A DNA stretch of 64,000 nucleotides. It comes from Trochalopteron elliotii (Eukaryota > Chordata > Aves > Passeriformes > Leiothrichidae). The DNA is taken from NCBI GenBank assembly GCA_024734555.1, contig JANPWX010000638.1:62001-126000 (forward strand). The letters run 5' to 3'. Made by a program: the position numbers and the translations under genes. This document shows, one piece after another, positions 1 through 64,000 of this stretch (the first letter of the stretch is position 1; each line of letters begins with the position of its first letter). Below the pieces are notes generated by a model. That model did not search any database. It worked only from the letters and a program-made list of their open reading frames with translations, and was not told where the DNA came from.

Positions 1-1023
1 ATTGCCACTTGGGTAGAGAAGCTACCTGTTAAAGTCCATCATGTAGATGCCCATGTCCCCAAGAGTAGAGCTAATGAGGAGCACTGAAACAACGGGCAGG
101 TAGATCAGGCTGCAAAGATAGAGGTGTCAAAGATAGACTTAGATTGGGAACACAAGGGAGAGTTGTTCCTAGCTCGATGGGCTCATGATGCCTCAGGTCA
201 TCAGGGCAGAGATGCCACCTATAAGTGGGCACGAGACCAAGGGGTGGATCTTACCATGGACAGTATTTCTCAGGTTATCCATGACTGTGACACATGTGCT
301 CCAGTCAAGCAGGCCAAGCGGGTGAAGCCCCTATGGTATGGTGGACGGTGGTCCAAATATAAGTATGGGGAGGCCTGGAAGATTGACTACATCACCCTTC
401 CCCAAACCCACCAAGGCAAGTGCTATGTGCTGACCATGGTGGAAGCCACCACTGGCTGGTTGGAGACCTATCCTGTGCCTCACACTTCTGCTCGGAACAC
501 CATCCTGGGCCTTGAAAAGCAAGTCCTTTGGAGGCATGGTGCCCCTGAGAGGATTGAGTCCGACAACGGGACTAATTTCAAGAAGAGCCTTATCAACACC
601 TGGGCTAGAGAACTGGCATTGAGTGGGTGTACCATATTCCTTATCACGCACCAGTGGTCAGGAAAGTTGAATGGTGCAATGGCCTGCTTAAAACCACCTT
701 GAAGGCACTGGGTGGGGGGACTTTCAAAAACTGGAAGATTAATTTAGCAAAGTCCACATGGTTTGTGAACACTTGAGGTTCCCTCAACTGAGTAGGCCCT
801 GCCCAGTCTGAGCCCTTGCAAACAACAGATGGAGATAAGGTTCCAGTGGTACACATGAGACATATGCTGGGAAAAACTGTTTGGATTAATTCTGCCTCCA
901 GCAAAGACAATCCCATCCGTGGGGTTGTCTTTGCTCAGGGACCAGGTTGCACCTGATGGATGATGCAAAAGGATGGAGAGACCCGATGCATACCTCAAGG
1001 GGACCTTGTTCTAGGGTGAACTA
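1..1023 (+). pseudogene. pol: V1: ERVL-type pol 3' part (RNase H end and integrase), broken
   Basis: The first ~120 bases encode the end of a retroviral RNase H and run into an integrase. The integrase zinc-binding histidines and cysteines are visible (HDASGH near codon 20 of the open stretch from 124, then CDTCA), followed by the catalytic-core aspartates in KIDYITLP and ESDNGT. A TGA interrupts the RNase H end near 88. A one-base frame change near 605-615 shifts the reading frame before the region of the catalytic glutamate, and the shifted frame stops at 700-702. The region aligns throughout with V10 (60890-61908) and is the less mutated copy. The pol end is near 1020, where a CTWWV-like tail is recognisable in degraded form. 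It is an inactive copy; the 5' part lies outside the window. Confidence 0.85.
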
Positions 1024-1157
1024 CCCACGACACTGTGTCTGTATCCATATCTGCATGTATATATGTATATAATTAAGGTAGTGCATATATGCATATAATT
1101 TAAATGTTTAAATTCAATGTAATATGTTGGTATGGGAAAAAATTCGGAGTGGATAAT

Positions 1158-1618
1158 GTTGGGGGTTAGATTTGTTTCTTTTTTACTTATAGAATTTTTC
1201 CCATGAGTTGCTAGGAAACTAACTACTGGGTACTTATAGGTACTCAGGCAGAACAAAGGGGCCAAAGGAGAGGAATTGTAGCACCTGGCTGCACTTCTTT
1301 TGTGTCTTGGAGTTTCTCTTGAACGGGGAGATAATGCGAGTTTTGGGGCACGTAAATGACAGGGCTGGGGGCAGCTTCTCTCCCTTGCTCTTGGCATTGG
1401 AGAGAGGACAGCCAGGCTGCTGCTTGCTGTGGGAGGAGTTTGCTGTCTCCACCAGGTCCGGTCCTGAGAAAATCTACCATCATCTGCTCGTGTGCCCGGG
1501 AACTCTGAGCTCGCCTCCTCCTGCCCTGTCCCTCTGCCTCCGTTTTTTTGGCACTGCTTTGGGGCTTTTTGCTACTCTGTGGCCCCGCACTCCTCCTGCT
1601 CTGCCGGGACATCCCTGA
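1158..1618 (+). repeat. LTR of V1 (type starting TGTTGGG), cut by V2
   Basis: It starts TGTTGGGGGTTAG directly after the V1 pol end and a purine-rich stretch (GGAGTGGATAA), as expected for a 3' LTR. The same sequence occurs in reverse orientation at 39180-39535, which supports a dispersed LTR. The right end is the start of the V2 LTR, so its own terminus and target duplication are not visible. Open frames on either strand here have no recognisable protein motif. Confidence 0.6.
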
Positions 1619-1764
1619 TGTAAAAAACGAGGTTTAAAACAACTCTTAAAAGTTAAAGTTAGAAGGTATTAGTTATATTAGTTATAGAATTGTAAAGTTA
1701 AATGTTAGAAACTGTTTGTACTCATTTTGTAGTATATCTTCGTGGCCTGTCAGGCAAGAATGTC

Positions 1765-1778
1765 GTTTCCATGGCAAC
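1765..1778. promoter_or_regulatory. RFX-type X-box in V2 LTR
   Basis: GTTTCCATGGCAAC is a near-palindromic match to the X-box bound by RFX transcription factors (two GTTNCC half-sites as an inverted repeat). The site is retained in both V5 LTRs as GTTGCCATGGAAAC. Binding is inferred from the motif only. Confidence 0.5.
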
Positions 1779-2082
1779 GTAAGACTCCTACATCTCTCCA
1801 CCCTGCCTGGTTATCTCACCCCCCCTGCCCCCATCTCCTACTCTAACACCCCTTTATGGTAATTAAAGATCCCAGGATGCAACGCCTCAGGAAAATCGGG
1901 ACAATTTCCAAAACAAACAGTAATTAAGACTCTTTAGCAACCACTTAAAACAAAACAAATAGCGGCAATAAAGACGGAAAAGTAGAAGCCAACTGATGCC
2001 TGGAATTTTGATCTCGCCGTGACCAGAAGGGTAATCTGAACATCCGACTCATCAGTGGAAATCACATTGGACTTGGAATTGT

Positions 2083-2098
2083 CGGGAGCATGCTCCCG
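2083..2098. promoter_or_regulatory. 16-bp perfect palindrome in V2 LTR
   Basis: CGGGAGCATGCTCCCG is a perfect inverted repeat with no spacer. It is conserved unchanged in both V5 LTRs. It could be a dimeric protein site or an RNA stem in the LTR transcript; the sequence does not decide which. Confidence 0.4.
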
Positions 2099-2278
2099 TG
2101 AGGGGGGAAGGCTAATTCCCCACTTGGCTGTGTGCAGCAGCAGAGTGTCCAGCCCCGCCCCCTTCTCAGCACTACGGTGGAGGCCACTCCACCCCCCAAG
2201 CGCCTGTTTCTAAAAGAGCTGATATTTTAATAAAGGCATTTAAAGGAGGAAACACCGTCTCCTGCCATTTTTCTCAGT

Positions 2279-2296
2279 TGGTGCCGAAACCCGGGA
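2279..2296 (+). other. V2 primer binding site, tRNA-Phe
   Basis: TGGTGCCGAAACCCGGGA lies two bases after the LTR end. It is the exact complement of the 3' end (with CCA) of vertebrate tRNA-Phe, which defines the F-type primer class. Confidence 0.9.
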
Positions 2297-3435
2297 ATGG
2301 CCACACCCAGAAGAGGATAGAAGTGGACAGAAGTGGACGTCATCTGGCTCCGAACCTCTGGGAATGCTGGCCACCCCGGATCAAGAAAACCACGCTCCCT
2401 AGAATCGTTGGGACACTGCTGCCGAGCACCAAGAAGAACACGCTCCCAGCGTTGGGACACACTGCTGAGGAGCACTCGGTAAGACCTCGTGACGGGAGGC
2501 GAATGAGTGTGTGAATGGGGAAGGGACCATCCTGGGCCCCTCCCGAGTGAGTGTGACTTCTGAGTACCGTGTAGTGACTCCTGCAAAGGAGCCCATCAGG
2601 AAAAGGAGGAAGCAAGTGAGTAAAGCGCTCCCAGGGGCTTAGAGGCCCTCCTCCGAGTGGGCAGAGGAAACCTAGGGTGTGAGTGGCCCGTGAGAGGCTG
2701 TTTGTGGGGCAGGCCCTCCCAACGGGGGTGGGCCACCGAGGCCGTCCCAAGCGTGTGGGAAGGCTGAGGGCAAGAGCGTGAGGCACGTACCACACTAGTA
2801 CTGGGAGCTTAGGATAGCTCAACGTGTGGGGAGTGTTTGAGAGCACTGGCCGAGGCACGGCCCGGGGGTCTGCGGGTGTCGGGGATGAGCACACACTGCG
2901 CAAGTTCAGGGAGTTCAGAGTAACTCAAGGCGGGAGGAGTGCTTGATCTTTCAGAACCCGTGGATACTGGCTGGGGTGACCTACACGGGGTGCAGCGTGA
3001 CAGGGGTCGGTAGGCACCTAGAGAGAGGTGTATCGACCGAGCATGAGAGGTAGGGAAACAAGTTTCAGCTGGTGTAGGAAGCTTGGCAAAAGGGTGAGTG
3101 AGTGAGCTACACACTGTACACTCAGTCCTGGCAGTAGGCAGTGCTGACCCCCAGGGCCCAGGCTGATCGGCTGTCTAACGGGGACTGCCTGGTGTACAGT
3201 GGCGCAAGAGGGTATTGGCTGGGGTGGTGGCTGGGCCCAAAAGAGAGGGGGGCAGGGACCAGACTATTCCCGAGTACCACGGGGCTTGCAGGGGCAGGGG
3301 CTGAGACCCTAAGGGCGGGTCTTCCAGACTGCTTCCGGGGCTCCTGAGTGTGGGTACTGGCGGGGGTAGTGGCCGAGACTCTGAGGGCGAGTCTTATGGG
3401 CTACCTACGGGTACCAGTGTGAGTGTGGAGTGAAA
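2297..3435 (+). other. V2 untranslated leader, G-rich
   Basis: About 1.14 kb between the primer site and gag. It is rich in G and in degenerate repeats of the kind GGGTAYTGGCTGGGG and GAGTGAGTGTG. It is conserved in the opposite orientation in V5 (37097-38248). By position it should hold the splice donor and packaging signal, but neither was identified precisely. Open frames here look incidental. Confidence 0.7.
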
Positions 3436-5307
3436 ATGGGTGGATGCAAGAGCAAGACAAGAAAAAAGAGAGAAGTAGAGGAAAGTAACAAGATTAAGAA
3501 CATCCCACCAGAAAGCCCACTAGGGCAAATGTTAGAATCGTGGGAAAGTAATGATAAAACTAAAGATCTAAGTAAGATCAAAATGATCCATTATTGTGTT
3601 GAAGTTTGGCCAACTTTAAATTTATCTAACCAGTGGCCATGGTGTGGAACCACAGATTTGTGGATGTGTGATCAGTTAAATCAATATTTAAAAGCTCAGG
3701 AGAACACCTGTAGTGAGCAAATACGCTATGCTACTTGTTGGCAGAACAGCACGTCTAAAGAAGAGGTGATAAAAATTTGTAAGTTGAAAGACAAGGAGAA
3801 AGTAGATGAAAAAGAGGAGAGGAGGGAGGAAAATAAGCAGTGGGACCCTCTTGACCATCTACCTCCTCCTCCTCCCCCAATATACCCACAAGTTCCACAA
3901 ATACTACCTAGCAGCCCTCCCCTGTTACCCATTAGTCCTCCAACTTTGCCCCCAATCACCCCACTTTATTCCTCCCCACTAACAGCCCCAGCCCCTCCAC
4001 TACTAACTCCTCCATCTGCCAGCTCTACAATAGGGGCGTCCCCTACCATTCCACCCCCTGCCTCCTCAGCCCCTCCATTGCCCTCCCCATCACTACCATG
4101 TCCCCCACAACCTAATTCCCCCATTTCACAAACTAACCCCTTTCATTTCACCCTACCTGCAAAACCAACAAGCAATAACCAAATGCCTCCTATACCATCA
4201 GCACTCCCTACACCTCCTCCGAATTGGGAAGTGGAAAAGACAGTCCATAATGCTAGAGGGACACCGTTTGCAGAGGCCCTGGAGGGACCCTATCAAAACA
4301 CTCGGTCGAAGACAAAGCTATTTCCCTTAAGGGAGGTACCCATGGGTGGTGTAGCAGGAGGAATAGGGTTCGTTAATGCCCCCCTAACTGCCTCAGAAGT
4401 GAGAAACTTTAAGAAAGAGTTAAAAAGCCTTGTAGAAGATCCTGTGGGGATAGCAAATCAAGTTGATCAGTTCCTAGGTCCCAGTATATACACATGGGGG
4501 GAATTAAATTCTATTCTAAATATATTGTTCAACCCAGAAGAAGTAAAGCTAATAAGAACAGCAGGAATAAGGGCATGGGAGAGAGAGAACCGTACAGGCC
4601 CACCTGGAGAGCAGAAGCTCCCAGTAGTTAACCCTGGCTGGGACCCAAACTGGGAAGAAGGTCGCAGGAGTATGGAGGATTTTAGGAGATTGATTGTAAG
4701 AGGGATCAAAGAGTCAGTCCCCCGACAGAGTAACACCAAGCTTGCTTTTGATGGATCGCAAGAAAAAGATGCAATGCCTGCAGCCTGGCTGAACAGACTC
4801 AGACAAAATTTCCAGCAATACTCAAATTTGGACCCTGACAGTGTAGAGGGCCAAGTTTTTCTGAAACTCCAGTTTGTAACAAAATCCTGGCCGGATATCC
4901 AGAGGAAGCTAGAGAGGCTTGAGGATTGGCAAGAAAGGGGGATAAATGAATTGTTGAGAGAGGCATTAAAAGTGTACTTGAGAAGAGAGGAAGAGAAAAC
5001 TAGAACAAAAACCAAGATTATGGTAGCAGTAGCAAGAGAGAGTGTAAAAGACTTAGTGAACAATAAAGATGATGGTAAAAACCCTCAGAGTGGAGACAGC
5101 ACAAGACCTCCACTAGGACGAGGAAGGGGAAGAGGGGTGTTACCTTGGAATACTGCCCTGAGACCGGGAGAAACAAGAACCTGTTTTTACTGTGGGGAAG
5201 AAGGGCACCTCAGGAGAGAATGCAAAAAGGCCATCCTTGATGAAAGGACAGCAAGAGAACAGGAAACCCTCGAAAAATGGTTGAAGGGAGAAAATAAAGA
5301 AGATTAG
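3436..5307 (+). CDS. gag: V2 Gag polyprotein, full length
   Basis: 623 codons. The start is the ATG at 3436, giving MGGCKSK, an N-myristoylation signal with an adjacent cysteine; the in-frame GTG six bases upstream is not needed. The order is matrix (about residues 1-130), a proline-rich segment with a PPIY late-domain motif at residues 147-150, a gamma-type capsid from roughly residue 297 to 510, a charged region, and a nucleocapsid with one zinc knuckle (CX2CX4HX4C) at residues 583-596. It ends in TAG at 5305-5307, and the protease frame follows without a shift. The family role is virion assembly at the plasma membrane. This is the only uninterrupted gag in the window, although the provirus around it is truncated. 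Confidence 0.9.
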   Translation: MGGCKSKTRKKREVEESNKIKNIPPESPLGQMLESWESNDKTKDLSKIKMIHYCVEVWPTLNLSNQWPWCGTTDLWMCDQLNQYLKAQENTCSEQIRYATCWQNSTSKEEVIKICKLKDKEKVDEKEERREENKQWDPLDHLPPPPPPIYPQVPQILPSSPPLLPISPPTLPPITPLYSSPLTAPAPPLLTPPSASSTIGASPTIPPPASSAPPLPSPSLPCPPQPNSPISQTNPFHFTLPAKPTSNNQMPPIPSALPTPPPNWEVEKTVHNARGTPFAEALEGPYQNTRSKTKLFPLREVPMGGVAGGIGFVNAPLTASEVRNFKKELKSLVEDPVGIANQVDQFLGPSIYTWGELNSILNILFNPEEVKLIRTAGIRAWERENRTGPPGEQKLPVVNPGWDPNWEEGRRSMEDFRRLIVRGIKESVPRQSNTKLAFDGSQEKDAMPAAWLNRLRQNFQQYSNLDPDSVEGQVFLKLQFVTKSWPDIQRKLERLEDWQERGINELLREALKVYLRREEEKTRTKTKIMVAVARESVKDLVNNKDDGKNPQSGDSTRPPLGRGRGRGVLPWNTALRPGETRTCFYCGEEGHLRRECKKAILDERTAREQETLEKWLKGENKED

Positions 5308-5328
5308 GGGTGTCATGGGCTCTATAAG
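5305..5328 (+). promoter_or_regulatory. Probable gag-pro UAG readthrough site (V2)
   Basis: UAG followed by GGG, with seven stop-free codons in the same frame leading to the protease. Gammaretroviruses make Gag-Pol by suppressing this stop. The same arrangement is seen in V5 (35919-35942, minus strand). A downstream pseudoknot was not modelled. Confidence 0.55.
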
Positions 5329-5750
5329 ATGGGGGACCCAAATAAATATCATGAAGAGCCCATTGTAAACCTAGAAGTGGGTCCCCACTATGAAGAAATT
5401 GAATTTCTTGTTGACACATGGGCGGAGAAATACAGTCTTAAACAGCTCCCTGCTGGATTGACAATAGGAAAAAGATTATGTGATGTTATAGGTGCAGAAG
5501 GGAAGCCCTTTAAAGCTCCTATAGTTGAGTGTGTAGAAGTCAGGGGAAATTCAAGGAGATATATCACAGATCTGATATACCTACCAAACACTGAGAAGAG
5601 CTTGTTAGGACGAGACTTGCAAGTGCAGCTGAGGGTGGGGATCATTCCAAAAGAGGGAAAAATGGTTGTACAAATGATGAGGTTAGCCATTGAAGATCTA
5701 GCTGAGATTAACACAAACGTATGGGCAGAAGAAGGGAAGTATGGCTACTT
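5308..5750 (+). pseudogene. pro: V2 protease and pol start, truncated
   Basis: In frame with gag. It encodes a retroviral aspartic protease, but the catalytic-loop motif reads LVDTWA rather than the LVDTGA of V5, so the conserved glycine after Asp-Thr is lost. The flap and the later GRD region are present. Homology to V5 ends at about 5750, just before the reverse transcriptase domain. The frame then runs into reversed ERVL sequence and stops at 5773-5775. The product would be inactive. Confidence 0.85.
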
Positions 5751-6288
5751 TGAACATCCACCCCAGCACTGGTAGTCGGGGTGCCAGGAGTTGTTGTGCT
5801 TCTGTGCCAATCACCTCCGAGGCAGCTTGGACTCCTTCATAGGCTGCTAAAATTTCCTTTTCTGTGGGAGTGTAGCTGGCTTCAGCCCCTCTGTAGCTTC
5901 GACTCCAGAATCCTAGTGGCTGGCCTCGAGTCTCCCCAGGCACCTTCTGCCAAAGGCTCCAGGACAGACCATGGCTCCCGGCTGCAGAGTAGAGCATGTT
6001 CTTCACCTCTAGTCCAGTCCTGACTGGGCCAAGGGCCACTGCATGAGCAATCTCCGGCTTGATCTGGGCAAAGGCTTGCTGCTGTTCAGGGCCCCAGTGG
6101 AAATCATTCTTCTTGCGGGTAACCGGGTAGAGAGGGCTCACGATCTCACTGTACTCAGGAATGTGCATTCTCCAAAAGCCTATGGCGCCTAGGAAAGCCT
6201 GTGTTTCCTTCTTGCTGGTTGGTGGAGACATGGCTGTAATCTTGTTGATGACGTCAGTAGGAATCTGACGCCATTCATCTTGCCACTT
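5751..6288 (-). pseudogene. pol: ERVL-type pol fragment (RT end and connection), antisense
   Basis: On the minus strand this matches V4 18244-18775 closely (about 97% by eye over the first 140 bases). It covers the end of reverse transcriptase and the connection region, with recognisable TFLGAIGFWR-like and GFWSRSY stretches. It has no LTR of its own. It is fused on the right to V2 and on the left to an unassigned segment (6289-6516). A 265-codon open frame crosses both joints, but its ends are unrelated to pol. Confidence 0.85.
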
Positions 6289-6516
6289 GCTGGCCATGCC
6301 GCCTGTAGTGCCAGTCCTCCCCACAGCGCTGTCTCCCCTAGCTGTGCTGGCTTCTCCATTGGTGCCAGCCTTTCTCTCGTTTCCCCATCCATGCTGAGCA
6401 CTGCAAATCACTCCGGCCGCGGAATGCCTTCTGTCGAGTGACCTTCCCTTTGTCCTTTTAGTAGTTCCGGCTTTGATGCTGGCTTCCGCCTCCACCCCAA
6501 TGCTTTGGAGGACCTT
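6289..6516. other. Unassigned GC-rich segment
   Basis: 228 bp between the ERVL fragment and the solo LTR. It matches nothing else in the window. The minus frame is open only as an extension of the adjacent pol fragment. No motif was recognised. Confidence 0.4.
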
Positions 6517-7064
6517 TGAGACATTAATTTTTAAGAATTAAAGACTTTAGTTAAACTAGATATTGCTGAGGTAAGATAGACAAACTTCCCTCTACTAACA
6601 GAAGCCAGATTTAAGGAACTGATAAATCATGAGGCCTGTTTATGTATTCTGACTAATCAATAGACTCCAAGAATACAATACAATCATAAATCAAACAGTC
6701 CTGGAAAAACAGGATTCAGTTGTCACTAGCACTAAAAGGTTAAAAAGTCAAAGCGAGGAAGACCCATTTGCTTCATCATTTTGAGACCCCGCCCCATAAA
6801 AAGGACCACCGACCCATTGCAAAGAACAAACTATGCATGCTTAATAGCTTTTTGGCTAATTACCATACGAAGCGGGGAATGGGATGTACCAGAGTTATGA
6901 ATATGCATTTGTGTTTTGGATATTCAATACTCCTGTACATAAAAAGACCCTGTGATCATCTGTAAATTGCGCGTGTGTATTTGGGAGCTCTCCCGCACGC
7001 TGCCTGGCATCGTAATAAACATACACTTTCTAACTTTAAACTGTTAGAGAGTCTTTGTCCGTCA
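6517..7064 (+). repeat. Solo LTR, gamma type related to V3 and V7 LTRs
   Basis: It starts TGAGACATTAATTTTT and ends CCGTCA. The start resembles the V7 LTR start (TGAGACAAGACG at 44957, minus strand) and the V3 LTR start (9826, minus). A TATA-like ACATAAAAAG lies near 6938 and AATAAA at 7014-7019. No matching target duplication was seen, so the flanks may be rearranged. Confidence 0.65.
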
Positions 7065-8196
7065 TAGTTGGATATTGGTATTAAATCAATATTCATATTT
7101 TTAATAAATCACCTTGTCTCGGTGTCAGCTTCCGCACTCACCTCATTGTTAACTTCTGCCCTTGCCTCTGTCCCTCTAGCAATTTCAGCTCAGGTGGGTC
7201 CCCTTCTTTGTGAAAGAACACCATATCAGGGTGCGAGGAGCTCAATTAGAATCCAAGGGCATCTCGATGGTCCCTCCTCTACCAAACATTTGAGTTTTGG
7301 AGACAGGGAGGAGGGAGAGGGCAGAGCCCAGGCACGATCCTGAGAACAAACTGAGAATGCCTGTCTCTGCTGTGCGGAAGAGATACACTGTGGGGGGGGT
7401 TGCCCCCACCTAAGAAGGGACCCAAGGGTGTTCTGGGAGGTGCACCCAGGGATAGAACAGGGAAGTAGTGAACTCTTTTCTGAGAAATGAATATTGTCTA
7501 AAGCCTTTGATAACTTTAAGAGTTGGTCCTCAAGAGGAAGTTTTACAATTCATAGTTGACCTTGGGGCAGAAAGAACTTGCGTAGTGGATATTCCAGGAG
7601 TAAATCGTTAAAACCGATATGATCACGGACAGACACTCTTTATCTAGTTAAAGTTAGAAAGTGATATGTTTGTTAAGATGCTGGAGGGCTGCATGGGAGT
7701 AACCTCCTAGAGATGTGGCAGCCCCATACAAAATTCTTTGCCCTCTATTTATTTCCCAAAGTCTTACATACTATACATATGCATAACCCCAGCACCTCCC
7801 ATCCCCACTCTGTATTAAAATGAGGCTATTAGTCCTTCACACGTGCTCAATTCTTCTCTTTAATTGGGTCGGTGGTCTCAAATTGGGTCAGTGGTCTTGG
7901 AAGAGGAAGTCAGGAATGTCTTCATCACAATGACCTTTCTACCTTCCCATTGCTGGCAGGCCTCCATTGTTGGAATTCTGGAAACTGAGGATTTTAGGCT
8001 TTCTGTGCTAAAAGTCACTGACCCTCAAGCAAGCACTGCATTTGACCTGCGGCCATGGAACAGGCTTCTGAAGTTGAGTGGTGGCACTGGGGTTGTGCGT
8101 GTGTAGTTTGAATGGTATTGTGTGATCTCACAGGGTGAAAAACTTAGAATTTAAGGTTTTAGTATATCATAATATGTGACAGTTTCTTTTTTTCTC
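7065..8196. other. Mostly unassigned interval with LTR-like traces
   Basis: Apart from the protease relic at 7522-7611, no gene was recognised. The stretch 7659-7880 has an LTR-like look (TG start, late TATTAAAATG) but no partner in the window. Confidence 0.3.
7522..7611 (+). pseudogene. Retroviral protease relic
   Basis: A 30-codon open stretch contains FIVDLGAERT, a degraded version of the retroviral protease active site (the usual DTGA reads DLGA), and ends in TAA. Flanking frames are closed. It may belong to the interior of the provirus whose LTR is at 6517-7064. Confidence 0.4.
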
Positions 8197-8455
8197 TGCC
8201 AAGGTCAGGATGAATACATGGCAAATGCCAAGCTCGAGTAGGGACTTGGAATGTTTATTATCTCTTATCTATTTACAGTATTTACAGACTTACCCACCAT
8301 GAGCACTTAGAAAACGAAGGTAAAATGGAGTGCTTCTAACTCTTTCCAAGGTTATTTAAGTGATAAGTACCCAATACCAAGGTGACACCTATATTATTTA
8401 TGTTTTTGACCCATGAACAACCACCCAAGGCCCTCAATGTGGACCTTTTTCACCC
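8197..8455 (-). repeat. LTR-like arm, left copy of a head-to-head inverted pair
   Basis: It is the reverse complement of 8580-9501 once the inserted ERVL LTR (8679-9348) is removed. Matching blocks include the region around 8346-8455 and the region around 8255-8275 (TTTATTATCTCTTATCTA against its partner near 9430). The last-formed ends (TGCC at 8197 and TAACA at 9501) correspond. The arm is about 260 bp. Confidence 0.6.
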
Positions 8456-8564
8456 CCAAATTCTAAGTTTCTAGGACTCCAACAGTAATATATATGGGGC
8501 AATATGGATGATTTAAGGCGTTGTCTAAGTCCTTCTTCTTCACTTTCCTCTTCTTGGTTTCAGG

Positions 8565-9501
8565 TGTTTTTTTCTAATTGGGTGAAAAAGGTCCGCATTG
8601 AGGACCTTGGGTGGTCAATTATTGGGTTAAAAGTATAAATAATATAGGTGTCACCTCATTATTGGAAGGTTTATGCTTTGTCCTGGTTTAGGGCAAATTT
8701 GGGAGGAAATCTCCGAATGGGGTTCCTCTGAAAAGCAAATCCAAACAGCCCCTCCCCCCAGCCGGTCCGGGGAAATAACTCCCCAGAGAAGAGTGGAAAA
8801 AAGCCTTATTTATTTAACAAACAAAATGCCCACAAGCATAAAGAATGAATAATAATAATAACAATAATAATAATATGAAACAATAAAACCTCTCGCTGCT
8901 CCGAAGAGAGATGGCAAAACTGAGAGTCTGTGTCAGGAGTCTGTTTATCAGTCCCTTCAGTGCTGGAAGATGCCGAGTCCCGGCCCGGTGGGCCACGGGT
9001 GCAAGATCCCGGTGCTCCTCTGGGTTTTTCAGTCCAGAGCAGATTTAAACAGTCCCAAAGAAAAATAAAATAAGAAAAAAAAAAAAACAAAACAGTCCAG
9101 GAAAGCTTCTTTGCCTCAGCTAGCTAGACTAACAGAAGGAAAAAAAAAAACTCTCTCTGGCTGCCCTCCGTGCATCCGACGAAGGAAAAAAAAAAGAAAC
9201 CACACAGTCCCAAGGACGAGAGCAGATTCAGAGGAGTGAGTTTGTTTCTCAAAACAAACTGCGCGCTTCTTCTTTCCCTGCTCACTCTCAGAACCAGTCT
9301 TAAAGGTACAGAACAGACGATTTGGGGATACATAGTCACCCTAGGACATGCTTAAATAACCTTGGAAAGAGAGACACCTCCATTTTCTACCTTGTTAGTT
9401 AGAGCTCACAACTCGTGAGATCGTATTATAGATAAGAATTAATAAACACTGGGTCCGAACATGAAAACTGTGACTCCTGTGTATTAATCCCGGCTCTAAC
9501 A
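8565..9501 (+). repeat. LTR-like arm, right copy, interrupted by ERVL solo LTR
   Basis: It starts near TGTTTTTTTC and ends CTCTAACA, about 262 bp without the insertion. An AATAAA occurs near 9441-9447 on the plus strand, consistent with an LTR in plus orientation. It pairs with 8197-8455 across a spacer of about 110-125 bp. The ERVL LTR inserted after this repeat formed. Confidence 0.6.
8679..9348 (-). repeat. Solo ERVL-type LTR with 5-bp target duplication
   Basis: 670 bp in minus orientation, TGTCCT to AGGACA with perfect 6-bp terminal inverted repeats. It is flanked by TGCTT on both sides (8674-8678 and 9349-9353). It is the same LTR type as in V4 and V10, including an ATT-type microsatellite (here near 8847-8876). 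A solo LTR with an intact duplication arises by recombination between the two LTRs of a former provirus. Confidence 0.93.
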
Positions 9502-9826
9502 CAAAGAAAAGAAGATAAAAACCTCACACTCTATGGCCTTCTGGCACAATCCAATATCCCCTGCTTTGTGACTGATTGATATGAAGTCCAGGTGCTGGTC
9601 ATGGTTCCTTTGGTTTCAATCTGTTCTTATAATGGTTCATCTATTCCATTTCCTTCCATAAACAAAACTAGAACAAGCTCATAATGGCAAGCAATACATC
9701 AATTAGCTCTAGCCTAAGCATCTGATAATCATTAACCTATCTTTTGTTTATCTAACTTACATCCTGATCAATATAAATTGCTTCTAACCCTTGGCTAAAA
9801 TCTTAACTCTTTAAAATCATGATTCA
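9502..9826 (-). repeat. V3 3' LTR, partial
   Basis: On the minus strand it begins TGAATCATGATTTTAAAG after a polypurine tract (minus strand of 9827-9845, GGAAAAGGAGTGGGGAAA), downstream of the V3 env stop. The start resembles the 6517 and V7 LTR starts. The remainder is lost at 9501, where the inverted LTR pair begins. Confidence 0.6.
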
Positions 9827-9870
9827 TTTCCCCACTCCTTTTCCAAGGTTAGTAAATTCTTTTACTAATA

Positions 9871-11960
9871 TATAGATTCTTCTTCATCTAAGTGGTGCAG
9901 TAGGTGTCTCTCAAAACCATATTGTATGCTCTTGATAGTGAAGTCATAGCTGCGACTCATTTCAGCATTCTCCAATTCCAAACCAATATTGCAATAGACA
10001 AAATCAAACTTATACCAACTAAAATGAGTAAAGCAACGATTGGGTGAACCAGGGCATTAAGCTGGTTGCCATTGGTGACCACCCGAAAAGCACATCCCAC
10101 CAATGACGAGATGGGTCTTCTTCTAATCTTTTAAATACTCTCCATATAGTCTCTGTATCATGGTATATTGTAATCAGTTTTCTTTCCTTCATCTTTAATT
10201 TCTTTAAGAATTTCCTTTAATTCATTGTGTTTCAATAATTGTGCAACCAAAGTTAAGTTCATCCCTATAGGCACAGGTGATATTTCTAGCACAGTAGTCA
10301 AGTTCCCCTTTATATGTTGGTGCAACACGACAGGTGCCTGATAGAAAAAGTCCCATCCTTCAATTTTGACAAAATTACAAGTGCACAAGTTAAATTGAGT
10401 TTCATTCACAGTGATCTCATCCACCAGTATAGTGGGGCATGCTGTTCTGAGGCAGATGCAACCTTGTCCTGTATACACAAGCAGGGTTGTTTGGTTAATG
10501 GGATGCATTTCAAAGTGACAGATGCTTTGCTCTGTATCTAAACAAATATCTTTGTCGTCATCTATATTGCCTTCACATATAAACCCCAGTTGTTCCATCA
10601 TAGAGCAGGGTTCTTAATTAATAGTTTGCCACCTTCCTTCAACTTTCCATGCCCACATTCTGTGTTCAGAAGGATATAATATGGTACCCTCATGATTTAG
10701 TCCTAAAGTACCAATTGGATATATCAAGCTCATGGATGCATTGTGTATAGTTAAAACAAAGGCTGTTACACTACTTGTCACAGGATTATAGGTAAAATTA
10801 ACTAAAACCCACAAGGGTGGAGTTCTTTTTCAAAATCCAAGGCATTATCCCAAACAATTTTATCAATTTCAGCAGGGAATGTGTCTTCTCCCCCTTCCCT
10901 AATGGCTGAGGCAGCCACTGATTGCATCCATAACTGTGCCTGTGTACACCCAAGAGCCAAAGAAATGTTCTCACTAGCTGTGCCTAAGGTGTTAATTATC
11001 AATTCATGATCCCGCTTTTCTATGTTTTCCCATTCTGGTAATATTTTGGATAACTTCCACTGGCTGGTACCTAATGCCAATAAGGAAGATTGTAAAGGTT
11101 GTTGCAGTTTAACCATATCACTGCCAATTACTGTCAATTTGTTAATTAATACTTCTGAATCTATTGTGTTTAAAATCTCTAGTCTGGTTCTCAATAACTC
11201 AGTAAGGTCTCTCTTCTGTCTGGACATATAAGGCATACGCTTCTGCAGCCAGGTGGTCCAATCCATAAAAGAGGTCCTTAAAAATGGAGTGCACTCAGGT
11301 CGAATAGCGGAGGCATTCACTTGCATTGCCATCTCCACCTGTTTTAATGACTACTTTGGATTAGCTAGCAATTTTTGAATTATTGTCTTCTTAACAGCAT
11401 ATGGCCCAATTTTGGTAATTATGGGACCTATGGGTTCTAAAGTGGTTTGAATTTGAGTAGCTGTGGTCTCTCCTAGTGTTGATGTTGGCGGATTTATCTT
11501 AATCTCATCTCTTCAGGGATCAGTACAAATTTGGGTTATATTATAGTCAATCTTAAAATCCTTAATTTCACAACCTTCTATTTTGAGCCTTAAATCAGGA
11601 CAGTTGGTTAAGCATTTGTCACAGCATTCAGGACCAATTTGGATAAGTTTCATGGGTTCTTGGTGAGCTTCGTGGAATCCATCCTGAACAAACACATACT
11701 CACATCCCCAAATGTTTCTTCCTTCCCACATAGTTGCATTTGTAACTCTTAACATCTGACTCAGAGACCTATGGGAGTAAGGGTCATGAGATTTCCCTTG
11801 GCACCTATACACACCAGTCACATTATACGCACATGGTATTGCCTTAGCTCCAGCAATAACTAGTTATAGCAATGGTCACAAAAGCCACAACTCTTCAGAT
11901 TGTACCTACTCGATTGTCCATAATAACTACAAATCTTCCTATTCTAAAAATTTGTTAAAT
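9871..11960 (-). pseudogene. env: V3 env, unusual type, broken
   Basis: Read on the minus strand. A basic RQKR cleavage motif lies near 11220, after a short surface region with paired cysteines (PECCDKC). About 450 codons follow to the stop near 9871, much longer than a typical gamma transmembrane subunit. This part has a heptad-like leucine- and isoleucine-rich stretch directly after RQKR, a cysteine cluster (GCICLRTAC, then CTC), and a hydrophobic anchor near 10000-9950. No CX6CC motif was seen. V7 env (44995-46091) is clearly the same type. Stops occur at about 11513, 11348, 10802, 10614 and 10158. Its role would have been entry; this copy is dead. Confidence 0.75.
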
Positions 11961-11983
11961 TATTCTTACATTTTGCCTTCACA

Positions 11984-14278
11984 CTATTCACTTTCTAGAG
12001 TAAGTTTTAATTTCAGTTCATTATCACCTGATGTAATTTTCCAAAGTTCCTCGGGAGCCTTCTTCACTTTGGTATGATGAATCCAGGCACTTTGTTCCTT
12101 AATCTTGATTGCAGTAAAGGTGGTGAGGAGCACTTGGAATGGTCCCTCCCACTGTGGTTCCAGAGTTTTTTTTGCAAAAGACTTAACATATACATAATCC
12201 CCAGGCTGTACATCATGTACTGGCCCATCTAATTCTTGGCTTCAAGCCCCAGCCACATGTTTCTCAGTTTCTCTAAGTTGTTTGTTTAGGGCCACCATAT
12301 ATCTGTGTAGGTTTTCTTCCCCTACTTGAGTGGGTGTTTTCCCTTCTTGAACCCCGTATGGTCTTCCATACAATATTTCAAAGGGGCTTAATTTTTCTTT
12401 TATTCTTGGCTTGGTCCGAATTCCTAATAATGCTAATGAAAGAGCCTGAGGCCAAGGTAACTTTGTCTCTTGTCCCAGTCTTATGATTTGCTGCTTAATC
12501 AAATGATTCATTTTCTCCACTTGGCTGCTTGACTGAGGATGATATGGAGTATGAAGTTCCCAGTCTATGCCTAAATGGTGGCTAATTTGCTGCACAATTT
12601 TTGAAATAAAATGTGGCCCCCTATCTGAAGACATTGTGGCTGGGACTCCAAAAGGCAGTGTTATTTCCTGTAACAGTGCTTTGGTTACTTCTTGTGCTTT
12701 GGCAGTTCTAGTAGGGAAAGTTTCTGGCCACCCTGGAAAGGTATCTATGAACACCAATAAATATCGATACCCCTCTCTCCTGGGTAGTTCGGAAAAATCA
12801 ATTTGCCATTGCTGCCTAGGTCCATATCCTTTCCCAATTTGTCCAAGCTTTGGTTTAGGAATATTTTTGGGATTAGTTTGAAGGCACAGGCTACATTGGC
12901 GAGTCACCTGAATTACTGTACTTTGCAAGTTTCTGGCTATGATTCTGTCTTTCAGATAGTTGTACAAAGCATCTATCCCCCAATGCGTTTTCTCATGTTC
13001 CTCTTTCACTAATAACCATAGCATGTAAGAGGGAATCACAAGTCTTCCTTTCCCTTCATCTGTGATAGCCCACCCCTCCTGGTTATAACTTCCATTTTCT
13101 TTCTCAATAAGCCTCTTGTCCTTTTGGCTGTATCTTGGCTTACCTTCAATAGAAATTTGTCCATCTGGAATTAAGGCTGCCTCAACTGTTTCAATAATTA
13201 TCTTACCTTACCTTTAGCTGCTTCTTTTGCCTTTCTGTCCACTAGCTCATTTCCCTCCTCCAATCCAGAGCTCACTTTTTGGTGTGCCTTGATATGCATG
13301 ATGGCTACTCTTTCAGGTAGCTGGACTGCCTCCAACAGTTTTATTATCTCTTGTGCAGGTTTAATGCTTTTCCCTTGTGAGTTCGTCCTCTTTCTTTCCA
13401 GATGGTTCCATGTGCATGAATGACCCCAAATGCATACCTTGAGTCTGGGTAAATATTAATTTTCTTTACTTTTGCCAGTTCTAAAGCCTGGGTTAAGGCA
13501 ATTATTTCACCCTTCTGTGCTGAGGTGTTGGTTGGTAATGATCCATACTCTATTACCTCTCTGCTCATGGTAACTGCATACCCAGCATGTCTTTTTCCAC
13601 TAATCACATAGCTGCTTCCATCAGTAAACCAGGTCTCAGTGTTCTCGAGAGGGGTGTCCTTCAGATCTGGGTGACTGGAGTAGGTGGCTTTGATGGTCTC
13701 CAGGCAGTCATGGATCACCGGTTCTCCCATACTACCACTGAGGAAGGAAGCTGGGTTCACATTATTGGTTAACACAATTTCTACATCATCTTGTTCTACC
13801 ATTATGGCTTGGTATTTCAAGAATCTCTGTGGGGAAAGCCACTGTCTGCCTTTTACCTCCGAGACTGCTGACACTGTGTGGGACACTAGCACAGTCATCT
13901 TCTGGCCTAGGGTGAGCTTGCATGCTTCTTGGATGTTCACTGCCACTGCTGCAATGGCTCTGAGACACCCTGGCCACCCCTTAGCTGCTGCATCCAGCTG
14001 CTTATAGAGGTAGGCGACTGCCCTGCGATACAGGCCCAGGTCTTGTGCTAGTATTCCCAAAGCAATACCCTACTTTTCGTGAGAAAACAAAAAGAATGGT
14101 TTTGTCACATCTGGAAGTCCCAGGGCTGGAGCTGACATGAGGGCCCTCTTTAGCTGGTCGAAGGCTCGTGTTGCTTCTTTTGTCCATTGGAGGTCCCTGT
14201 TTCCTTCCATAACCGAAGCATACAGGGGTTCAACTAGCAGCCCATAATTGTAAATCCACAGTCTACACCACCCCATGG
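11984..14278 (-). pseudogene. pol: V3 pol: connection, RNase H and integrase
   Basis: Minus strand. From 14278 the end of reverse transcriptase (GWCRLWIYNY) leads to the connection region and an RNase H with FTDGSS intact; the later IYTDS-type motif reads IYPDS. A broken stretch (13340-13040) follows, then an integrase with HWG and CSLC zinc-finger residues and the D-D-E set in QIDF, SSDRGPHF and SQVEKMN. The C-terminal domain has GDYVYVK and WEGPF. The end is TAG at 11984-11986. Stops near 14069, 13343 and 12241 break the frame. It joins the 19201-20412 part across the inserted LTR and V4. Confidence 0.88.
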
Positions 14279-14369
14279 TGTAGCAGAATTTCTTAGGGAA
14301 CGAAGACATAATCTATATTTGAAGTGAAGTTTTAACTACCCCAGCCTGGGCCTCGCTCCTGAGGCCTGT
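14279..14369 (+). repeat. Solo LTR 1 in V3 pol, left part
   Basis: It starts TGTAGCAGAATTTCTTAG, like solo LTR 2 at 21334, and is interrupted at 14369 by V4. Its right part is 18859-19200. The six flanking bases are CCATGG on the left and CCATCA on the right, a probable 6-bp target duplication with two changes. Confidence 0.75.
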
Positions 14370-15047
14370 TGTCCTAGGGTGACTATGATGCCTGTATCCC
14401 CACATCGTCTCTTCTGTGTTCTGTACCTTTAAGACTGGTTCTGAGAGTGAGCAGAGAAAGAAGAAGCGCGCAGTTTGTTTTGAGAAACAAACTCACTCCT
14501 CGGGATCTTCTCTCGTCCTTGGGACGGTGTGTCTTTTTTTTTCTTCTTCATCGGCTGCACGGATGGCAGCCAGAGAGAGTTTTTTCTTCCCTTTGTTAGT
14601 CTAGCTAGCTGAGGCAAAGAAGCTTTCCTGGACTTTTATTTTTTTCCCTTTTTTTCTTTGGGACTGTTTAAATCTGCTCTGGACTGAAAAACCCAGGGGA
14701 GCACCGGGATCTTGTGCCCGTGGCCCACCGGGCCGGGACTTGGCATTTTCCAGCGCCAAAGGGACTGGGACTGATAAACAGACTCCTGGCACAGACTCTC
14801 AGTTTTGCCATCTCTCTTTGGAGCGGCAAGAGGTTTTATTGTTTCATATTATTATTATTATTATTGTTATTGTTATTCATTCTTTATGCTTGTGGGCATT
14901 TTGTTTGTTAAATAAATAGGGGTTTTTTCCACTCTTCTCTGAGGGAGTTCTTTTCCTGGACCAGCTGGGGGGAGGGGCTGTTTGGATTTGCTTTCCAGAG
15001 GAACCCCATTCAGAGATTTCCTCCCAAATTTGCCCCAAACCAGGACA
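14370..15047 (+). repeat. V4 5' LTR
   Basis: 678 bp, TGTCCTAGGG to CCAGGACA. It contains an ATT-type microsatellite near 14850-14876 and an AAATAAATAGG polyadenylation region near 14910. It matches the V10 LTRs and the solo LTRs at 8679-9348 and 46342-46998. Confidence 0.93.
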
Positions 15048-15058
15048 TACATTAATAT

Positions 15059-15076
15059 TGGTGCCCAACTGCGGGG
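15059..15076 (+). other. V4 primer binding site, tRNA-Lys(1,2)-like
   Basis: TGGTGCCCAACTGCGGGG resembles the Lys-1,2 primer site used by spumaviruses and some betaretroviruses, with an extra base and a substitution. The V10 version (56657-56674) is a cleaner match. There are 11 bases between LTR and primer site in both copies, longer than the usual few. Confidence 0.5.
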
Positions 15077-15172
15077 CTCGAGAGAGTGGAAAAAACTTGT
15101 ATTGATTATTGAGTGCATTTTGGTTGTTCTTTGAGTGTGGATAGAGTAGCTAGATTGCCCCTTGAATCCCTA

Positions 15173-17164
15173 ATGTCTACTGGAATAGAGTCCTTCCTGT
15201 ATTTCTGTTCCCTAGGTTTCTTTGAGGTTCTAATACCTTTCTGGTCCCTAGGCTTGTTTTCTTATCCAGAATTAGCTCCAATGTTGTCCCTAACACATAG
15301 TTTTTACACTAGAGGTGCACAAATTAGGATTGCTATTTTGTTGGGTTCAGTGATCATGATTTATAGGAAGTTTATGAAGGTACTGGAGTTTGTGGCAGGT
15401 ATGTTTGGTTTATGGTTTCTTCGTCCTACCATGCGTCCTAGTTCCAGCAGCATGTTTTGGGGATTTATGAATAATTGCACCCACTTTGTTAGAGGAGGAA
15501 CAGGGGATGAAGCTTTTCAGTCTTTCCTGTCCCTCGTATCTTTTGAATCGGTCACATCACTTTTGGAGAATGTTCAGTGTCCCCTGAATGTTAAAGATAC
15601 CATCTTCCTGGTATTCCATTTGGTGAGCTTCCTCTATATGGTTTGCAGCTTGTCTAGAATGAGGTCTGAGATTTCCAGAGGGGCTGATGAGACCCCTGGC
15701 CCAGAAGTAGGCCCAGGTGTGGAAAATCCTGAGTGGAGTGGAGAATGGGAGGATATGGGCCAAACCCTGAAGGAATTTTCTGACCCTATAGCCTGGGATT
15801 TTCCATATGAACACATTCAGAACCCGGCTGAGGTGGGAAAATACTTGAAAGAGAAGTGCCAGGATAATTCCAAGGACAAAAGGATTGTTGCAATAATCTG
15901 GGCCCTGGCATATGCTTACTGCACACTGCTAGATAAAGTAGGGCAGCAGGTAGAGGCAGGGTGCCAGAAAAATAAATCAGCAGCCATGCCAGTCACTCAG
16001 ACAGCAGCTAAACCAGACAGTGAGCCTAAGCCCCTGGCAGTTGCCGGGGCAAAGAAGCACGCACAGAAAACCGATCGACCAGTGGACGATGATCCAGGTG
16101 AAGGACCCTCAATGCCTCCCGACGACACCCAATCAGACATCCAACCAACTGACACCCAATCAGAAGCTGACCAAACTGACACAAAGTCAGAAGCCCAACC
16201 AGCTGGCACAAGGTCAAATGCCCAACCAGCTGGCACACGGTCAGGAGCCACTATTGAGTCCTTTTCCCTGAAGGACCTTTGAGGCCTAAGAAAGGATTGC
16301 ACTCGACGACCAGATGAATCTATAATTAGTTGGTTAGTCCGTCTTTGGGATGCTGCAGGTGAGGCTACAATTCTGGACGGCACTGAAGCAAGGCATTTGG
16401 GATCCCTGTCACATGATCCGGTTATCGACCAAGGAATGATGAGGGAGGCTACCCCTTGTAGTCTTTGGGAACAGGTCCTAGGAAGTGTGGCACAAAGATA
16501 TCTATGTGCAGACGATCTCTATATGCAGCAAACCCAGTGGAAGACCATAGAACAAGGGATTCAACGCTTGAGAGAAATGGCAGTGGCGGAGATTGTCTTC
16601 TCAGATGACCTAAACACTAGGAACCCAGACTTGGTACCATGTACACCTGTGATGTGGTGAAAATTTGTACAACTTGGGCCACAAGAATACTCTTCTTCTT
16701 TAGCAATAATGAAGCGGGATGACATGGGGGAGAGCGTGCTGGATATGGCAAGGAAACTTCGAGCATATGCAGATGCTGTGCATGGCCCAACACATGCCAG
16801 AATCGCAGCCGTGGAAACCCGTCTGCAGAAATTAGAAAACAAAATAGAAGAAAATCACCATACACTCAGAGACAAGATTAAAGAGATGAAAGAGGGCTTT
16901 CTCCAAATCTCAGCAGTACAGGTCAGAGGTTCTGGCACCAAACGCAGACGTTCCCCAGAGAGAGAGGGAGGGGGCATCCCACGAGGTAAGCTGTGGTCCC
17001 TCCTGCATGATTGTGGAGAAGATATGATGAGATGGGATAGAAAATCTACCGATGATCTGGCACAACGGCTGCATGAACTGTTGGGCGGCAAGACTCAGAG
17101 AGGAAGTTCCACTAAGAAGGAAGCAGCTCCAGTTACCCAGGGACAAACAGATAACCAGGTTTAG
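15173..17164 (+). pseudogene. gag: V4 ERVL-type Gag, two internal stops
   Basis: The likely start is the ATG at 15173; the upstream GTG-initiated extension is unsupported. The frame runs to a TAG at 17162-17164 that V10 shares, with TGA stops at 16280-16282 and 16658-16660. V10 reads CGA at the first and CAA at the second position. The N-terminal ~110 residues are strongly hydrophobic (for example IAILLGSVIMIYR), then a second hydrophobic stretch (FLVFHLVSFLYMV). A tandem run of about 11-residue units with TDTQS or AGTRS lies near residues 315-360, a coiled-coil-like part near 530-590 and a basic RRRSPEREGGG stretch. No CCHC zinc knuckle was found, as in spumaviral and ERVL Gags. Confidence 0.8.
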
Positions 17165-18770
17165 AGGGGCCCTGCCTCTAGCCAGGTAGAGGCTAGGGAC
17201 AACCGTGTTTTTTGGACTGTGTGGATTCGTTGGCCTGGCACATCTGAACCACAAGAATATAAGGCCTTGGTCAATACTGGTGCACAGTGCACATTAATTC
17301 CATCAACACACGTAGGGGCAGAATCTGTCTCTATTGCTGGCGTGACAGGGGGATTACAGGATTTTACTTTGGTGGAAGCTGATGTTAGTCTGACTGGAAA
17401 TGAGTGGAAGAGGCAGCCTATTGTGACTGGCCCAGAGGCCCCATGCATTTTGGGCATAGACTACCTCTGAAATGGGTATTTCAAAGACCTGAAGGGATTC
17501 AGGTGGGCGTTTGGGATAGCGGCTGTAGTGACAGAGGGCATCCAGCAATTGAACACCTTGCCTGGACTGTCCGAGAATCCATTGACAGCAGGACTTCTGA
17601 AGGGGGAGGAGCAACAAGTACCAATTGCCACTTCAATAGTGCACCGCCTACAGTACAGAACAACTCGAGATGCCGTGATCCCCATCCACAAGATGATTTG
17701 TGAGCTGGAGAGTCAAGGGGTGGTCAGCAAAACCCACTCACCCTTCAACAGCCCCATCTGGCCTGTGCGAAAATCTGAAGGAGAATGGAGACTGACTGTG
17801 GACTATCGTGCCTTGAATGAAGTGACTCCACCGCTGAGCACTGCTGTGCCAGACATGCTGGAACGCCAGTACGAGCTGGAGTCCAAGGCAGCAAAATGGT
17901 ACGCCACTATTGACATTGCTAATGCATTTTTCTCCATTCCTCTGGCAGCAGAGTGCAGGCCTCAGTTTGCCTTTACATGGAGGGGAGTGCAGTACACCTG
18001 GAACCGACTGCCCCAGGGGTGGAAGCACAGTCCTACCATCTGCCATGGACTGATTCAGACTGCACTGGAAAAGGGTGAGGCTCCAGAACACCTACAGTAT
18101 ATTGATGACATCATTGTGTGGGGGAACACGGCAGCAGAAGTGTTTGAGAAAGGAAAAGAAATCATCCAGATCCTCCTGGAAGCTGGTTTCGCTATCAAGA
18201 AGAGTAAAGTTAAGGGACCAGCCCGTGTGATCCAGTTCTTGGGAGTAAAGTGGCAAGATGGATGGCGTCAGATTCCTACTGATGTCATCAACAAGATTAC
18301 AGCAATGTCTCCACCAACCAGCAAGAAGGAAACACAAGCTTTCCTAGGCGCCATAGGCTTTTGGAGAATGCACATTCCTGTGTACAGTGAGATCGTGAGC
18401 CCTCTCTACCCGGTTACCCGCATGAAGAATGATTTCCACTGGGGCCCTGAACAGCAGCACGCCTTTGCCCAGATCAAGCAGGAGATTGCTCATGCAGTGG
18501 CCCTTGGCCCAGTCAGGACAGGACCAGATGTGAAGAACATGCTCTACTCTGCAGCCGGGAGCCATGGTCTGTCCTGGAGCCTTTGGCAGAAGGTGCCTGG
18601 GGAGACTCGAGGACGACCACTGGGATTCTGGAGCCGAAGTTACAGAGGGTCTGAGGCTAATTACACTCTCACAGAGAAGGAAATTTTAGCAGCCTATGAA
18701 GGAGTCCAAGCTGCCTCAGAGGTAATAGGCACTGAAACACAACTCCTCCTGGCACCCCGACTACCGGTGC
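17165..18770 (+). pseudogene. pol: V4 protease and reverse transcriptase
   Basis: In the same frame as gag, after the shared TAG. The protease active-site loop reads LVNTGAQC, with asparagine where the catalytic aspartate is expected; V10 has the same asparagine. TGA at 17468-17470 stands where V10 has CGA. An uninterrupted reverse transcriptase follows, from the template-binding region (WRLTVDYRALN) through the catalytic QYIDDIIVWGN near 18100 to the thumb and connection. The YIDD motif is intact. The frame then runs into LTR sequence after 18770 and ends at 18842-18844. Confidence 0.88.
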
Positions 18771-18853
18771 TGGGGGGGAGGGGCTGTTTGGATTTGCTTT
18801 CCAGAGGAACCCCATTCGGAGATTTCCTCCCAAATTTGCCCTAAACCAGGACA
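18769..18853 (+). repeat. V4 3' LTR stub
   Basis: The final ~85 bp of the ERVL-type LTR (matching 14963-15047), ending AGGACA and followed by the target duplication CCTGT. The joint to pol lies in a shared GCTGGGG. Confidence 0.9.
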
Positions 18854-18858
18854 CCTGT

Positions 18859-19200
18859 GCAGCCTCTTGCGCAAGTAGAAATTCTCTGCCAAATTTTGTG
18901 GCGCAGTTAGAATTAGATATTAAGGTGTTAACAAGGAACAGTGGGTTTTCTAGCAGTTAATAAGTACAGTAATTAGAGTGATCACTTTAGCCACCTTAAA
19001 AGTAAGTTAAACAATGTGTGTTTGCATTTTTCCCTGTGCTGTATGCCAATGAGAGTGCACCTGTATTTGTAAACTATGTAGAAGTGTATATAACCTGCCA
19101 TTTTAGACGGAATAAACGGAGAACGTAGCATTAACCATATTGGTCGGATCTGTGTTTTGCTCTCGTCCAACTTCCCATTATTTTTGGGTTCCCTCGCTTT
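18859..19200 (+). repeat. Solo LTR 1 in V3 pol, right part
   Basis: It matches 21425-21765. It contains a CCAAT-like GCCAATGAG, a TATATAA at 19087-19093 and AATAAA at 19111-19116. With 14279-14369 the LTR totals about 433 bp. The 3' end lacks a clear CA. Confidence 0.8.
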
Positions 19201-20412
19201 ACCATCATGCCCAAAAAGGTCCTTAGTTCCTTTACTGTCTGGGGTTTTGGGGTCTGGCATATTGCTTCCTTGTGATCCTGCCCTAAGGTTCTTTGTCCAG
19301 CACTGACCTCGTAGCCCAAGTAGATAACTGTTTGCCTCACCATCTGGGATACTCAATGCCCTTGTAGACCCAAAAAGTTTAGGAGGCTTACCATCCACTC
19401 CATACGTCTCTTGAGTTCTGGTAGCTATCAGAAGGTTCTCCACATATTGTAACAGCTTTCCTTCTCCTGATGGGGCTTCCCAGGATTCCAAAGCTCTTGC
19501 AAGTTGTTCTCCAAATATCGTGGGGGAGTTATTAAATCCTTGGGGTAGTACAGACCATGTGAACTGAGTTTTGGGGTTTTCCTATTCAAATGCAAAAGTT
19601 TTCTGGCTAGCCTCATGGAGAGGAAGGCAAAAGAAAGCATCTTTTAAATCTAAAATGGTAAACCATATTAGTTCAGGTGTTAAACAAGTTAACAACGTGT
19701 AGGGGTTGGCAACCACTGGGTATAAATCTTCAGTTATCTTATTAGCAGCTCTTAAATCTTGTACTATTCGGTATGACCCATCAGGCTTTTTAACAGGTAA
19801 AATGGGAGTATTAAATTCAGACTGGCATTCTTTTAATAGCCCTATCTGCAAAAAATTTTCAATCACTGGGCTAATCCCTTCTCTGTCTTCCTTCTTTAGG
19901 GGATATTGTTTAACTCTAACTGGCTGATTTCCTTCTTTAAGCTTAACTTGCACTGGGAGTGCATTCTTTGCTCTCCCTGATATGTTAGAAGCCCATACCC
20001 CAGGAAATATCTGATCCATTATTTTCCTGTGAATCTCATCTTCACTTTCAACTTTAGTCTCATTGGCTATTAACATCAGGCTTAACAATTCCACATATTT
20101 TTGGTCCTTAACCTCCAAAGTAATGTCTCCATTTTTAAATATTATTTTTGCCTCTAGTTGTTCCAACAAATCGCTACCCAAAGGTGCTGATGGACCATTG
20201 GGCATATATAAAAACTTGTGAATTCCCCATTGTTTCCCAAGTTTATATTTCAGTGGCCTACAAGAATAAGCTCTTTCAGATTGGCCAGTTGCCCCCTTTA
20301 CCATGACATAATCATCTGTTATTGATATTAAAGCTTTATTTAACACCTTATATGTTGCTCCTGTGTCTATCAAAAATTCCATTTCTTTTCCTTTTTTCCC
20401 TAGTTTCATTAT
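19201..20412 (-). pseudogene. pol: V3 protease and reverse transcriptase
   Basis: Minus strand. The protease has an intact FLIDTGA loop. The reverse transcriptase shows SYRIVQDLRAANK and LDLKDAFFCLPL, but its catalytic YVDD motif reads QYVENLL near 19450, losing both aspartates. Frame changes lie near 19580 and 19400-19340. The stretch ends at solo LTR 1; pol resumes at 14278. Confidence 0.85.
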
Positions 20413-21327
20413 AACCAGAGAGTTTCCTAGGGTAAGATCCTCCGGTCCACTTCAGTCTTCCTTAACATGAGCAACCACTGCCTCCCCTTTTCTGTCTCCT
20501 CTTCTTTGATCATTGCCCTTTCTTCATTCTGGGCACTGGTTCTTCCAGTGTCCAATTTTCTTGCAGAATGCACATTGGTCTTTCCCTAGCTGGGGTGGTC
20601 CCTGCCTTGGTGGCCCTTGTCCATGCCTCCCTTTTTCTTCTTCCCTTATTATTGCTACTAATTTTCTCATCCCTTGTTTTCACCCTTCTTCCCGGTTGCT
20701 AAAAACTCTCCATGACACTTCTAGCAAAGTCTCTAAATCCCGTGCCGTCAGACCCTGTATCTTCTGAAGTTTGCATCTAATGTCCCCTGTAGATTGTCCT
20801 AAAAATAAACCCACTAGTTGTTGTGCCTCTTCCTCAGATTCAGGATCTAAAGTTGTATGGCGACGCATTGCATCTCACAAATGTTCTAAAAATTCAGAAG
20901 GTATTTCAGAGGGACCTTGCTTAATTGCATATAGGGCTGACCACTTTATAGTTTTAGGATTTGCCCTTTCCAATCCCTTCACTATAAAGTCTTGATAATC
21001 CGCTAGTTTTCCCATATCATCTTCATCATTAGGATCCCAGTGTGGATCCTGAAGAGGAAAGAGATCTTTCATTTTCCTCTGTGTTATTCTACAAGCATCT
21101 TCTGGCAAACCCCCAGCTACCTTCAAAACTAATTGTTTTTCTGTCTCCATTAAGGCATCCAACAACAGCTGGAGATCTGACCAGTCAGGTCGATGCTGTT
21201 TAATCATAAACTTTTATTTTTTTGCAACACCTATTGGGTCACTTTGATAATGTTTAGCAATCTTTTCCCAAGCCTCTAAATCCATTGTAGAAAAAGGAAT
21301 TTTAACTAACACTGTTTTCCCTTCAGG
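20413..21327 (-). pseudogene. gag: V3 gag, capsid and nucleocapsid part
   Basis: Minus strand. The capsid follows the gamma pattern: PFSTMDLEAW, then RPDWSDLQLLLDAL, a long helical region, QGPSEIPSEFLEHL and FLGQSTGDIRCKLQ. A nucleocapsid zinc knuckle CX2CX4HX4C is present ([10 protein letters not shown]...) near 20570-20530. Stops lie near 21205, 20875 and 20680. Separated from the gag 5' part by solo LTR 2. Confidence 0.88.
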
Positions 21328-21333
21328 ACTTAC

Positions 21334-21765
21334 TGTAGCAGAATTTCTTAGAGAAGGTGGACATGATCTGTATTTGGACTGTAATTGAATCACCCAGACT
21401 GGGCCTCATCGTTGAGGCCTGTAGGAGTTTGTGGCACAGGTAGAAATTCAGTGCCAAGTCTATGGCGCAGTTAGAATTACAGCTTAAGGTGTTAGCAAGG
21501 AACAGTAGGTTTCCTAGTAGTTAGCAAGTACAGTAATTAGTGTGGACACTTTAGCCGCCTTAAGAGTTTGTTCAACAATGTGTGTTTGCATTTTTCCCTG
21601 TGCTGTATGCCAATGAGAACACACCTGTGAATGTAAACTATGTAGAGGTGTATATAACCTGCCATTTTGGACACAATAAACAGAGGACGTAGCATTAACT
21701 ATACTGGTCGGATCTGCATTTTTGCTCTCGCCCAAACTTCCCATTATTTGGGTTCCCTCGCTAGT
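21334..21765 (+). repeat. Solo LTR 2 in V3 gag
   Basis: 432 bp starting TGTAGCAGAATTTC, with TATATAA at 21651-21657 and AATAAA at 21675-21680, and a 6-bp target duplication ACTTAC (21328-21333 and 21766-21771). A 6-bp duplication fits class II (alpha- and betaretrovirus-like) elements. The 3' end is not a canonical CA. Confidence 0.85.
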
Positions 21766-21771
21766 ACTTAC

Positions 21772-22717
21772 TGCCTTCCTCAAAGGTGCTTGTATAATTT
21801 CCTTAGTTTGTTTCCGAGTCCGGGAAGCTGTAGGACCCTTTGGAGAGGGCCCCTCCTCTTCACTGTCACTGCTGGGCAGTGGGAGAGATTCAGGGGTAAA
21901 TGGGGTCTTTTCCCAAGAAGGTATAAGTGAAGTGGAAGATGAAGTGGAAGTTGGGGCTGATTTTCCCCAAGGAGATGGAGTAGAGGATGAAGTGGGAGTT
22001 GCAGTTGTAGTTGAAGTGGGGGATAGAATAAAAGCTGGAGCTGGAGTTGAAATAGAAATAGCTTTGATTGGAGTGGGAGATGGAATATAAGCTGGAGTTG
22101 AAATAGAAATTGGAGTTGGCTCTTCCACAGAAGTGGAGGGTAAAGTGGGAGTTAGGGTTAATAACTGTCTCGAATTTGTTTCCTCTTTCAGCCCCCCTTG
22201 CCTTCTAGGGGGTGGCTTAAACAAATCTCCCAACTCTTGCTCCAGTGACTCAGCTGGATACACCTTGTCAGGGTGTGTGCAGCACTGGTTTATTGAACAT
22301 GTGCTGCAACATCTCCTAGGCTTTCCTCTATTGGCCTTATTGTCCTTCTCAAGAGCCAATACCAAGGGATCAGAAGGGGCCCTAATTCCACAATCCCTCT
22401 GCCGCTCAGGGTGGTTCTGGAGGGAGAAAATCATGTCAGAACACTTCACCTCCTCCCACTTTTGCTCTTGTCTCAAAAAAGCATAAGCTGTAACAAAGTT
22501 TCATAATCTAAAAAGTCCCAGCTGGTGGCCATCTAACACCTTCTTCAAGCCTGTAAAGTGGCCACCACTGTGTACAAAACTTGACAAGAGCATTTTTGTT
22601 TTCTGTACTACCATAATCCACTAGTTCCTTCCAGTGTATCAGAATACACCCTAAGGGACTAGTTTTAGGAATCTCTTTACTCTGATTAGTTCCTATCACT
22701 CCTCCTCCCCTTAACAA
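21772..22717 (-). pseudogene. gag: V3 gag, matrix and proline-rich part
   Basis: Minus strand. From 22717 a matrix-like start (SPLGCILIHWKEL, then FCTQWWPLY) runs to a TGA at about 22508 and continues in the same region to a cysteine-rich stretch (RCCSTCSINQCC) and a long Pro/Ser/Thr-rich linker with an acidic SDSEEEG patch. Both match gamma Gag matrix and p12 by position. The natural start codon is uncertain because the ATG at 22717 does not give the usual MG myristoylation start. Confidence 0.75.
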
Positions 22718-25555
22718 AAACTAGCACTCTGCTCTAATTCTTATCTCCTCCTTTGCTTCTTGTCTCACTTCCACCCAAATCTAACTTCACAGGTCCTTAC
22801 AGCCCTGTCCTAGTCGTCTTCTTGCACAGCCCACAGCTCAGGTACTAAGTGTGACTTTCCACACACCAGCTTTAAAATCTTTGGTTCTAAATCAGCTCAA
22901 TCAGGGAGCTGTTGGCACTGAGCACATGCTCTGTGCCAGGCTGCAGAACAACAATAATAGCGTCCTGTACAAATCTTACACTGCAATAGCATCCAGGCAT
23001 GATGCCAACCTCTAGACGCACCAAAGGCTGCAGGAAAATTCCCACAAATACAAGATATTCCATTCACTCCTTGACTTTCTAAATTCTCTACAGCATGTTG
23101 CTCCTAATCCAGAGCCACCAAAATTCCAGCAGACGTCCGATATAGACCTTCTAAATCTATTCTCTCATTTCCCCTGTCTATCCATCAGTTCACTAAATTC
23201 ACAAACTCCCATGAGTCAAGCCCAAACCACTGAGGTAAAAGAATCCCTTCTATCCGTCTGGCCAGGTTGAATTCTCAGACAGAAGCTACCCTTATTATAG
23301 TTCTAGCAATCTAGAAACACAACCTCGGTGCCTAAAATCATGACTAAGCCCTTATTAAAGGCTTCTACTCTTCTTTGCCAAATTAGTCCTGTCCTTTGTC
23401 TGTTCCCAATCTTCTTCAAAAACGTCCACGTCCCAGCTCCCAGAAACTAATCAACTCTTTCCACAAACCACTTTTACTATTTCATACTCAGCCTGTGCTG
23501 CACTTATAACTTTTGACACAAGATGGCAGTGTTGCCTCAAAAAATACACCACAGCTCCAAAACAACAATCACACACAAGCTTATATCTTTTCCACACAAG
23601 CTAATAGCACAGTCTTTTTATTCTCGCGGGAAACACTTACAACAACACTATAATAAAGCACTCAACCTCTGTGTCTCAAATTCCACAGGCAGAAAAACCC
23701 AAACAGCAAACGCCGTCCTTATTGCCTCTCAAAATCCGAACCCTTTTAGCGTGAACACCGTGTGTTACAGTAAATACCGTCCCCCGTAACAAAAGTACAC
23801 ACACACCGCAATCACAGCGGGGAGGGGTGCTTTAAGCATGCACCCCACTTGCTTAGTTTTTTCCCCGACCGTTTCAGTCACCTGAAGACAGAACCTCAGG
23901 TCCAAACTCCGTCTCTCTTCGTGCTAATAGCACGTCGCAACAAACTGTCTCACAGCAGCTCTCACAGTCAGGACACATTTACAACAGCATAACAACCATA
24001 GACAATGGTTTGCCCTTAAAATCCCAAGACAGGGAGGAAAAGTCAACTTACTTGGACAGTTTTACCCCTAGGTTTCAAGAATAGCCCAACAATATTTGGA
24101 AACCAGCCTTTAAATAAATACCTTCTTTGTTCTCTAACTCTCTCTAGCCTCTGTTCTAAGTGACCTTCCCAAGGCATCAATTAAATGGTGATATGTTTTT
24201 AGGAATAAGTAAGGCAAGTGAAGTTGGTAAAAATATGGATTTTTTGGAAAACTGCACAGGGGGAAAGACAAAGCAGTAAAACTCTGCTTACTGATTGTCG
24301 CTGTTAGTTTGAGATCACTGAAAGTTCCAAAGTGTAAACACTCCCTTAAATCTGTTAAATATAGGCATTATGCACACTTAAATTTTTGTAAAGGAAGACC
24401 ATTGGTTTTACCACAAGAACAAAACAGCTGGGGCAATTTTTGCCAGTGTTGTTGAGGGTTTTTTTTTATTTTGCTCTATAAGCTTTTATGGCTACTTTTC
24501 TTTTTAAAATGTTCGTGCTGTTTGATGCTTTTTGCTGTTGAGCAAGTTGAAAGCAAGTTATCCTGTCCACTGAACCTAAGTAATTTCTTCCAGGTCAGGA
24601 AAAGGGCCCTAAAGAACTTTTTCTCTTTGCCAAGGACAACTGGAAATCAGCAAAACCATGTCGTGTAGTAAACAGACAGGAACAAACTCAGACTATCCTA
24701 ATCTTTAAATTTAAATGGAAGACCTTATTTACTGATAGGAATGGCCGGCAGCCTATAATTAGTGAATTATTTATCTTTCTGCATGCACTCAAACTTCTGC
24801 TGAACTGAACAAGAGTTACACCAGTCCTTTAGACCTTTTAAGGGTGCAAATTTGACAGTCTGTAAGACTTCAAAACAGACACCATGCAGACTTTGATATA
24901 AACTATGCTTATTCCCCCCAAATGTGAACCCACTATGTAATGATTAGTAGCCATCATAGTCTTGGGCATTATACACTAGAAAAGTGTAGCAATTCACTAA
25001 ATCTCAGCTTGTTCCTATTGATCTATTTATAGAAAATAATGGAAAACTACAAATAGAAATAAATTTTCTGTAATTTCCTACTCTTACTGAGTAATTTCAC
25101 AGTAACTATAAAGTCAGCATCTGTCACGGCAGGCAGTGATCAGAGTGCCGCAACCTTCCTGGAGAAGTGTCCTTCGAAGGACGTGCCAGAGGATTTCAAG
25201 CTCTTCAGTGAAATCAGCTCTTCAGGGCGATGCTGAAGGAAGAGACGGAGCCTTCGTATGGAGTTCTGCAGGAGGCATTATTCAGCTTCTTCTTCAGAGG
25301 AGTCCAGTGATGAAGAGCCGAAGAGCCAAAGAGCCAGGGGAAATGGGGTTATCTAGGGAAGGCAAGGGGCGGGGTAAAACATCTGAGCCAATCGGCTGAG
25401 GGATTCAGAGGAGAACCAATCAACAGAGGGATGGGGGGAAGCAAAGGGAAAGGGCCAACGGGGTACAAAAGATTTACATAGCTGTTGCAAAGCCTCTTGG
25501 GGGTAACACATTTCCTCACCATAACAGAGAGCTTTCTGCCAGGGTTTCTCCCTTA
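22718..25555. other. V3 leader and unassigned sequence
   Basis: Upstream of V3 gag (minus strand sense), the first ~1.4 kb may be its leader, but I found no LTR, primer site or promoter motif. A CG-containing stretch near 23620-23900 stands out from the AT-rich surroundings. From about 24150 the sequence is AT-rich and has no recognisable gene or repeat. Confidence 0.3.
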
Positions 25556-25675
25556 GGGGGTTGTGTTTATATACTGTCTGGCTTAACTGCTCTGTCTGGG
25601 GGGAGTGTGTTTATATTATTGTCTGGCTTCTCTCCAGGGGACTGTGTTTATATTAACACTGTCTGGTTTAACAGC
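25556..25675 (+). repeat. Minisatellite, three imperfect units
   Basis: Three units of about 40 bp share TGTGTTTATAT and TGTCTGG(C/T)TT blocks. They lie in a GC-richer island that begins near 25120. Confidence 0.55.
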
Positions 25676-26222
25676 CTCCACAAGCATCTGCCAAATTTAT
25701 AGAGTTGACTATTTACTAGAATAAAGGGATTTGCTTAAAATCATTTCTTAGTAAAATCATTTTGAAATTGTCAGTTGTTTATCTCCTTTTTCTTCCTTCA
25801 AAGTAATTTATGTGACATTTTTCCTTTCAGCAAACACCAACTTGTTTTGAAAGTATTTTTTTCTTTTTTTTCTCAAGTGCTACATTACACATGTATACAG
25901 TTGTGCACAAAGGTATTTCCTGGTCCTGAAGCCATATAGCATAGCACTGGTCACACCCATATGGTTGAGTTCTCCTCTCCCTCCAAAAGATGGCCACATT
26001 GATACCAGGAACAGTCCCAAGCCTGTACCAATCCCAGGCATTATCTTGTAGAATGCTAGTTGGCATGCTCTGGAATCCTGTCATGGAATGTATTATCCAT
26101 GTCAGTGTGTGCCCCTGTACCTGGGTCTGTTTACTTATAAAGATTTAGCCACAGAAAATTAAATCCTGCACACCAGTGCAGAGAGCACAACTGCCAGGAA
26201 AAAGCATAGCAGTCATTAGGTC
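25676..26222. other. Unassigned interval
   Basis: AT-rich, with no gene, LTR or tandem repeat recognised. Confidence 0.4.
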
Positions 26223-27230
<1,008 letters not shown>

Positions 27231-29107
27231 GGAGTGCTGAGAAGGGAAAGCCGCAGCTGCCGCCCCTGCCCTTTTCTCCCACAGTGCAGTTGGCTAGGGG
27301 TGGCAAGGCTTGCTGCAGGCCACCCCAAGATGGCAGATAGCCCCTGGCACGGCAGCACTTCGCCACCCTTGGAAAAAAAAATCTTTTGATTTTCTTTAAT
27401 ATGTCATCACGGAGACGTTACCAACCTCTCTAATTGGGCCAGCAGCATGTCCATCTTCAGAGCCATCAGAGATTGGCTTTGTTGGAGATGGTGGAAGCTT
27501 CTAGCAGCTTCTCACAAAAGCTACCCCTGTGACCCTCCCCCCAAACCAGGCTGTGCCAAACTAACACAAGGTCCCTCCCACACCTGAAATATCTGGAAAA
27601 GGATAAAGCAATCCTTGAGGGCTCAAAAAAATCAGTGACTTTATCTGGAGGAAGAAACATTGGGCTTTTATTTTAGAGGTCTGTCAGAGAGCAGTAAGGG
27701 TCAACTGCTTCCAAGGGGCAGGTGAGCTGGGACCCAGTGGTGACCCCAGTGCAGACAGTACACTCACTGATGGGATACAGTCCCTAAGCATCTGAACACA
27801 GCAGACAGAGACAGGTGCTGGTAACAGGGCCCATAAACATTCCCAGACAAGGCAAGGTGATAAACCAGGTACAGGGTCTATCCTGTGAGCCCAGTCAGGA
27901 GTAAAAGGAGACAGGACCAGCGACAAGTCTACAGCATGAGTCTACAGCTGGTAATGTTGGGGAAGAAAGAGAGCTTAATCAACATAAAAGAGCTTTTTCT
28001 GGCTCTGTCAGGGCACAGAAAGAGCTGACAGCTCCATAAGGGCTGGAGATCCCAGAGCCAAAACAGTCAACATATGCACCAGGACAGGGGCTTCATCAGC
28101 CACAGCCCTGTCCCACCACCTCTAAAAACAGCAAGCGAGGCAGGCCTGACAGAAGAGGCAGCCCGGATCATCACTATGGTGAAGAGAGAGATACAAGGAC
28201 AAACCAGGAAGTCAATGCACAAGTCAGGATGAGGTGTTATAGGGTAACCAGAGCCAGACACAATCCACTTATCAGGAAGGCCCCTAGTAAAAAAAAGGTC
28301 TGAGATCAAGCCAGGAAGTGAGTTTGTGGGTTGGAGTCCCAATTAGTAGTATCCATAATCAGACACCACCATGGCTAGGGTAGAACTACAGACAAACAAA
28401 ATCACAACAAAGCTCAGGCAAAGACTAAAGGCTGAGCTAAAAGGAACCCTGGGCCCCAGGCAGAGGGTGTGGATGGAGACCTTGCCTGAGGCTGTTTGAG
28501 GCCACTAAGATTTATTAGTTCCCTCAGGGCTTTGCTAGTCTTTCTGGCTCGTGTCTAATGAGATACTTGCTCCATAGGAAAACAGGGTTTGAAGTTCCAC
28601 TGAAGTTTATAGCAATTTTTTATAGATAGCTATTTAGAATTCATTTTATGGATTTCAAACCAGGGCCTGGTGGAGTTTACTACCACATGCCTCTAGATGT
28701 TTGATTGTTATCAGAATGATGAGGACATTAATGCTTAGACTTGTAGCTCATTAAATCCTAGCTCTCTTTTGCATGTTTTAGCCAGTAAATAATTGCCTTA
28801 TACTTGTATATACATGTATATATATGCAGTCTTCTTGCATACAACTAAAGAAATCTCAAAAAAGAGAAAGAGTTAAACATAGTATTACAGTTTTTATTGT
28901 AAACAGACAGAAACCTTGAGAACAAATGGACTCAAATCTTCAAGGTTGCAAGAAAGATATTTTGAACTGAAAAAAAGCAAGGTGACATAAATCCACAGAT
29001 GTTGATAATGAAGAAATGTATGATTATCATATAGTTTGCCAGGAACTGTAAGGGAGAAAAAGTAAATTTACAAATAGTAAAAACACCATCTCTCAGGACA
29101 AGTCTCT
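27231..29107. other. Unassigned interval
   Basis: No coding signal with recognisable motifs. A weakly repetitive GACAGG/CCAGGTACAGGG-rich part lies between 27660 and 28480. A short TATATG/CATATA cluster lies near 28805-28826. Confidence 0.35.
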
Positions 29108-29323
29108 GGTGGGTTCACCTTGACTGGTCAGAAGGTGCCTACCAACCCACTCTATAACACCCCCTCCATTACCAAGATGAGGGAGAAAATATGACGAAAG
29201 GCTCGTGGGTTGGGATTAGGACAGGGACATCACTGAGCAGTTACCATCACGGGCAAAACAGACTTGACTGAGGGAAACTAATTTATGGCAAATCAAAATC
29301 AGAATAGGATAATGATAAATAAG
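29108..29323 (-). repeat. Possible LTR remnant
   Basis: GGGTTCACCTTGACTGG and the following AAAGGCTCGTGGGTTGGG stretch resemble the 3' end of a bird LTR in minus orientation, similar in layout to 26223-26420. It is truncated at 29324 by the next LTR. Confidence 0.3.
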
Positions 29324-29513
29324 TGATGCCTTAAGTTTTAGCTTTCATGTTTTTCAGATTCTGTGCTGCCTAGGGGTGTAGTTCTGAGCCTCATATGAAG
29401 TGTTAGTAAGCTCTCTTGGCAGAGTAGGTAGACAAAACAAATCCTTTTCCTGCTGGAGATCAAGGACAACGGTTACAAGTTTTCAGACCCAAATGCATAA
29501 ACAATGGTGGACT
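29324..29513 (+). repeat. V8-type LTR, left part (split by V5)
   Basis: It starts TGATGCCTTAAGTTTTAGC, identical in layout to the V8 LTR start at 47187 on the minus strand. V5 inserted here, using GACT (29510-29513) as its target. The LTR continues at 38941. Confidence 0.8.
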
Positions 29514-30181
29514 TGTGAAAAATTGGGCAGGAGACGATGTTTCCTCCTTTTAATGCCTTTTTTAAAGTATCAGCTCTTTTAGAAGCAGGCGCCTCAGGGG
29601 GGTGGGGTGGCCTCCACCGCAGTGCTGAGAAGGAGGCGGGGCTGGACACTCTGCTGCTGCACACAGCCGAGTGGGGAATTAGCCTCCCCCCTCACGGGAG
29701 CATGCTCCCGACAATTCCAGTCCAATGTGATTTCCACTGATGAGTCGGATGTTCAGACTGCTCCTCTGGTCACGGCGAGATCTAAAGGTCCTGGCACCAA
29801 TTGGCTTGTACTCTTCAGTCTTTATGGTTATTATTCTTTTTGTTTTAAGTTGTTGTTAAAGAGTCTTAATTACTGTTTGTTTTTGGAAGTTGTCCCGATT
29901 TTCCTGAGGTGTTGCATCCTGGGATCTTTAATTACCATAAGGGGTGTTAGTGTAGGAGACGGGGGCAGGGCAGGGGTGAGATAGCCAGGCCGAGTAGAGA
30001 GGTGGAGGAGTCTTACGTTGCCATGGAAACGACATTCTTGCTTGACAGGTCATGATATATTACAAACATGAGTACAAAGAGTTTTTAACATCTAACTTTA
30101 CAATTCTATAACTAATATAACTAATACTTTCTAAATCTATACTTTAACTTTTAGGAGTTGTTTTAAACTTTATTTTTCACA
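29514..30181 (-). repeat. V5 3' LTR
   Basis: 668 bp. The outer (left) end reads TGTGAAAAATT, where the 5' LTR has TGAGAAAAATT. It carries the X-box at 30017-30030 (GTTGCCATGGAAAC) and the 16-bp palindrome at 29695-29710. In the R region the AATAAA of V2 corresponds to an A-rich TTTAAAAAAGG here, so the polyadenylation signal appears altered in both V5 LTRs. Confidence 0.95.
30017..30030. promoter_or_regulatory. RFX-type X-box in V5 3' LTR
   Basis: GTTGCCATGGAAAC, an inverted pair of GTTNCC half-sites. The same site is at 38772-38785 in the 5' LTR and, on the opposite strand with one change per half, at 1765-1778 in V2. Confidence 0.5.
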
Positions 30182-30200
30182 ATTCCCTCCTCTCTCTATT
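30182..30200 (-). other. V5 polypurine tract
   Basis: The minus strand reads AGAGAGAGGAGGGAAT directly before the 3' LTR start, the expected plus-strand primer. Confidence 0.8.
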
Positions 30201-30239
30201 TGATCGGGCCTTTGCCCGCATCATTTTCTGTCGCTTGGT

Positions 30240-32237
30240 TTATAGGAACTCACTTTCTTTTTGACTCTGAAATTGGCAATATATTTGTTCTGCTGTTTTG
30301 AGTTTAGCTTCTTCTTGAGTTTCTAATTTCATGATATGTGCAGGCTTGTTAGTATTTTGGAGACTGGCTTGGTCTGTCGCTGTTACAGTACGAATAAGAC
30401 AAGGGATAACACAAGGGAGGAGGAGGATACTGGCCAGTGCAGTGCCTATTATAAAGACTACTTTCTTCCACCACGCTCCTTTTAAGGACCAAAAGCTGTC
30501 CCACCAATCCATGGACACAATAGGTTTCCATTCTTGATTACCTACATATGCTATTTTCCTGATTTCTTTTGAAATGTTTCGAATTACTTCACTTTTGTCA
30601 TCGATTTCCAAGCAGCATTCTGAGGTGTTGAATTTTCCACAGATGCCTCCTTCATTTGCCAATAGATAATCTACAGCCAATCTAATTTGGTACACCACTG
30701 CTTTAGTTTGTGTCAACTGGTTGCTTATGTAATCTAATGCCAATGCTGTTTTATTAGAAATTATTTCTAATACTGCTTGGAGTCGAATTATACGATTTAA
30801 CATGTAAATTGGTGTTTGGTACCCCCAGGACCCATCCTGTGCCCATGTTGCTGGTCCATAAGTCTTTATAATTTTCTCTGGAGTCCAGACTTCTCCTTTC
30901 CAGGTTTGCTCACTCCCCAGGTCAATTGTGGTTCTTTTCTTTCGATTGCTTTTTCTTAAGGTGTCATAAAGGGGGATACCTAGTTGTTGTCCGGATTTGC
31001 GTGGAAGAAGGAAGAAAGCCGGCTTTATGATGCCAATAGTGCAACTACCTGACCAGTCTCTGGGGAGGTGTGTGTAAGCTCGCTTCCCACAAATCCAAAA
31101 TAAGTATCTTGGTGCTTTCCAAAAAGAATCTTCTATATTAAATGGGTGTTCCCAATACTTTGAAATATCTTTCATTGCCCAGAAGGGGTTAATGTTATTA
31201 AATTCATCTTTGCATTCATGTAATTGGTAGTCGGTATGGTAAACACACCAAATTCTTTTCTTAATAGCCCAATATGTTTCTGGTTTTGTAGGGACCCATT
31301 CTTTGAGGAATTCTCTCACTGTCAGATATCTCTTACAAGGCATTTTCCCCACAAATGTCTGGTACCTTTTGCCTACTCTTCTTATACACTCCTCTCCTAT
31401 TACAGTCGCCTTTAAATCCCACTGTTCTTTTGGTCTTTCTTTCCCTTTTGGAGGTTCTTCCCTTAGTTGTCTCCATCTCAGAATGTCAAGTGGTGTTAAG
31501 CTACTTCCTTCCCAAGGCCATACATCAGCCATCTGAGTGTTCCCACATATCCAGCAGTTTGTCAGGTTTAACTCATGGCTAATCTTTTCCATGAGATCAA
31601 CAAACAGATTCTTTTCTAGGGGTTCACTTATTTCACTTTTGTTCCACATTACTGGCTTTTCTTTTATGAGGTCAGCCACTCCATTTAAATTGTTTAGTTC
31701 TTCAAAACAAACCCATTCTCTGACAGGGCATTCCCCAACTAGGCGCCGTCTAAAGTCGGTAGCACTTTTGACAACCCAATATTTCTTTCCATTTTCTACA
31801 CAGGTGGAAAGGGTGACTATATCTAAACAGGTAGGATCAACGTGGGTGTGAACCCTTATCAGCGACTGCAGGTTTTCCCCATCATATATGGGCTGATAGC
31901 ATTTGGTGCATGCTCCTTCTGACAGCTGAACCATTAGCACGGCCACTATCAGCTTCTCCAAGAGTCTGATACGAACCTTTCTGGTCTCTCTCAGTCTTGC
32001 CTCTTGGATTCGGTCTTTTAACAGCTGAACCATCAGCACAGTACCTATTAGCTTCTCCAAGAGTCTGATACAAACCTTTCTGGTCTCGCTCAGTCTTGCC
32101 TCTTGGATTTGGTGGCCTTTATGGGGTACCTGTAAGGCTTCACTAGGTCCATTCATACCCACTCCTACTTCTTCAAATTTGGTCTTTGTTAGGTCATGCT
32201 CTGTGAGAGAACGGTAGTAATTTTGATTCTTATCCAT
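30240..32237 (-). CDS. env: V5 envelope glycoprotein, intact 665-codon frame
   Basis: Minus strand, ATG at 32237, no stops. The N-terminus carries a duplicated leader segment (residues about 40-105). The surface subunit has a CWIC motif at residues 228-231, the CXXC isomerase-type motif of gamma Envs. A furin-type NRKKR precedes the cleavage point after residue 435, giving a transmembrane subunit of 230 residues. This contains heptad-rich sequence, an RLAVDYLLANEGG segment in the position of the immunosuppressive-like region, a cysteine motif at residue 533 with CC at 541-542 (CX7CC), and a membrane anchor near 592-612. The V9 env is a broken relative. The family role is receptor binding and fusion; activity is not shown. 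Confidence 0.93.
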   Translation of the reverse strand: MDKNQNYYRSLTEHDLTKTKFEEVGVGMNGPSEALQVPHKGHQIQEARLSETRKVCIRLLEKLIGTVLMVQLLKDRIQEARLRETRKVRIRLLEKLIVAVLMVQLSEGACTKCYQPIYDGENLQSLIRVHTHVDPTCLDIVTLSTCVENGKKYWVVKSATDFRRRLVGECPVREWVCFEELNNLNGVADLIKEKPVMWNKSEISEPLEKNLFVDLMEKISHELNLTNCWICGNTQMADVWPWEGSSLTPLDILRWRQLREEPPKGKERPKEQWDLKATVIGEECIRRVGKRYQTFVGKMPCKRYLTVREFLKEWVPTKPETYWAIKKRIWCVYHTDYQLHECKDEFNNINPFWAMKDISKYWEHPFNIEDSFWKAPRYLFWICGKRAYTHLPRDWSGSCTIGIIKPAFFLLPRKSGQQLGIPLYDTLRKSNRKKRTTIDLGSEQTWKGEVWTPEKIIKTYGPATWAQDGSWGYQTPIYMLNRIIRLQAVLEIISNKTALALDYISNQLTQTKAVVYQIRLAVDYLLANEGGICGKFNTSECCLEIDDKSEVIRNISKEIRKIAYVGNQEWKPIVSMDWWDSFWSLKGAWWKKVVFIIGTALASILLLPCVIPCLIRTVTATDQASLQNTNKPAHIMKLETQEEAKLKTAEQIYCQFQSQKESEFL
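31926..32123 (-). repeat. 99-bp tandem duplication in V5 env leader
   Basis: Two adjacent units of 99 bp (31926-32024 and 32025 to about 32123) encode two similar 33-residue segments, each with an IQEARL start, a basic TRKV part and a hydrophobic VLMVQL part. The duplication is in frame, so env stays open. Confidence 0.88.
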
Positions 32238-32362
32238 TATTAACTTTTAACAATAACACTTTAAAACTACTATAAAACTTGAAACACAAAACATAATAGA
32301 ACTTTTTACAATACACCAGCAACTTGTTCACTGTAAATACTTCTTATCAGTCTTTAGTCTTG

Positions 32363-35300
32363 TTAACCAGTCCCAACTTTCTTTTTCAAAGTAAATTTGA
32401 GTGGGTTCGAGCTCTTGGACACAGTCCACTCAGGTAGATTGGTGGTTGCAACGGTGGGTTCCGCGTCTGGGGTATTATTTGGAGGTGAGAGGGGTCCCTT
32501 GACTCGAGTGAAGTGGGTCCAGCCCTTCTCTTGGGTTTTCACAGCTGTATGTGTGGTCAGCAGGACCTGAAAAGGACCCTCGAATTTAGGAGTTAGTGGG
32601 GTATTGGTCCATGTTTTTATGAGCACCCAGTCTCCAGGTTTTATCTGATGGAGGTCAGTGTCCAGAGGCGAGGCTTGAGGAAGATGCCCTCTTTTTCTAA
32701 GGTCTGCTAACGTGTTGCCAATTGTTCTTATATAATTTTGGGCTTCTGCTTCCCCGTCTAGGTAATCTCCAGCGCTGTAGGGAGTTAACAAGAAGGGGAG
32801 TCCAAACATCATCTCATAAGGTGATACTCTTATATCAGACCTGGGACGTACTCTGATCCGCAGAAGGGCTAGAGGCAGGCACTTGAGCCAATTCATGCCT
32901 GTCTCGGCAATTAGTTTGGTTAATACATTTTTGAGGGTCTTATTCATCCTCTCAACTCTTCCTGAACTTTGGGGGTGCCATGGGGTATGAAGCCTCCACT
33001 TAATCCCTAAAGCTCGTGTAGTTTCTTGTACCATTTGCGCTGTGAAATGAGGACCTCTGTCAGAATCTATGTTATTTACTAGACCATATCTGGGGATAAT
33101 ATTTTCTAGCAATATTTTTACTACCTCTTGGGCTGTTTCTTTTTTTGTAGGGAAGGCTCCGACCCAATGGGTTAAATGATCTGCAATCACCAATAGGTGT
33201 TTGTAACCTTGTACTGCTGGCATCTCAGTAAAATCAATTTGTATGTTCTGGAAAGGCCTAAGGGCTATTGGCCTTCCTCCCAATTTGGTTTTTCTCATAA
33301 CTTTTTGATTTATCTTTTGGCAAAGGGGGCATCCTTCTGTGATCATCTTAGCCAAATTATACACTCCTACACACAGATGTTCTCGTAGAAAGTGGTCACA
33401 GAGCCCCTGCGTACCCCAGTGTGTCAATGCATGTATTTCTTTTAATACTTTTTGAGCTAGCGCTTTGTTCAAAAACTTTCTCCCATCTGGGGCTAGCCAT
33501 TCCCCTTGTTGCCCCTGTTGCAATTCTAGGTCTTTTATGGCTTTTAATTCTACTTGATCATAAATTGGTTTCCCTACTTCGTTGTCTGGAGTGCTGTGAA
33601 GGGCAAAGATCTTCACTGCATCCCCAGGACTCTGGGCCGCTAGCTTGGCAGCTTGATCAGCAATTTGATTACCTTTTCCCTCAAAGGTATTTCCCTTCTG
33701 GTGTCCTCTTACATGCACAACTGCAATCTCTTGAGGTTTCATCAAGGATTCTAACACCAATTTAATTAGCTCTTTATGGATCAAGTTTTTTCCTTTAGAA
33801 TTGAGATACCCCCTTTTTTCCCAGATTTTGCCAAATGTATGCACTATCCCAAAGGCATACTGGGAGTCTGTGTAGATAGTTCCTTGGTCTTGTTCTAATA
33901 CGTCCAATCCCCTCTTGAGGGCATAAATTTCACAACACTGGGCTGACCAGTTAGATGGTAATTTTCCTTTTTCTATGACTTTTAAATTGTCTTCATTAGT
34001 ACCTTCTACTACTGCATAACCTGAGAATCTTTTCCCTTTGTCCACTCTAGAGGATCCATCTGTGAATAACAACCTCCCATATGGCAACGGTATGTCTTCA
34101 AGATCCTCTCTTGTTTTTGTTTGTAAATCAACAACTTCTAAACAGTTATGTTCTAAGTCTGGTGTAGGTTCTCCTGAAAGAAATTGTGCCGGATTTAAAA
34201 TTTTTGATGTGGTTAGTTCTACATCCCTAGCTGTGGTTAGAATTACTTCATACTTCAACATTCTAGAATCGGAGAGCCACTGGGCAGCTTTTTGACTTAA
34301 CACCGTCTTTAAATCATGAGGGGTGTGTATTACAATTTTCCTTTGCAGGGTCAACTTCTGGGCTTCCTCCAGGAGAATTGCTGTCACAGCTATAACCTGA
34401 AGACATGTTGGCCACCCCCTAGCGACAGGATCTAATAGCTTAGAAAGATAAGCTATGGGTTTTCTTTGGCCCCCCCATTCTTGGGTGAGTACTCCGTAGG
34501 CAATACCTTCTTCTGCATCAACAAACAAGTCAAATTTCTTCTTCAGATCTGGTAGGCCTAAGACAGGAGCTGTAGCTAATTTAGTTTTTAATTCTTCTAA
34601 TTGTTTTTCATCAATTTTTGTCCAATTTATAGGTTCTGATTTTGCTAATTTCTCATATAAAAATTTGACACTTTGGGAATAGTTTTCAATCCACCACCGA
34701 CAGTACCCAAATAGACCTAAAAGTTTTCTTACATCAGTTTTAGTAACTGGTGCAGGGATGGCTAGTATTCCTGAGATTCTATCTGGACTTAATTTTTTTA
34801 TTTCCTTTTTCAATTATATGACCTAAATATGTAACTTGAGACTCTACAAACTGTAATTTGTCTTTAGAGACTTTCAGGCCCTTTTCTCCCAAGAAATTTA
34901 AAAGATCGATACTGGTTTGTTTGACTTCAACCTGGTTTTCCCCCGATACTAATAAGTCATCTACATACTGTAAAATCTGGGTGTTATTTTTAGGGATAAA
35001 CTGCTTTAACAACTCTTCTAGAGCTTGCCCAAAGAGGGTAGGACTGTCTGTAAATCCTTGTGGTAAACGAGTCCATCTTAGTTGTTGTTTTCTATGTGTT
35101 TCAGGGCACTCCCATTCAAAAGCAAGCCAATTGCGGCTTTCTTGGGCTAAAGGACAAGACCAGAAAGCATCTTTCAAATCAATTACTGTGAACCAGGCGT
35201 GTTCAGTATGGATTTTACTTAGTAAAGTGTATGGATTAGATACTACAGGGTAGTTGGTAATAGTCTTTTTATTTACCTCTCTTAGATCTTGCACTAATCT

Positions 35301-35918
35301 GAATTTGTTCTCTCCTTTTTTGACAGCTAGGATGGGTGTGTTGTGAGGGGACCTGCAGGGCTCTAGGATTCCTGCCGCTAACAAGTTTGTTATAATTGGG
35401 GCTAATCCTTCCCTCCCCACTGTTGAGAGGGGATATTGTTTAACCCTTATTGGTGGTGTTCTCTCTGGTATGTTTACTTTTATAGGGGTGATGTTTAAGT
35501 AGCCATACTTTCCTTCTTCTGCCCATACGTTTGTGTTAATCTCAGCTAGATATTCAATGGCTAACCTCATCATTTGTACAACCATTTTTCCCTCTTTTGG
35601 AATGATCCCCACCCTCAGCTGCACTTGCAAGTCTCGTCCTAACAAGCTCTTCTCAGTGTTTGGTAGGTATATCAGATCTGTGATATATCTCCTCGAATTT
35701 CCCCTGACTTCTACACACTCAACTATAGGAGCTTTAAAGGGCTTCCCTTCTGCACCTATAACATCACATAATCTTTTTCTTATTGTCAATCCAGCAGGGA
35801 GCTGTTTAAGACTAGATTTCTCTGCCCCGGTGTCAACAAGAAATTCAATTTCTTCATAGTGGGGACCCACTTCTAGGTTTACAATGGGCTCTTCATGATA
35901 TTTATTTGGGTCTCCCAT
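32363..35918 (-). pseudogene. pol: V5 protease-pol, one frame change
   Basis: Minus strand. The frame continues from gag through UAG. The protease loop LVDTGAEKSS is intact. The reverse transcriptase shows LVQDLREVNK, TVIDLKDAFW and the catalytic QYVDDLLVSG. The frame changes near 34795-34812 in a run of A (minus strand); downstream the second frame is open to the end. RNase H has FTDGSS and IYTDSQYAFG. The integrase has zinc residues (HWG, CPLCQK) and the D-D-E set in IQIDF, DSDRGPHF and GRVERMN. The C-terminal domain has GDWVLIK and FEGPF. Apart from the single break every expected domain is present; an assembly error in the homopolymer is possible. Confidence 0.92.
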
Positions 35919-35939
35919 TTTATAGAGCCCATGACACCC

Positions 35940-37096
35940 CTAATCTTCTTTATTTTCTCCTCTCAACCATTTCTCGAGGGTTTCCTGTTCTCTTACTATC
36001 CTTTCATCAAGGATGGCCTTTTTGCATTCTCTCCTGAGGTGCCCTTCTTCTCCACAGTAAAAACAGGTTCTTGTTTCTCCTGGTCTCGGGGCAGTATTCC
36101 AAGGTAACACCCTTCTTCCCCTTCCTTGTCCTAGTGGAGGTCTTGTGCCGTCTCCACTCTGAGGGTTTTTACTATCATCTTTATTGTTCACTAAGTCTTT
36201 TACACTCTCTCTTGCTACTGCTACCATACTCTTCGTTTTTGTTCTAGTTTTCTCTCCTTCTCTTCTCAAGTACACTTTCAATGCCTCTCTCGCTAATTCA
36301 TTTATCTCCCTTTCTTGCCAATCTTCAAGCTTCTCTAGCTTCCTCCAGATATCTGGCCAGGATTTTGTTGTTTGTTGGTGTAACAGGTAGGGTGAAATGA
36401 AAGGGGTTAGTTTGTGAAATGGGGGAATTAGGTTGTGGGGGACATGGTAGTGATGGGGAGGGCAATGGAGGGGCTGAGGAGGCAGGGGGTGAAATCGTAG
36501 GGGACACCCCTATTGTGGAGCTGGCAGATGGAGGAGTTAGTAGTGGAGGGGTTGGGGCTGTTAGTGGGGAGGAATAGAGTGGAGTGGTTGGGGGCAAAGT
36601 TGGAGGACTAATGGGTAACGGGAGGATTGCTAGGCTGTATTTGTGGAACTTGTGGGTATACTGGGGGAGGAGGAGATAGATGGTCAAGAGGGTTTCACTG
36701 CTTATTTTCTTCTTTCCTCTTCGCTTTCTCATCTACTTTCTCTTTCAACTTACAAATTTTTGTCACCTCTTCTTTAGACGTGCTGTTCTGCCAACAAGTA
36801 GCATAGCGTATTTGCTCACTACAGGTGTTTTCCTGAGCTTTCAAATATTGATTTAACTGATCACACATCCACAAATCTGTGGTTCTACACCATGGCCACT
36901 GGTTAGATAAATTTAAAGTTGGCCAAACTTCAACACAATAATGGATCATTTTGATCCTACTTAGATCTTTAGTTTTATCATTACTTTCCCATGATTCTAA
37001 CATTTGCCCTAGTGGGCTTTCTGGTGGGATGTTCTTAATCTTGTTACTTTCCTCTACTTCTCTCTTTTTTCTTGTCTTGCTCTTGCATCCACCCAT
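35940..37096 (-). pseudogene. gag: V5 gag, capsid deleted
   Basis: Minus strand, ATG at 37096 giving MGGCKSK as in V2. A TGA near 36695 stands where V2 has TGG, a frame change follows in the proline-rich part, and then about 0.7 kb corresponding to V2 4176-4879 is absent. This removes the end of the linker and most of capsid. The break point shows a short AACAA-type overlap. The rest, with the zinc knuckle CFYCGEEGHLRREC, continues in frame to TAG at 35940-35942. It cannot encode a working capsid. Confidence 0.9.
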
Positions 37097-38248
37097 TTTC
37101 ACTCCACACTCACACTGGTACCCGTAGGTAGCCCATAAGACTCGCCCTCAGAGTCTCGGCCACTACCCCCGCCAGTACCCACACTCAGGAGCCCCGGAAG
37201 CAGTCTGGAAGACCCGCCCTTAGGGTCTCAGCCCCTGCCCCTGCAAGCCCCGTGGTACTCGGGAATGGTCTGGTTCCTGCCCCCCTACTTTTTAGGGCCC
37301 AGCCACCACCCCAGCCAGTACCCTCTTGCGCCCCTGTACACCAGGCAGTCCCCGTTAGACAGCCGATATGCCCGGGCCCTGGGGGTCAGCACTGCCTACT
37401 GCCAGGACTGGGTGTACAGTGTGTAGCTCACTCACTCACCCTACTGCCAAGCTTCCTACACCAGCTGAAACTTGTTTCCCTACCTCTCATGTTCGGTTGA
37501 TACACCTCTCTCTAAGTGCCTATCGACCCCTGTCACGCTGCACCCCGTGTAGGTCACCCCAGCCAGTATCCACGGGTTCTGAAAGATCAAGCACTCCTCC
37601 CGCCTTGAGTTACTCTGAACTCCCTGAACTTGCGCAGTGTGTGCTTATCCCCGACACCCGCAGACCCCCGGGCCGTGCCTCGGCCAGTGCTCTCAAACAC
37701 TCCCCACACGTTGAGCTATCCTAAGCTCCCGGTACTAGTGTGGTACGTGCCTCACGCACTTGCCCTCAGCCTTCCCGCACGCTTGGGACGGCCTCGGTGG
37801 CCCACCCCCGTTGGGAGGGCCTCCCCCACAAACAGCCTCTCACGGGCCACTCACACCCTAGGTTTCCCCCGCCCACTCGGAGGGGGGCCTCTAAGCCCCT
37901 GGGAGCGCTTTAGTCACTCACTTCCTCCTTTTCCCGATGGGCTCCTTTGCAGGAGTCACCACACGGTACTCAGAAGCCACGCTCACTCAGGGGGGGCCCA
38001 GGATGGTCCCTCCCCACACTCACTCGCCTCCCGCCACTAGGTCTTACCGAGTGCTCCTCAGCAGTGTATAGCTCTTCCTGGTGCTCCGCAGCAATGTCCC
38101 ACGATGCTAGAGAGCGATGCTAGAGAGCGTGGTTTTCTTGATCCGGGGTGGGGGCCAGCATTCCCAGAGGTTCGGAGCCAGATGACTTCCACTTCTGTCC
38201 ACTTCTGTCCTCTTCTGTCCTCTTCTATCCTCTTCTGGGTGTGGCCAC
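37097..38248 (-). other. V5 untranslated leader
   Basis: Homologous to the V2 leader (2297-3435) on the opposite strand, about 1.15 kb. It has a C-rich look on the plus strand. No open frame of interest. Confidence 0.75.
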
Positions 38249-38266
38249 TCCCGGGTTTCGGCACCA
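38249..38266 (-). other. V5 primer binding site, tRNA-Phe
   Basis: The minus strand reads TGGTGCCGAAACCCGGGA, identical to the V2 site, two bases inside the 5' LTR. Confidence 0.92.
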
Positions 38267-38268
38267 TC

Positions 38269-38936
38269 TGAGAAAAATTGGGCAGGAGACGATGTTTCCT
38301 CCTTTTCATGCCTTTTTTAAAGTATCAGCTCTTTTAGAAGCAGGTGCCTCAGGGGGGTGGGGTGGCCTCCACCGCAGTGCTGAGAAGGAGGCGGGGCTGG
38401 ACACTCTGCTGCTGCACACAGCCGAGTGGGGAATTAGCCTCCCCCCTCACGGGAGCATGCTCCCGACAATTCCAGTCCAATGTGATTTCCACTGATGAGT
38501 CAGATGTTCAGACTGCTCCTCTGGTCACGGCGAGATCTAAAGGTCCTGGCACCAATTGGCTTGTACTCTTCAGTCTTTATGGTTATTATTCTTTTTGTTT
38601 TAAGTTGTTGTTAAAGAGTCTTAATTACTGTTTGTTTTTGGAAGTTGTCCCGATTTTCCTGAGGTGTTGCATCCTGGGATCTTTAATTACCATAAGGGGT
38701 GTTAGTGTAGGAGACGGGGGCAGGGCAGGGGTGAGATAGCCAGGCCGAGTAGAGAGGTGGAGGAGTCTTACGTTGCCATGGAAACGACATTCTTGCTTGA
38801 CAGGTCATGATATATTACAAACATGAGTACAAAGAGTTTTTAACATCTAACTTTACAATTCTATAACTAATATAACTAATACTTTCTAAATTTATACTTT
38901 AACTTTTAGGAGTTGTTTTAAACTTTATTTTTCACA
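38269..38936 (-). repeat. V5 5' LTR
   Basis: 668 bp, minus strand TGTGAAAAAT to ATTTTTCTCA. It carries the X-box (38772-38785) and the palindrome (38450-38465). It differs from the 3' LTR at five single bases. The outer end adjoins the target duplication GACT at 38937-38940. Confidence 0.95.
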
Positions 38937-38940
38937 GACT

Positions 38941-39179
38941 GAAGAGAGAAAACAAGAAGAATGGGACTTCATAATCTGAAGCTGTAATTGGACAATTAAC
39001 CCCAATATGCAAATGGACCAAAACTTATATAAGTGTGAGACCTCGTGACCAGTCGTCCATTTTGTGACCATTTTGGGTCCACCTTGGGTGTAGCCCTGGC
39101 CAGGCTCTTGTGCTGCCCAAGGTGTATCCTTTAAGGCCTTTAAATAAAGAGACAGGGCTGGCCCAGCTCCAGCAGGGCA
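38941..39179 (+). repeat. V8-type LTR, right part
   Basis: It continues the LTR of 29324-29513 after V5, starting within GAAGAGAGAAAAC. It has TTATATAAG near 39025 and AATAAA near 39142-39147. It aligns with the V8 LTR on the minus strand (46092-46341), though U5 after AATAAA is poorly matched, so the right end is approximate. Confidence 0.65.
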
Positions 39180-39535
39180 GGCGGACGAGCTCAGAATTCC
39201 AGGGCACGCAAGCAGATTTCCCAGGACCGGATTTTCTGGTGACAGTGAACTCCTCCTGCAGCAAGCAGCAGCCTGGCCGTCCTGTCTCCAATGCCAAGAG
39301 CAAGAGAGTGAAGCTGCCTCCAGCTCTGTCCTTTACTTGCCCCAAAACTCGCATTATCTCCCCCTCCGAGAGAAACTCCCAGAGACAAAAAATGTGTAGC
39401 CAGGTGCTCCAACCCCTCTCCTTTGGCCCCTTTGTTCTGCTTGAGCATCCATAAGTACCCAGTAGTTAGTTTCCTAGCAACTCATGGGAAAAATTCTATA
39501 AGTAAAAAAAAAACCAAATGTAACTCCCAACACAC
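39180..39535 (-). repeat. LTR piece of V1 type, minus orientation
   Basis: The reverse complement matches 1158-1510, including the start TGTTGGGAGTTAC at 39535. It is truncated at the joint with the preceding LTR. Confidence 0.6.
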
Positions 39536-40454
39536 AACTTCACTCCTGACTTCTCTACCTTCATCCCCTGCTTTGTCTCTGCCACTCCTTCCTCCTCACA
39601 CTCTCCTCCTTGTGAGAAATCAGGTTGTGATTCATGTCAATCAAATAGCATGTGTGTCTGTGGGCAATGTGGACAGACACCATGGGATTATGATAAAGAA
39701 GAGTTTAAAATCAGGTAAGGCATGGAAGTGGGGTTTAACAAGGCAACTATATAACAGTAGGCTTTTAGCTAACAGTTTGTTTTAACAACAAAATTGTAAT
39801 TGTTTGCAAGTAATTAATGTAAGCCTTAACTACCTTGTATAAGTTTTAAACTGTCCTTAGTATAAGTATAGAAGAATTTGTAATCATTTAAAGGGGAACT
39901 GGGACTAACATAAACTGAGAGGCTTTACAGAGATATTTTGAAACATGCTGATTTTGAGGTTTTGTAACTGAGAGAGGAGCCTCATGCAGACAGGTGTTTG
40001 GGCCCTGCTAGCTTTGGGTTGTGTAATGGCTGAAAGGAGGCTTGCAAAATGTATGCTGACTAACAAAATATATATGCTTGCTTAAGCAAACTATATAACC
40101 AAAAATAATGCTAGTGGAAAAAGATATTTTAAAAGAAGAATGGGGGCCTGGAGACACATCAGGAGACCATCTCGGACCACCTCCCCAACAGATCTTCCAA
40201 AACCACAACTGCTGATTATGAAGAAAAGCAAGCAGAAAATAACTAAAAACTTGGGGAAGTGAAGTGCCAAGAATGGTATAAGAAGACCACTGCTCGAGAG
40301 CTGAATTTGTGCGTTGCTTGGGGTGGTGAGCCCTGCACACCTGGCGCTCTCATTGCTCACTCTTTTATCGAACAAATTAATAAATTGGCTATATTGCTTG
40401 ATGCATTGGCAAGTCTAGCTTTTCATTTATTACATCCTGCTCCACTATGAATTC
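39536..40454. other. Unassigned interval, possible LTR 3' part
   Basis: AACTATATAACC near 40088 and AATTAATAAATTGG near 40376 have the spacing of a TATA box and a polyadenylation signal in an LTR on the plus strand, but there is no second copy. No gene recognised. Confidence 0.3.
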
Positions 40455-40537
40455 TTGGGGTGTCCTGTGCAGGGTCAGAGGTTGGACTTGGTGATCCTGA
40501 TGGGTCCCTTCCAACTCTGCATATTCTATGGTTCTAA
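40455..40537 (+). mobile_element. CR1 LINE 3' end
   Basis: GGTGTCCTGTGCAGGGTCAG, TTGGACTTGGTGATCC and GGGTCCCTTCCAACTC, followed by ATTCTATGGTTCTAAG, form the characteristic end of an avian CR1 element with its short terminal repeat. It is heavily 5'-truncated, as is usual for CR1. Confidence 0.8.
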
Positions 40538-40540
40538 GTA

Positions 40541-41452
40541 CCATTCTAAGTACATGCTCAGTCCCTCCCCACCAGCGGGATGGGGAGGAGAATCAGAAAA
40601 ATGGCGGGTTGAGATAAGAACAGCTTAATAACTGAAGCAAAGTAAATAATAATAATAACAACAACAACAACAACAACAACAATAATAATGATAATGAAAA
40701 GGACAGGGAGGAAGGGAGCTAGGAATAAAACCCAAGAAAGACAAGTGATGCACTGTCAAGGTGATTGAAGAGATGGGACTCCTTGCTTGGATGCAAGAAG
40801 TCGGTTTATTGACTTATGGGGCTCAGCTTATATAGCCTTACAGCTTTGAATAGAATATTCTACTGCCAAGCAATAACCACATTGTTAGCGTTTCTTATCA
40901 ATATGCTTAACTACAATCTTTGCAAGTGCAGTTTTACATGGCTACCTAAAAACAAAACACAACATTCCTTTCCTACCTCCCTCAAAATCTCTGTTTGAAT
41001 CTCCCATGGCTTTTGGCCTACCAAGTTCAGAATGTCCAAATCTGTCATAAGTTCAGCAGTACTCTGAGTCCTGATTTCTAGCTGTATTCCCACAATGCAC
41101 AACATAATTACTCACCACCCACTGACTGATGCCCAGCCCAGTCCACAGTAGCAATTGGCAGCTCCTGGCCAACTCCTCCCAGTTTATATACTGAACATGA
41201 TGTTCTATGATATGGAATATCCTTTAGGCCAGTTCAGGTCAGCTGTCCTGGTTATGCTCTCTCCCAGCCTCTTGTCTACCTGCTCACTGGCAGAACTGGA
41301 AAGACTGACAAGTCCTTGATTTAGGGTAAGCACTGCTTAGCAACAACCAAAACATCAGTGTGTTATCAACATTATTCTCATACTAAATCCAAAACACATC
41401 ACTGTACCAGCTACTAAGAAAAAATTACTCTATCCCAGCTAAAACCAGGACA
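40541..41452 (-). repeat. V6 LTR, ERVL-type, old
   Basis: In minus orientation it starts at 41452 with TGTCCTGGTTTTAGCTGGG. It continues through a GGATATTCC-like block and a GTTGAGATAAGAACAG block typical of bird ERVL LTRs. It contains an AAT/AAC microsatellite at 40647-40697. The left end adjoins the CR1 tail. It is more diverged than the V4/V10 LTRs. Confidence 0.65.
40647..40697 (+). repeat. AAT/AAC microsatellite
   Basis: A run of AAT units, then eight AAC units, then AAT and GAT units, inside the V6 LTR. Confidence 0.9.
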
Positions 41453-42383
41453 TTGTCCATCCTTTATTCCATAACATTTATGTCATGGCAGGTCCTATGT
41501 TTTCAAATACTCTATCACCTTTCCTGTCTTTTGATAGATATACACACAGATATCATTCCTTTAGTCTAATGGAACATCCCTATAAAAGTCCATTGAGTTC
41601 ATTTAAATCCATAACCTTGGGGTCCATCTATCATAACAGTCTTTCAGGGCAGGAAAGATGGGGTGTGGTGGTGGATTGCTGCCTGTTGAAACCAGTTCTG
41701 TTTCCATCATTGCTGTGCTTGTCCAGTTTCATCAAAATTCATTCTTCATTAATATGGCAATCAAAAGTGAGTTGGGTTCAAATCCCCAAATCCAAAGTGG
41801 CAGAGACTGGTGCTGCAAGGCACTCAGTGCTGTGATGGGCATATACAATGTTCTATAGCAATTAGAATCATAGCATTTCATTCATTCATTGTCTATTCTC
41901 ACCCAAAATCAAATTCCCTTGAGGCACACACTGGACTTCCACATCCTCCTGCATTACCCACCAAGTGCAGCCCAGATGGGTTTCTCTCTGCACTGACAGT
42001 TACTCTGCTTCCATTGTTACCACCCCCACAGGGCATTTGCCACCATCTATGAGTCAGTATAGAGGTAAAGTACTGGCCATTTTTCTTGTTCAGCAATGTC
42101 TAAGTCCAACTGGATGACTTTCACCTCTGGAAGCTGACAATTCATCTGATTCACTTTCTTCAACAGTTTCCACAACTTGTTGGAGGAGAGTCCATACCTT
42201 CCACCTCCAGTGCTTTCCTACAGTAAGACAGGATCCATCATTAAACAAGGCATATTGCTTCTCACTTTCTGGTAATTTATTATACAGTGAGGCCTCTTTA
42301 GCACACATCACACTGCTCTCCTTCCAGATGTCAGTGCTGGTGATGAGCCTGAGGAATGATGACAGCAAACCTCTGCAGAACAA
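41453..42383 (-). pseudogene. pol: V6: ERVL-type pol relic
   Basis: On the minus strand 42300-42090 reads an RNase H start (YALFNDGSC, then WRWKVW and ESDELSAS). After a short gap 41965-41920 reads a pol C-terminus (GCTWWVMQED). The integrase between them is missing. Stops are frequent. About 450 bp of unassigned 3' sequence leads to the LTR at 41452. Confidence 0.65.
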
Positions 42384-44323
42384 TTTCTGGCTTGTGCAGG
42401 ACTTGCACAGGCAACAGGTGCTGGCAAATTTTCAGACAACCCTCCTTTTGGTGAAGCAGCTGCATTCCAGTAAGGAACATGTGAATGTTCTCAAGCTGCA
42501 CCCAGTGCAGAGATGCAGGGATAGAGTGAGAAGCAGGTGTTCAGGCTTCACATCTCTTTTGGAAATGCAGCATTTGTATGGGTTAGCCCCACCCAGCAGG
42601 TGACTTGTGGTAGTACTGGTCTCAGGATCCCACTTTCCCCCATTTCTGCTCTTGTCTCACCCTGCATGGGGGAGATCAGTTTCTAGAAACTATTTTGTCC
42701 TTGGTTTTGCAAAAGCAACAGTAGTACAGCTGGGGGATGTATGGTCAAGGGCCAATAGCCAACTCCTAGCATCTCAGTGAGATTCTTCATATCATTAGCT
42801 TAGCAATAGCTAAATTTGGTAGGAGCTGCAGAGGTACAGGCTTGCAGTGAGCATTCCATTACCAAGTGCCAAGACTTGCAGAAAGGGCAGTGCAGGGAAC
42901 CCCTCCCAAAGGTTGTGTTCTGCCAGTGGGGTGACACAGCCATGTTGGCTAGATGAGCTGTTCCCTGTCTCATGCAGGGACATGAGGTGCAAAGCAAACA
43001 GCACCCCTGCACAGAAAACACCCCCAGGGTTGACATGGGATGCACATGCCAAGAGGGTGTACCTGATCTTGGCAGTTATACTCTTAGAAGAGATTGAGAA
43101 AAAAAACCAGACACAGTTCAGAGAAGGGCTCAAAGAGGTAGAAAAAATTTTGGGAGTAGAAAACTGAGAAAGCTGGACTTCATAAGTTTTATCAGCTAGA
43201 GGTATGGCAGGTGAGGACAATGCCAGATGGGTTTGCAGCCCAGGGAGGACAGCAGCTTTTGCAGACAGAGAGCTTCAGGGCAATGAAATACAGTGGCTTG
43301 TGTTGAGGTCTCTTCATGGAGCTCTGCTACTTTCTGCCTGCCCACCTCTGACAGCACTCTGCTGCAGGGAGTGGTGTGAGCCTGCATACTCAGCTCCTCC
43401 AGCCTTCCCCCAGCTCCTTGCCCCACATCAGTACTCAGTCAGCTGGGAAGGTGGGGACCACTGGGGGATAACAAGGGATGCAGACTCCAGCATCATCCTC
43501 CCTTGTCTTCCTGCCTGACCCAATGCAGCATTTATCCTTCTATACAAAAGCAGTACAGGGTCCAGCATATGCTCACCCAGCAGGTGGCACAAGCCCCCAC
43601 ACTCCAGGCCGGCAATGCCAGGGAGCTGCTGAGGCTGCAATGAGACTTTGCCTGGGCTGGCCAGGGCACTTGAGCGTGAGGCTGGCAACCAATGCACCAC
43701 CACACATAGCACCGAAATCACTTTCAGGCTGTCCCAGCTAACACAAAGCCATCCCTAAGAAAGGAAAGACTTGCCAGGAGACAGGCAAGGGCTGATTCCT
43801 AACCCTTCCCCTATGCAGCAAAGTAGGTGCTTCACATACCCCAGGTTCCATCTGAGTTGCAGGAGGACTGCTGGAGCTAGTCACTAGGTGGCAGGGCAGA
43901 GAGAATGTTACACATCCTGCAGCAGTCCAAACCCACAGCCTCCCTGTCCCAAATGCAGAAAGACACTACCAGCCACCTCAGCCTTGGGTCCCCCAGACCT
44001 TAGGGCCACTCTGCTCTGCTCTGCTCTGCTCTGCCACCTGAAACCTACTGGAGGTCAACGTACCAACACAGGTACCACCCACGTGTTCCCAGCAAGGACC
44101 AAGGCGGCTTAGTGTCACGCTCTGCACCCCCTCCACCCAGGAGCTCCCAGACAAAATCCAGATCCACCATAGATCCCATCTAGCCCCATAGGCTTGTGTG
44201 TGTCTAAGCGGCATAACAGGTCACCAACCATTTCCCCTTGGATTATGATGTCTTCATTTTGCCCCGTACAAGTCTTCCAGCTCATGGGGCTGGGTACTCC
44301 AAGAACAACTGGTCTTACTGATT
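42384..44323. other. Unassigned interval
   Basis: Several short open frames on both strands, none with a recognisable motif. It may include further V6 interior (42384-43200). A CTCTG pentamer array lies at 44011-44036. Confidence 0.35.
44011..44036 (+). repeat. CTCTG pentamer microsatellite
   Basis: Five CTCTG units in a row (ACTCTG, then CTCTG repeats). Confidence 0.85.
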
Positions 44324-44957
44324 TGAGGAAAAAAAGACTCCACAACTAGTAAGAGTTAGTTGGAGAGTAGGTACGTATTTTTCGGCACCAGGCACGATGT
44401 GGGATAGATCTCAAAGGCATGCACAGTCACTACGTTCTCTGTTATCCTCTAAAATGCTACATATGCATTAAGTTTTGCAACACATCTATGCATATTCATT
44501 TCCTAGCCCCACTTCGTATGCTAATTATCTTATCAGTCTTTTGCACTTTCACACTGATCCCTGGTGGTTGCTTGGTAGTTGCTCAGTGGTTGGTGGTCGC
44601 ATGGGAGGAAGTAATTTGTCTTCATCAAGGCTGAACTTTTAACCTCACCTCCTTGCGCATGCTCTCTGATCCCCTGGTCACATTCCAAACCCTCAGTTTG
44701 GTTTACTCCAGTTTTAGGGGTCCGAAGAGCTCTGTTATCTCAGTAGTTTTGCAAGTTTAACATTCTTTGTCTTGCTTTTGGTAAGCAGTCTTTCTCCTTA
44801 TTACACATCCTCACATTCTTTCATGTAACCTTTGCACATACACCCTGTCTTCTTTTTGCAAGCAATCAGCACAGTATATTGTAAACACAGCACAATATGC
44901 ATTGTTTAAGTACCTATTCCTAATCAATCACCCTTTAATTTCTAACGTCTTGTCTCA
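44324..44957 (-). repeat. V7 3' LTR
   Basis: In minus orientation it starts TGAGACAAGACG at 44957, after the env stop and an AAAATGGGG purine stretch, and ends TTTTCCTCA at 44324. It is related to the solo LTR at 6517-7064 by start, by a shared CATACGAAG(T/C)GGGG block and by the end. It is 634 bp. Confidence 0.65.
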
Positions 44958-44994
44958 GTACCCCATTTTCTAGAAAATCAGTAAATTCTTTTAC

Positions 44995-46091
44995 TTAATA
45001 CAAAAATTCTTCTTCCCAATCTCTGCGATATGTATCCCTCAATGCCTTGCCATGTGCTTTTGACAAAGAAGTTAATATCGCCATCCATTGCAACATTTTC
45101 CAGTTCCAGATAAGTATTACAAAAGACAGTGCTAAACTTACACCGACTAATATCAATAAAACAATAATGGGGTGACATAATGTATTTAAAATCCCAGTTG
45201 CAGTTGGTGACCATCCAAAGAGTGCATCCCACCAGTTGTGACTTGCGTCTTGTTTTATTCTCTGCAAAACCCTGTTTATTTCCTTTGTGTTATAATGGAC
45301 AGTAATTAGAGTTTTCTGTCCACTTTCCTGAATATCTTTTAAAATTTTGATCAGGTCTTGGTGTTTAATTAATTGCCTCACTAACATGAGGTTCATCCCA
45401 AAAGGCGTAGGTGATAACTTGTGACACATTGTGTTGTTAGACTTGATCAGCTGGTGAGATACTACTGGTGCCAAATACAGAAAATCACACCCTACAATCT
45501 TAACAAAATTACAAATACAAAAGTTAAAATGATTCTCGCCAAGCAAAATTACATTGTCCTTATCTATTTCTACAAAAGCACAAGCAGTTCGTAAGCATAC
45601 ACAACCTTGACCAATATATACAAGCACAGTCTTTTGGCTAGTATCTGGATGAATCTCAAAGTGGCAAATGCCTTGGCTTGGGTCAAAATACAGCTTGCTT
45701 CCTGGGCCTAACAGGTCTCCAACAATAGGTGCCACACCATAAGAATGACAATATTTGCATTTCCAAGCTCCCACATGAGGTTTGTACCTACAGTTACATC
45801 CCAGAACTGTTTTGTTGGATCTGGATCTTATTAAAAAGGGTTCGAGTTCCATTCTGTTGTTGCCACCTCCACTGATAGTTACAGACAACATGTGTCATAC
45901 TTGTGGAAATATCTTGAGGGCAGCTTAAAAATAAGTGGTCAGAAAACCTGTCCTTCCCCACTGCTTTACAGCCTTCAAAATCCCTTTGGTAATTGTGGTA
46001 AGAACACCTCACCCAGCTACCATTGGTGAGCTTAACATGCATTTGATTCCATCTGCCTCCATATTTAGAACAATTATAAGGAGGGCAGTAA
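44995..46091 (-). pseudogene. env: V7 env, same unusual type as V3
   Basis: Minus strand. A 298-codon open stretch ends at TAA (44995-44997) and contains GCVCLRTAC, CICNFVKIVG, a WWDALFGW segment and a strong membrane anchor (a leucine-, isoleucine- and valine-rich stretch near 45170-45100), then a short cytoplasmic tail. A second stretch (46091-45794, other frame) gives a more N-terminal part, so one frame change lies near 45850. The upstream half of env is missing where the V8 LTR begins. It is better preserved than V3 env. Confidence 0.78.
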
Positions 46092-47187
46092 TGCCTAGAG
46101 AGGCTGACCTAGAACAGAGGCTAGACAGAGTTAAAAGAATAAAGTAGATATTTATTAAAAGGCCTTAAAAGGATACATCTTGGGCAGTGCAAAGCCTCCC
46201 AGAGGCTACACCGAAGATGGACGACAGATCACACGTTTTCACACTTTTATGAGTTTTGGTCCATTTACATATTGGGGTTAATTGTCAAATTACAGCTTCA
46301 GGTTGTGAAGTGTCATCCTCCTAGTTTGCTCTCTTCAATTCTGTCCTGGTTTAGGGCAAATTTGGGAGGAAACTTTTGAATAGGGTTCTTTTGAGAAGTA
46401 ACCTTAAATGGCCCCTCCCCCAACTGGTCCAGGAGAAAATTTTTTTAGAGAAAAGTGGAAAAAACTATTTATTTAACAAATAAAGTGCCCACAAGCACAA
46501 AAATTAATAACATGAAACAACAAAATTTCTCACTGCTCTGAAGAGAGATGGTAAAATTGAGAGAAGTCCTTGCTGTGGGTTAGCTCGGTTCGTTCAGTCT
46601 CTTATCAGTTCCTCCAGCGCTGGAAAATGCCGAAGTCCAGGCCCCAGTGGGCCGCAGGTGCGAGCTCCTGATGCTCCTCTGGGTTTTTCAGTCCAGGACA
46701 GGTTTAAACAGTCCCAAGAAAAAAGAAAAAAAAAAACAGTCTAGGGAGTTTCTCTACCTCAGCTAGCTAAAAACTAACTGAAAGTAAAGAGATCTTTGTC
46801 CCGCTCTCTGTCCATGTTTCAGAGGAACAGTTTAAGAGCAGAATGCGTAGGAGTGAGGCAGTTTCTGCAAAACAAACTGCGTGCTTCTTCTTCCCCTCCT
46901 TCACTTTCAGAACTAGCCTTAAAGGTACAAGACATAATATCTAACATAAACAGAACAGATGATTAGGGATACAAGCATTATAAAGTTACCCTAGGACAAA
47001 TTCACCGTTGTTTATGCTTTTGGGGCCTGAGGCTGTACTGGTTGTCCTTGGTTCTCAAGCTGGAAAAAGATTGTTTTGTCTAACTACCCTGTGAAGAGAA
47101 CCTACTAACACTTAGTATGAAGTTCAGAGTTATATACCAATGCAGCACAGAATCTGAAAAATATGAAAGCTAAAACTTAAGGCATCA
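46092..47187 (-). repeat. V8 3' LTR, interrupted by ERVL solo LTR
   Basis: In minus orientation it starts TGATGCCTTAAG at 47187, right after a polypurine tract (minus strand CTCTAAAGAGGGGAAA, 47188-47203). It ends near 46092 with AGGCA. Without the inserted LTR it is about 434 bp. The polyadenylation signal AATAAA is near 46150-46160 on the minus strand. Confidence 0.78.
46342..46998 (-). repeat. Solo ERVL-type LTR with 5-bp target duplication
   Basis: 657 bp in minus orientation, TGTCCTGG to CTAGGACA, flanked by AATTC (46337-46341 and 46999-47003). It lacks the ATT microsatellite expansion seen in the other copies. Confidence 0.92.
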
Positions 47188-47224
47188 TTTCCCCTCTTTA
47201 GAGGCTTGACCAGGCCTTTACCTT

Positions 47225-47490
47225 GTCAACTCTGTATTCTAAATATCTACTAACAATAGGTATTTAATAACAGATAAGTATCTAACAATAGTAAATAACT
47301 AACAATAATAAGCATCTAACAACAGATAAATATCTAATAGTAAATAAATACCTAAAAATAGGTAAATATCTAATAACAGTAAACATATAATAGTAAATAT
47401 CCAACAATAGATAAATATCTAACAATAGTAAATAACTAAAATAATATTGATAAACAATAATAAACTGTGATAAATATCTAACGGTGGTAA
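47225..47490 (-). repeat. AT-rich degenerate tandem repeat
   Basis: Repeats of the pattern TAAATATCTAACAATAG with many variants lie between the V8 pol end and its polypurine tract. They occupy the place where env would be expected. Confidence 0.7.
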
Positions 47491-47539
47491 TGTTTTGCAC
47501 AGTTGGGTACCATGCAAAGAAGAATAATGATTATTACGA

Positions 47540-47884
47540 ACACTTCTTTAGGCACAGAAGAGAAATAATTTAAAACGTCTTCGTTTGCATCAGTCCCTGT
47601 TTTTACAGTTGTATCAGGAGCAGAAGCCTTCTTAACTCTGGAGTAGTGAATCCAGGGTCCTTTGCCAGCAACTTTGACTATGGTGAGGATGGTCAGCAGG
47701 ACTTAGAATGGTCCTCTCCACTTAGCTTGTAGAGGATCATTGTCCCACCACTTAACATAGACCCAGTCTCCAGGTTGGAAGGAATGCGCAGGTGTGTCCA
47801 GTCCTATGGGCCTGGATAGCACGATGTAAGTCTGGAGCTTCTGCAAAGTAGAACCTAAAGCCATCAGATATCTCTGTAAATCAA
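47540..47884 (-). pseudogene. pol: V8 pol end (integrase C-terminal domain)
   Basis: Minus strand: GDWVYVKWW, WRGPF, then VAGKGPWIHYSRVKKA, which is the C-terminal domain of a gamma integrase. One in-frame stop follows WRGPF near 47705. The upstream part is cut by the LTR piece at 47885. V8 thus consists only of the pol end, the AT repeat and the 3' LTR. Confidence 0.78.
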
Positions 47885-48340
47885 TGTTATAAATGAATTT
47901 TAGCTAATCGGATAGAAAGAACAAATTTTATTTTTCCATTTTAAAATCTATCTGGAACAGCTGTGGGGTTGCAGGATTTTGTTTTAAAAGTTTATTATAA
48001 GTTTAGTATAGTTTTAGTTACCCCATATGGGCCCCTTTGTCTTGGCATTTTCTCTTATCATAAGTTGATAAGGGTTGTTATACCTCTCTGGTCTTTGCCC
48101 ACAGACTGTTTCCTATTGGTCCTTTCCCCATGATGATCCCTGCCCATCCTCTCCAATGTATCCTTCTTCCCTCTGTCTATCACTGAGTCCTTATCTCCAA
48201 GGTACAGAACCTTCGAGGAGATTTGGCCTGTAGTTGGCAGATTCCCCCGAGACCCCTCCCCAAATTACCTTTGATTTGTTAGTAGTTAGGTAATTCAGTT
48301 GGCATTTGTTGCTTTGCTTTGTTTTATTGGTTCATAGTTT
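47885..48340 (-). repeat. V9-type LTR piece, minus orientation
   Basis: The minus strand of 47885-47955 matches the end of the V9 5' LTR (CCAGATAGATTTT, GGAAAAATAAAATTT, TATCCGATT, then TTATAACA). The rest (47956-48340) matches poorly, so it is an older relative. It lies back to back with the V9 5' LTR. Confidence 0.55.
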
Positions 48341-48344
48341 GTAC

Positions 48345-48991
48345 TGTGATAGATATGATGATAAATTCATGCAATTAAAGGTAGAAGTTATAATAAATGT
48401 AGTAGATGATAGAATGTATATTTTTGTAACCCTGTAAATGTAAGACTAACCCTGGTTCCTGGAATGGGGCAGGCGTTTCCCAAATACCGGGATATGCTTT
48501 GTGAACTGTAAATGTACAAGTTAACACCTTGATTTACACCAGAAAGGAGGGTGGCTTGCCAGGATGTGTCTCCTTGAGCTAATCAGATCTTGGGCACCTG
48601 GACCATCAACCCACCATCAACCCACGATACCCATTTCGAGGGTGGACCCTGAATTTGAAGACATCATCATCCCAAAAGAGGATTCCGGGAAAATCCTTTC
48701 AGACATGGTCCAGCACCTGGAAATCTGTTCAGGATTCATCACCAAGTGAAAAGACTGAGTTTGAATTTGAAGACACAATACCTCTGCTGCCGGGAGGCAC
48801 AAAATACAGCATGAGAACCCGAGCCCAAACACCAGCAAATGGTGGAACAGTGCGAAATAGCAGCCCTGCTGTCGGTCGTCTGTTTCACCCAACATTCGAA
48901 TGTTGTTTTCGTGGCTGTCCCAGATAGATTTTTAAAATGGAAAAATAAAATTTATTCTCTTTATCCGATTGACTACTTTTCACTTATAACA
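48345..48991 (+). repeat. V9 5' LTR
   Basis: 647 bp, TGTGATAGAT to TTATAACA. An AAAATAAAATTT polyadenylation region is near 48943. It is closely matched by 55655-55952 and, in its second half, by 62734-62975. Short open frames inside it are not genes. Confidence 0.9.
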
Positions 48992-48994
48992 GAT

Positions 48995-49012
48995 TGGTGC
49001 CGTGAATCGGAT
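48995..49012 (+). other. V9 primer binding site, tRNA-His
   Basis: TGGTGCCGTGAATCGGAT matches the complement of tRNA-His 3' end with one substitution. This is the H-type primer class. Confidence 0.88.
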
Positions 49013-49735
49013 TCAATCCCAGTGCTGCGAGAGCCCCTGTGTGCGGGAGGCGCCCCCACTGATTTTTCAGTCGCCCCACAGAGTGGGAGATTCCGTAGCG
49101 CTGATTGAATTCCAAACAAATTTAGGTCAAAGCCACACAATAAAAAGAGACGCCTCAGGTTACAAAAATCAGAACTCAGGGAAGACCTGGGGAGGTCTTC
49201 AGGAACTGCGGAATTTTTTTTTTTTTTTTCACTCATAAAACTCTACGTGCACGAAGAATCCACGCAAGAAAAGGAGCTGTAAGTATTGCTGGTTGAGTGG
49301 GAGTGATTGGGCGAGTGAATGAGATGTGATTTATCACAAACCAAGTTTGGACCTGAAGGCCACGTTTCCATCCTCCCGTGAGGGAATTGGCCGTCCGACG
49401 GGGAAGTGCTTCGGGATAAAACTCATTTTTCTCGTAAAGCCAAAACACGGGGAGGTTTTGGGGACCGATCACAGGACTCTAAAAAGGGAAGGTGACGTTC
49501 CTCGGAGTTTGGGAACTGGTAAACCTTTTTAGCCAAGGGCTGTGTAAAAGCCCACGGACAAAATCCAAGAGGGAAAGGTTCATCGCCGGGCCAAAGGACC
49601 CTCGGCTCAGCTCGCTGGAAGGGTAAGTAATCCGGTAAAAACACAAACCCACTTGGGGAAGGGGTCAGGGAAAACCCCTAAGTCTTAGTTTGGAAAAACA
49701 AAAGAAGTCCTTCACAAGAAATTTAAAAGGTAAGT
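49013..49735 (+). other. V9 leader
   Basis: About 0.7 kb between primer site and gag, with an 18-base T run near 49208-49229. No open frame of interest. Confidence 0.65.
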
Positions 49736-50390
49736 ATGGGGCAGAGAAAGAGCAAACCCTGCAAGGAAATCCAGGAAAAACACACTTTGGGGGAGGAGAG
49801 CAGTGCGCTCAAAATTCCCCTGAATAAGCCCATTGGGGGTGGATGTTGGAGCACTAGGAAGACTGTTCCAAAAAGAAAGGGAAAATCTAAGGAGAAAATG
49901 ATACACTATTGCATGGAAGTTTGGGAGGGAAAGAAACAAGGAGTCATGTGATTTGGCCTGTGTTCGGCACAAAGGACCTGCAGAGCCTTAAGTGAATATG
50001 TGAGTAGTAAGAAACTGCAGGACCATGAGGAGAAAGAGTATACAAGATTCCAGGAAAAACCTAGGACTGGGTTGTTCACAATAAAAACTAAAAAGGGAAC
50101 GGAGGCTCGGAGGGAGGAGTGGGACCCACTTGATAATCTCCCTCCCCCGTACTTAGTACCTGTGCCACCACCCGTGTAGGCTCAGGCTTCCCCATCCCCA
50201 CTCCTAGGACACAACGAAACAACGCAGAGGAGGCAGTCCGTCCCTCCCAATAGAAGCTCGAAACCCCAGAGGGAGCTACTATTGCAGAAGGGGGCACTTC
50301 AAAGGGGACTGCAGTGAAGGGATGGAAAGTCAAAGGGGTTTCAGGAGGACTGAGGGTGTCGAGGGCCTTTTTGGTAGGAAAGTCCATAAC
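49736..50390 (+). pseudogene. gag: V9 gag relic (matrix and proline-rich part)
   Basis: ATG at 49736 gives MGQRKSK, a myristoylation start. The matrix includes MIHYCMEVW, matching MIHYCVEVW of V2, and stops at 49949-49951. A frame change follows. A later stretch reads EWDPLDNLPPPYLVP, with a PPPY late-domain motif where V2 has PPIY. Further stops follow. Capsid and nucleocapsid were not found. Confidence 0.75.
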
Positions 50391-51487
50391 ATCTAAAAAG
50401 CCCTTGCTAAAATTTATAACCTCAAAAGAAGTACTAAAGAATATGTTATCTTGTTAAAACAAAGGAGTGTTAATCTGTTTCTGTTATCTTTGTGTGAGCA
50501 AAATGTGTGTGTTTGTTGTGGACCTTCTATTATTAGAAAAAGGGGTTTTTTGTGCAACTAGTGCTATGAAAAGCGTAGCAAGTTAAAAAAGGAAATTTTA
50601 GAAAAAAATGAGTTAAAAAGAGAGGAGAGAGAAGCTAGGCACAGCCACCCCCCCGTGGCTACTGTCAGCGGCCTCACTGGTGCCTGTCCTAGAGTCTGCC
50701 TCAGCTCGGTCCCTGTTCCAACCCTAGCGCAGCTGGGGGTTCTATCTCGCCTAATCTTGGTTGCTCTGCCTGTGGCATCAGTGCAAGGTTTTCCCCTCGA
50801 GGTTTTTTTTCTTTTCTCCTCTTTCTCGGCACAGTTCCCCCCCCCCCTTCTCTCTCTCTCTCTCTCCCCACCTTCCCTTGTGCTCCCATTTGGCCCGGCC
50901 CCGCCCCAGCCCCAGCGCGGGCAGGGCTGTGTCTCGCCTGGTCCCAGCTGCTCTATCAGCGGCGTTCGTGCTGGGTTTGCTCACCCAGCCTTGCTAATTT
51001 CTGTCGTGAGGGACGCCGCGGCTGCCTTGCAAACCCAGGAATTCTGTCTGTCTCAAAATGCAGGGTCCGTGGCAGAGCTGCCAGATGCCCCACAGGTCAC
51101 CTAGCTCTCGCTAGGAGACCCCTGTCCACACCCTAGAGGCAGTCCCAAGCCCCTTTTTGCATCTCATGTTTCTAGCTTAGGGGTCCCGATTTTTCCCTCC
51201 CTGCCTTTGAGACATTTCTTGGATCCTAGCTAGCCTTCTTGTATCAAAAAGGATTATTTATTACAGGTATAAGAGCAGACTTTGTTTTATGGATTAATTT
51301 TTCAATTTACAAATATATCCCAGAATGAACAAAGATTTGATTTTCTTAAAAAAAAAAAAAAGTATTCTAATATTTGGAAAGCATGCATCGAACCCAATAG
51401 GATGTAAATGTAAGTAAAAAGTCTCAAGATTAAAAATGTCTTGCAAGGAGAAAATGTTAGAATGTTCCTCTGGGTAGTTTAAAGTAC
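50391..51487. other. Unknown segment inside V9, partly GC-rich
   Basis: 50391-50640 is AT-rich and 50640-51240 is GC-rich with a pyrimidine run (CT repeats at about 50850-50872). It replaces the end of gag, protease and reverse transcriptase. A 149-codon open frame (50655-51104) has a hydrophobic, proline-rich product with no retroviral motif. 51250-51487 returns to AT-rich sequence next to the RNase H relic. It could be a transduced or inserted host sequence. Confidence 0.4.
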
Positions 51488-52910
51488 TTGTTTATTGAAA
51501 ATAGTACATGTTTTAAAGAAAGTTTTGGAGGAGATGGAGAAAAATGGTTTGTAGATGGATCATCAAGGGTGGTGAAAAAGGAAGAGAAAATCAAGTTATG
51601 CTATCATAGATGGAAACTCAAGCAAATTTTAGAGGCTGTCAGGGAGCCAGAGGAAATCTCAATTGTTCAAATAAAAGAACAGCAAGTAAGTATGCAGTTT
51701 CAGACCAGAAGTGACAACCTGGCAAATAAAGAGGCCAAAGTACCCTTGAAGTGAGGGAGGGAGAAGTCCAAGAATTTCCCCCAAAATCCTTCCAAAAGGG
51801 AAATAGAAGGTTTTGAGAAAATAGGCAGGAGATTAGAGGAGAGAGGGTGGAAATTACCTGATGGGAGAGAATTATTGCAAAAGGATTATGCCCGAGAAGT
51901 GTTAAAAAGACTGTATCAGCAAACTAAACTCACTGGCCCTAGCTGAACAATTTAAAAAAACAAAAAAAAAAAGCTTTGGAAGAATATATGAATTGGTAAA
52001 CCAAGAAGTGCGGGGGTGTATGATATGCCAACGGGTGAATCAGGCCAGATCAAAAACAAACAGCTTTAGGAGGATGCCCTGTCGCCTACCAGCCCTTTGA
52101 GAGAATCCAGGTGGACTTTTACTGATCTACCAAAGGTAGGAAGATAGAAATTTTAACTGGTAATAGTTGATAAATTAACACACTGGGTTGAAGCCTTCCC
52201 TCAAGCCAGGGCTATGGTTCAAACAGTGTCAAAGGTATTACTAGAAGAAATTATTCCGCAATATGGAATAGTGAATCACATAGATTCAGATCAAGGTACA
52301 CATTTTACCTCCAAAATTATTAAACAAATATCAGAGGCCTTAGCAATCCGATGGCAATATCACACCCCATGGCACCCCCAGAGCTCGAGACCGGTAGAAA
52401 GAATGAACCAAGCTCTGAAGGCACAGCTAGCAAAATTAATGTTAGAAGCAAAGATGTCTTGGGTACAGTGTCTGAACATTAGAACCATGCCTCACTCAGA
52501 AACCAGACTGACACCATTCAAAATGTTGTATAAAATGCCTTGCCAGCATGGAATGCCCGTCAGACATCCACAAATAAAAGATAATCAAATTCAACTGTAT
52601 CTAATAACTATTAGCAAAAATTTACAGGAACTATGGAAAAGAGGACTGACTCCTTAGAGCGCCCCCTTGAGATTTGCCATCCACAAGCCACAACCTGGGC
52701 ATAAGGTGTTAATCAAAACCTGGAGGGAGGTCCCTCTTGGGAAGGTCCCTTTGTTGTTCTTCTCACCACAGATACAGCCATCAGAACTGCAGAAAAAGGC
52801 TAGACCCATGTGTCACGAGTAAAGAAAGTCAAGCCTCCAGACACTGCTTTGGAATGGAAGGTGTCTTCATCTCCCAAAAACTTGAAGATCAGGTGGCAGC
52901 AGCACCATAA
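51488..52910 (+). pseudogene. pol: V9 pol remnant (RNase H, integrase)
   Basis: RNase H is recognised by WFVDGSS and SDNLANKEAK with the middle missing. The integrase zinc region is broken by stops (51880-52030). The core is open at 52214-52657 with HIDSDQGTHF and the glutamate in RPVERMN; the first aspartate lies near VDFY before a stop at about 52125. The C-terminal domain (WEGPFVVLL) follows with stops. The reverse transcriptase is absent. Confidence 0.82.
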
Positions 52911-53255
52911 ATGACTGAAGGGGATCAGATAAGTTGTTCTAAACCAAAATGTGAATGCTTTCCCTTTGTACATTTTAAGTGTGTTTTAGTGTAAACATAT
53001 TTGGGTGACTCAGTATCGAAGAGGAAATCGACCAAAGGGTCTGTGCACTAAGTGTTTGGAGGAGGAACAAAGAGAGACAATTAGCCTGCTAGCATTTGCA
53101 ACCCGCACCAAGATTCTAGAATTCGGTTCCCCAGACTAGTATTTAAGTACCTTGCCAGTCAGATACGGTCAAATTGTCCAGGTGGGGTGTTTACAAACAG
53201 AGGTTTGCAGCTCAAACTACTAGAGCCCCTAAAGTATACACCTGCTGCCGAGAAG

Positions 53256-55557
53256 ATGGTTTACCCCGCCGTGGGTGGCACCCCCACGGGCGAAGGGCAA
53301 GGCAGAGGGGTATTCCTGTGGGGAATCATAATCCTAGTAGTCTTGAGCCAAGCCACATGCCAGGCGGACGGGTTGAACCCCGGAAACCTGCAGAGGCAGA
53401 AACTCCTTACTGAATGTGAACAGTGCCTGAAGGTGGCATTTAAAAGACAAACAACCGTAAAGACCGTAGAATACCGTGCTCAATTCGACTGCCAAGGGGG
53501 AAAATCAAAAGAACATTGTTCTTTTAATGGCACTCAATTCAAAGTTTGTGAATTGGAAAGGGGGGTGGTGTGCCACAACCCGAAGGTAGACCCTAGAGAA
53601 AGCCTGTCCAAAAACACAGATAAAAACTCCTCCAGTCACTTTTTGCACAAACAAAAAATAAGGGAAATACCACCTATCTCAGTGTGTGACCAATGCAACT
53701 GGACGGTCTAGACAGGAGGGAAAAGAAATCCACTTTTTTGGCATACTATCAAGTCAATAAGCTGTGTTATGATAAAAATAAATTGAGAATCTGTACTATG
53801 GGAGGAAAAATGTATTAGATGAGAAAGAATCTGAATCATGAAGCAAAATCTTTTATAGGCAATGAACCTATAGTACTAGACCTCCTCAGAAATGATGACA
53901 AAAGAATCTGTTTGCAGTTTGATGAAACCTTTAGTTTTTCAAAGAATGGGGAGAGACTTGACCCAAAAAGCAAGGTACAGATGCTGACACAAGAACTAAA
54001 AAGACAAGAAGCAAAAGCAAGAAAAAGGAAAATGGAGCAAGAAAGGTTGAAGACTCTTAGTGAACATTATGAGCAATTAGAAAAACAATATAATGATTGG
54101 GGGCTACCAGCCCCAAACCAGAACCTATTCATAGACTTGATGCAGGAGATCGCCATGGAGCTAGGACTCTCTAATTGTTAGATCTGTGGAGGCCTAAAAT
54201 CAGCCGAGAAAGGTGAGAGTTTAACCCCAGAACAACTTCTAAAATGAGATAACACCCAAATTTCAAAAGCTATGCAAAGACCTGAAGGATGGGTACTGGA
54301 TGAGAGAATCATTGAGACTGTTTGTATCAGAAAGGAAGGGAAGGAATACACAGAGCTGGTGGGATACACCCCCTGTATATCCACCCTGGTGGTAAATTCA
54401 AATGATAAATCCAGGACTTGGCAGCCTGAACCCCCTGCAGGGTTCTGGAGCCAAGAAAAGAAAGATAATTGTGAATAGTTTGATTCTATCGGACTTTGTT
54501 GGTATAAGAGTTCTAGGGCTAACCCTTACCAGTCCTTGGAAGGGCTGCTAGAATACTGGAAGGAACCTAAGAAGGTATCCCAGTGGAAAGCTCCTGATGG
54601 CATCTACTGGATCTGTAGTAAAAAAAGCTTATAGTGAATTGCCTCAAAAATAGAAAGGGTTCATGTACATTGGGTATGATTAGGCCCTCCTTCTTCACAC
54701 TGCCTCGATCAGAAAGTAATCTATTAGGAGCCCCTCTTTTCGAAACTCTAAAGAGACACAAAAGGGATTTGAGGAAGGAATTACCCCTGGCTGGTGGCAG
54801 CCAGAAATGGGGAGAGGAGGACTGGCCCCCAGAGCGAATCATAGAATATTATGGTCCAGCCACATGGGCGAATGATGGGAGTTGGGGATATAGAACCCCC
54901 ATTTATCTCCTGAACAAGTTGATAAGGCTGCAAGCTGTTGTGGAAATTGTTTCAAATCATACTTCAGAGGCCCTGGAATTGTTAGCCAAACAGCACTCCC
55001 AAATGAGAGCCTTTGTATATCAAAACAGATTGGCTTTAGACTATTTGCTAGCCGAGGAAGGAGGAGTCTGTGGGAAATTCAATGAATCGGAATGTTGCAT
55101 AGAAATTGATGACTATGAGGAAACCATCAAAGGATTGGCAGCTGAGATTAAAAAAAAAAAAGTAGCCCACGTACCAGTTCAAATATGGAATTCAATTCTT
55201 CAGGCCTCATGGTGGGATCAGCTGTTTGGACAAGGGGCTTGGTGGAAGAAAGTTGTATTTTTCATTTTATGTTCTGTGGCAGGAATGATGTTCCTACCTT
55301 GTTTAATTCCATGTTTAATAAGATTAATTCATTCAGTAGTTCAAGGTATGCAGATAGCAGCTATGCCCAATGACCCAGAACTCTCTGGAGGAAAAGCTAG
55401 CCAGATCTCCAGGATCATGAAGTTGGAGGAGAAAAGTCGAGCTGCTGAAGCATTGGAAAAATTTGAAGAAAAATTAAAGGAGGAAAATATTGCATACCAA
55501 AAGTATTGTGAAAAAGTACAAGAGGAATCTGATGGATTTGATGAGGATTGGTATTAG
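53256..55557 (+). pseudogene. env: V9 env, several stops
   Basis: The ATG at 53256 is preferred over the upstream GTG; it is followed by a hydrophobic signal (GVFLWGIIILVVL). The surface part has several cysteines and N-glycosylation sites and stops at 53709-53711. It continues in pieces; the CWIC motif of V5 appears as C, stop, I, C at about 54178-54189. KRHKR near 54757 is the likely cleavage site. The transmembrane subunit is open from 54634 to 55557, with NRLALDYLLAEEGG, CX7CC, a WWDQLFG segment, an anchor near 55250-55320 and a long charged tail. Less than intact, but the C-terminal 307 codons are clean. Confidence 0.85.
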
Positions 55558-55636
55558 AGTAAACTTGTTGGTGGTGGAAAGGGGAAAATAAAATGAAAAA
55601 GAAAAATTAGAAATAAACACGAATTTAATAGATTAA

Positions 55637-55654
55637 TAAAAAAAGGTGGGAGAC
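55637..55654 (+). other. V9 polypurine tract
   Basis: AAAAAAAGGTGGGAGAC directly before the 3' LTR start TGTGATAG. Confidence 0.8.
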
Positions 55655-55952
55655 TGTGATAGATATGATTATAAATTCGTGAAATTAAACGTAGAAACTA
55701 AAATAAATGTAGTAGATGATAGAATGTATATTTTTGTAACCCTGTAAATGTAAGACTAACCCTGGTTCCTGGAATGGGGCAGGCGTTTCCCAAATACCAG
55801 GACATGCTTTGTGAACTGTAAATGTACAAGTTAACACCTTGATTTACACCAGAAAGGAGGGTGGCTTGCCAGGATGTAGCTCCTTGAGCTAATCAGATCT
55901 TGGGCACCTGGACCATCAACCCACCATCAACCCATCAATACCAATTTCGAGG
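55655..55952 (+). repeat. V9 3' LTR, left part
   Basis: It matches 48345-48650 and ends at TTTCGAGG, where V10 begins. The last ~105 bp (from CCAGAAAGG) are repeated after V10 at 62734. Confidence 0.9.
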
Positions 55953-56444
55953 TGTTTTAGGGTGACTATGATGCCTGTATCCCCACATCGTCTGTTCTGT
56001 GTTCTGTACCTTTAAGACTGGTTCTGAGAGTGAGCAGGGAAAGAAGAAGCGTGCAGTTTGTTTTGAAAAACAAACTCACTCCTCTGAATCTGCTCTCGTC
56101 CTTGGGACTGTGTGGTTGTTTTTTTCTTCTTTCGTCGGATGCACGGAGGGCAGCCAGAGAGAGTATTTTTTTTTCCCTTTGTTAGTCTAGCTAGCTGAGG
56201 CAAAAAAGCTTTCCTGAACTGGTTTTTTTTTTCCTTTTTTTCCTTTGAGACTGTTTAAATCTGCTCTGGACTGAAAAACCCAGAGAAGCACCGGGATCTT
56301 GCACCCGTGGCCCACCGGGCCGGGACTCGGAATTTTCCAGCACCGAAGAGACTGAGACTGATAAACAAACTCCTGGCACGGACTCTCAGTTTTGCCATCT
56401 CTCTTCGGAGCGGCGAGAAGTTTTATTGTTTCATATTATTATTA

Positions 56445-56479
<35 letters not shown>

Positions 56480-56645
56480 TCTTTATGCTTGTGGGCATTT
56501 TGTTTGTTAAATAAATAGGGTTTTTTCCACTCTTCTCTGAGGGAGTTCTTTCCCCGGACCGGCTGAGGGGAGGGGCTGTTTGGATTTGCTTTCCAGAGGA
56601 ACCCCATTCAGAGATTTCCTCCCAAATTTGCCCTAAACCAGGACA
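55953..56645 (+). repeat. V10 5' LTR
   Basis: 693 bp, TGTTTTAGGG to CCAGGACA. The ATT/GTT microsatellite near 56436-56475 is the longest of all copies. Few G-to-A changes are visible here. Confidence 0.93.
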
Positions 56646-56656
56646 TACATTAATAT

Positions 56657-56674
56657 TGGTGCCCAATGTGGGGC
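56657..56674 (+). other. V10 primer binding site, tRNA-Lys(1,2)-like
   Basis: TGGTGCCCAATGTGGGGC differs from the Lys-1,2 site in two C-to-T positions. Eleven bases separate it from the LTR. Confidence 0.55.
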
Positions 56675-56769
56675 TGGAGAGAGTAGAAAAAACTTGTATT
56701 GATTATTGAGTGCATTTTGGTTGTTCTTTGTGTGGGAATAGAGTAGCCATGTTGCCCCTTGAATCCCTA

Positions 56770-58738
56770 ATGTCTATTAGAATAAAGTCCTTACTGTATT
56801 TCTGTTCCCTAAGTTTCTTTGAAGTTCTAATTCCTTTCTGGTCCCTAAGCTTGTTTTCTTATCCAGAATTATCTCCAATGTTGTCCCTAACACATAGCTT
56901 TTACACTAGAGGTGCACAAATTAGGATTGCTTTTTTGTTAAGTTTAGTGATCATGATTTATAGAAAGTTTATGAAGGTACTGGAGTTTGTGGCAGGTATG
57001 TTTAGTTTATGGTTTCTTCATCCTACCATGCGTCCTAGTTCCAGCAGCGTGTTTTAAAGATTTATGAATAATTGCACCCACTTTGTTAGAAGAGGAACAG
57101 GAGATGAAGCTTTTCAGTCTTTCCTGTCCCTCGTATCTTTTGAATCGGTCACATCACTTTTAAAGAATGTTCAGTGTCCCCTGAATATTAAAGATACCAT
57201 CTTCCTGGTATTCCATCTGGTGAGCTTCCTCTATATAGTTTATAGCTTGTCTAGAGTGAAGTGTGAGATTTCCAGAAGGGCTGATAAGACCCCTGACCCA
57301 GAAGGAGGCCCAAGTGTAGAAAATCCTGAGTGGAGTAGAAAATAAAAAGATATGAGCCAAACCCTGAAAGAATTTTCTAACCCTATAGCCTGAGACTTTC
57401 CATGTGAACACATTCAGAACCCGGCTGAGGTGGGAAAATACTTGAAAAAGAAGTGCCAAAATAATTCCAAAAACAAAAAGATTGTTGCAATAAGCTGAGC
57501 CCTGGCATATGCTTACCGCACACTGCTAGATAAAGTAGGGCAGCAGGTAGAGGCAGAGGGCCAAAAAAATAAATCAGCAGCTAAACCAGACAGTGAGCCT
57601 AAGCCCCTGGCAGTTGCTGGGGCAAAGAAGCACGCACAGAAAACCGATCAACCAGTGGACTATGATCCAAATGAAAGACCCTCAACAATACCTCCCGACG
57701 ACACCCAATCAGACATCCAACCAACTGACACCCAATCAAAAGCCGACCAAACTGACACAAAATCAAAAGTCCAACCAGCTAGCACAAAGTCAAATGTCCA
57801 TCCCACTGGCACACAATCAAAAACCACTATTGAGTCCGTCTCCCTGAAGGACCTTCGAAGCCTAAAAAAAAATTACACTCAACGACCAGATGAATCTGTA
57901 ATTAGTTGGTTAGTCCGTCTTTAAGATGCTGCAGGTGAAGCTACAATTCTAGACGGCACTGAAGCAAAGCATTTAAGATCCCTGTCACATGATTCAGTTA
58001 TTAACCAAAGAATGATGAGGGAGGCTACCCCTTGCAGTCTCTGGAAACGGGTCCTGGGAAGTGTAGCACAAAAATATCTATGTGCAGACAAACTCTATAT
58101 GCAGCAAACCCAGTAGAAGACCATAAAACAAGAAATTCAGCACTTGAAAAAAATAGCAGTGGCAAAAATTGTCTTCTAGGATAACCTAAACACTAAAAAC
58201 CCAGACTTGGTACCATGTACACCTGTGATGTGGCAAAAACTTGTACAACTTAAGCCACAAGAATACTCTTCTTCTTTAGCAATAATGAAGCGGAATGACA
58301 TGGGGGAGAGCATGCTGGATATGGCAAGGAAACTTCGAGCATATGCAGATGCTGTGCATGGCCCAACACATGCCAGAATCGCAGCCGTGGAAACCCGTCT
58401 GCAGAAATTAGAAAGCAAAATAGAGGAGAATCACCATACACTCAGAGATGAGATTAAAGAGATGAAGGAGGGCTTTCTCCAAATCTCAGCAGTACAGGTC
58501 AGAGGTTCTGGCACCAAACGCAGACATTCCCCAGAGAGAGAGGGAGGGGGCATCCCACGAGGTAAGCTGTGGTCCCTCCTGCATGACTGTGAAAAAGATA
58601 TGAAGAGAAAAGATAGAAAATCTACCAATGATCTGGCACAACAGCTGCGTGACTTGTTAGACAGCAAGACTCAGAGAAGAAGTTCCACTAAGAAAGAAGT
58701 AGCTCCAGTCACCCACAGACAGACATAACCAAGTTTAG
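56770..58738 (+). pseudogene. gag: V10 ERVL-type Gag, hypermutated
   Basis: It is homologous to V4 gag from the ATG at 56770 to the shared TAG at 58736-58738. Stops by tryptophan codon change (TGG to TAG, TGA or TAA) are frequent, for example near 57054-57059, 57394, 57921 and 58115. A small deletion precedes the end. The hydrophobic N-terminus, the TDTQS-type repeats and the coiled-coil part are recognisable. 58290-58580 is nearly free of changes. Confidence 0.85.
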
Positions 58739-61700
58739 AGGGGCCCAGCCTCTAGCCAAGTAGAGGCTAGGGACAACCTTGTTTTTTGAACTATGTAAAT
58801 TCGTTAGCCTGGCACATCTGAACCACAAGAATATAAAACCTTGGTCAATACTGGTGCACAGTGCACATTAATTCCATCAACACATGTAGGAGCAGAATCT
58901 GTCTCTATCGCTGGCGTGACAGGGGGATCACAGGATTTTACTTTAGTAAAAACTAATGTTAGTCTGACTAAAAATGAGTAGAAAAAGCACCCTATTGCAA
59001 CTGGCCCAGAGGCCCCATGCATTCTGGGCATAGACTACCTCCGAAATAAGTATTTCAAAAACCCAAAGAAATTCAAGTGAGCGTTTAAGATAGCAGCTGT
59101 AGTGATAGAGAGTGTTAAACAATTGAACACCTTGCCTAGACTATCAGAAAACCCATCTGCTGTAAAACTTCTGAAGGGGGAAGAACAACAAGTGCCAATT
59201 GCCACTTCAACAGTGCATCACCGACAGTATAAAACAACTTGAGATGTCGTGATCCCCATCCACAAGATGATTTGTGAGCTGGAGAGTCAAGGGGTGGTCA
59301 GCAAAACCCACTCACCCTTCAACAGCCCCATCTAGCCGGTGCGTAAATCTAAAAAAAAAATAGAAATTAACTGTGAACTATCGTGCCTTGAATGAAGTAA
59401 CTCCACTGCTGAGCGCTGCTGTGCCAGACATGTTGGAGCTCCAGTACGAGCTGGAGTCCAAGGCAGCAAAGTGGCACGCCACTATTGACATTGCTAATGC
59501 ATTTTTCTCCATTCCTTTAGCAGCAGAATGCAGGCCTCAGTTTGCCTTTACGTAGAGGGGTGTACAGTACACTTAGAACCAATTACCCCAAGAGTGGAAG
59601 CACAATCCTACCATCTGCCATGAACTGATTCAGACTGCACTAGAAAAAAGTAAAGCTCCAGAACATCTGCAGTACATCGATGACATCATTGTGTGAGGGA
59701 ATACTGCAGCTAAAGTGTTTGAGAAAAGAGAGAAGATCATCCAGATTCTGCTGAAAGCTGGATTCGCTATCAAAAAAAGCAAAGTTAAGAGACCTGCTCA
59801 AGAGATCCAGTTCCTGAGAATTAAGTAAAAAAATAGACGGCGTCAGATTCCTACTGATGTCATCAACAAGATCACAGCAATGTCTCCACCTACCAAAAAG
59901 AAGAAGAAAACACAAGCTTTCCTAAGTGCCATAAGTTTTTGGAGAATGCATATCCCTGAGTACAACCAGATTGTAAGTCCTCTACCTGGTTACCCGCAAA
60001 AAAACCACTTTCCACTAAAGCCCTGAATAGCAACACACCTTTGCCCAGATCAAGCAAGAGATTGCTCATGCAGTGGCCCTTGGCCCAGTCAGGACAGGAC
60101 CAGATGTAAAGAACGTGCTCTACTCTGCAGCCAAGAGCCATAGTCTGTCCTAGAGTCTTTAGCAGAAGGTGCCTAGACAGACTCAAAGACGATTCTAGAG
60201 CCAAAGTTACAAAGAGTCTGAAGCCAATTACACTCCCACAAAAAAGAAAATTTTAGCAGCCTATAAAAGAGTCCAAGCTGCCTCAAAAGTAATAAGCACT
60301 GAAACACAACTCCTCCTGGCACCCCAACTACCGGTGCTGGGGTAGATGTTTAAAGCAGAAGTTCCCTCTACCCACCATGCCACCAATGCTACATGGAGTT
60401 AGTAGATTGCTGTCATCACACAGCGGGCTTGTATTAGAAAACTGAATTGCCCTGAAATTTTAGAAATAATTACAAATTAGCCTGAAGGTAAAAACTTTAG
60501 TCTCACAGATGAAGAGGAGCAAAAACCAGTGACACGTGCTGAAGAAGCTCCACCATACAACCAACTGCCAGCAGAAGAAACACCCTACACTCTTTTCACT
60601 GATGGTTCCTGTCACATCGTGGGGATGAACCGGAAGTGAAAAGCAGCTGTGTGGAGCCCCACACGACAAGTCGCTGAGGCCACAGAAAAAGATAGTAAAT
60701 CAAGCCAACTTACTGAACTCAAAGCTGTTCAATTGGCCCTGAACATTGCTAAAAGAGAGAAGTGGCCAAAGCTCTACCTCTATACTGATTCATAGATGAT
60801 AGTCAATGCTTTATGGAGATGGTTGAAAAAGTAGAAAAAAGCTAACTGGCAGCATAGAAAAAAACCAATTTGAGCTGCCGAAGAGTAGAAAAACATTGCC
60901 ACTCAAATAGAAAAGCTACCTATAAAAATCTGTCATGTAGATGCCCATGTCCCCAAGAGTAGAGCTAATGAGGAGCACCAAAACAATGAGCAGGTAGATC
61001 AAGCTGCAAAAATAAAGGTGTCAAAAATAAACTTAGATTAGCAACACCAAGAAGAGTTGTTCCTAGCTCAATAAGCTCATGATGCCTCAAGTCATCAAAG
61101 CAAAGATGCCACCTATAAGTAAGCAAAAGACTGAAGGGTAAACCTAACTATAAACAGTATTTCTCAAGTTATTCATAACTGTAACACATGTGCTGCAATC
61201 AAGCAGGCCAAGCAAATGAAGCCCCTATGGTATAGTGAACAGTAGTCCAAATATAAGTATAAAGAAGCCTAGCAAATTAATTATATCACACTACCCCAGA
61301 CACGTCAAAGTAAGCACTACGTGCTCACAATGCTAGAAGCCACCACGGGGTGGCTAAAAACCTACCCTGTGCCTCATGCTACAGCCCGTAACACCATTCT
61401 AAGCCTTGAAAAGCAAGTTCTTTAGAAGCATAGTACCCCTGAAAAAATTGAGTCAAACAATGGGACTCATTTCAAAAATAACCTTATCAATACCTGAGCT
61501 AAAGAACATAGCATTGAGTGGGTGTACCATATCCCCTACCATGCACCAGCTACTGGAAAAATAGAAAGATTCAATAAACTGTTAAAAACCACCTTGAAAG
61601 CATTGAGTGAGGGATCTTTCAAGAACTAAGAGCAGCATCTGGCAAAAGCCACCTAGTTAGTTAACACCCGAGGTTCCACCAACAGAGCAGGCCCTGCCCA

Positions 61701-61908
61701 GTCTGAGCTCCTGCATACAGTAGATAAAGTCCCTGTAGTACATGCAAGAAGTTTGTTAAAAAAAACAATTTAAATCAAATCCACCTCAAGTACAGACAAA
61801 CCCATCCGTGGGATTGTCTTTGCTCAAAGACCAGGTTGTACATGGTGGGTAATACAAAAAAATAAAACAACACGATGTGTACCTCAGGGAGATCTGATTG
61901 TTAGATAA
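58739..61908 (+). pseudogene. pol: V10 protease, reverse transcriptase, RNase H and integrase, hypermutated
   Basis: In order: a protease with LVNTGAQC (same asparagine as V4); a reverse transcriptase with QYIDDIIV intact but a stop in the next tryptophan codon (59690s); a connection region; an RNase H with FTDGSC; integrase zinc residues; and a core whose first catalytic aspartate reads asparagine (LINYIT where V1 has KIDYIT). It ends TAA at 61906-61908. Stops are too many to list. It is the only copy showing the whole ERVL-type pol in the window. Confidence 0.88.
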
Positions 61909-62068
61909 GAACCATGTATACATATCACCTTTTGTTGAATGTCACTGCCATTGTCTTTATATAGCTGTATATTGTTTTTATATAGATATATGCATGCATA
62001 ATGTGTGTTTGTAGAGTTAGAATTCAATTAGTTTTGATAAGTTGATGATATGGTGATAAGAGGTGGAA

Positions 62069-62733
62069 TGTCCTAGGGTGACTATGATGCCTGTATCCCC
62101 ACATCGTCTGTTCTGTGTTCTGTACCTTTAAGACTGGTTCTGAGAGTGAGCAGGGAAAGAAGAAAAACAAACTCACTCCTCTGAATCTGCTCTCGTCCTT
62201 GGGACTGTGTGGTTGTTTTTTTCTTCTTTCATCGGATGCACGGAGGGCAGCCAGAGAGAGTATTTTTTTTCCCCTTTGTTAGTCTAGCTAGCTGAGGCAA
62301 AAAAGCTTTCCTGAACTGTTTTTTTTTTTCCTTTTTTTCCTTTGAGACTGTTTAAATCTGCTCTGGACTGAAAAACCCAGAGAAGCACCGGGATCTTGCA
62401 CCCGTGGCCCACCGGGCCGGGACTCGGCATTTTCCAGCACCGAAGAGACTGAGACTGATAAACAAACTCCTGGCACGGACTCTCAGTTTTGCCATCTCTC
62501 TTCGGAGCAGCGAGAAGTTTTATTGTTTCATATTATTATTATTGTTATTATTATTATTATTATTCATTCTTTATGCTTGTGAGCATTTTGTTTGTTAAAT
62601 AAATAGGTTTTTTTCCACTCTTCTCTGAGGGAGTTCTTTCCCCAGACCAGCTGGGGAGAAGGGCTGTTTAGATTTGCTTTTCAGAAGAACCCCATTCAGA
62701 GATTTCCTCCCAAATTTGCCCTAAACCAGAACA
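62069..62733 (+). repeat. V10 3' LTR
   Basis: 665 bp, TGTCCTAGGG to CCAGAACA, following a purine-rich AAGAGGTGGAA. It lacks about 20 bp near 62163 that the 5' LTR has. Its last ~100 bp carry several G-to-A changes relative to the 5' LTR, including in the terminal AGGACA. Confidence 0.92.
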
Positions 62734-62975
62734 CCAGAAAGGAGGGTGGCTTGCCAGGATGTAGCTCCTTGAGCTAATCAGATCTTGGGCACCTGGACCA
62801 TCAACCCATCGATACCCATTTCGAGGGTGGACCCTGAATTTGAAGACATCATCATCCCAAAAGAGGATTCCCGGAAAATCCTTTCAGACATGGTCCAGTA
62901 CCGGGAAATCTGTTCAGGATTCATCACCAAGTGAAAAGACTGGGTTTGAATTTGAAAACACAATACCTCTGCTGC
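62734..62975 (+). repeat. V9 3' LTR, right part, cut by gap
   Basis: It starts CCAGAAAGGAGGG and matches 48540-48794. The first ~100 bp duplicate 55848-55952 but lack a 12-bp repeat (ACCATCAACCC-like) present there. Confidence 0.88.
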
Positions 62976-63297
62976 NNNNNNNNNNNNNNNNNNNNNNNNN
63001 NNNNNNNNNNNNNNNNNNNNNNNNNNNNNNNNNNNNNNNNNNNNNNNNNNNNNNNNNNNNNNNNNNNNNNNNNNNNNNNNNNNNNNNNNNNNNNNNNNNN
63101 NNNNNNNNNNNNNNNNNNNNNNNNNNNNNNNNNNNNNNNNNNNNNNNNNNNNNNNNNNNNNNNNNNNNNNNNNNNNNNNNNNNNNNNNNNNNNNNNNNNN
63201 NNNNNNNNNNNNNNNNNNNNNNNNNNNNNNNNNNNNNNNNNNNNNNNNNNNNNNNNNNNNNNNNNNNNNNNNNNNNNNNNNNNNNNNNNNNNNNNNN
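62976..63297. other. Assembly gap
   Basis: 322 N. The end of the V9 LTR and its right flank are hidden. Frames drawn across it are meaningless. Confidence 0.99.
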
Positions 63298-64000
63298 CTC
63301 AGTACATTCCCATGGCACATTCCCAGGATTCGGGCCTACTTCTAACAGGGCAATCTTCAAGCGTTAGCATAACTACTACTACTACATTATTTAATTTCTT
63401 CCAACTCCCCTTTGGTAACACTTAGCCTCAATCATCTCATCCTGCGTGGTTATTGCATAACCCATCATCCTTTTGCCATTTTTGATGAAGCTGCTCCCAC
63501 CTGTAAAAAGTTCCCAATCTGGATTTTCCAGGGGAACATCTTTCAGGTTTAGGTCAGCTGTAATAGACCTCTTCAATTGTCTGTAAACAGTTACGTTCAG
63601 GCTCATTGTCAATTAAGGTGGAGGACAAAAACATGGCAGGGTTAACAACAGAAGTTGTTTTCGGGGTAACATCATCCTATTCTAACAACAGTGCTTGATA
63701 TATAAGCATCCTGTTACTGGACAGCCAATGCCCCCCCATTTGTTCCAGTACAGCTGCTATGGCATGGGGTACATACACTACAATGTGTCGCCCAAGGATG
63801 AGTTTTCAGGCTTCCTGGATCAGGACAGTGGCTGCCACAGCCTTCAGGCATCTCAGCCAGCCTTGGCCAAGATTGTCTAGCTGTTTGGAAAAGTAGGCCA
63901 CAGCCCTCCGTTGATTCCCAAGGTGCTGTGCTGGTGCCCCCAAAGCCATATTCAGTCTCTCGTATGTAAAAAGTTCAAAAGGCTTAGTTAAGTCTGGTAG
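63298..64000 (-). pseudogene. pol: V11: gamma pol fragment (connection and RNase H)
   Basis: Minus strand, from the right edge: connection region (RAVAYFSKQLDNLGQGW-like), then a degraded stretch with stops, then an RNase H start in which the first catalytic motif reads FTGGSS instead of FTDGSS (63490s), followed by a GYAITT-type motif. It is closest in layout to V3 pol (13344-14060). It continues beyond the window. Confidence 0.78.

What the first reader, a model, noticed from the sequence alone, without database searches (positions are those of the whole stretch)
55953..62733. Strand-specific G-to-A hypermutation of an ERVL-type provirus
Compared by eye over about 480 bases (V4 16280-16760 against V10 57850-58330), I counted about 39 positions with G in V4 and A in V10, against about 5 A-to-G, 2 C-to-T, 5 T-to-C and 2 transversions. 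Most are in GG or GA. The same bias is seen in the integrase against V1 (124-700). Knisbacher and Levanon reported APOBEC-type editing of LTR elements in birds, although birds lack APOBEC3. Strand bias and density argue for editing of minus-strand cDNA before integration rather than CpG decay.
Basis: partly seen in the sequence, partly recalled or inferred. Interest (0 to 1): 0.88.

Follow-up and report, generated by a model that had tools for sequence, protein, structure and literature searches.

The report
Songbird retrovirus fossil hypermutated while copied
In a songbird genome, an old retrovirus copy has G replaced by A at more than a third of the sites where G is followed by A or G, on one strand only, likely by a host DNA-editing enzyme (probably of the APOBEC1 kind) acting while the virus was being reverse transcribed; such editing was already reported for birds, but here the two ends of the provirus also appear to record when it happened.

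Summary
Over the interior, against one unedited copy of the family in the same genome, V10 has 359 G>A against 27 A>G, 32 C>T, 21 T>C, at GG (193/409) and GA (127/450), not GC (22/288) or GT (17/280): odds ratio 8.1, p=2.5e-43. CpG does not explain it. In 12 of 12 counted proviruses taken as edited, the 3' LTR has more G>A than its own 5' LTR (187:26; four controls 18:14), as expected if the displaced minus strand of the 3' LTR is exposed twice. Three of 12 carry C>T only at the 5' LTR tip. The genome has an AID-like and two APOBEC1-like genes, the likely editors; which one is untested. Bird LTR editing is already published. The 'ERVL' label is unsettled.

The parts
55953..56645 (+). 5' LTR of V10; plus-strand CC>TT at LTR positions 4-5, absent from its own 3' LTR
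56657..56674 (+). primer binding site, 11 bases after the LTR end; 16 of 18 bases identical to the tRNA-Lys1,2 site printed in PMC8775094
   Evidence: sequence; reference site
56646..62068 (+). hypermutated interior (gag, RT/RNase H and integrase regions, broken by stops): 359 G>A in 5359 aligned columns against an unedited copy
59364..59552 (+). open fragment matching reverse transcriptase (PF00078, E=1.1e-5, 25.7 bits, below the curated cut-off of 29.6)
60895..61895 (+). region aligned to V1 1-1006, whose open part matches the integrase core (PF00665); overlaps the most edited 600-base bin (58 of 96 GR sites)
62069..62733 (+). 3' LTR of V10; 10 sites are G in the 5' LTR and A here against 1 the other way; 8 of the 10 lie at 5'-LTR position 542 or beyond
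14370..18779 (+).
1..1006 (+). V1, more diverged relative (77.6% identical) of the V10 integrase region
5757..6288 (-). third copy of part of pol, used to set the direction of change
8679..9348 (-). LTR of the family with a 5-bp target duplication (TGCTT), used to polarise LTR changes
55849..55952 (+). left copy (104 bp) of an unusually long repeat of host DNA flanking V10
62734..62826 (+). right copy (93 bp) of the flanking host repeat; single in the related stretch 48539-48641

Best explanation
V10 is a provirus whose plus strand carries a dense, one-sided burst of G-to-A changes at GG and GA, likely made in one reverse-transcription cycle by a host cytidine deaminase, probably an APOBEC1-type enzyme, acting on single-stranded minus-strand cDNA before integration. 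Shown here: strand bias, dinucleotide context, direction, gradient, LTR-pair asymmetry, other edited copies in the same genome, and a host cluster with an AID-like and two APOBEC1-like genes. Inferred: minus-strand C is deaminated to U wherever it stays single-stranded; early edits in the minus-strand LTR are copied into both LTRs; after plus-strand transfer the minus strand of the 3' LTR is displaced, exposed again and edited again, giving edits in the 3' LTR only; the plus-strand tip of the 5' LTR is briefly exposed and occasionally gets C-to-T. Untested: which enzyme did it.
For: Hypermut-type test against the unedited copy L003: GG 193/409, GA 127/450, GC 22/288, GT 17/280, odds ratio GR:GY 8.1, p=2.5e-43; the reverse comparison V10 to V4 has no such bias (GR 11/406, GY 17/368). 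Non-CpG G>A 216/919 against non-CpG C>T 30/755. Gradient in V10: logistic slope 0.18 per kb, p=1.8e-4; positive with p<0.005 in 7 of 8 hypermutated copies. LTR pairs: 5'G/3'A 187 against 5'A/3'G 26 in 12 proviruses, 12 of 12 in the same direction; 5'C/3'T to 5'T/3'C 21:31; four control pairs 18:14. 5'-LTR-only C>T at LTR positions 4-5 in V10, L001 and L021: 5 of 18 such events, among 147 C, p=3.4e-6. 39 of 63 TGG codons in frames open in an unedited copy are stops in V10. Overlap of V10 edits with those of seven other edited copies is 1.14 to 1.30 times that expected by chance within trinucleotide class, so they look like separate events at shared hot spots. Host deaminases: six PF08210 matches, five of them in one contig with an AID-like and two APOBEC1-like genes.
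Against: No enzyme was tested, and human APOBEC1 is recalled as preferring other contexts than CC. L001 shows no gradient, and the weakly edited L019 shows a slight one (p=0.016). The 3' excess is weak in L001 (4:2), L033/34 (7:5) and L035/36 (6:4). Two of the four controls lean the same way at low counts (L003 3:1, L006 5:1). 292 of 332 V10 GR edits are also A in at least one of 19 other copies, and 20 are A in two or more of seven unedited copies, so not every G-to-A is a private edit. The second exposure of the 3' LTR is inferred from the textbook model. GGG is edited less than GGA, unlike what I recall for human APOBEC3G. The flanks are too poor in changes to show that editing stops at the ends.
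Confidence: 0.93

Rival explanations
1. Decay after integration: methyl-CpG deamination and ordinary mutation raised A over time.
For: CpG sites do change more often (G in CpG 23/67 in V10; G after C 65/519 in seven unedited copies).
Against: 216 of 239 G>A lie outside CpG and non-CpG C>T on the same strand is low (30/755), while decay acts on both strands. LTR differences within proviruses lean one way.
Confidence: 0.02
2. V10 belongs to an A-rich viral lineage, so the G/A differences are inherited subfamily differences.
For: 20 of 332 V10 GR edits are also A in two or more of seven unedited copies, and 292 of 332 are A in at least one of 19 other copies, many of them edited.
Against: Third copy and V4 agree against V10 at 37 G>A; overlap with each edited copy is only 1.14-1.30 times chance; edits in one LTR only cannot come through the RNA.
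Confidence: 0.03
3. Reverse transcriptase error or an unbalanced nucleotide pool produced G-to-A changes without a deaminase.
For: It would also act on minus-strand synthesis and give strand bias; such hypermutation is recalled from HIV work.
Against: Errors made while the minus strand is copied should appear in both LTRs and show no gradient with exposure; a gradient and 3'-LTR-only changes are seen.
Confidence: 0.04
4. The AID-like enzyme, not an APOBEC1-type enzyme, was the editor.
For: An AID-like gene lies in the same contig.
Against: AID's recalled hot spot WRC would give G>A before C or T on the plus strand; those are the least edited contexts (GC 117/2194, GT 100/2136 against GG 972/3198, eight edited copies).
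Confidence: 0.08

Closest known systems
APOBEC editing of LTR retrotransposons in birds (Knisbacher and Levanon 2016; not held, seen only as cited in PMC6523648 and PMC6497032, passages read)
   Same: G-to-A clusters on the plus strand of LTR elements; cited as strongest in birds, especially oscine passerines such as zebra finch.
   Different: Here single proviruses are dissected: context, gradient, LTR pairs, plus-strand tip and host genes. I could not check how far that paper went.
mA3 editing of endogenous murine leukaemia viruses (Jern, Stoye and Coffin 2007, PMC2041998; passages read)
   Same: Strand bias, editing just before integration, 5'-to-3' gradient, stops made by editing.
   Different: Mouse APOBEC3 with a TTC context; the word LTR does not occur in its main text as searched.
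APOBEC3G hypermutation of HIV-1 (PMC4488724, PMC3310730; passages read)
   Same: GG preference, TGG to stop, gradient tied to time spent single-stranded (PMC3310730 adds that gradients are not always evident).
   Different: APOBEC3 is described as specific to eutherian mammals (PMC5399452, abstract in listing); GGG is the least edited GG context here; the edits sit in germline copies.
Editing of lizard L1 elements with APOBEC1 as candidate (Lindic et al. 2013, PMC3880073; passages read)
   Same: Non-mammalian G-to-A editing with an APOBEC1 homologue as candidate; mentions a zebra finch A1.
   Different: LINE elements; no significant editing of lizard LTR elements was reported there.

Membership tests
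APOBEC-type hypermutated provirus | G>A far above C>T on the plus strand | tested here: met
   359 against 32; non-CpG test p=9e-33
APOBEC-type hypermutated provirus | Preferred downstream base (Hypermut-type test) | tested here: met
   GR against GY odds ratio 8.1, p=2.5e-43
APOBEC-type hypermutated provirus | Change assigned to the tested copy by third sequences | tested here: met
   37 G>A of 56 V10-private changes in 501 columns
APOBEC-type hypermutated provirus | Gradient following single-strand exposure | tested here: met
   slope 0.18/kb, p=1.8e-4 in V10; 7 of 8 edited copies, not L001
APOBEC-type hypermutated provirus | Editing confined to the element | tested here: inconclusive
   flanks: 4 G>A, 1 A>G, 0 C>T in 299 columns and 2, 1, 2 in 241, too few to judge
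APOBEC-type hypermutated provirus | Identified deaminase able to do it | not testable with these tools
   candidate genes found, no assay
APOBEC1 (host genes L043, L044) | Sequence family and zinc motif | tested here: met
   both exceed the PF18769 APOBEC1 cut-off, though other AID/APOBEC profiles score higher; best solved match is APOBEC-1 6x91 for both; HAE and PCxxC are in the exons
ERVL | tRNA-Leu primer site (recalled) | tested here: not met
   primer site resembles that for tRNA-Lys1,2, 16 of 18 bases
ERVL | 5-bp target duplication (recalled) | tested here: inconclusive
   5 bp at several relatives, but V10 itself has about 100 bp
ERVL | Pol phylogeny within class III | not tested
   the listed relatives of the V4 RT frame that carry a name are bird proteins without a class label

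The most novel reading that the evidence does not exclude
The two LTRs of each edited provirus are a time-stamped record of one reverse-transcription event: shared edits mark the first exposure of the minus strand, 3'-LTR-only edits its second exposure after plus-strand transfer, and CC-to-TT at the very tip of the 5' LTR exposure of the plus strand. In songbirds the editor is a second, diverged APOBEC1 paralogue that took over the role of APOBEC3G. A side effect is that LTR divergence overstates the age of edited insertions about twofold (V10: K 0.029 with, 0.014 without the ten one-sided sites).
Probability: 0.35. Interest if true: 0.72.

Novelty: new member of a known kind. Interest (0 to 1): 0.52.

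Why it matters
It gives a clear single-provirus case of deaminase restriction in an animal group said to lack APOBEC3, names two concrete candidate enzymes beside an AID-like gene, and offers a footprint (LTR-pair asymmetry) that separates editing during reverse transcription from later mutation and that biases LTR dating. The question of which enzyme defends birds against retroviruses becomes directly testable.

Tried and rejected
Rejected: CpG decay, A-rich lineage, RT error, and AID as sole editor (see rivals). I considered that the edited LTR tips caused the long flanking duplication of V10, but L001 has an edited 5' tip and an edited 3' end with a 5-bp duplication GGGGT, so I dropped it. 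NCBIfam, made for bacteria and archaea, gave nothing for the four deaminase exons. The AID-like exon L042 does not match the Pfam AID profile even at E 10, but its best solved matches are AID (E=1.3e-53 and 6e-52). Paper searches returned nothing; the forms '5 ltr' and '3 ltr' in one search may not match the printed forms. The Knisbacher-Levanon and Suspene papers are not held. Pairs dropped before the LTR count: L027/28 and L029/30 (no LTR at the predicted 5' place) and L020 (two possible 5' LTRs, 17:10 and 29:11). Of the 12 pairs counted, V10, L001, L010 and L012 were tested as hypermutated; the other eight were taken as edited because they stand high in the integrase search with V10, not tested separately. 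In one search the 5' LTR bin of L001 fell on another LTR and is not used.
Full report
The observation. V10 spans 55953-62733 and has two LTRs. Over the V4 interior the figures are 239, 28, 39, 35 and 52 in 3694 columns. A third copy in the window shows that the change happened in V10: of 56 V10-private changes in 501 columns 37 are G>A.

The genome. The window lies in a held assembly of 1.04 Gb. A 481-base query from V10 gave 376 candidates, of which 40 were scored: V10, V4 and 38 others at 89-90% identity. I fetched 20 of these regions. They are among those most like V10, so the share of edited copies among them is not a genome estimate. Against the unedited copy L003, V10 shows 359 G>A, 27 A>G, 32 C>T, 21 T>C and 47 transversions in 5359 columns. 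Of the 19 other copies, seven are hypermutated at p<1e-6 in the same test (L001, L004, L009, L010, L012, L018, L020; L004 more strongly than V10, GG 166/301); L006, L013, L014 and L019 reach p between 0.0002 and 0.03 (L006 without a G>A excess, 32 against 47 A>G); eight show nothing at 0.05.

Context. In V10 GG 193/409, GA 127/450, GC 22/288, GT 17/280. Pooled over eight edited copies, V10 included, the order is GGA 413/1084, GGT 193/599, GGC 191/647, GGG 175/868, then GA 673/3494, GC 117/2194 and GT 100/2136; in seven unedited copies GG is 76/2248 and GA 60/2460. On the minus strand this is (T)CC, then TC. Plus-strand C>T at CC is the rarest C>T class by preceding base (43/2541), so the interior shows no editing of the plus strand at the favoured context. 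Leaving out CpG, G>A is 216/919 against 30/755 C>T (V4 to V10).

Gradient. In V10 the edited share of GR sites is 20/70 in the first 600 interior bases, 58/96 at offset 4880 and 35/85 after it, with 11/96 in the 5' LTR and 16/91 in the 3' LTR. The logistic slope is positive in 7 of 8 edited copies (p<0.005) and absent in L001; L006, L008 and L011 are flat, L019 is weakly positive (p=0.016). This is the pattern reported for endogenous MLV and HIV-1, where it follows the time the minus strand stays single-stranded (PMC2041998, PMC4488724; passages).

LTR pairs. In V10, 10 sites are G in the 5' LTR and A in the 3' LTR, against 1 the other way. With V4 and the LTR at 8679-9348 as outgroup, seven edits shared by both LTRs lie at positions 253-467 and seven 3'-only edits at 542-690, all before A or G; an AATAAA signal is at 558, so most 3'-only edits lie in or near what should be U5. 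With two other outgroup LTRs the 3'-only list also has position 182 and the shared list positions 331 and 648, so the split by position is not absolute. Eleven further proviruses agree in direction: L012 22:1, L023/24 55:5, L031/32 25:0, L025/26 17:1, L039/40 15:4, L021/22 9:0, L037/38 9:2, L010 8:1, L033/34 7:5, L035/36 6:4, L001 4:2. With V10 the sum is 187:26, while 5'C/3'T to 5'T/3'C is 21:31; the control pairs L003, L006, L011 and L015 give 3:1, 5:1, 6:5 and 4:7, sum 18:14. Eight of the 12 were taken as edited from their place in the integrase search. A change in one LTR only cannot come from the RNA parent, because both LTRs are made from one template. My explanation, inferred from the standard model of reverse transcription, is a second exposure of the minus strand of the 3' LTR when it is displaced after plus-strand transfer.

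Plus-strand tip. V10 and L001 have CC>TT, and L021 one C>T, at positions 4-5 of the 5' LTR, while their 3' LTRs keep CC; 5 of 18 5'-only C>T events fall on these two of 147 C (p=3.4e-6), none of the ten 3'-only ones do. I read this as exposure of the plus-strand end; plus-strand editing near there in HIV-1 is recalled, not looked up.

Consequence. Three frames open in an unedited copy hold 63 TGG codons aligned to V10; 39 are stops there, and V10 has 44 stops in them in all. V10 was therefore very likely unable to make its own proteins. LTR distance falls from 0.0291 to 0.0137 when the ten one-sided sites are left out.

Separate events. For seven other edited copies, the number of sites edited in both that copy and V10 is 1.14 to 1.30 times the number expected within trinucleotide class; 292 of 332 V10 edits are A in at least one of 19 other copies, as expected if hot spots are hit again and again, and 20 are probably family polymorphisms.

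The editor. PF08210 gives six matches: one on C1672 (best Pfam match APOBEC2) and five on C439: three at one place (one of them with a stop inside the matched stretch) and two separate exons. The exon L042 matches AID best among solved structures, though not the Pfam AID profile. L043 and L044 both match APOBEC-1 6x91 best. Their nearest named relatives are songbirds: Zosterops, Leiothrix, Illadopsis and Chamaea for L043, Locustella and Chamaea for L044, so the host is most likely a sylvioid songbird (the name of that group is recalled). A tree of 41 rows, picked by me from those lists, places L043 in a bird-only group (support 89/99) with a cassowary row and L044 in another (96/93) that also holds turtle and lizard rows; the tool warns about the long AID and APOBEC2 branches. 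That one of the two APOBEC1-like enzymes edited V10 is a proposal.

Membership and novelty. I file V10 as an APOBEC-type hypermutated provirus. I do not file it as ERVL: its primer site looks like that for tRNA-Lys1,2 and pol phylogeny was not run. Bird LTR editing is published. The LTR-pair signature did not appear in the titles, abstract starts or passages that I saw from searches (15 of 37 listed), 59, 64 and 76, which cover an open-access library only.

Noticed in passing
55849-55952 and 62734-62826: V10 is flanked by a repeat of about 100 bp of host DNA (75 bp identical; lengths differ by 11 bp) that is single in the related stretch 48539-48641, instead of the 5-bp duplication seen at several relatives. 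It may be an uncoordinated integration; L003 has no clear duplication at all.
   Followed up: partly
56646-56656: Eleven bases separate the LTR end from the primer site in V10 and V4, more than the few that I recall as usual.
   Followed up: no
29514-38936: A second ERV family with 668-bp LTRs 99.25% identical, and no G-to-A bias against its relative at 1157-5764: a young, unedited neighbour.
   Followed up: partly
L043 and L044 (G000 contig C439): Two APOBEC1-like genes in one contig with an AID-like gene; relatives of each are listed from many birds, passerine and not.
   Followed up: partly
L035/L036: One provirus pair has 75 shared LTR G>A, the heaviest shared LTR editing seen.
   Followed up: no
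62976 onward: A run of N begins shortly after the V10 flank.
   Followed up: no
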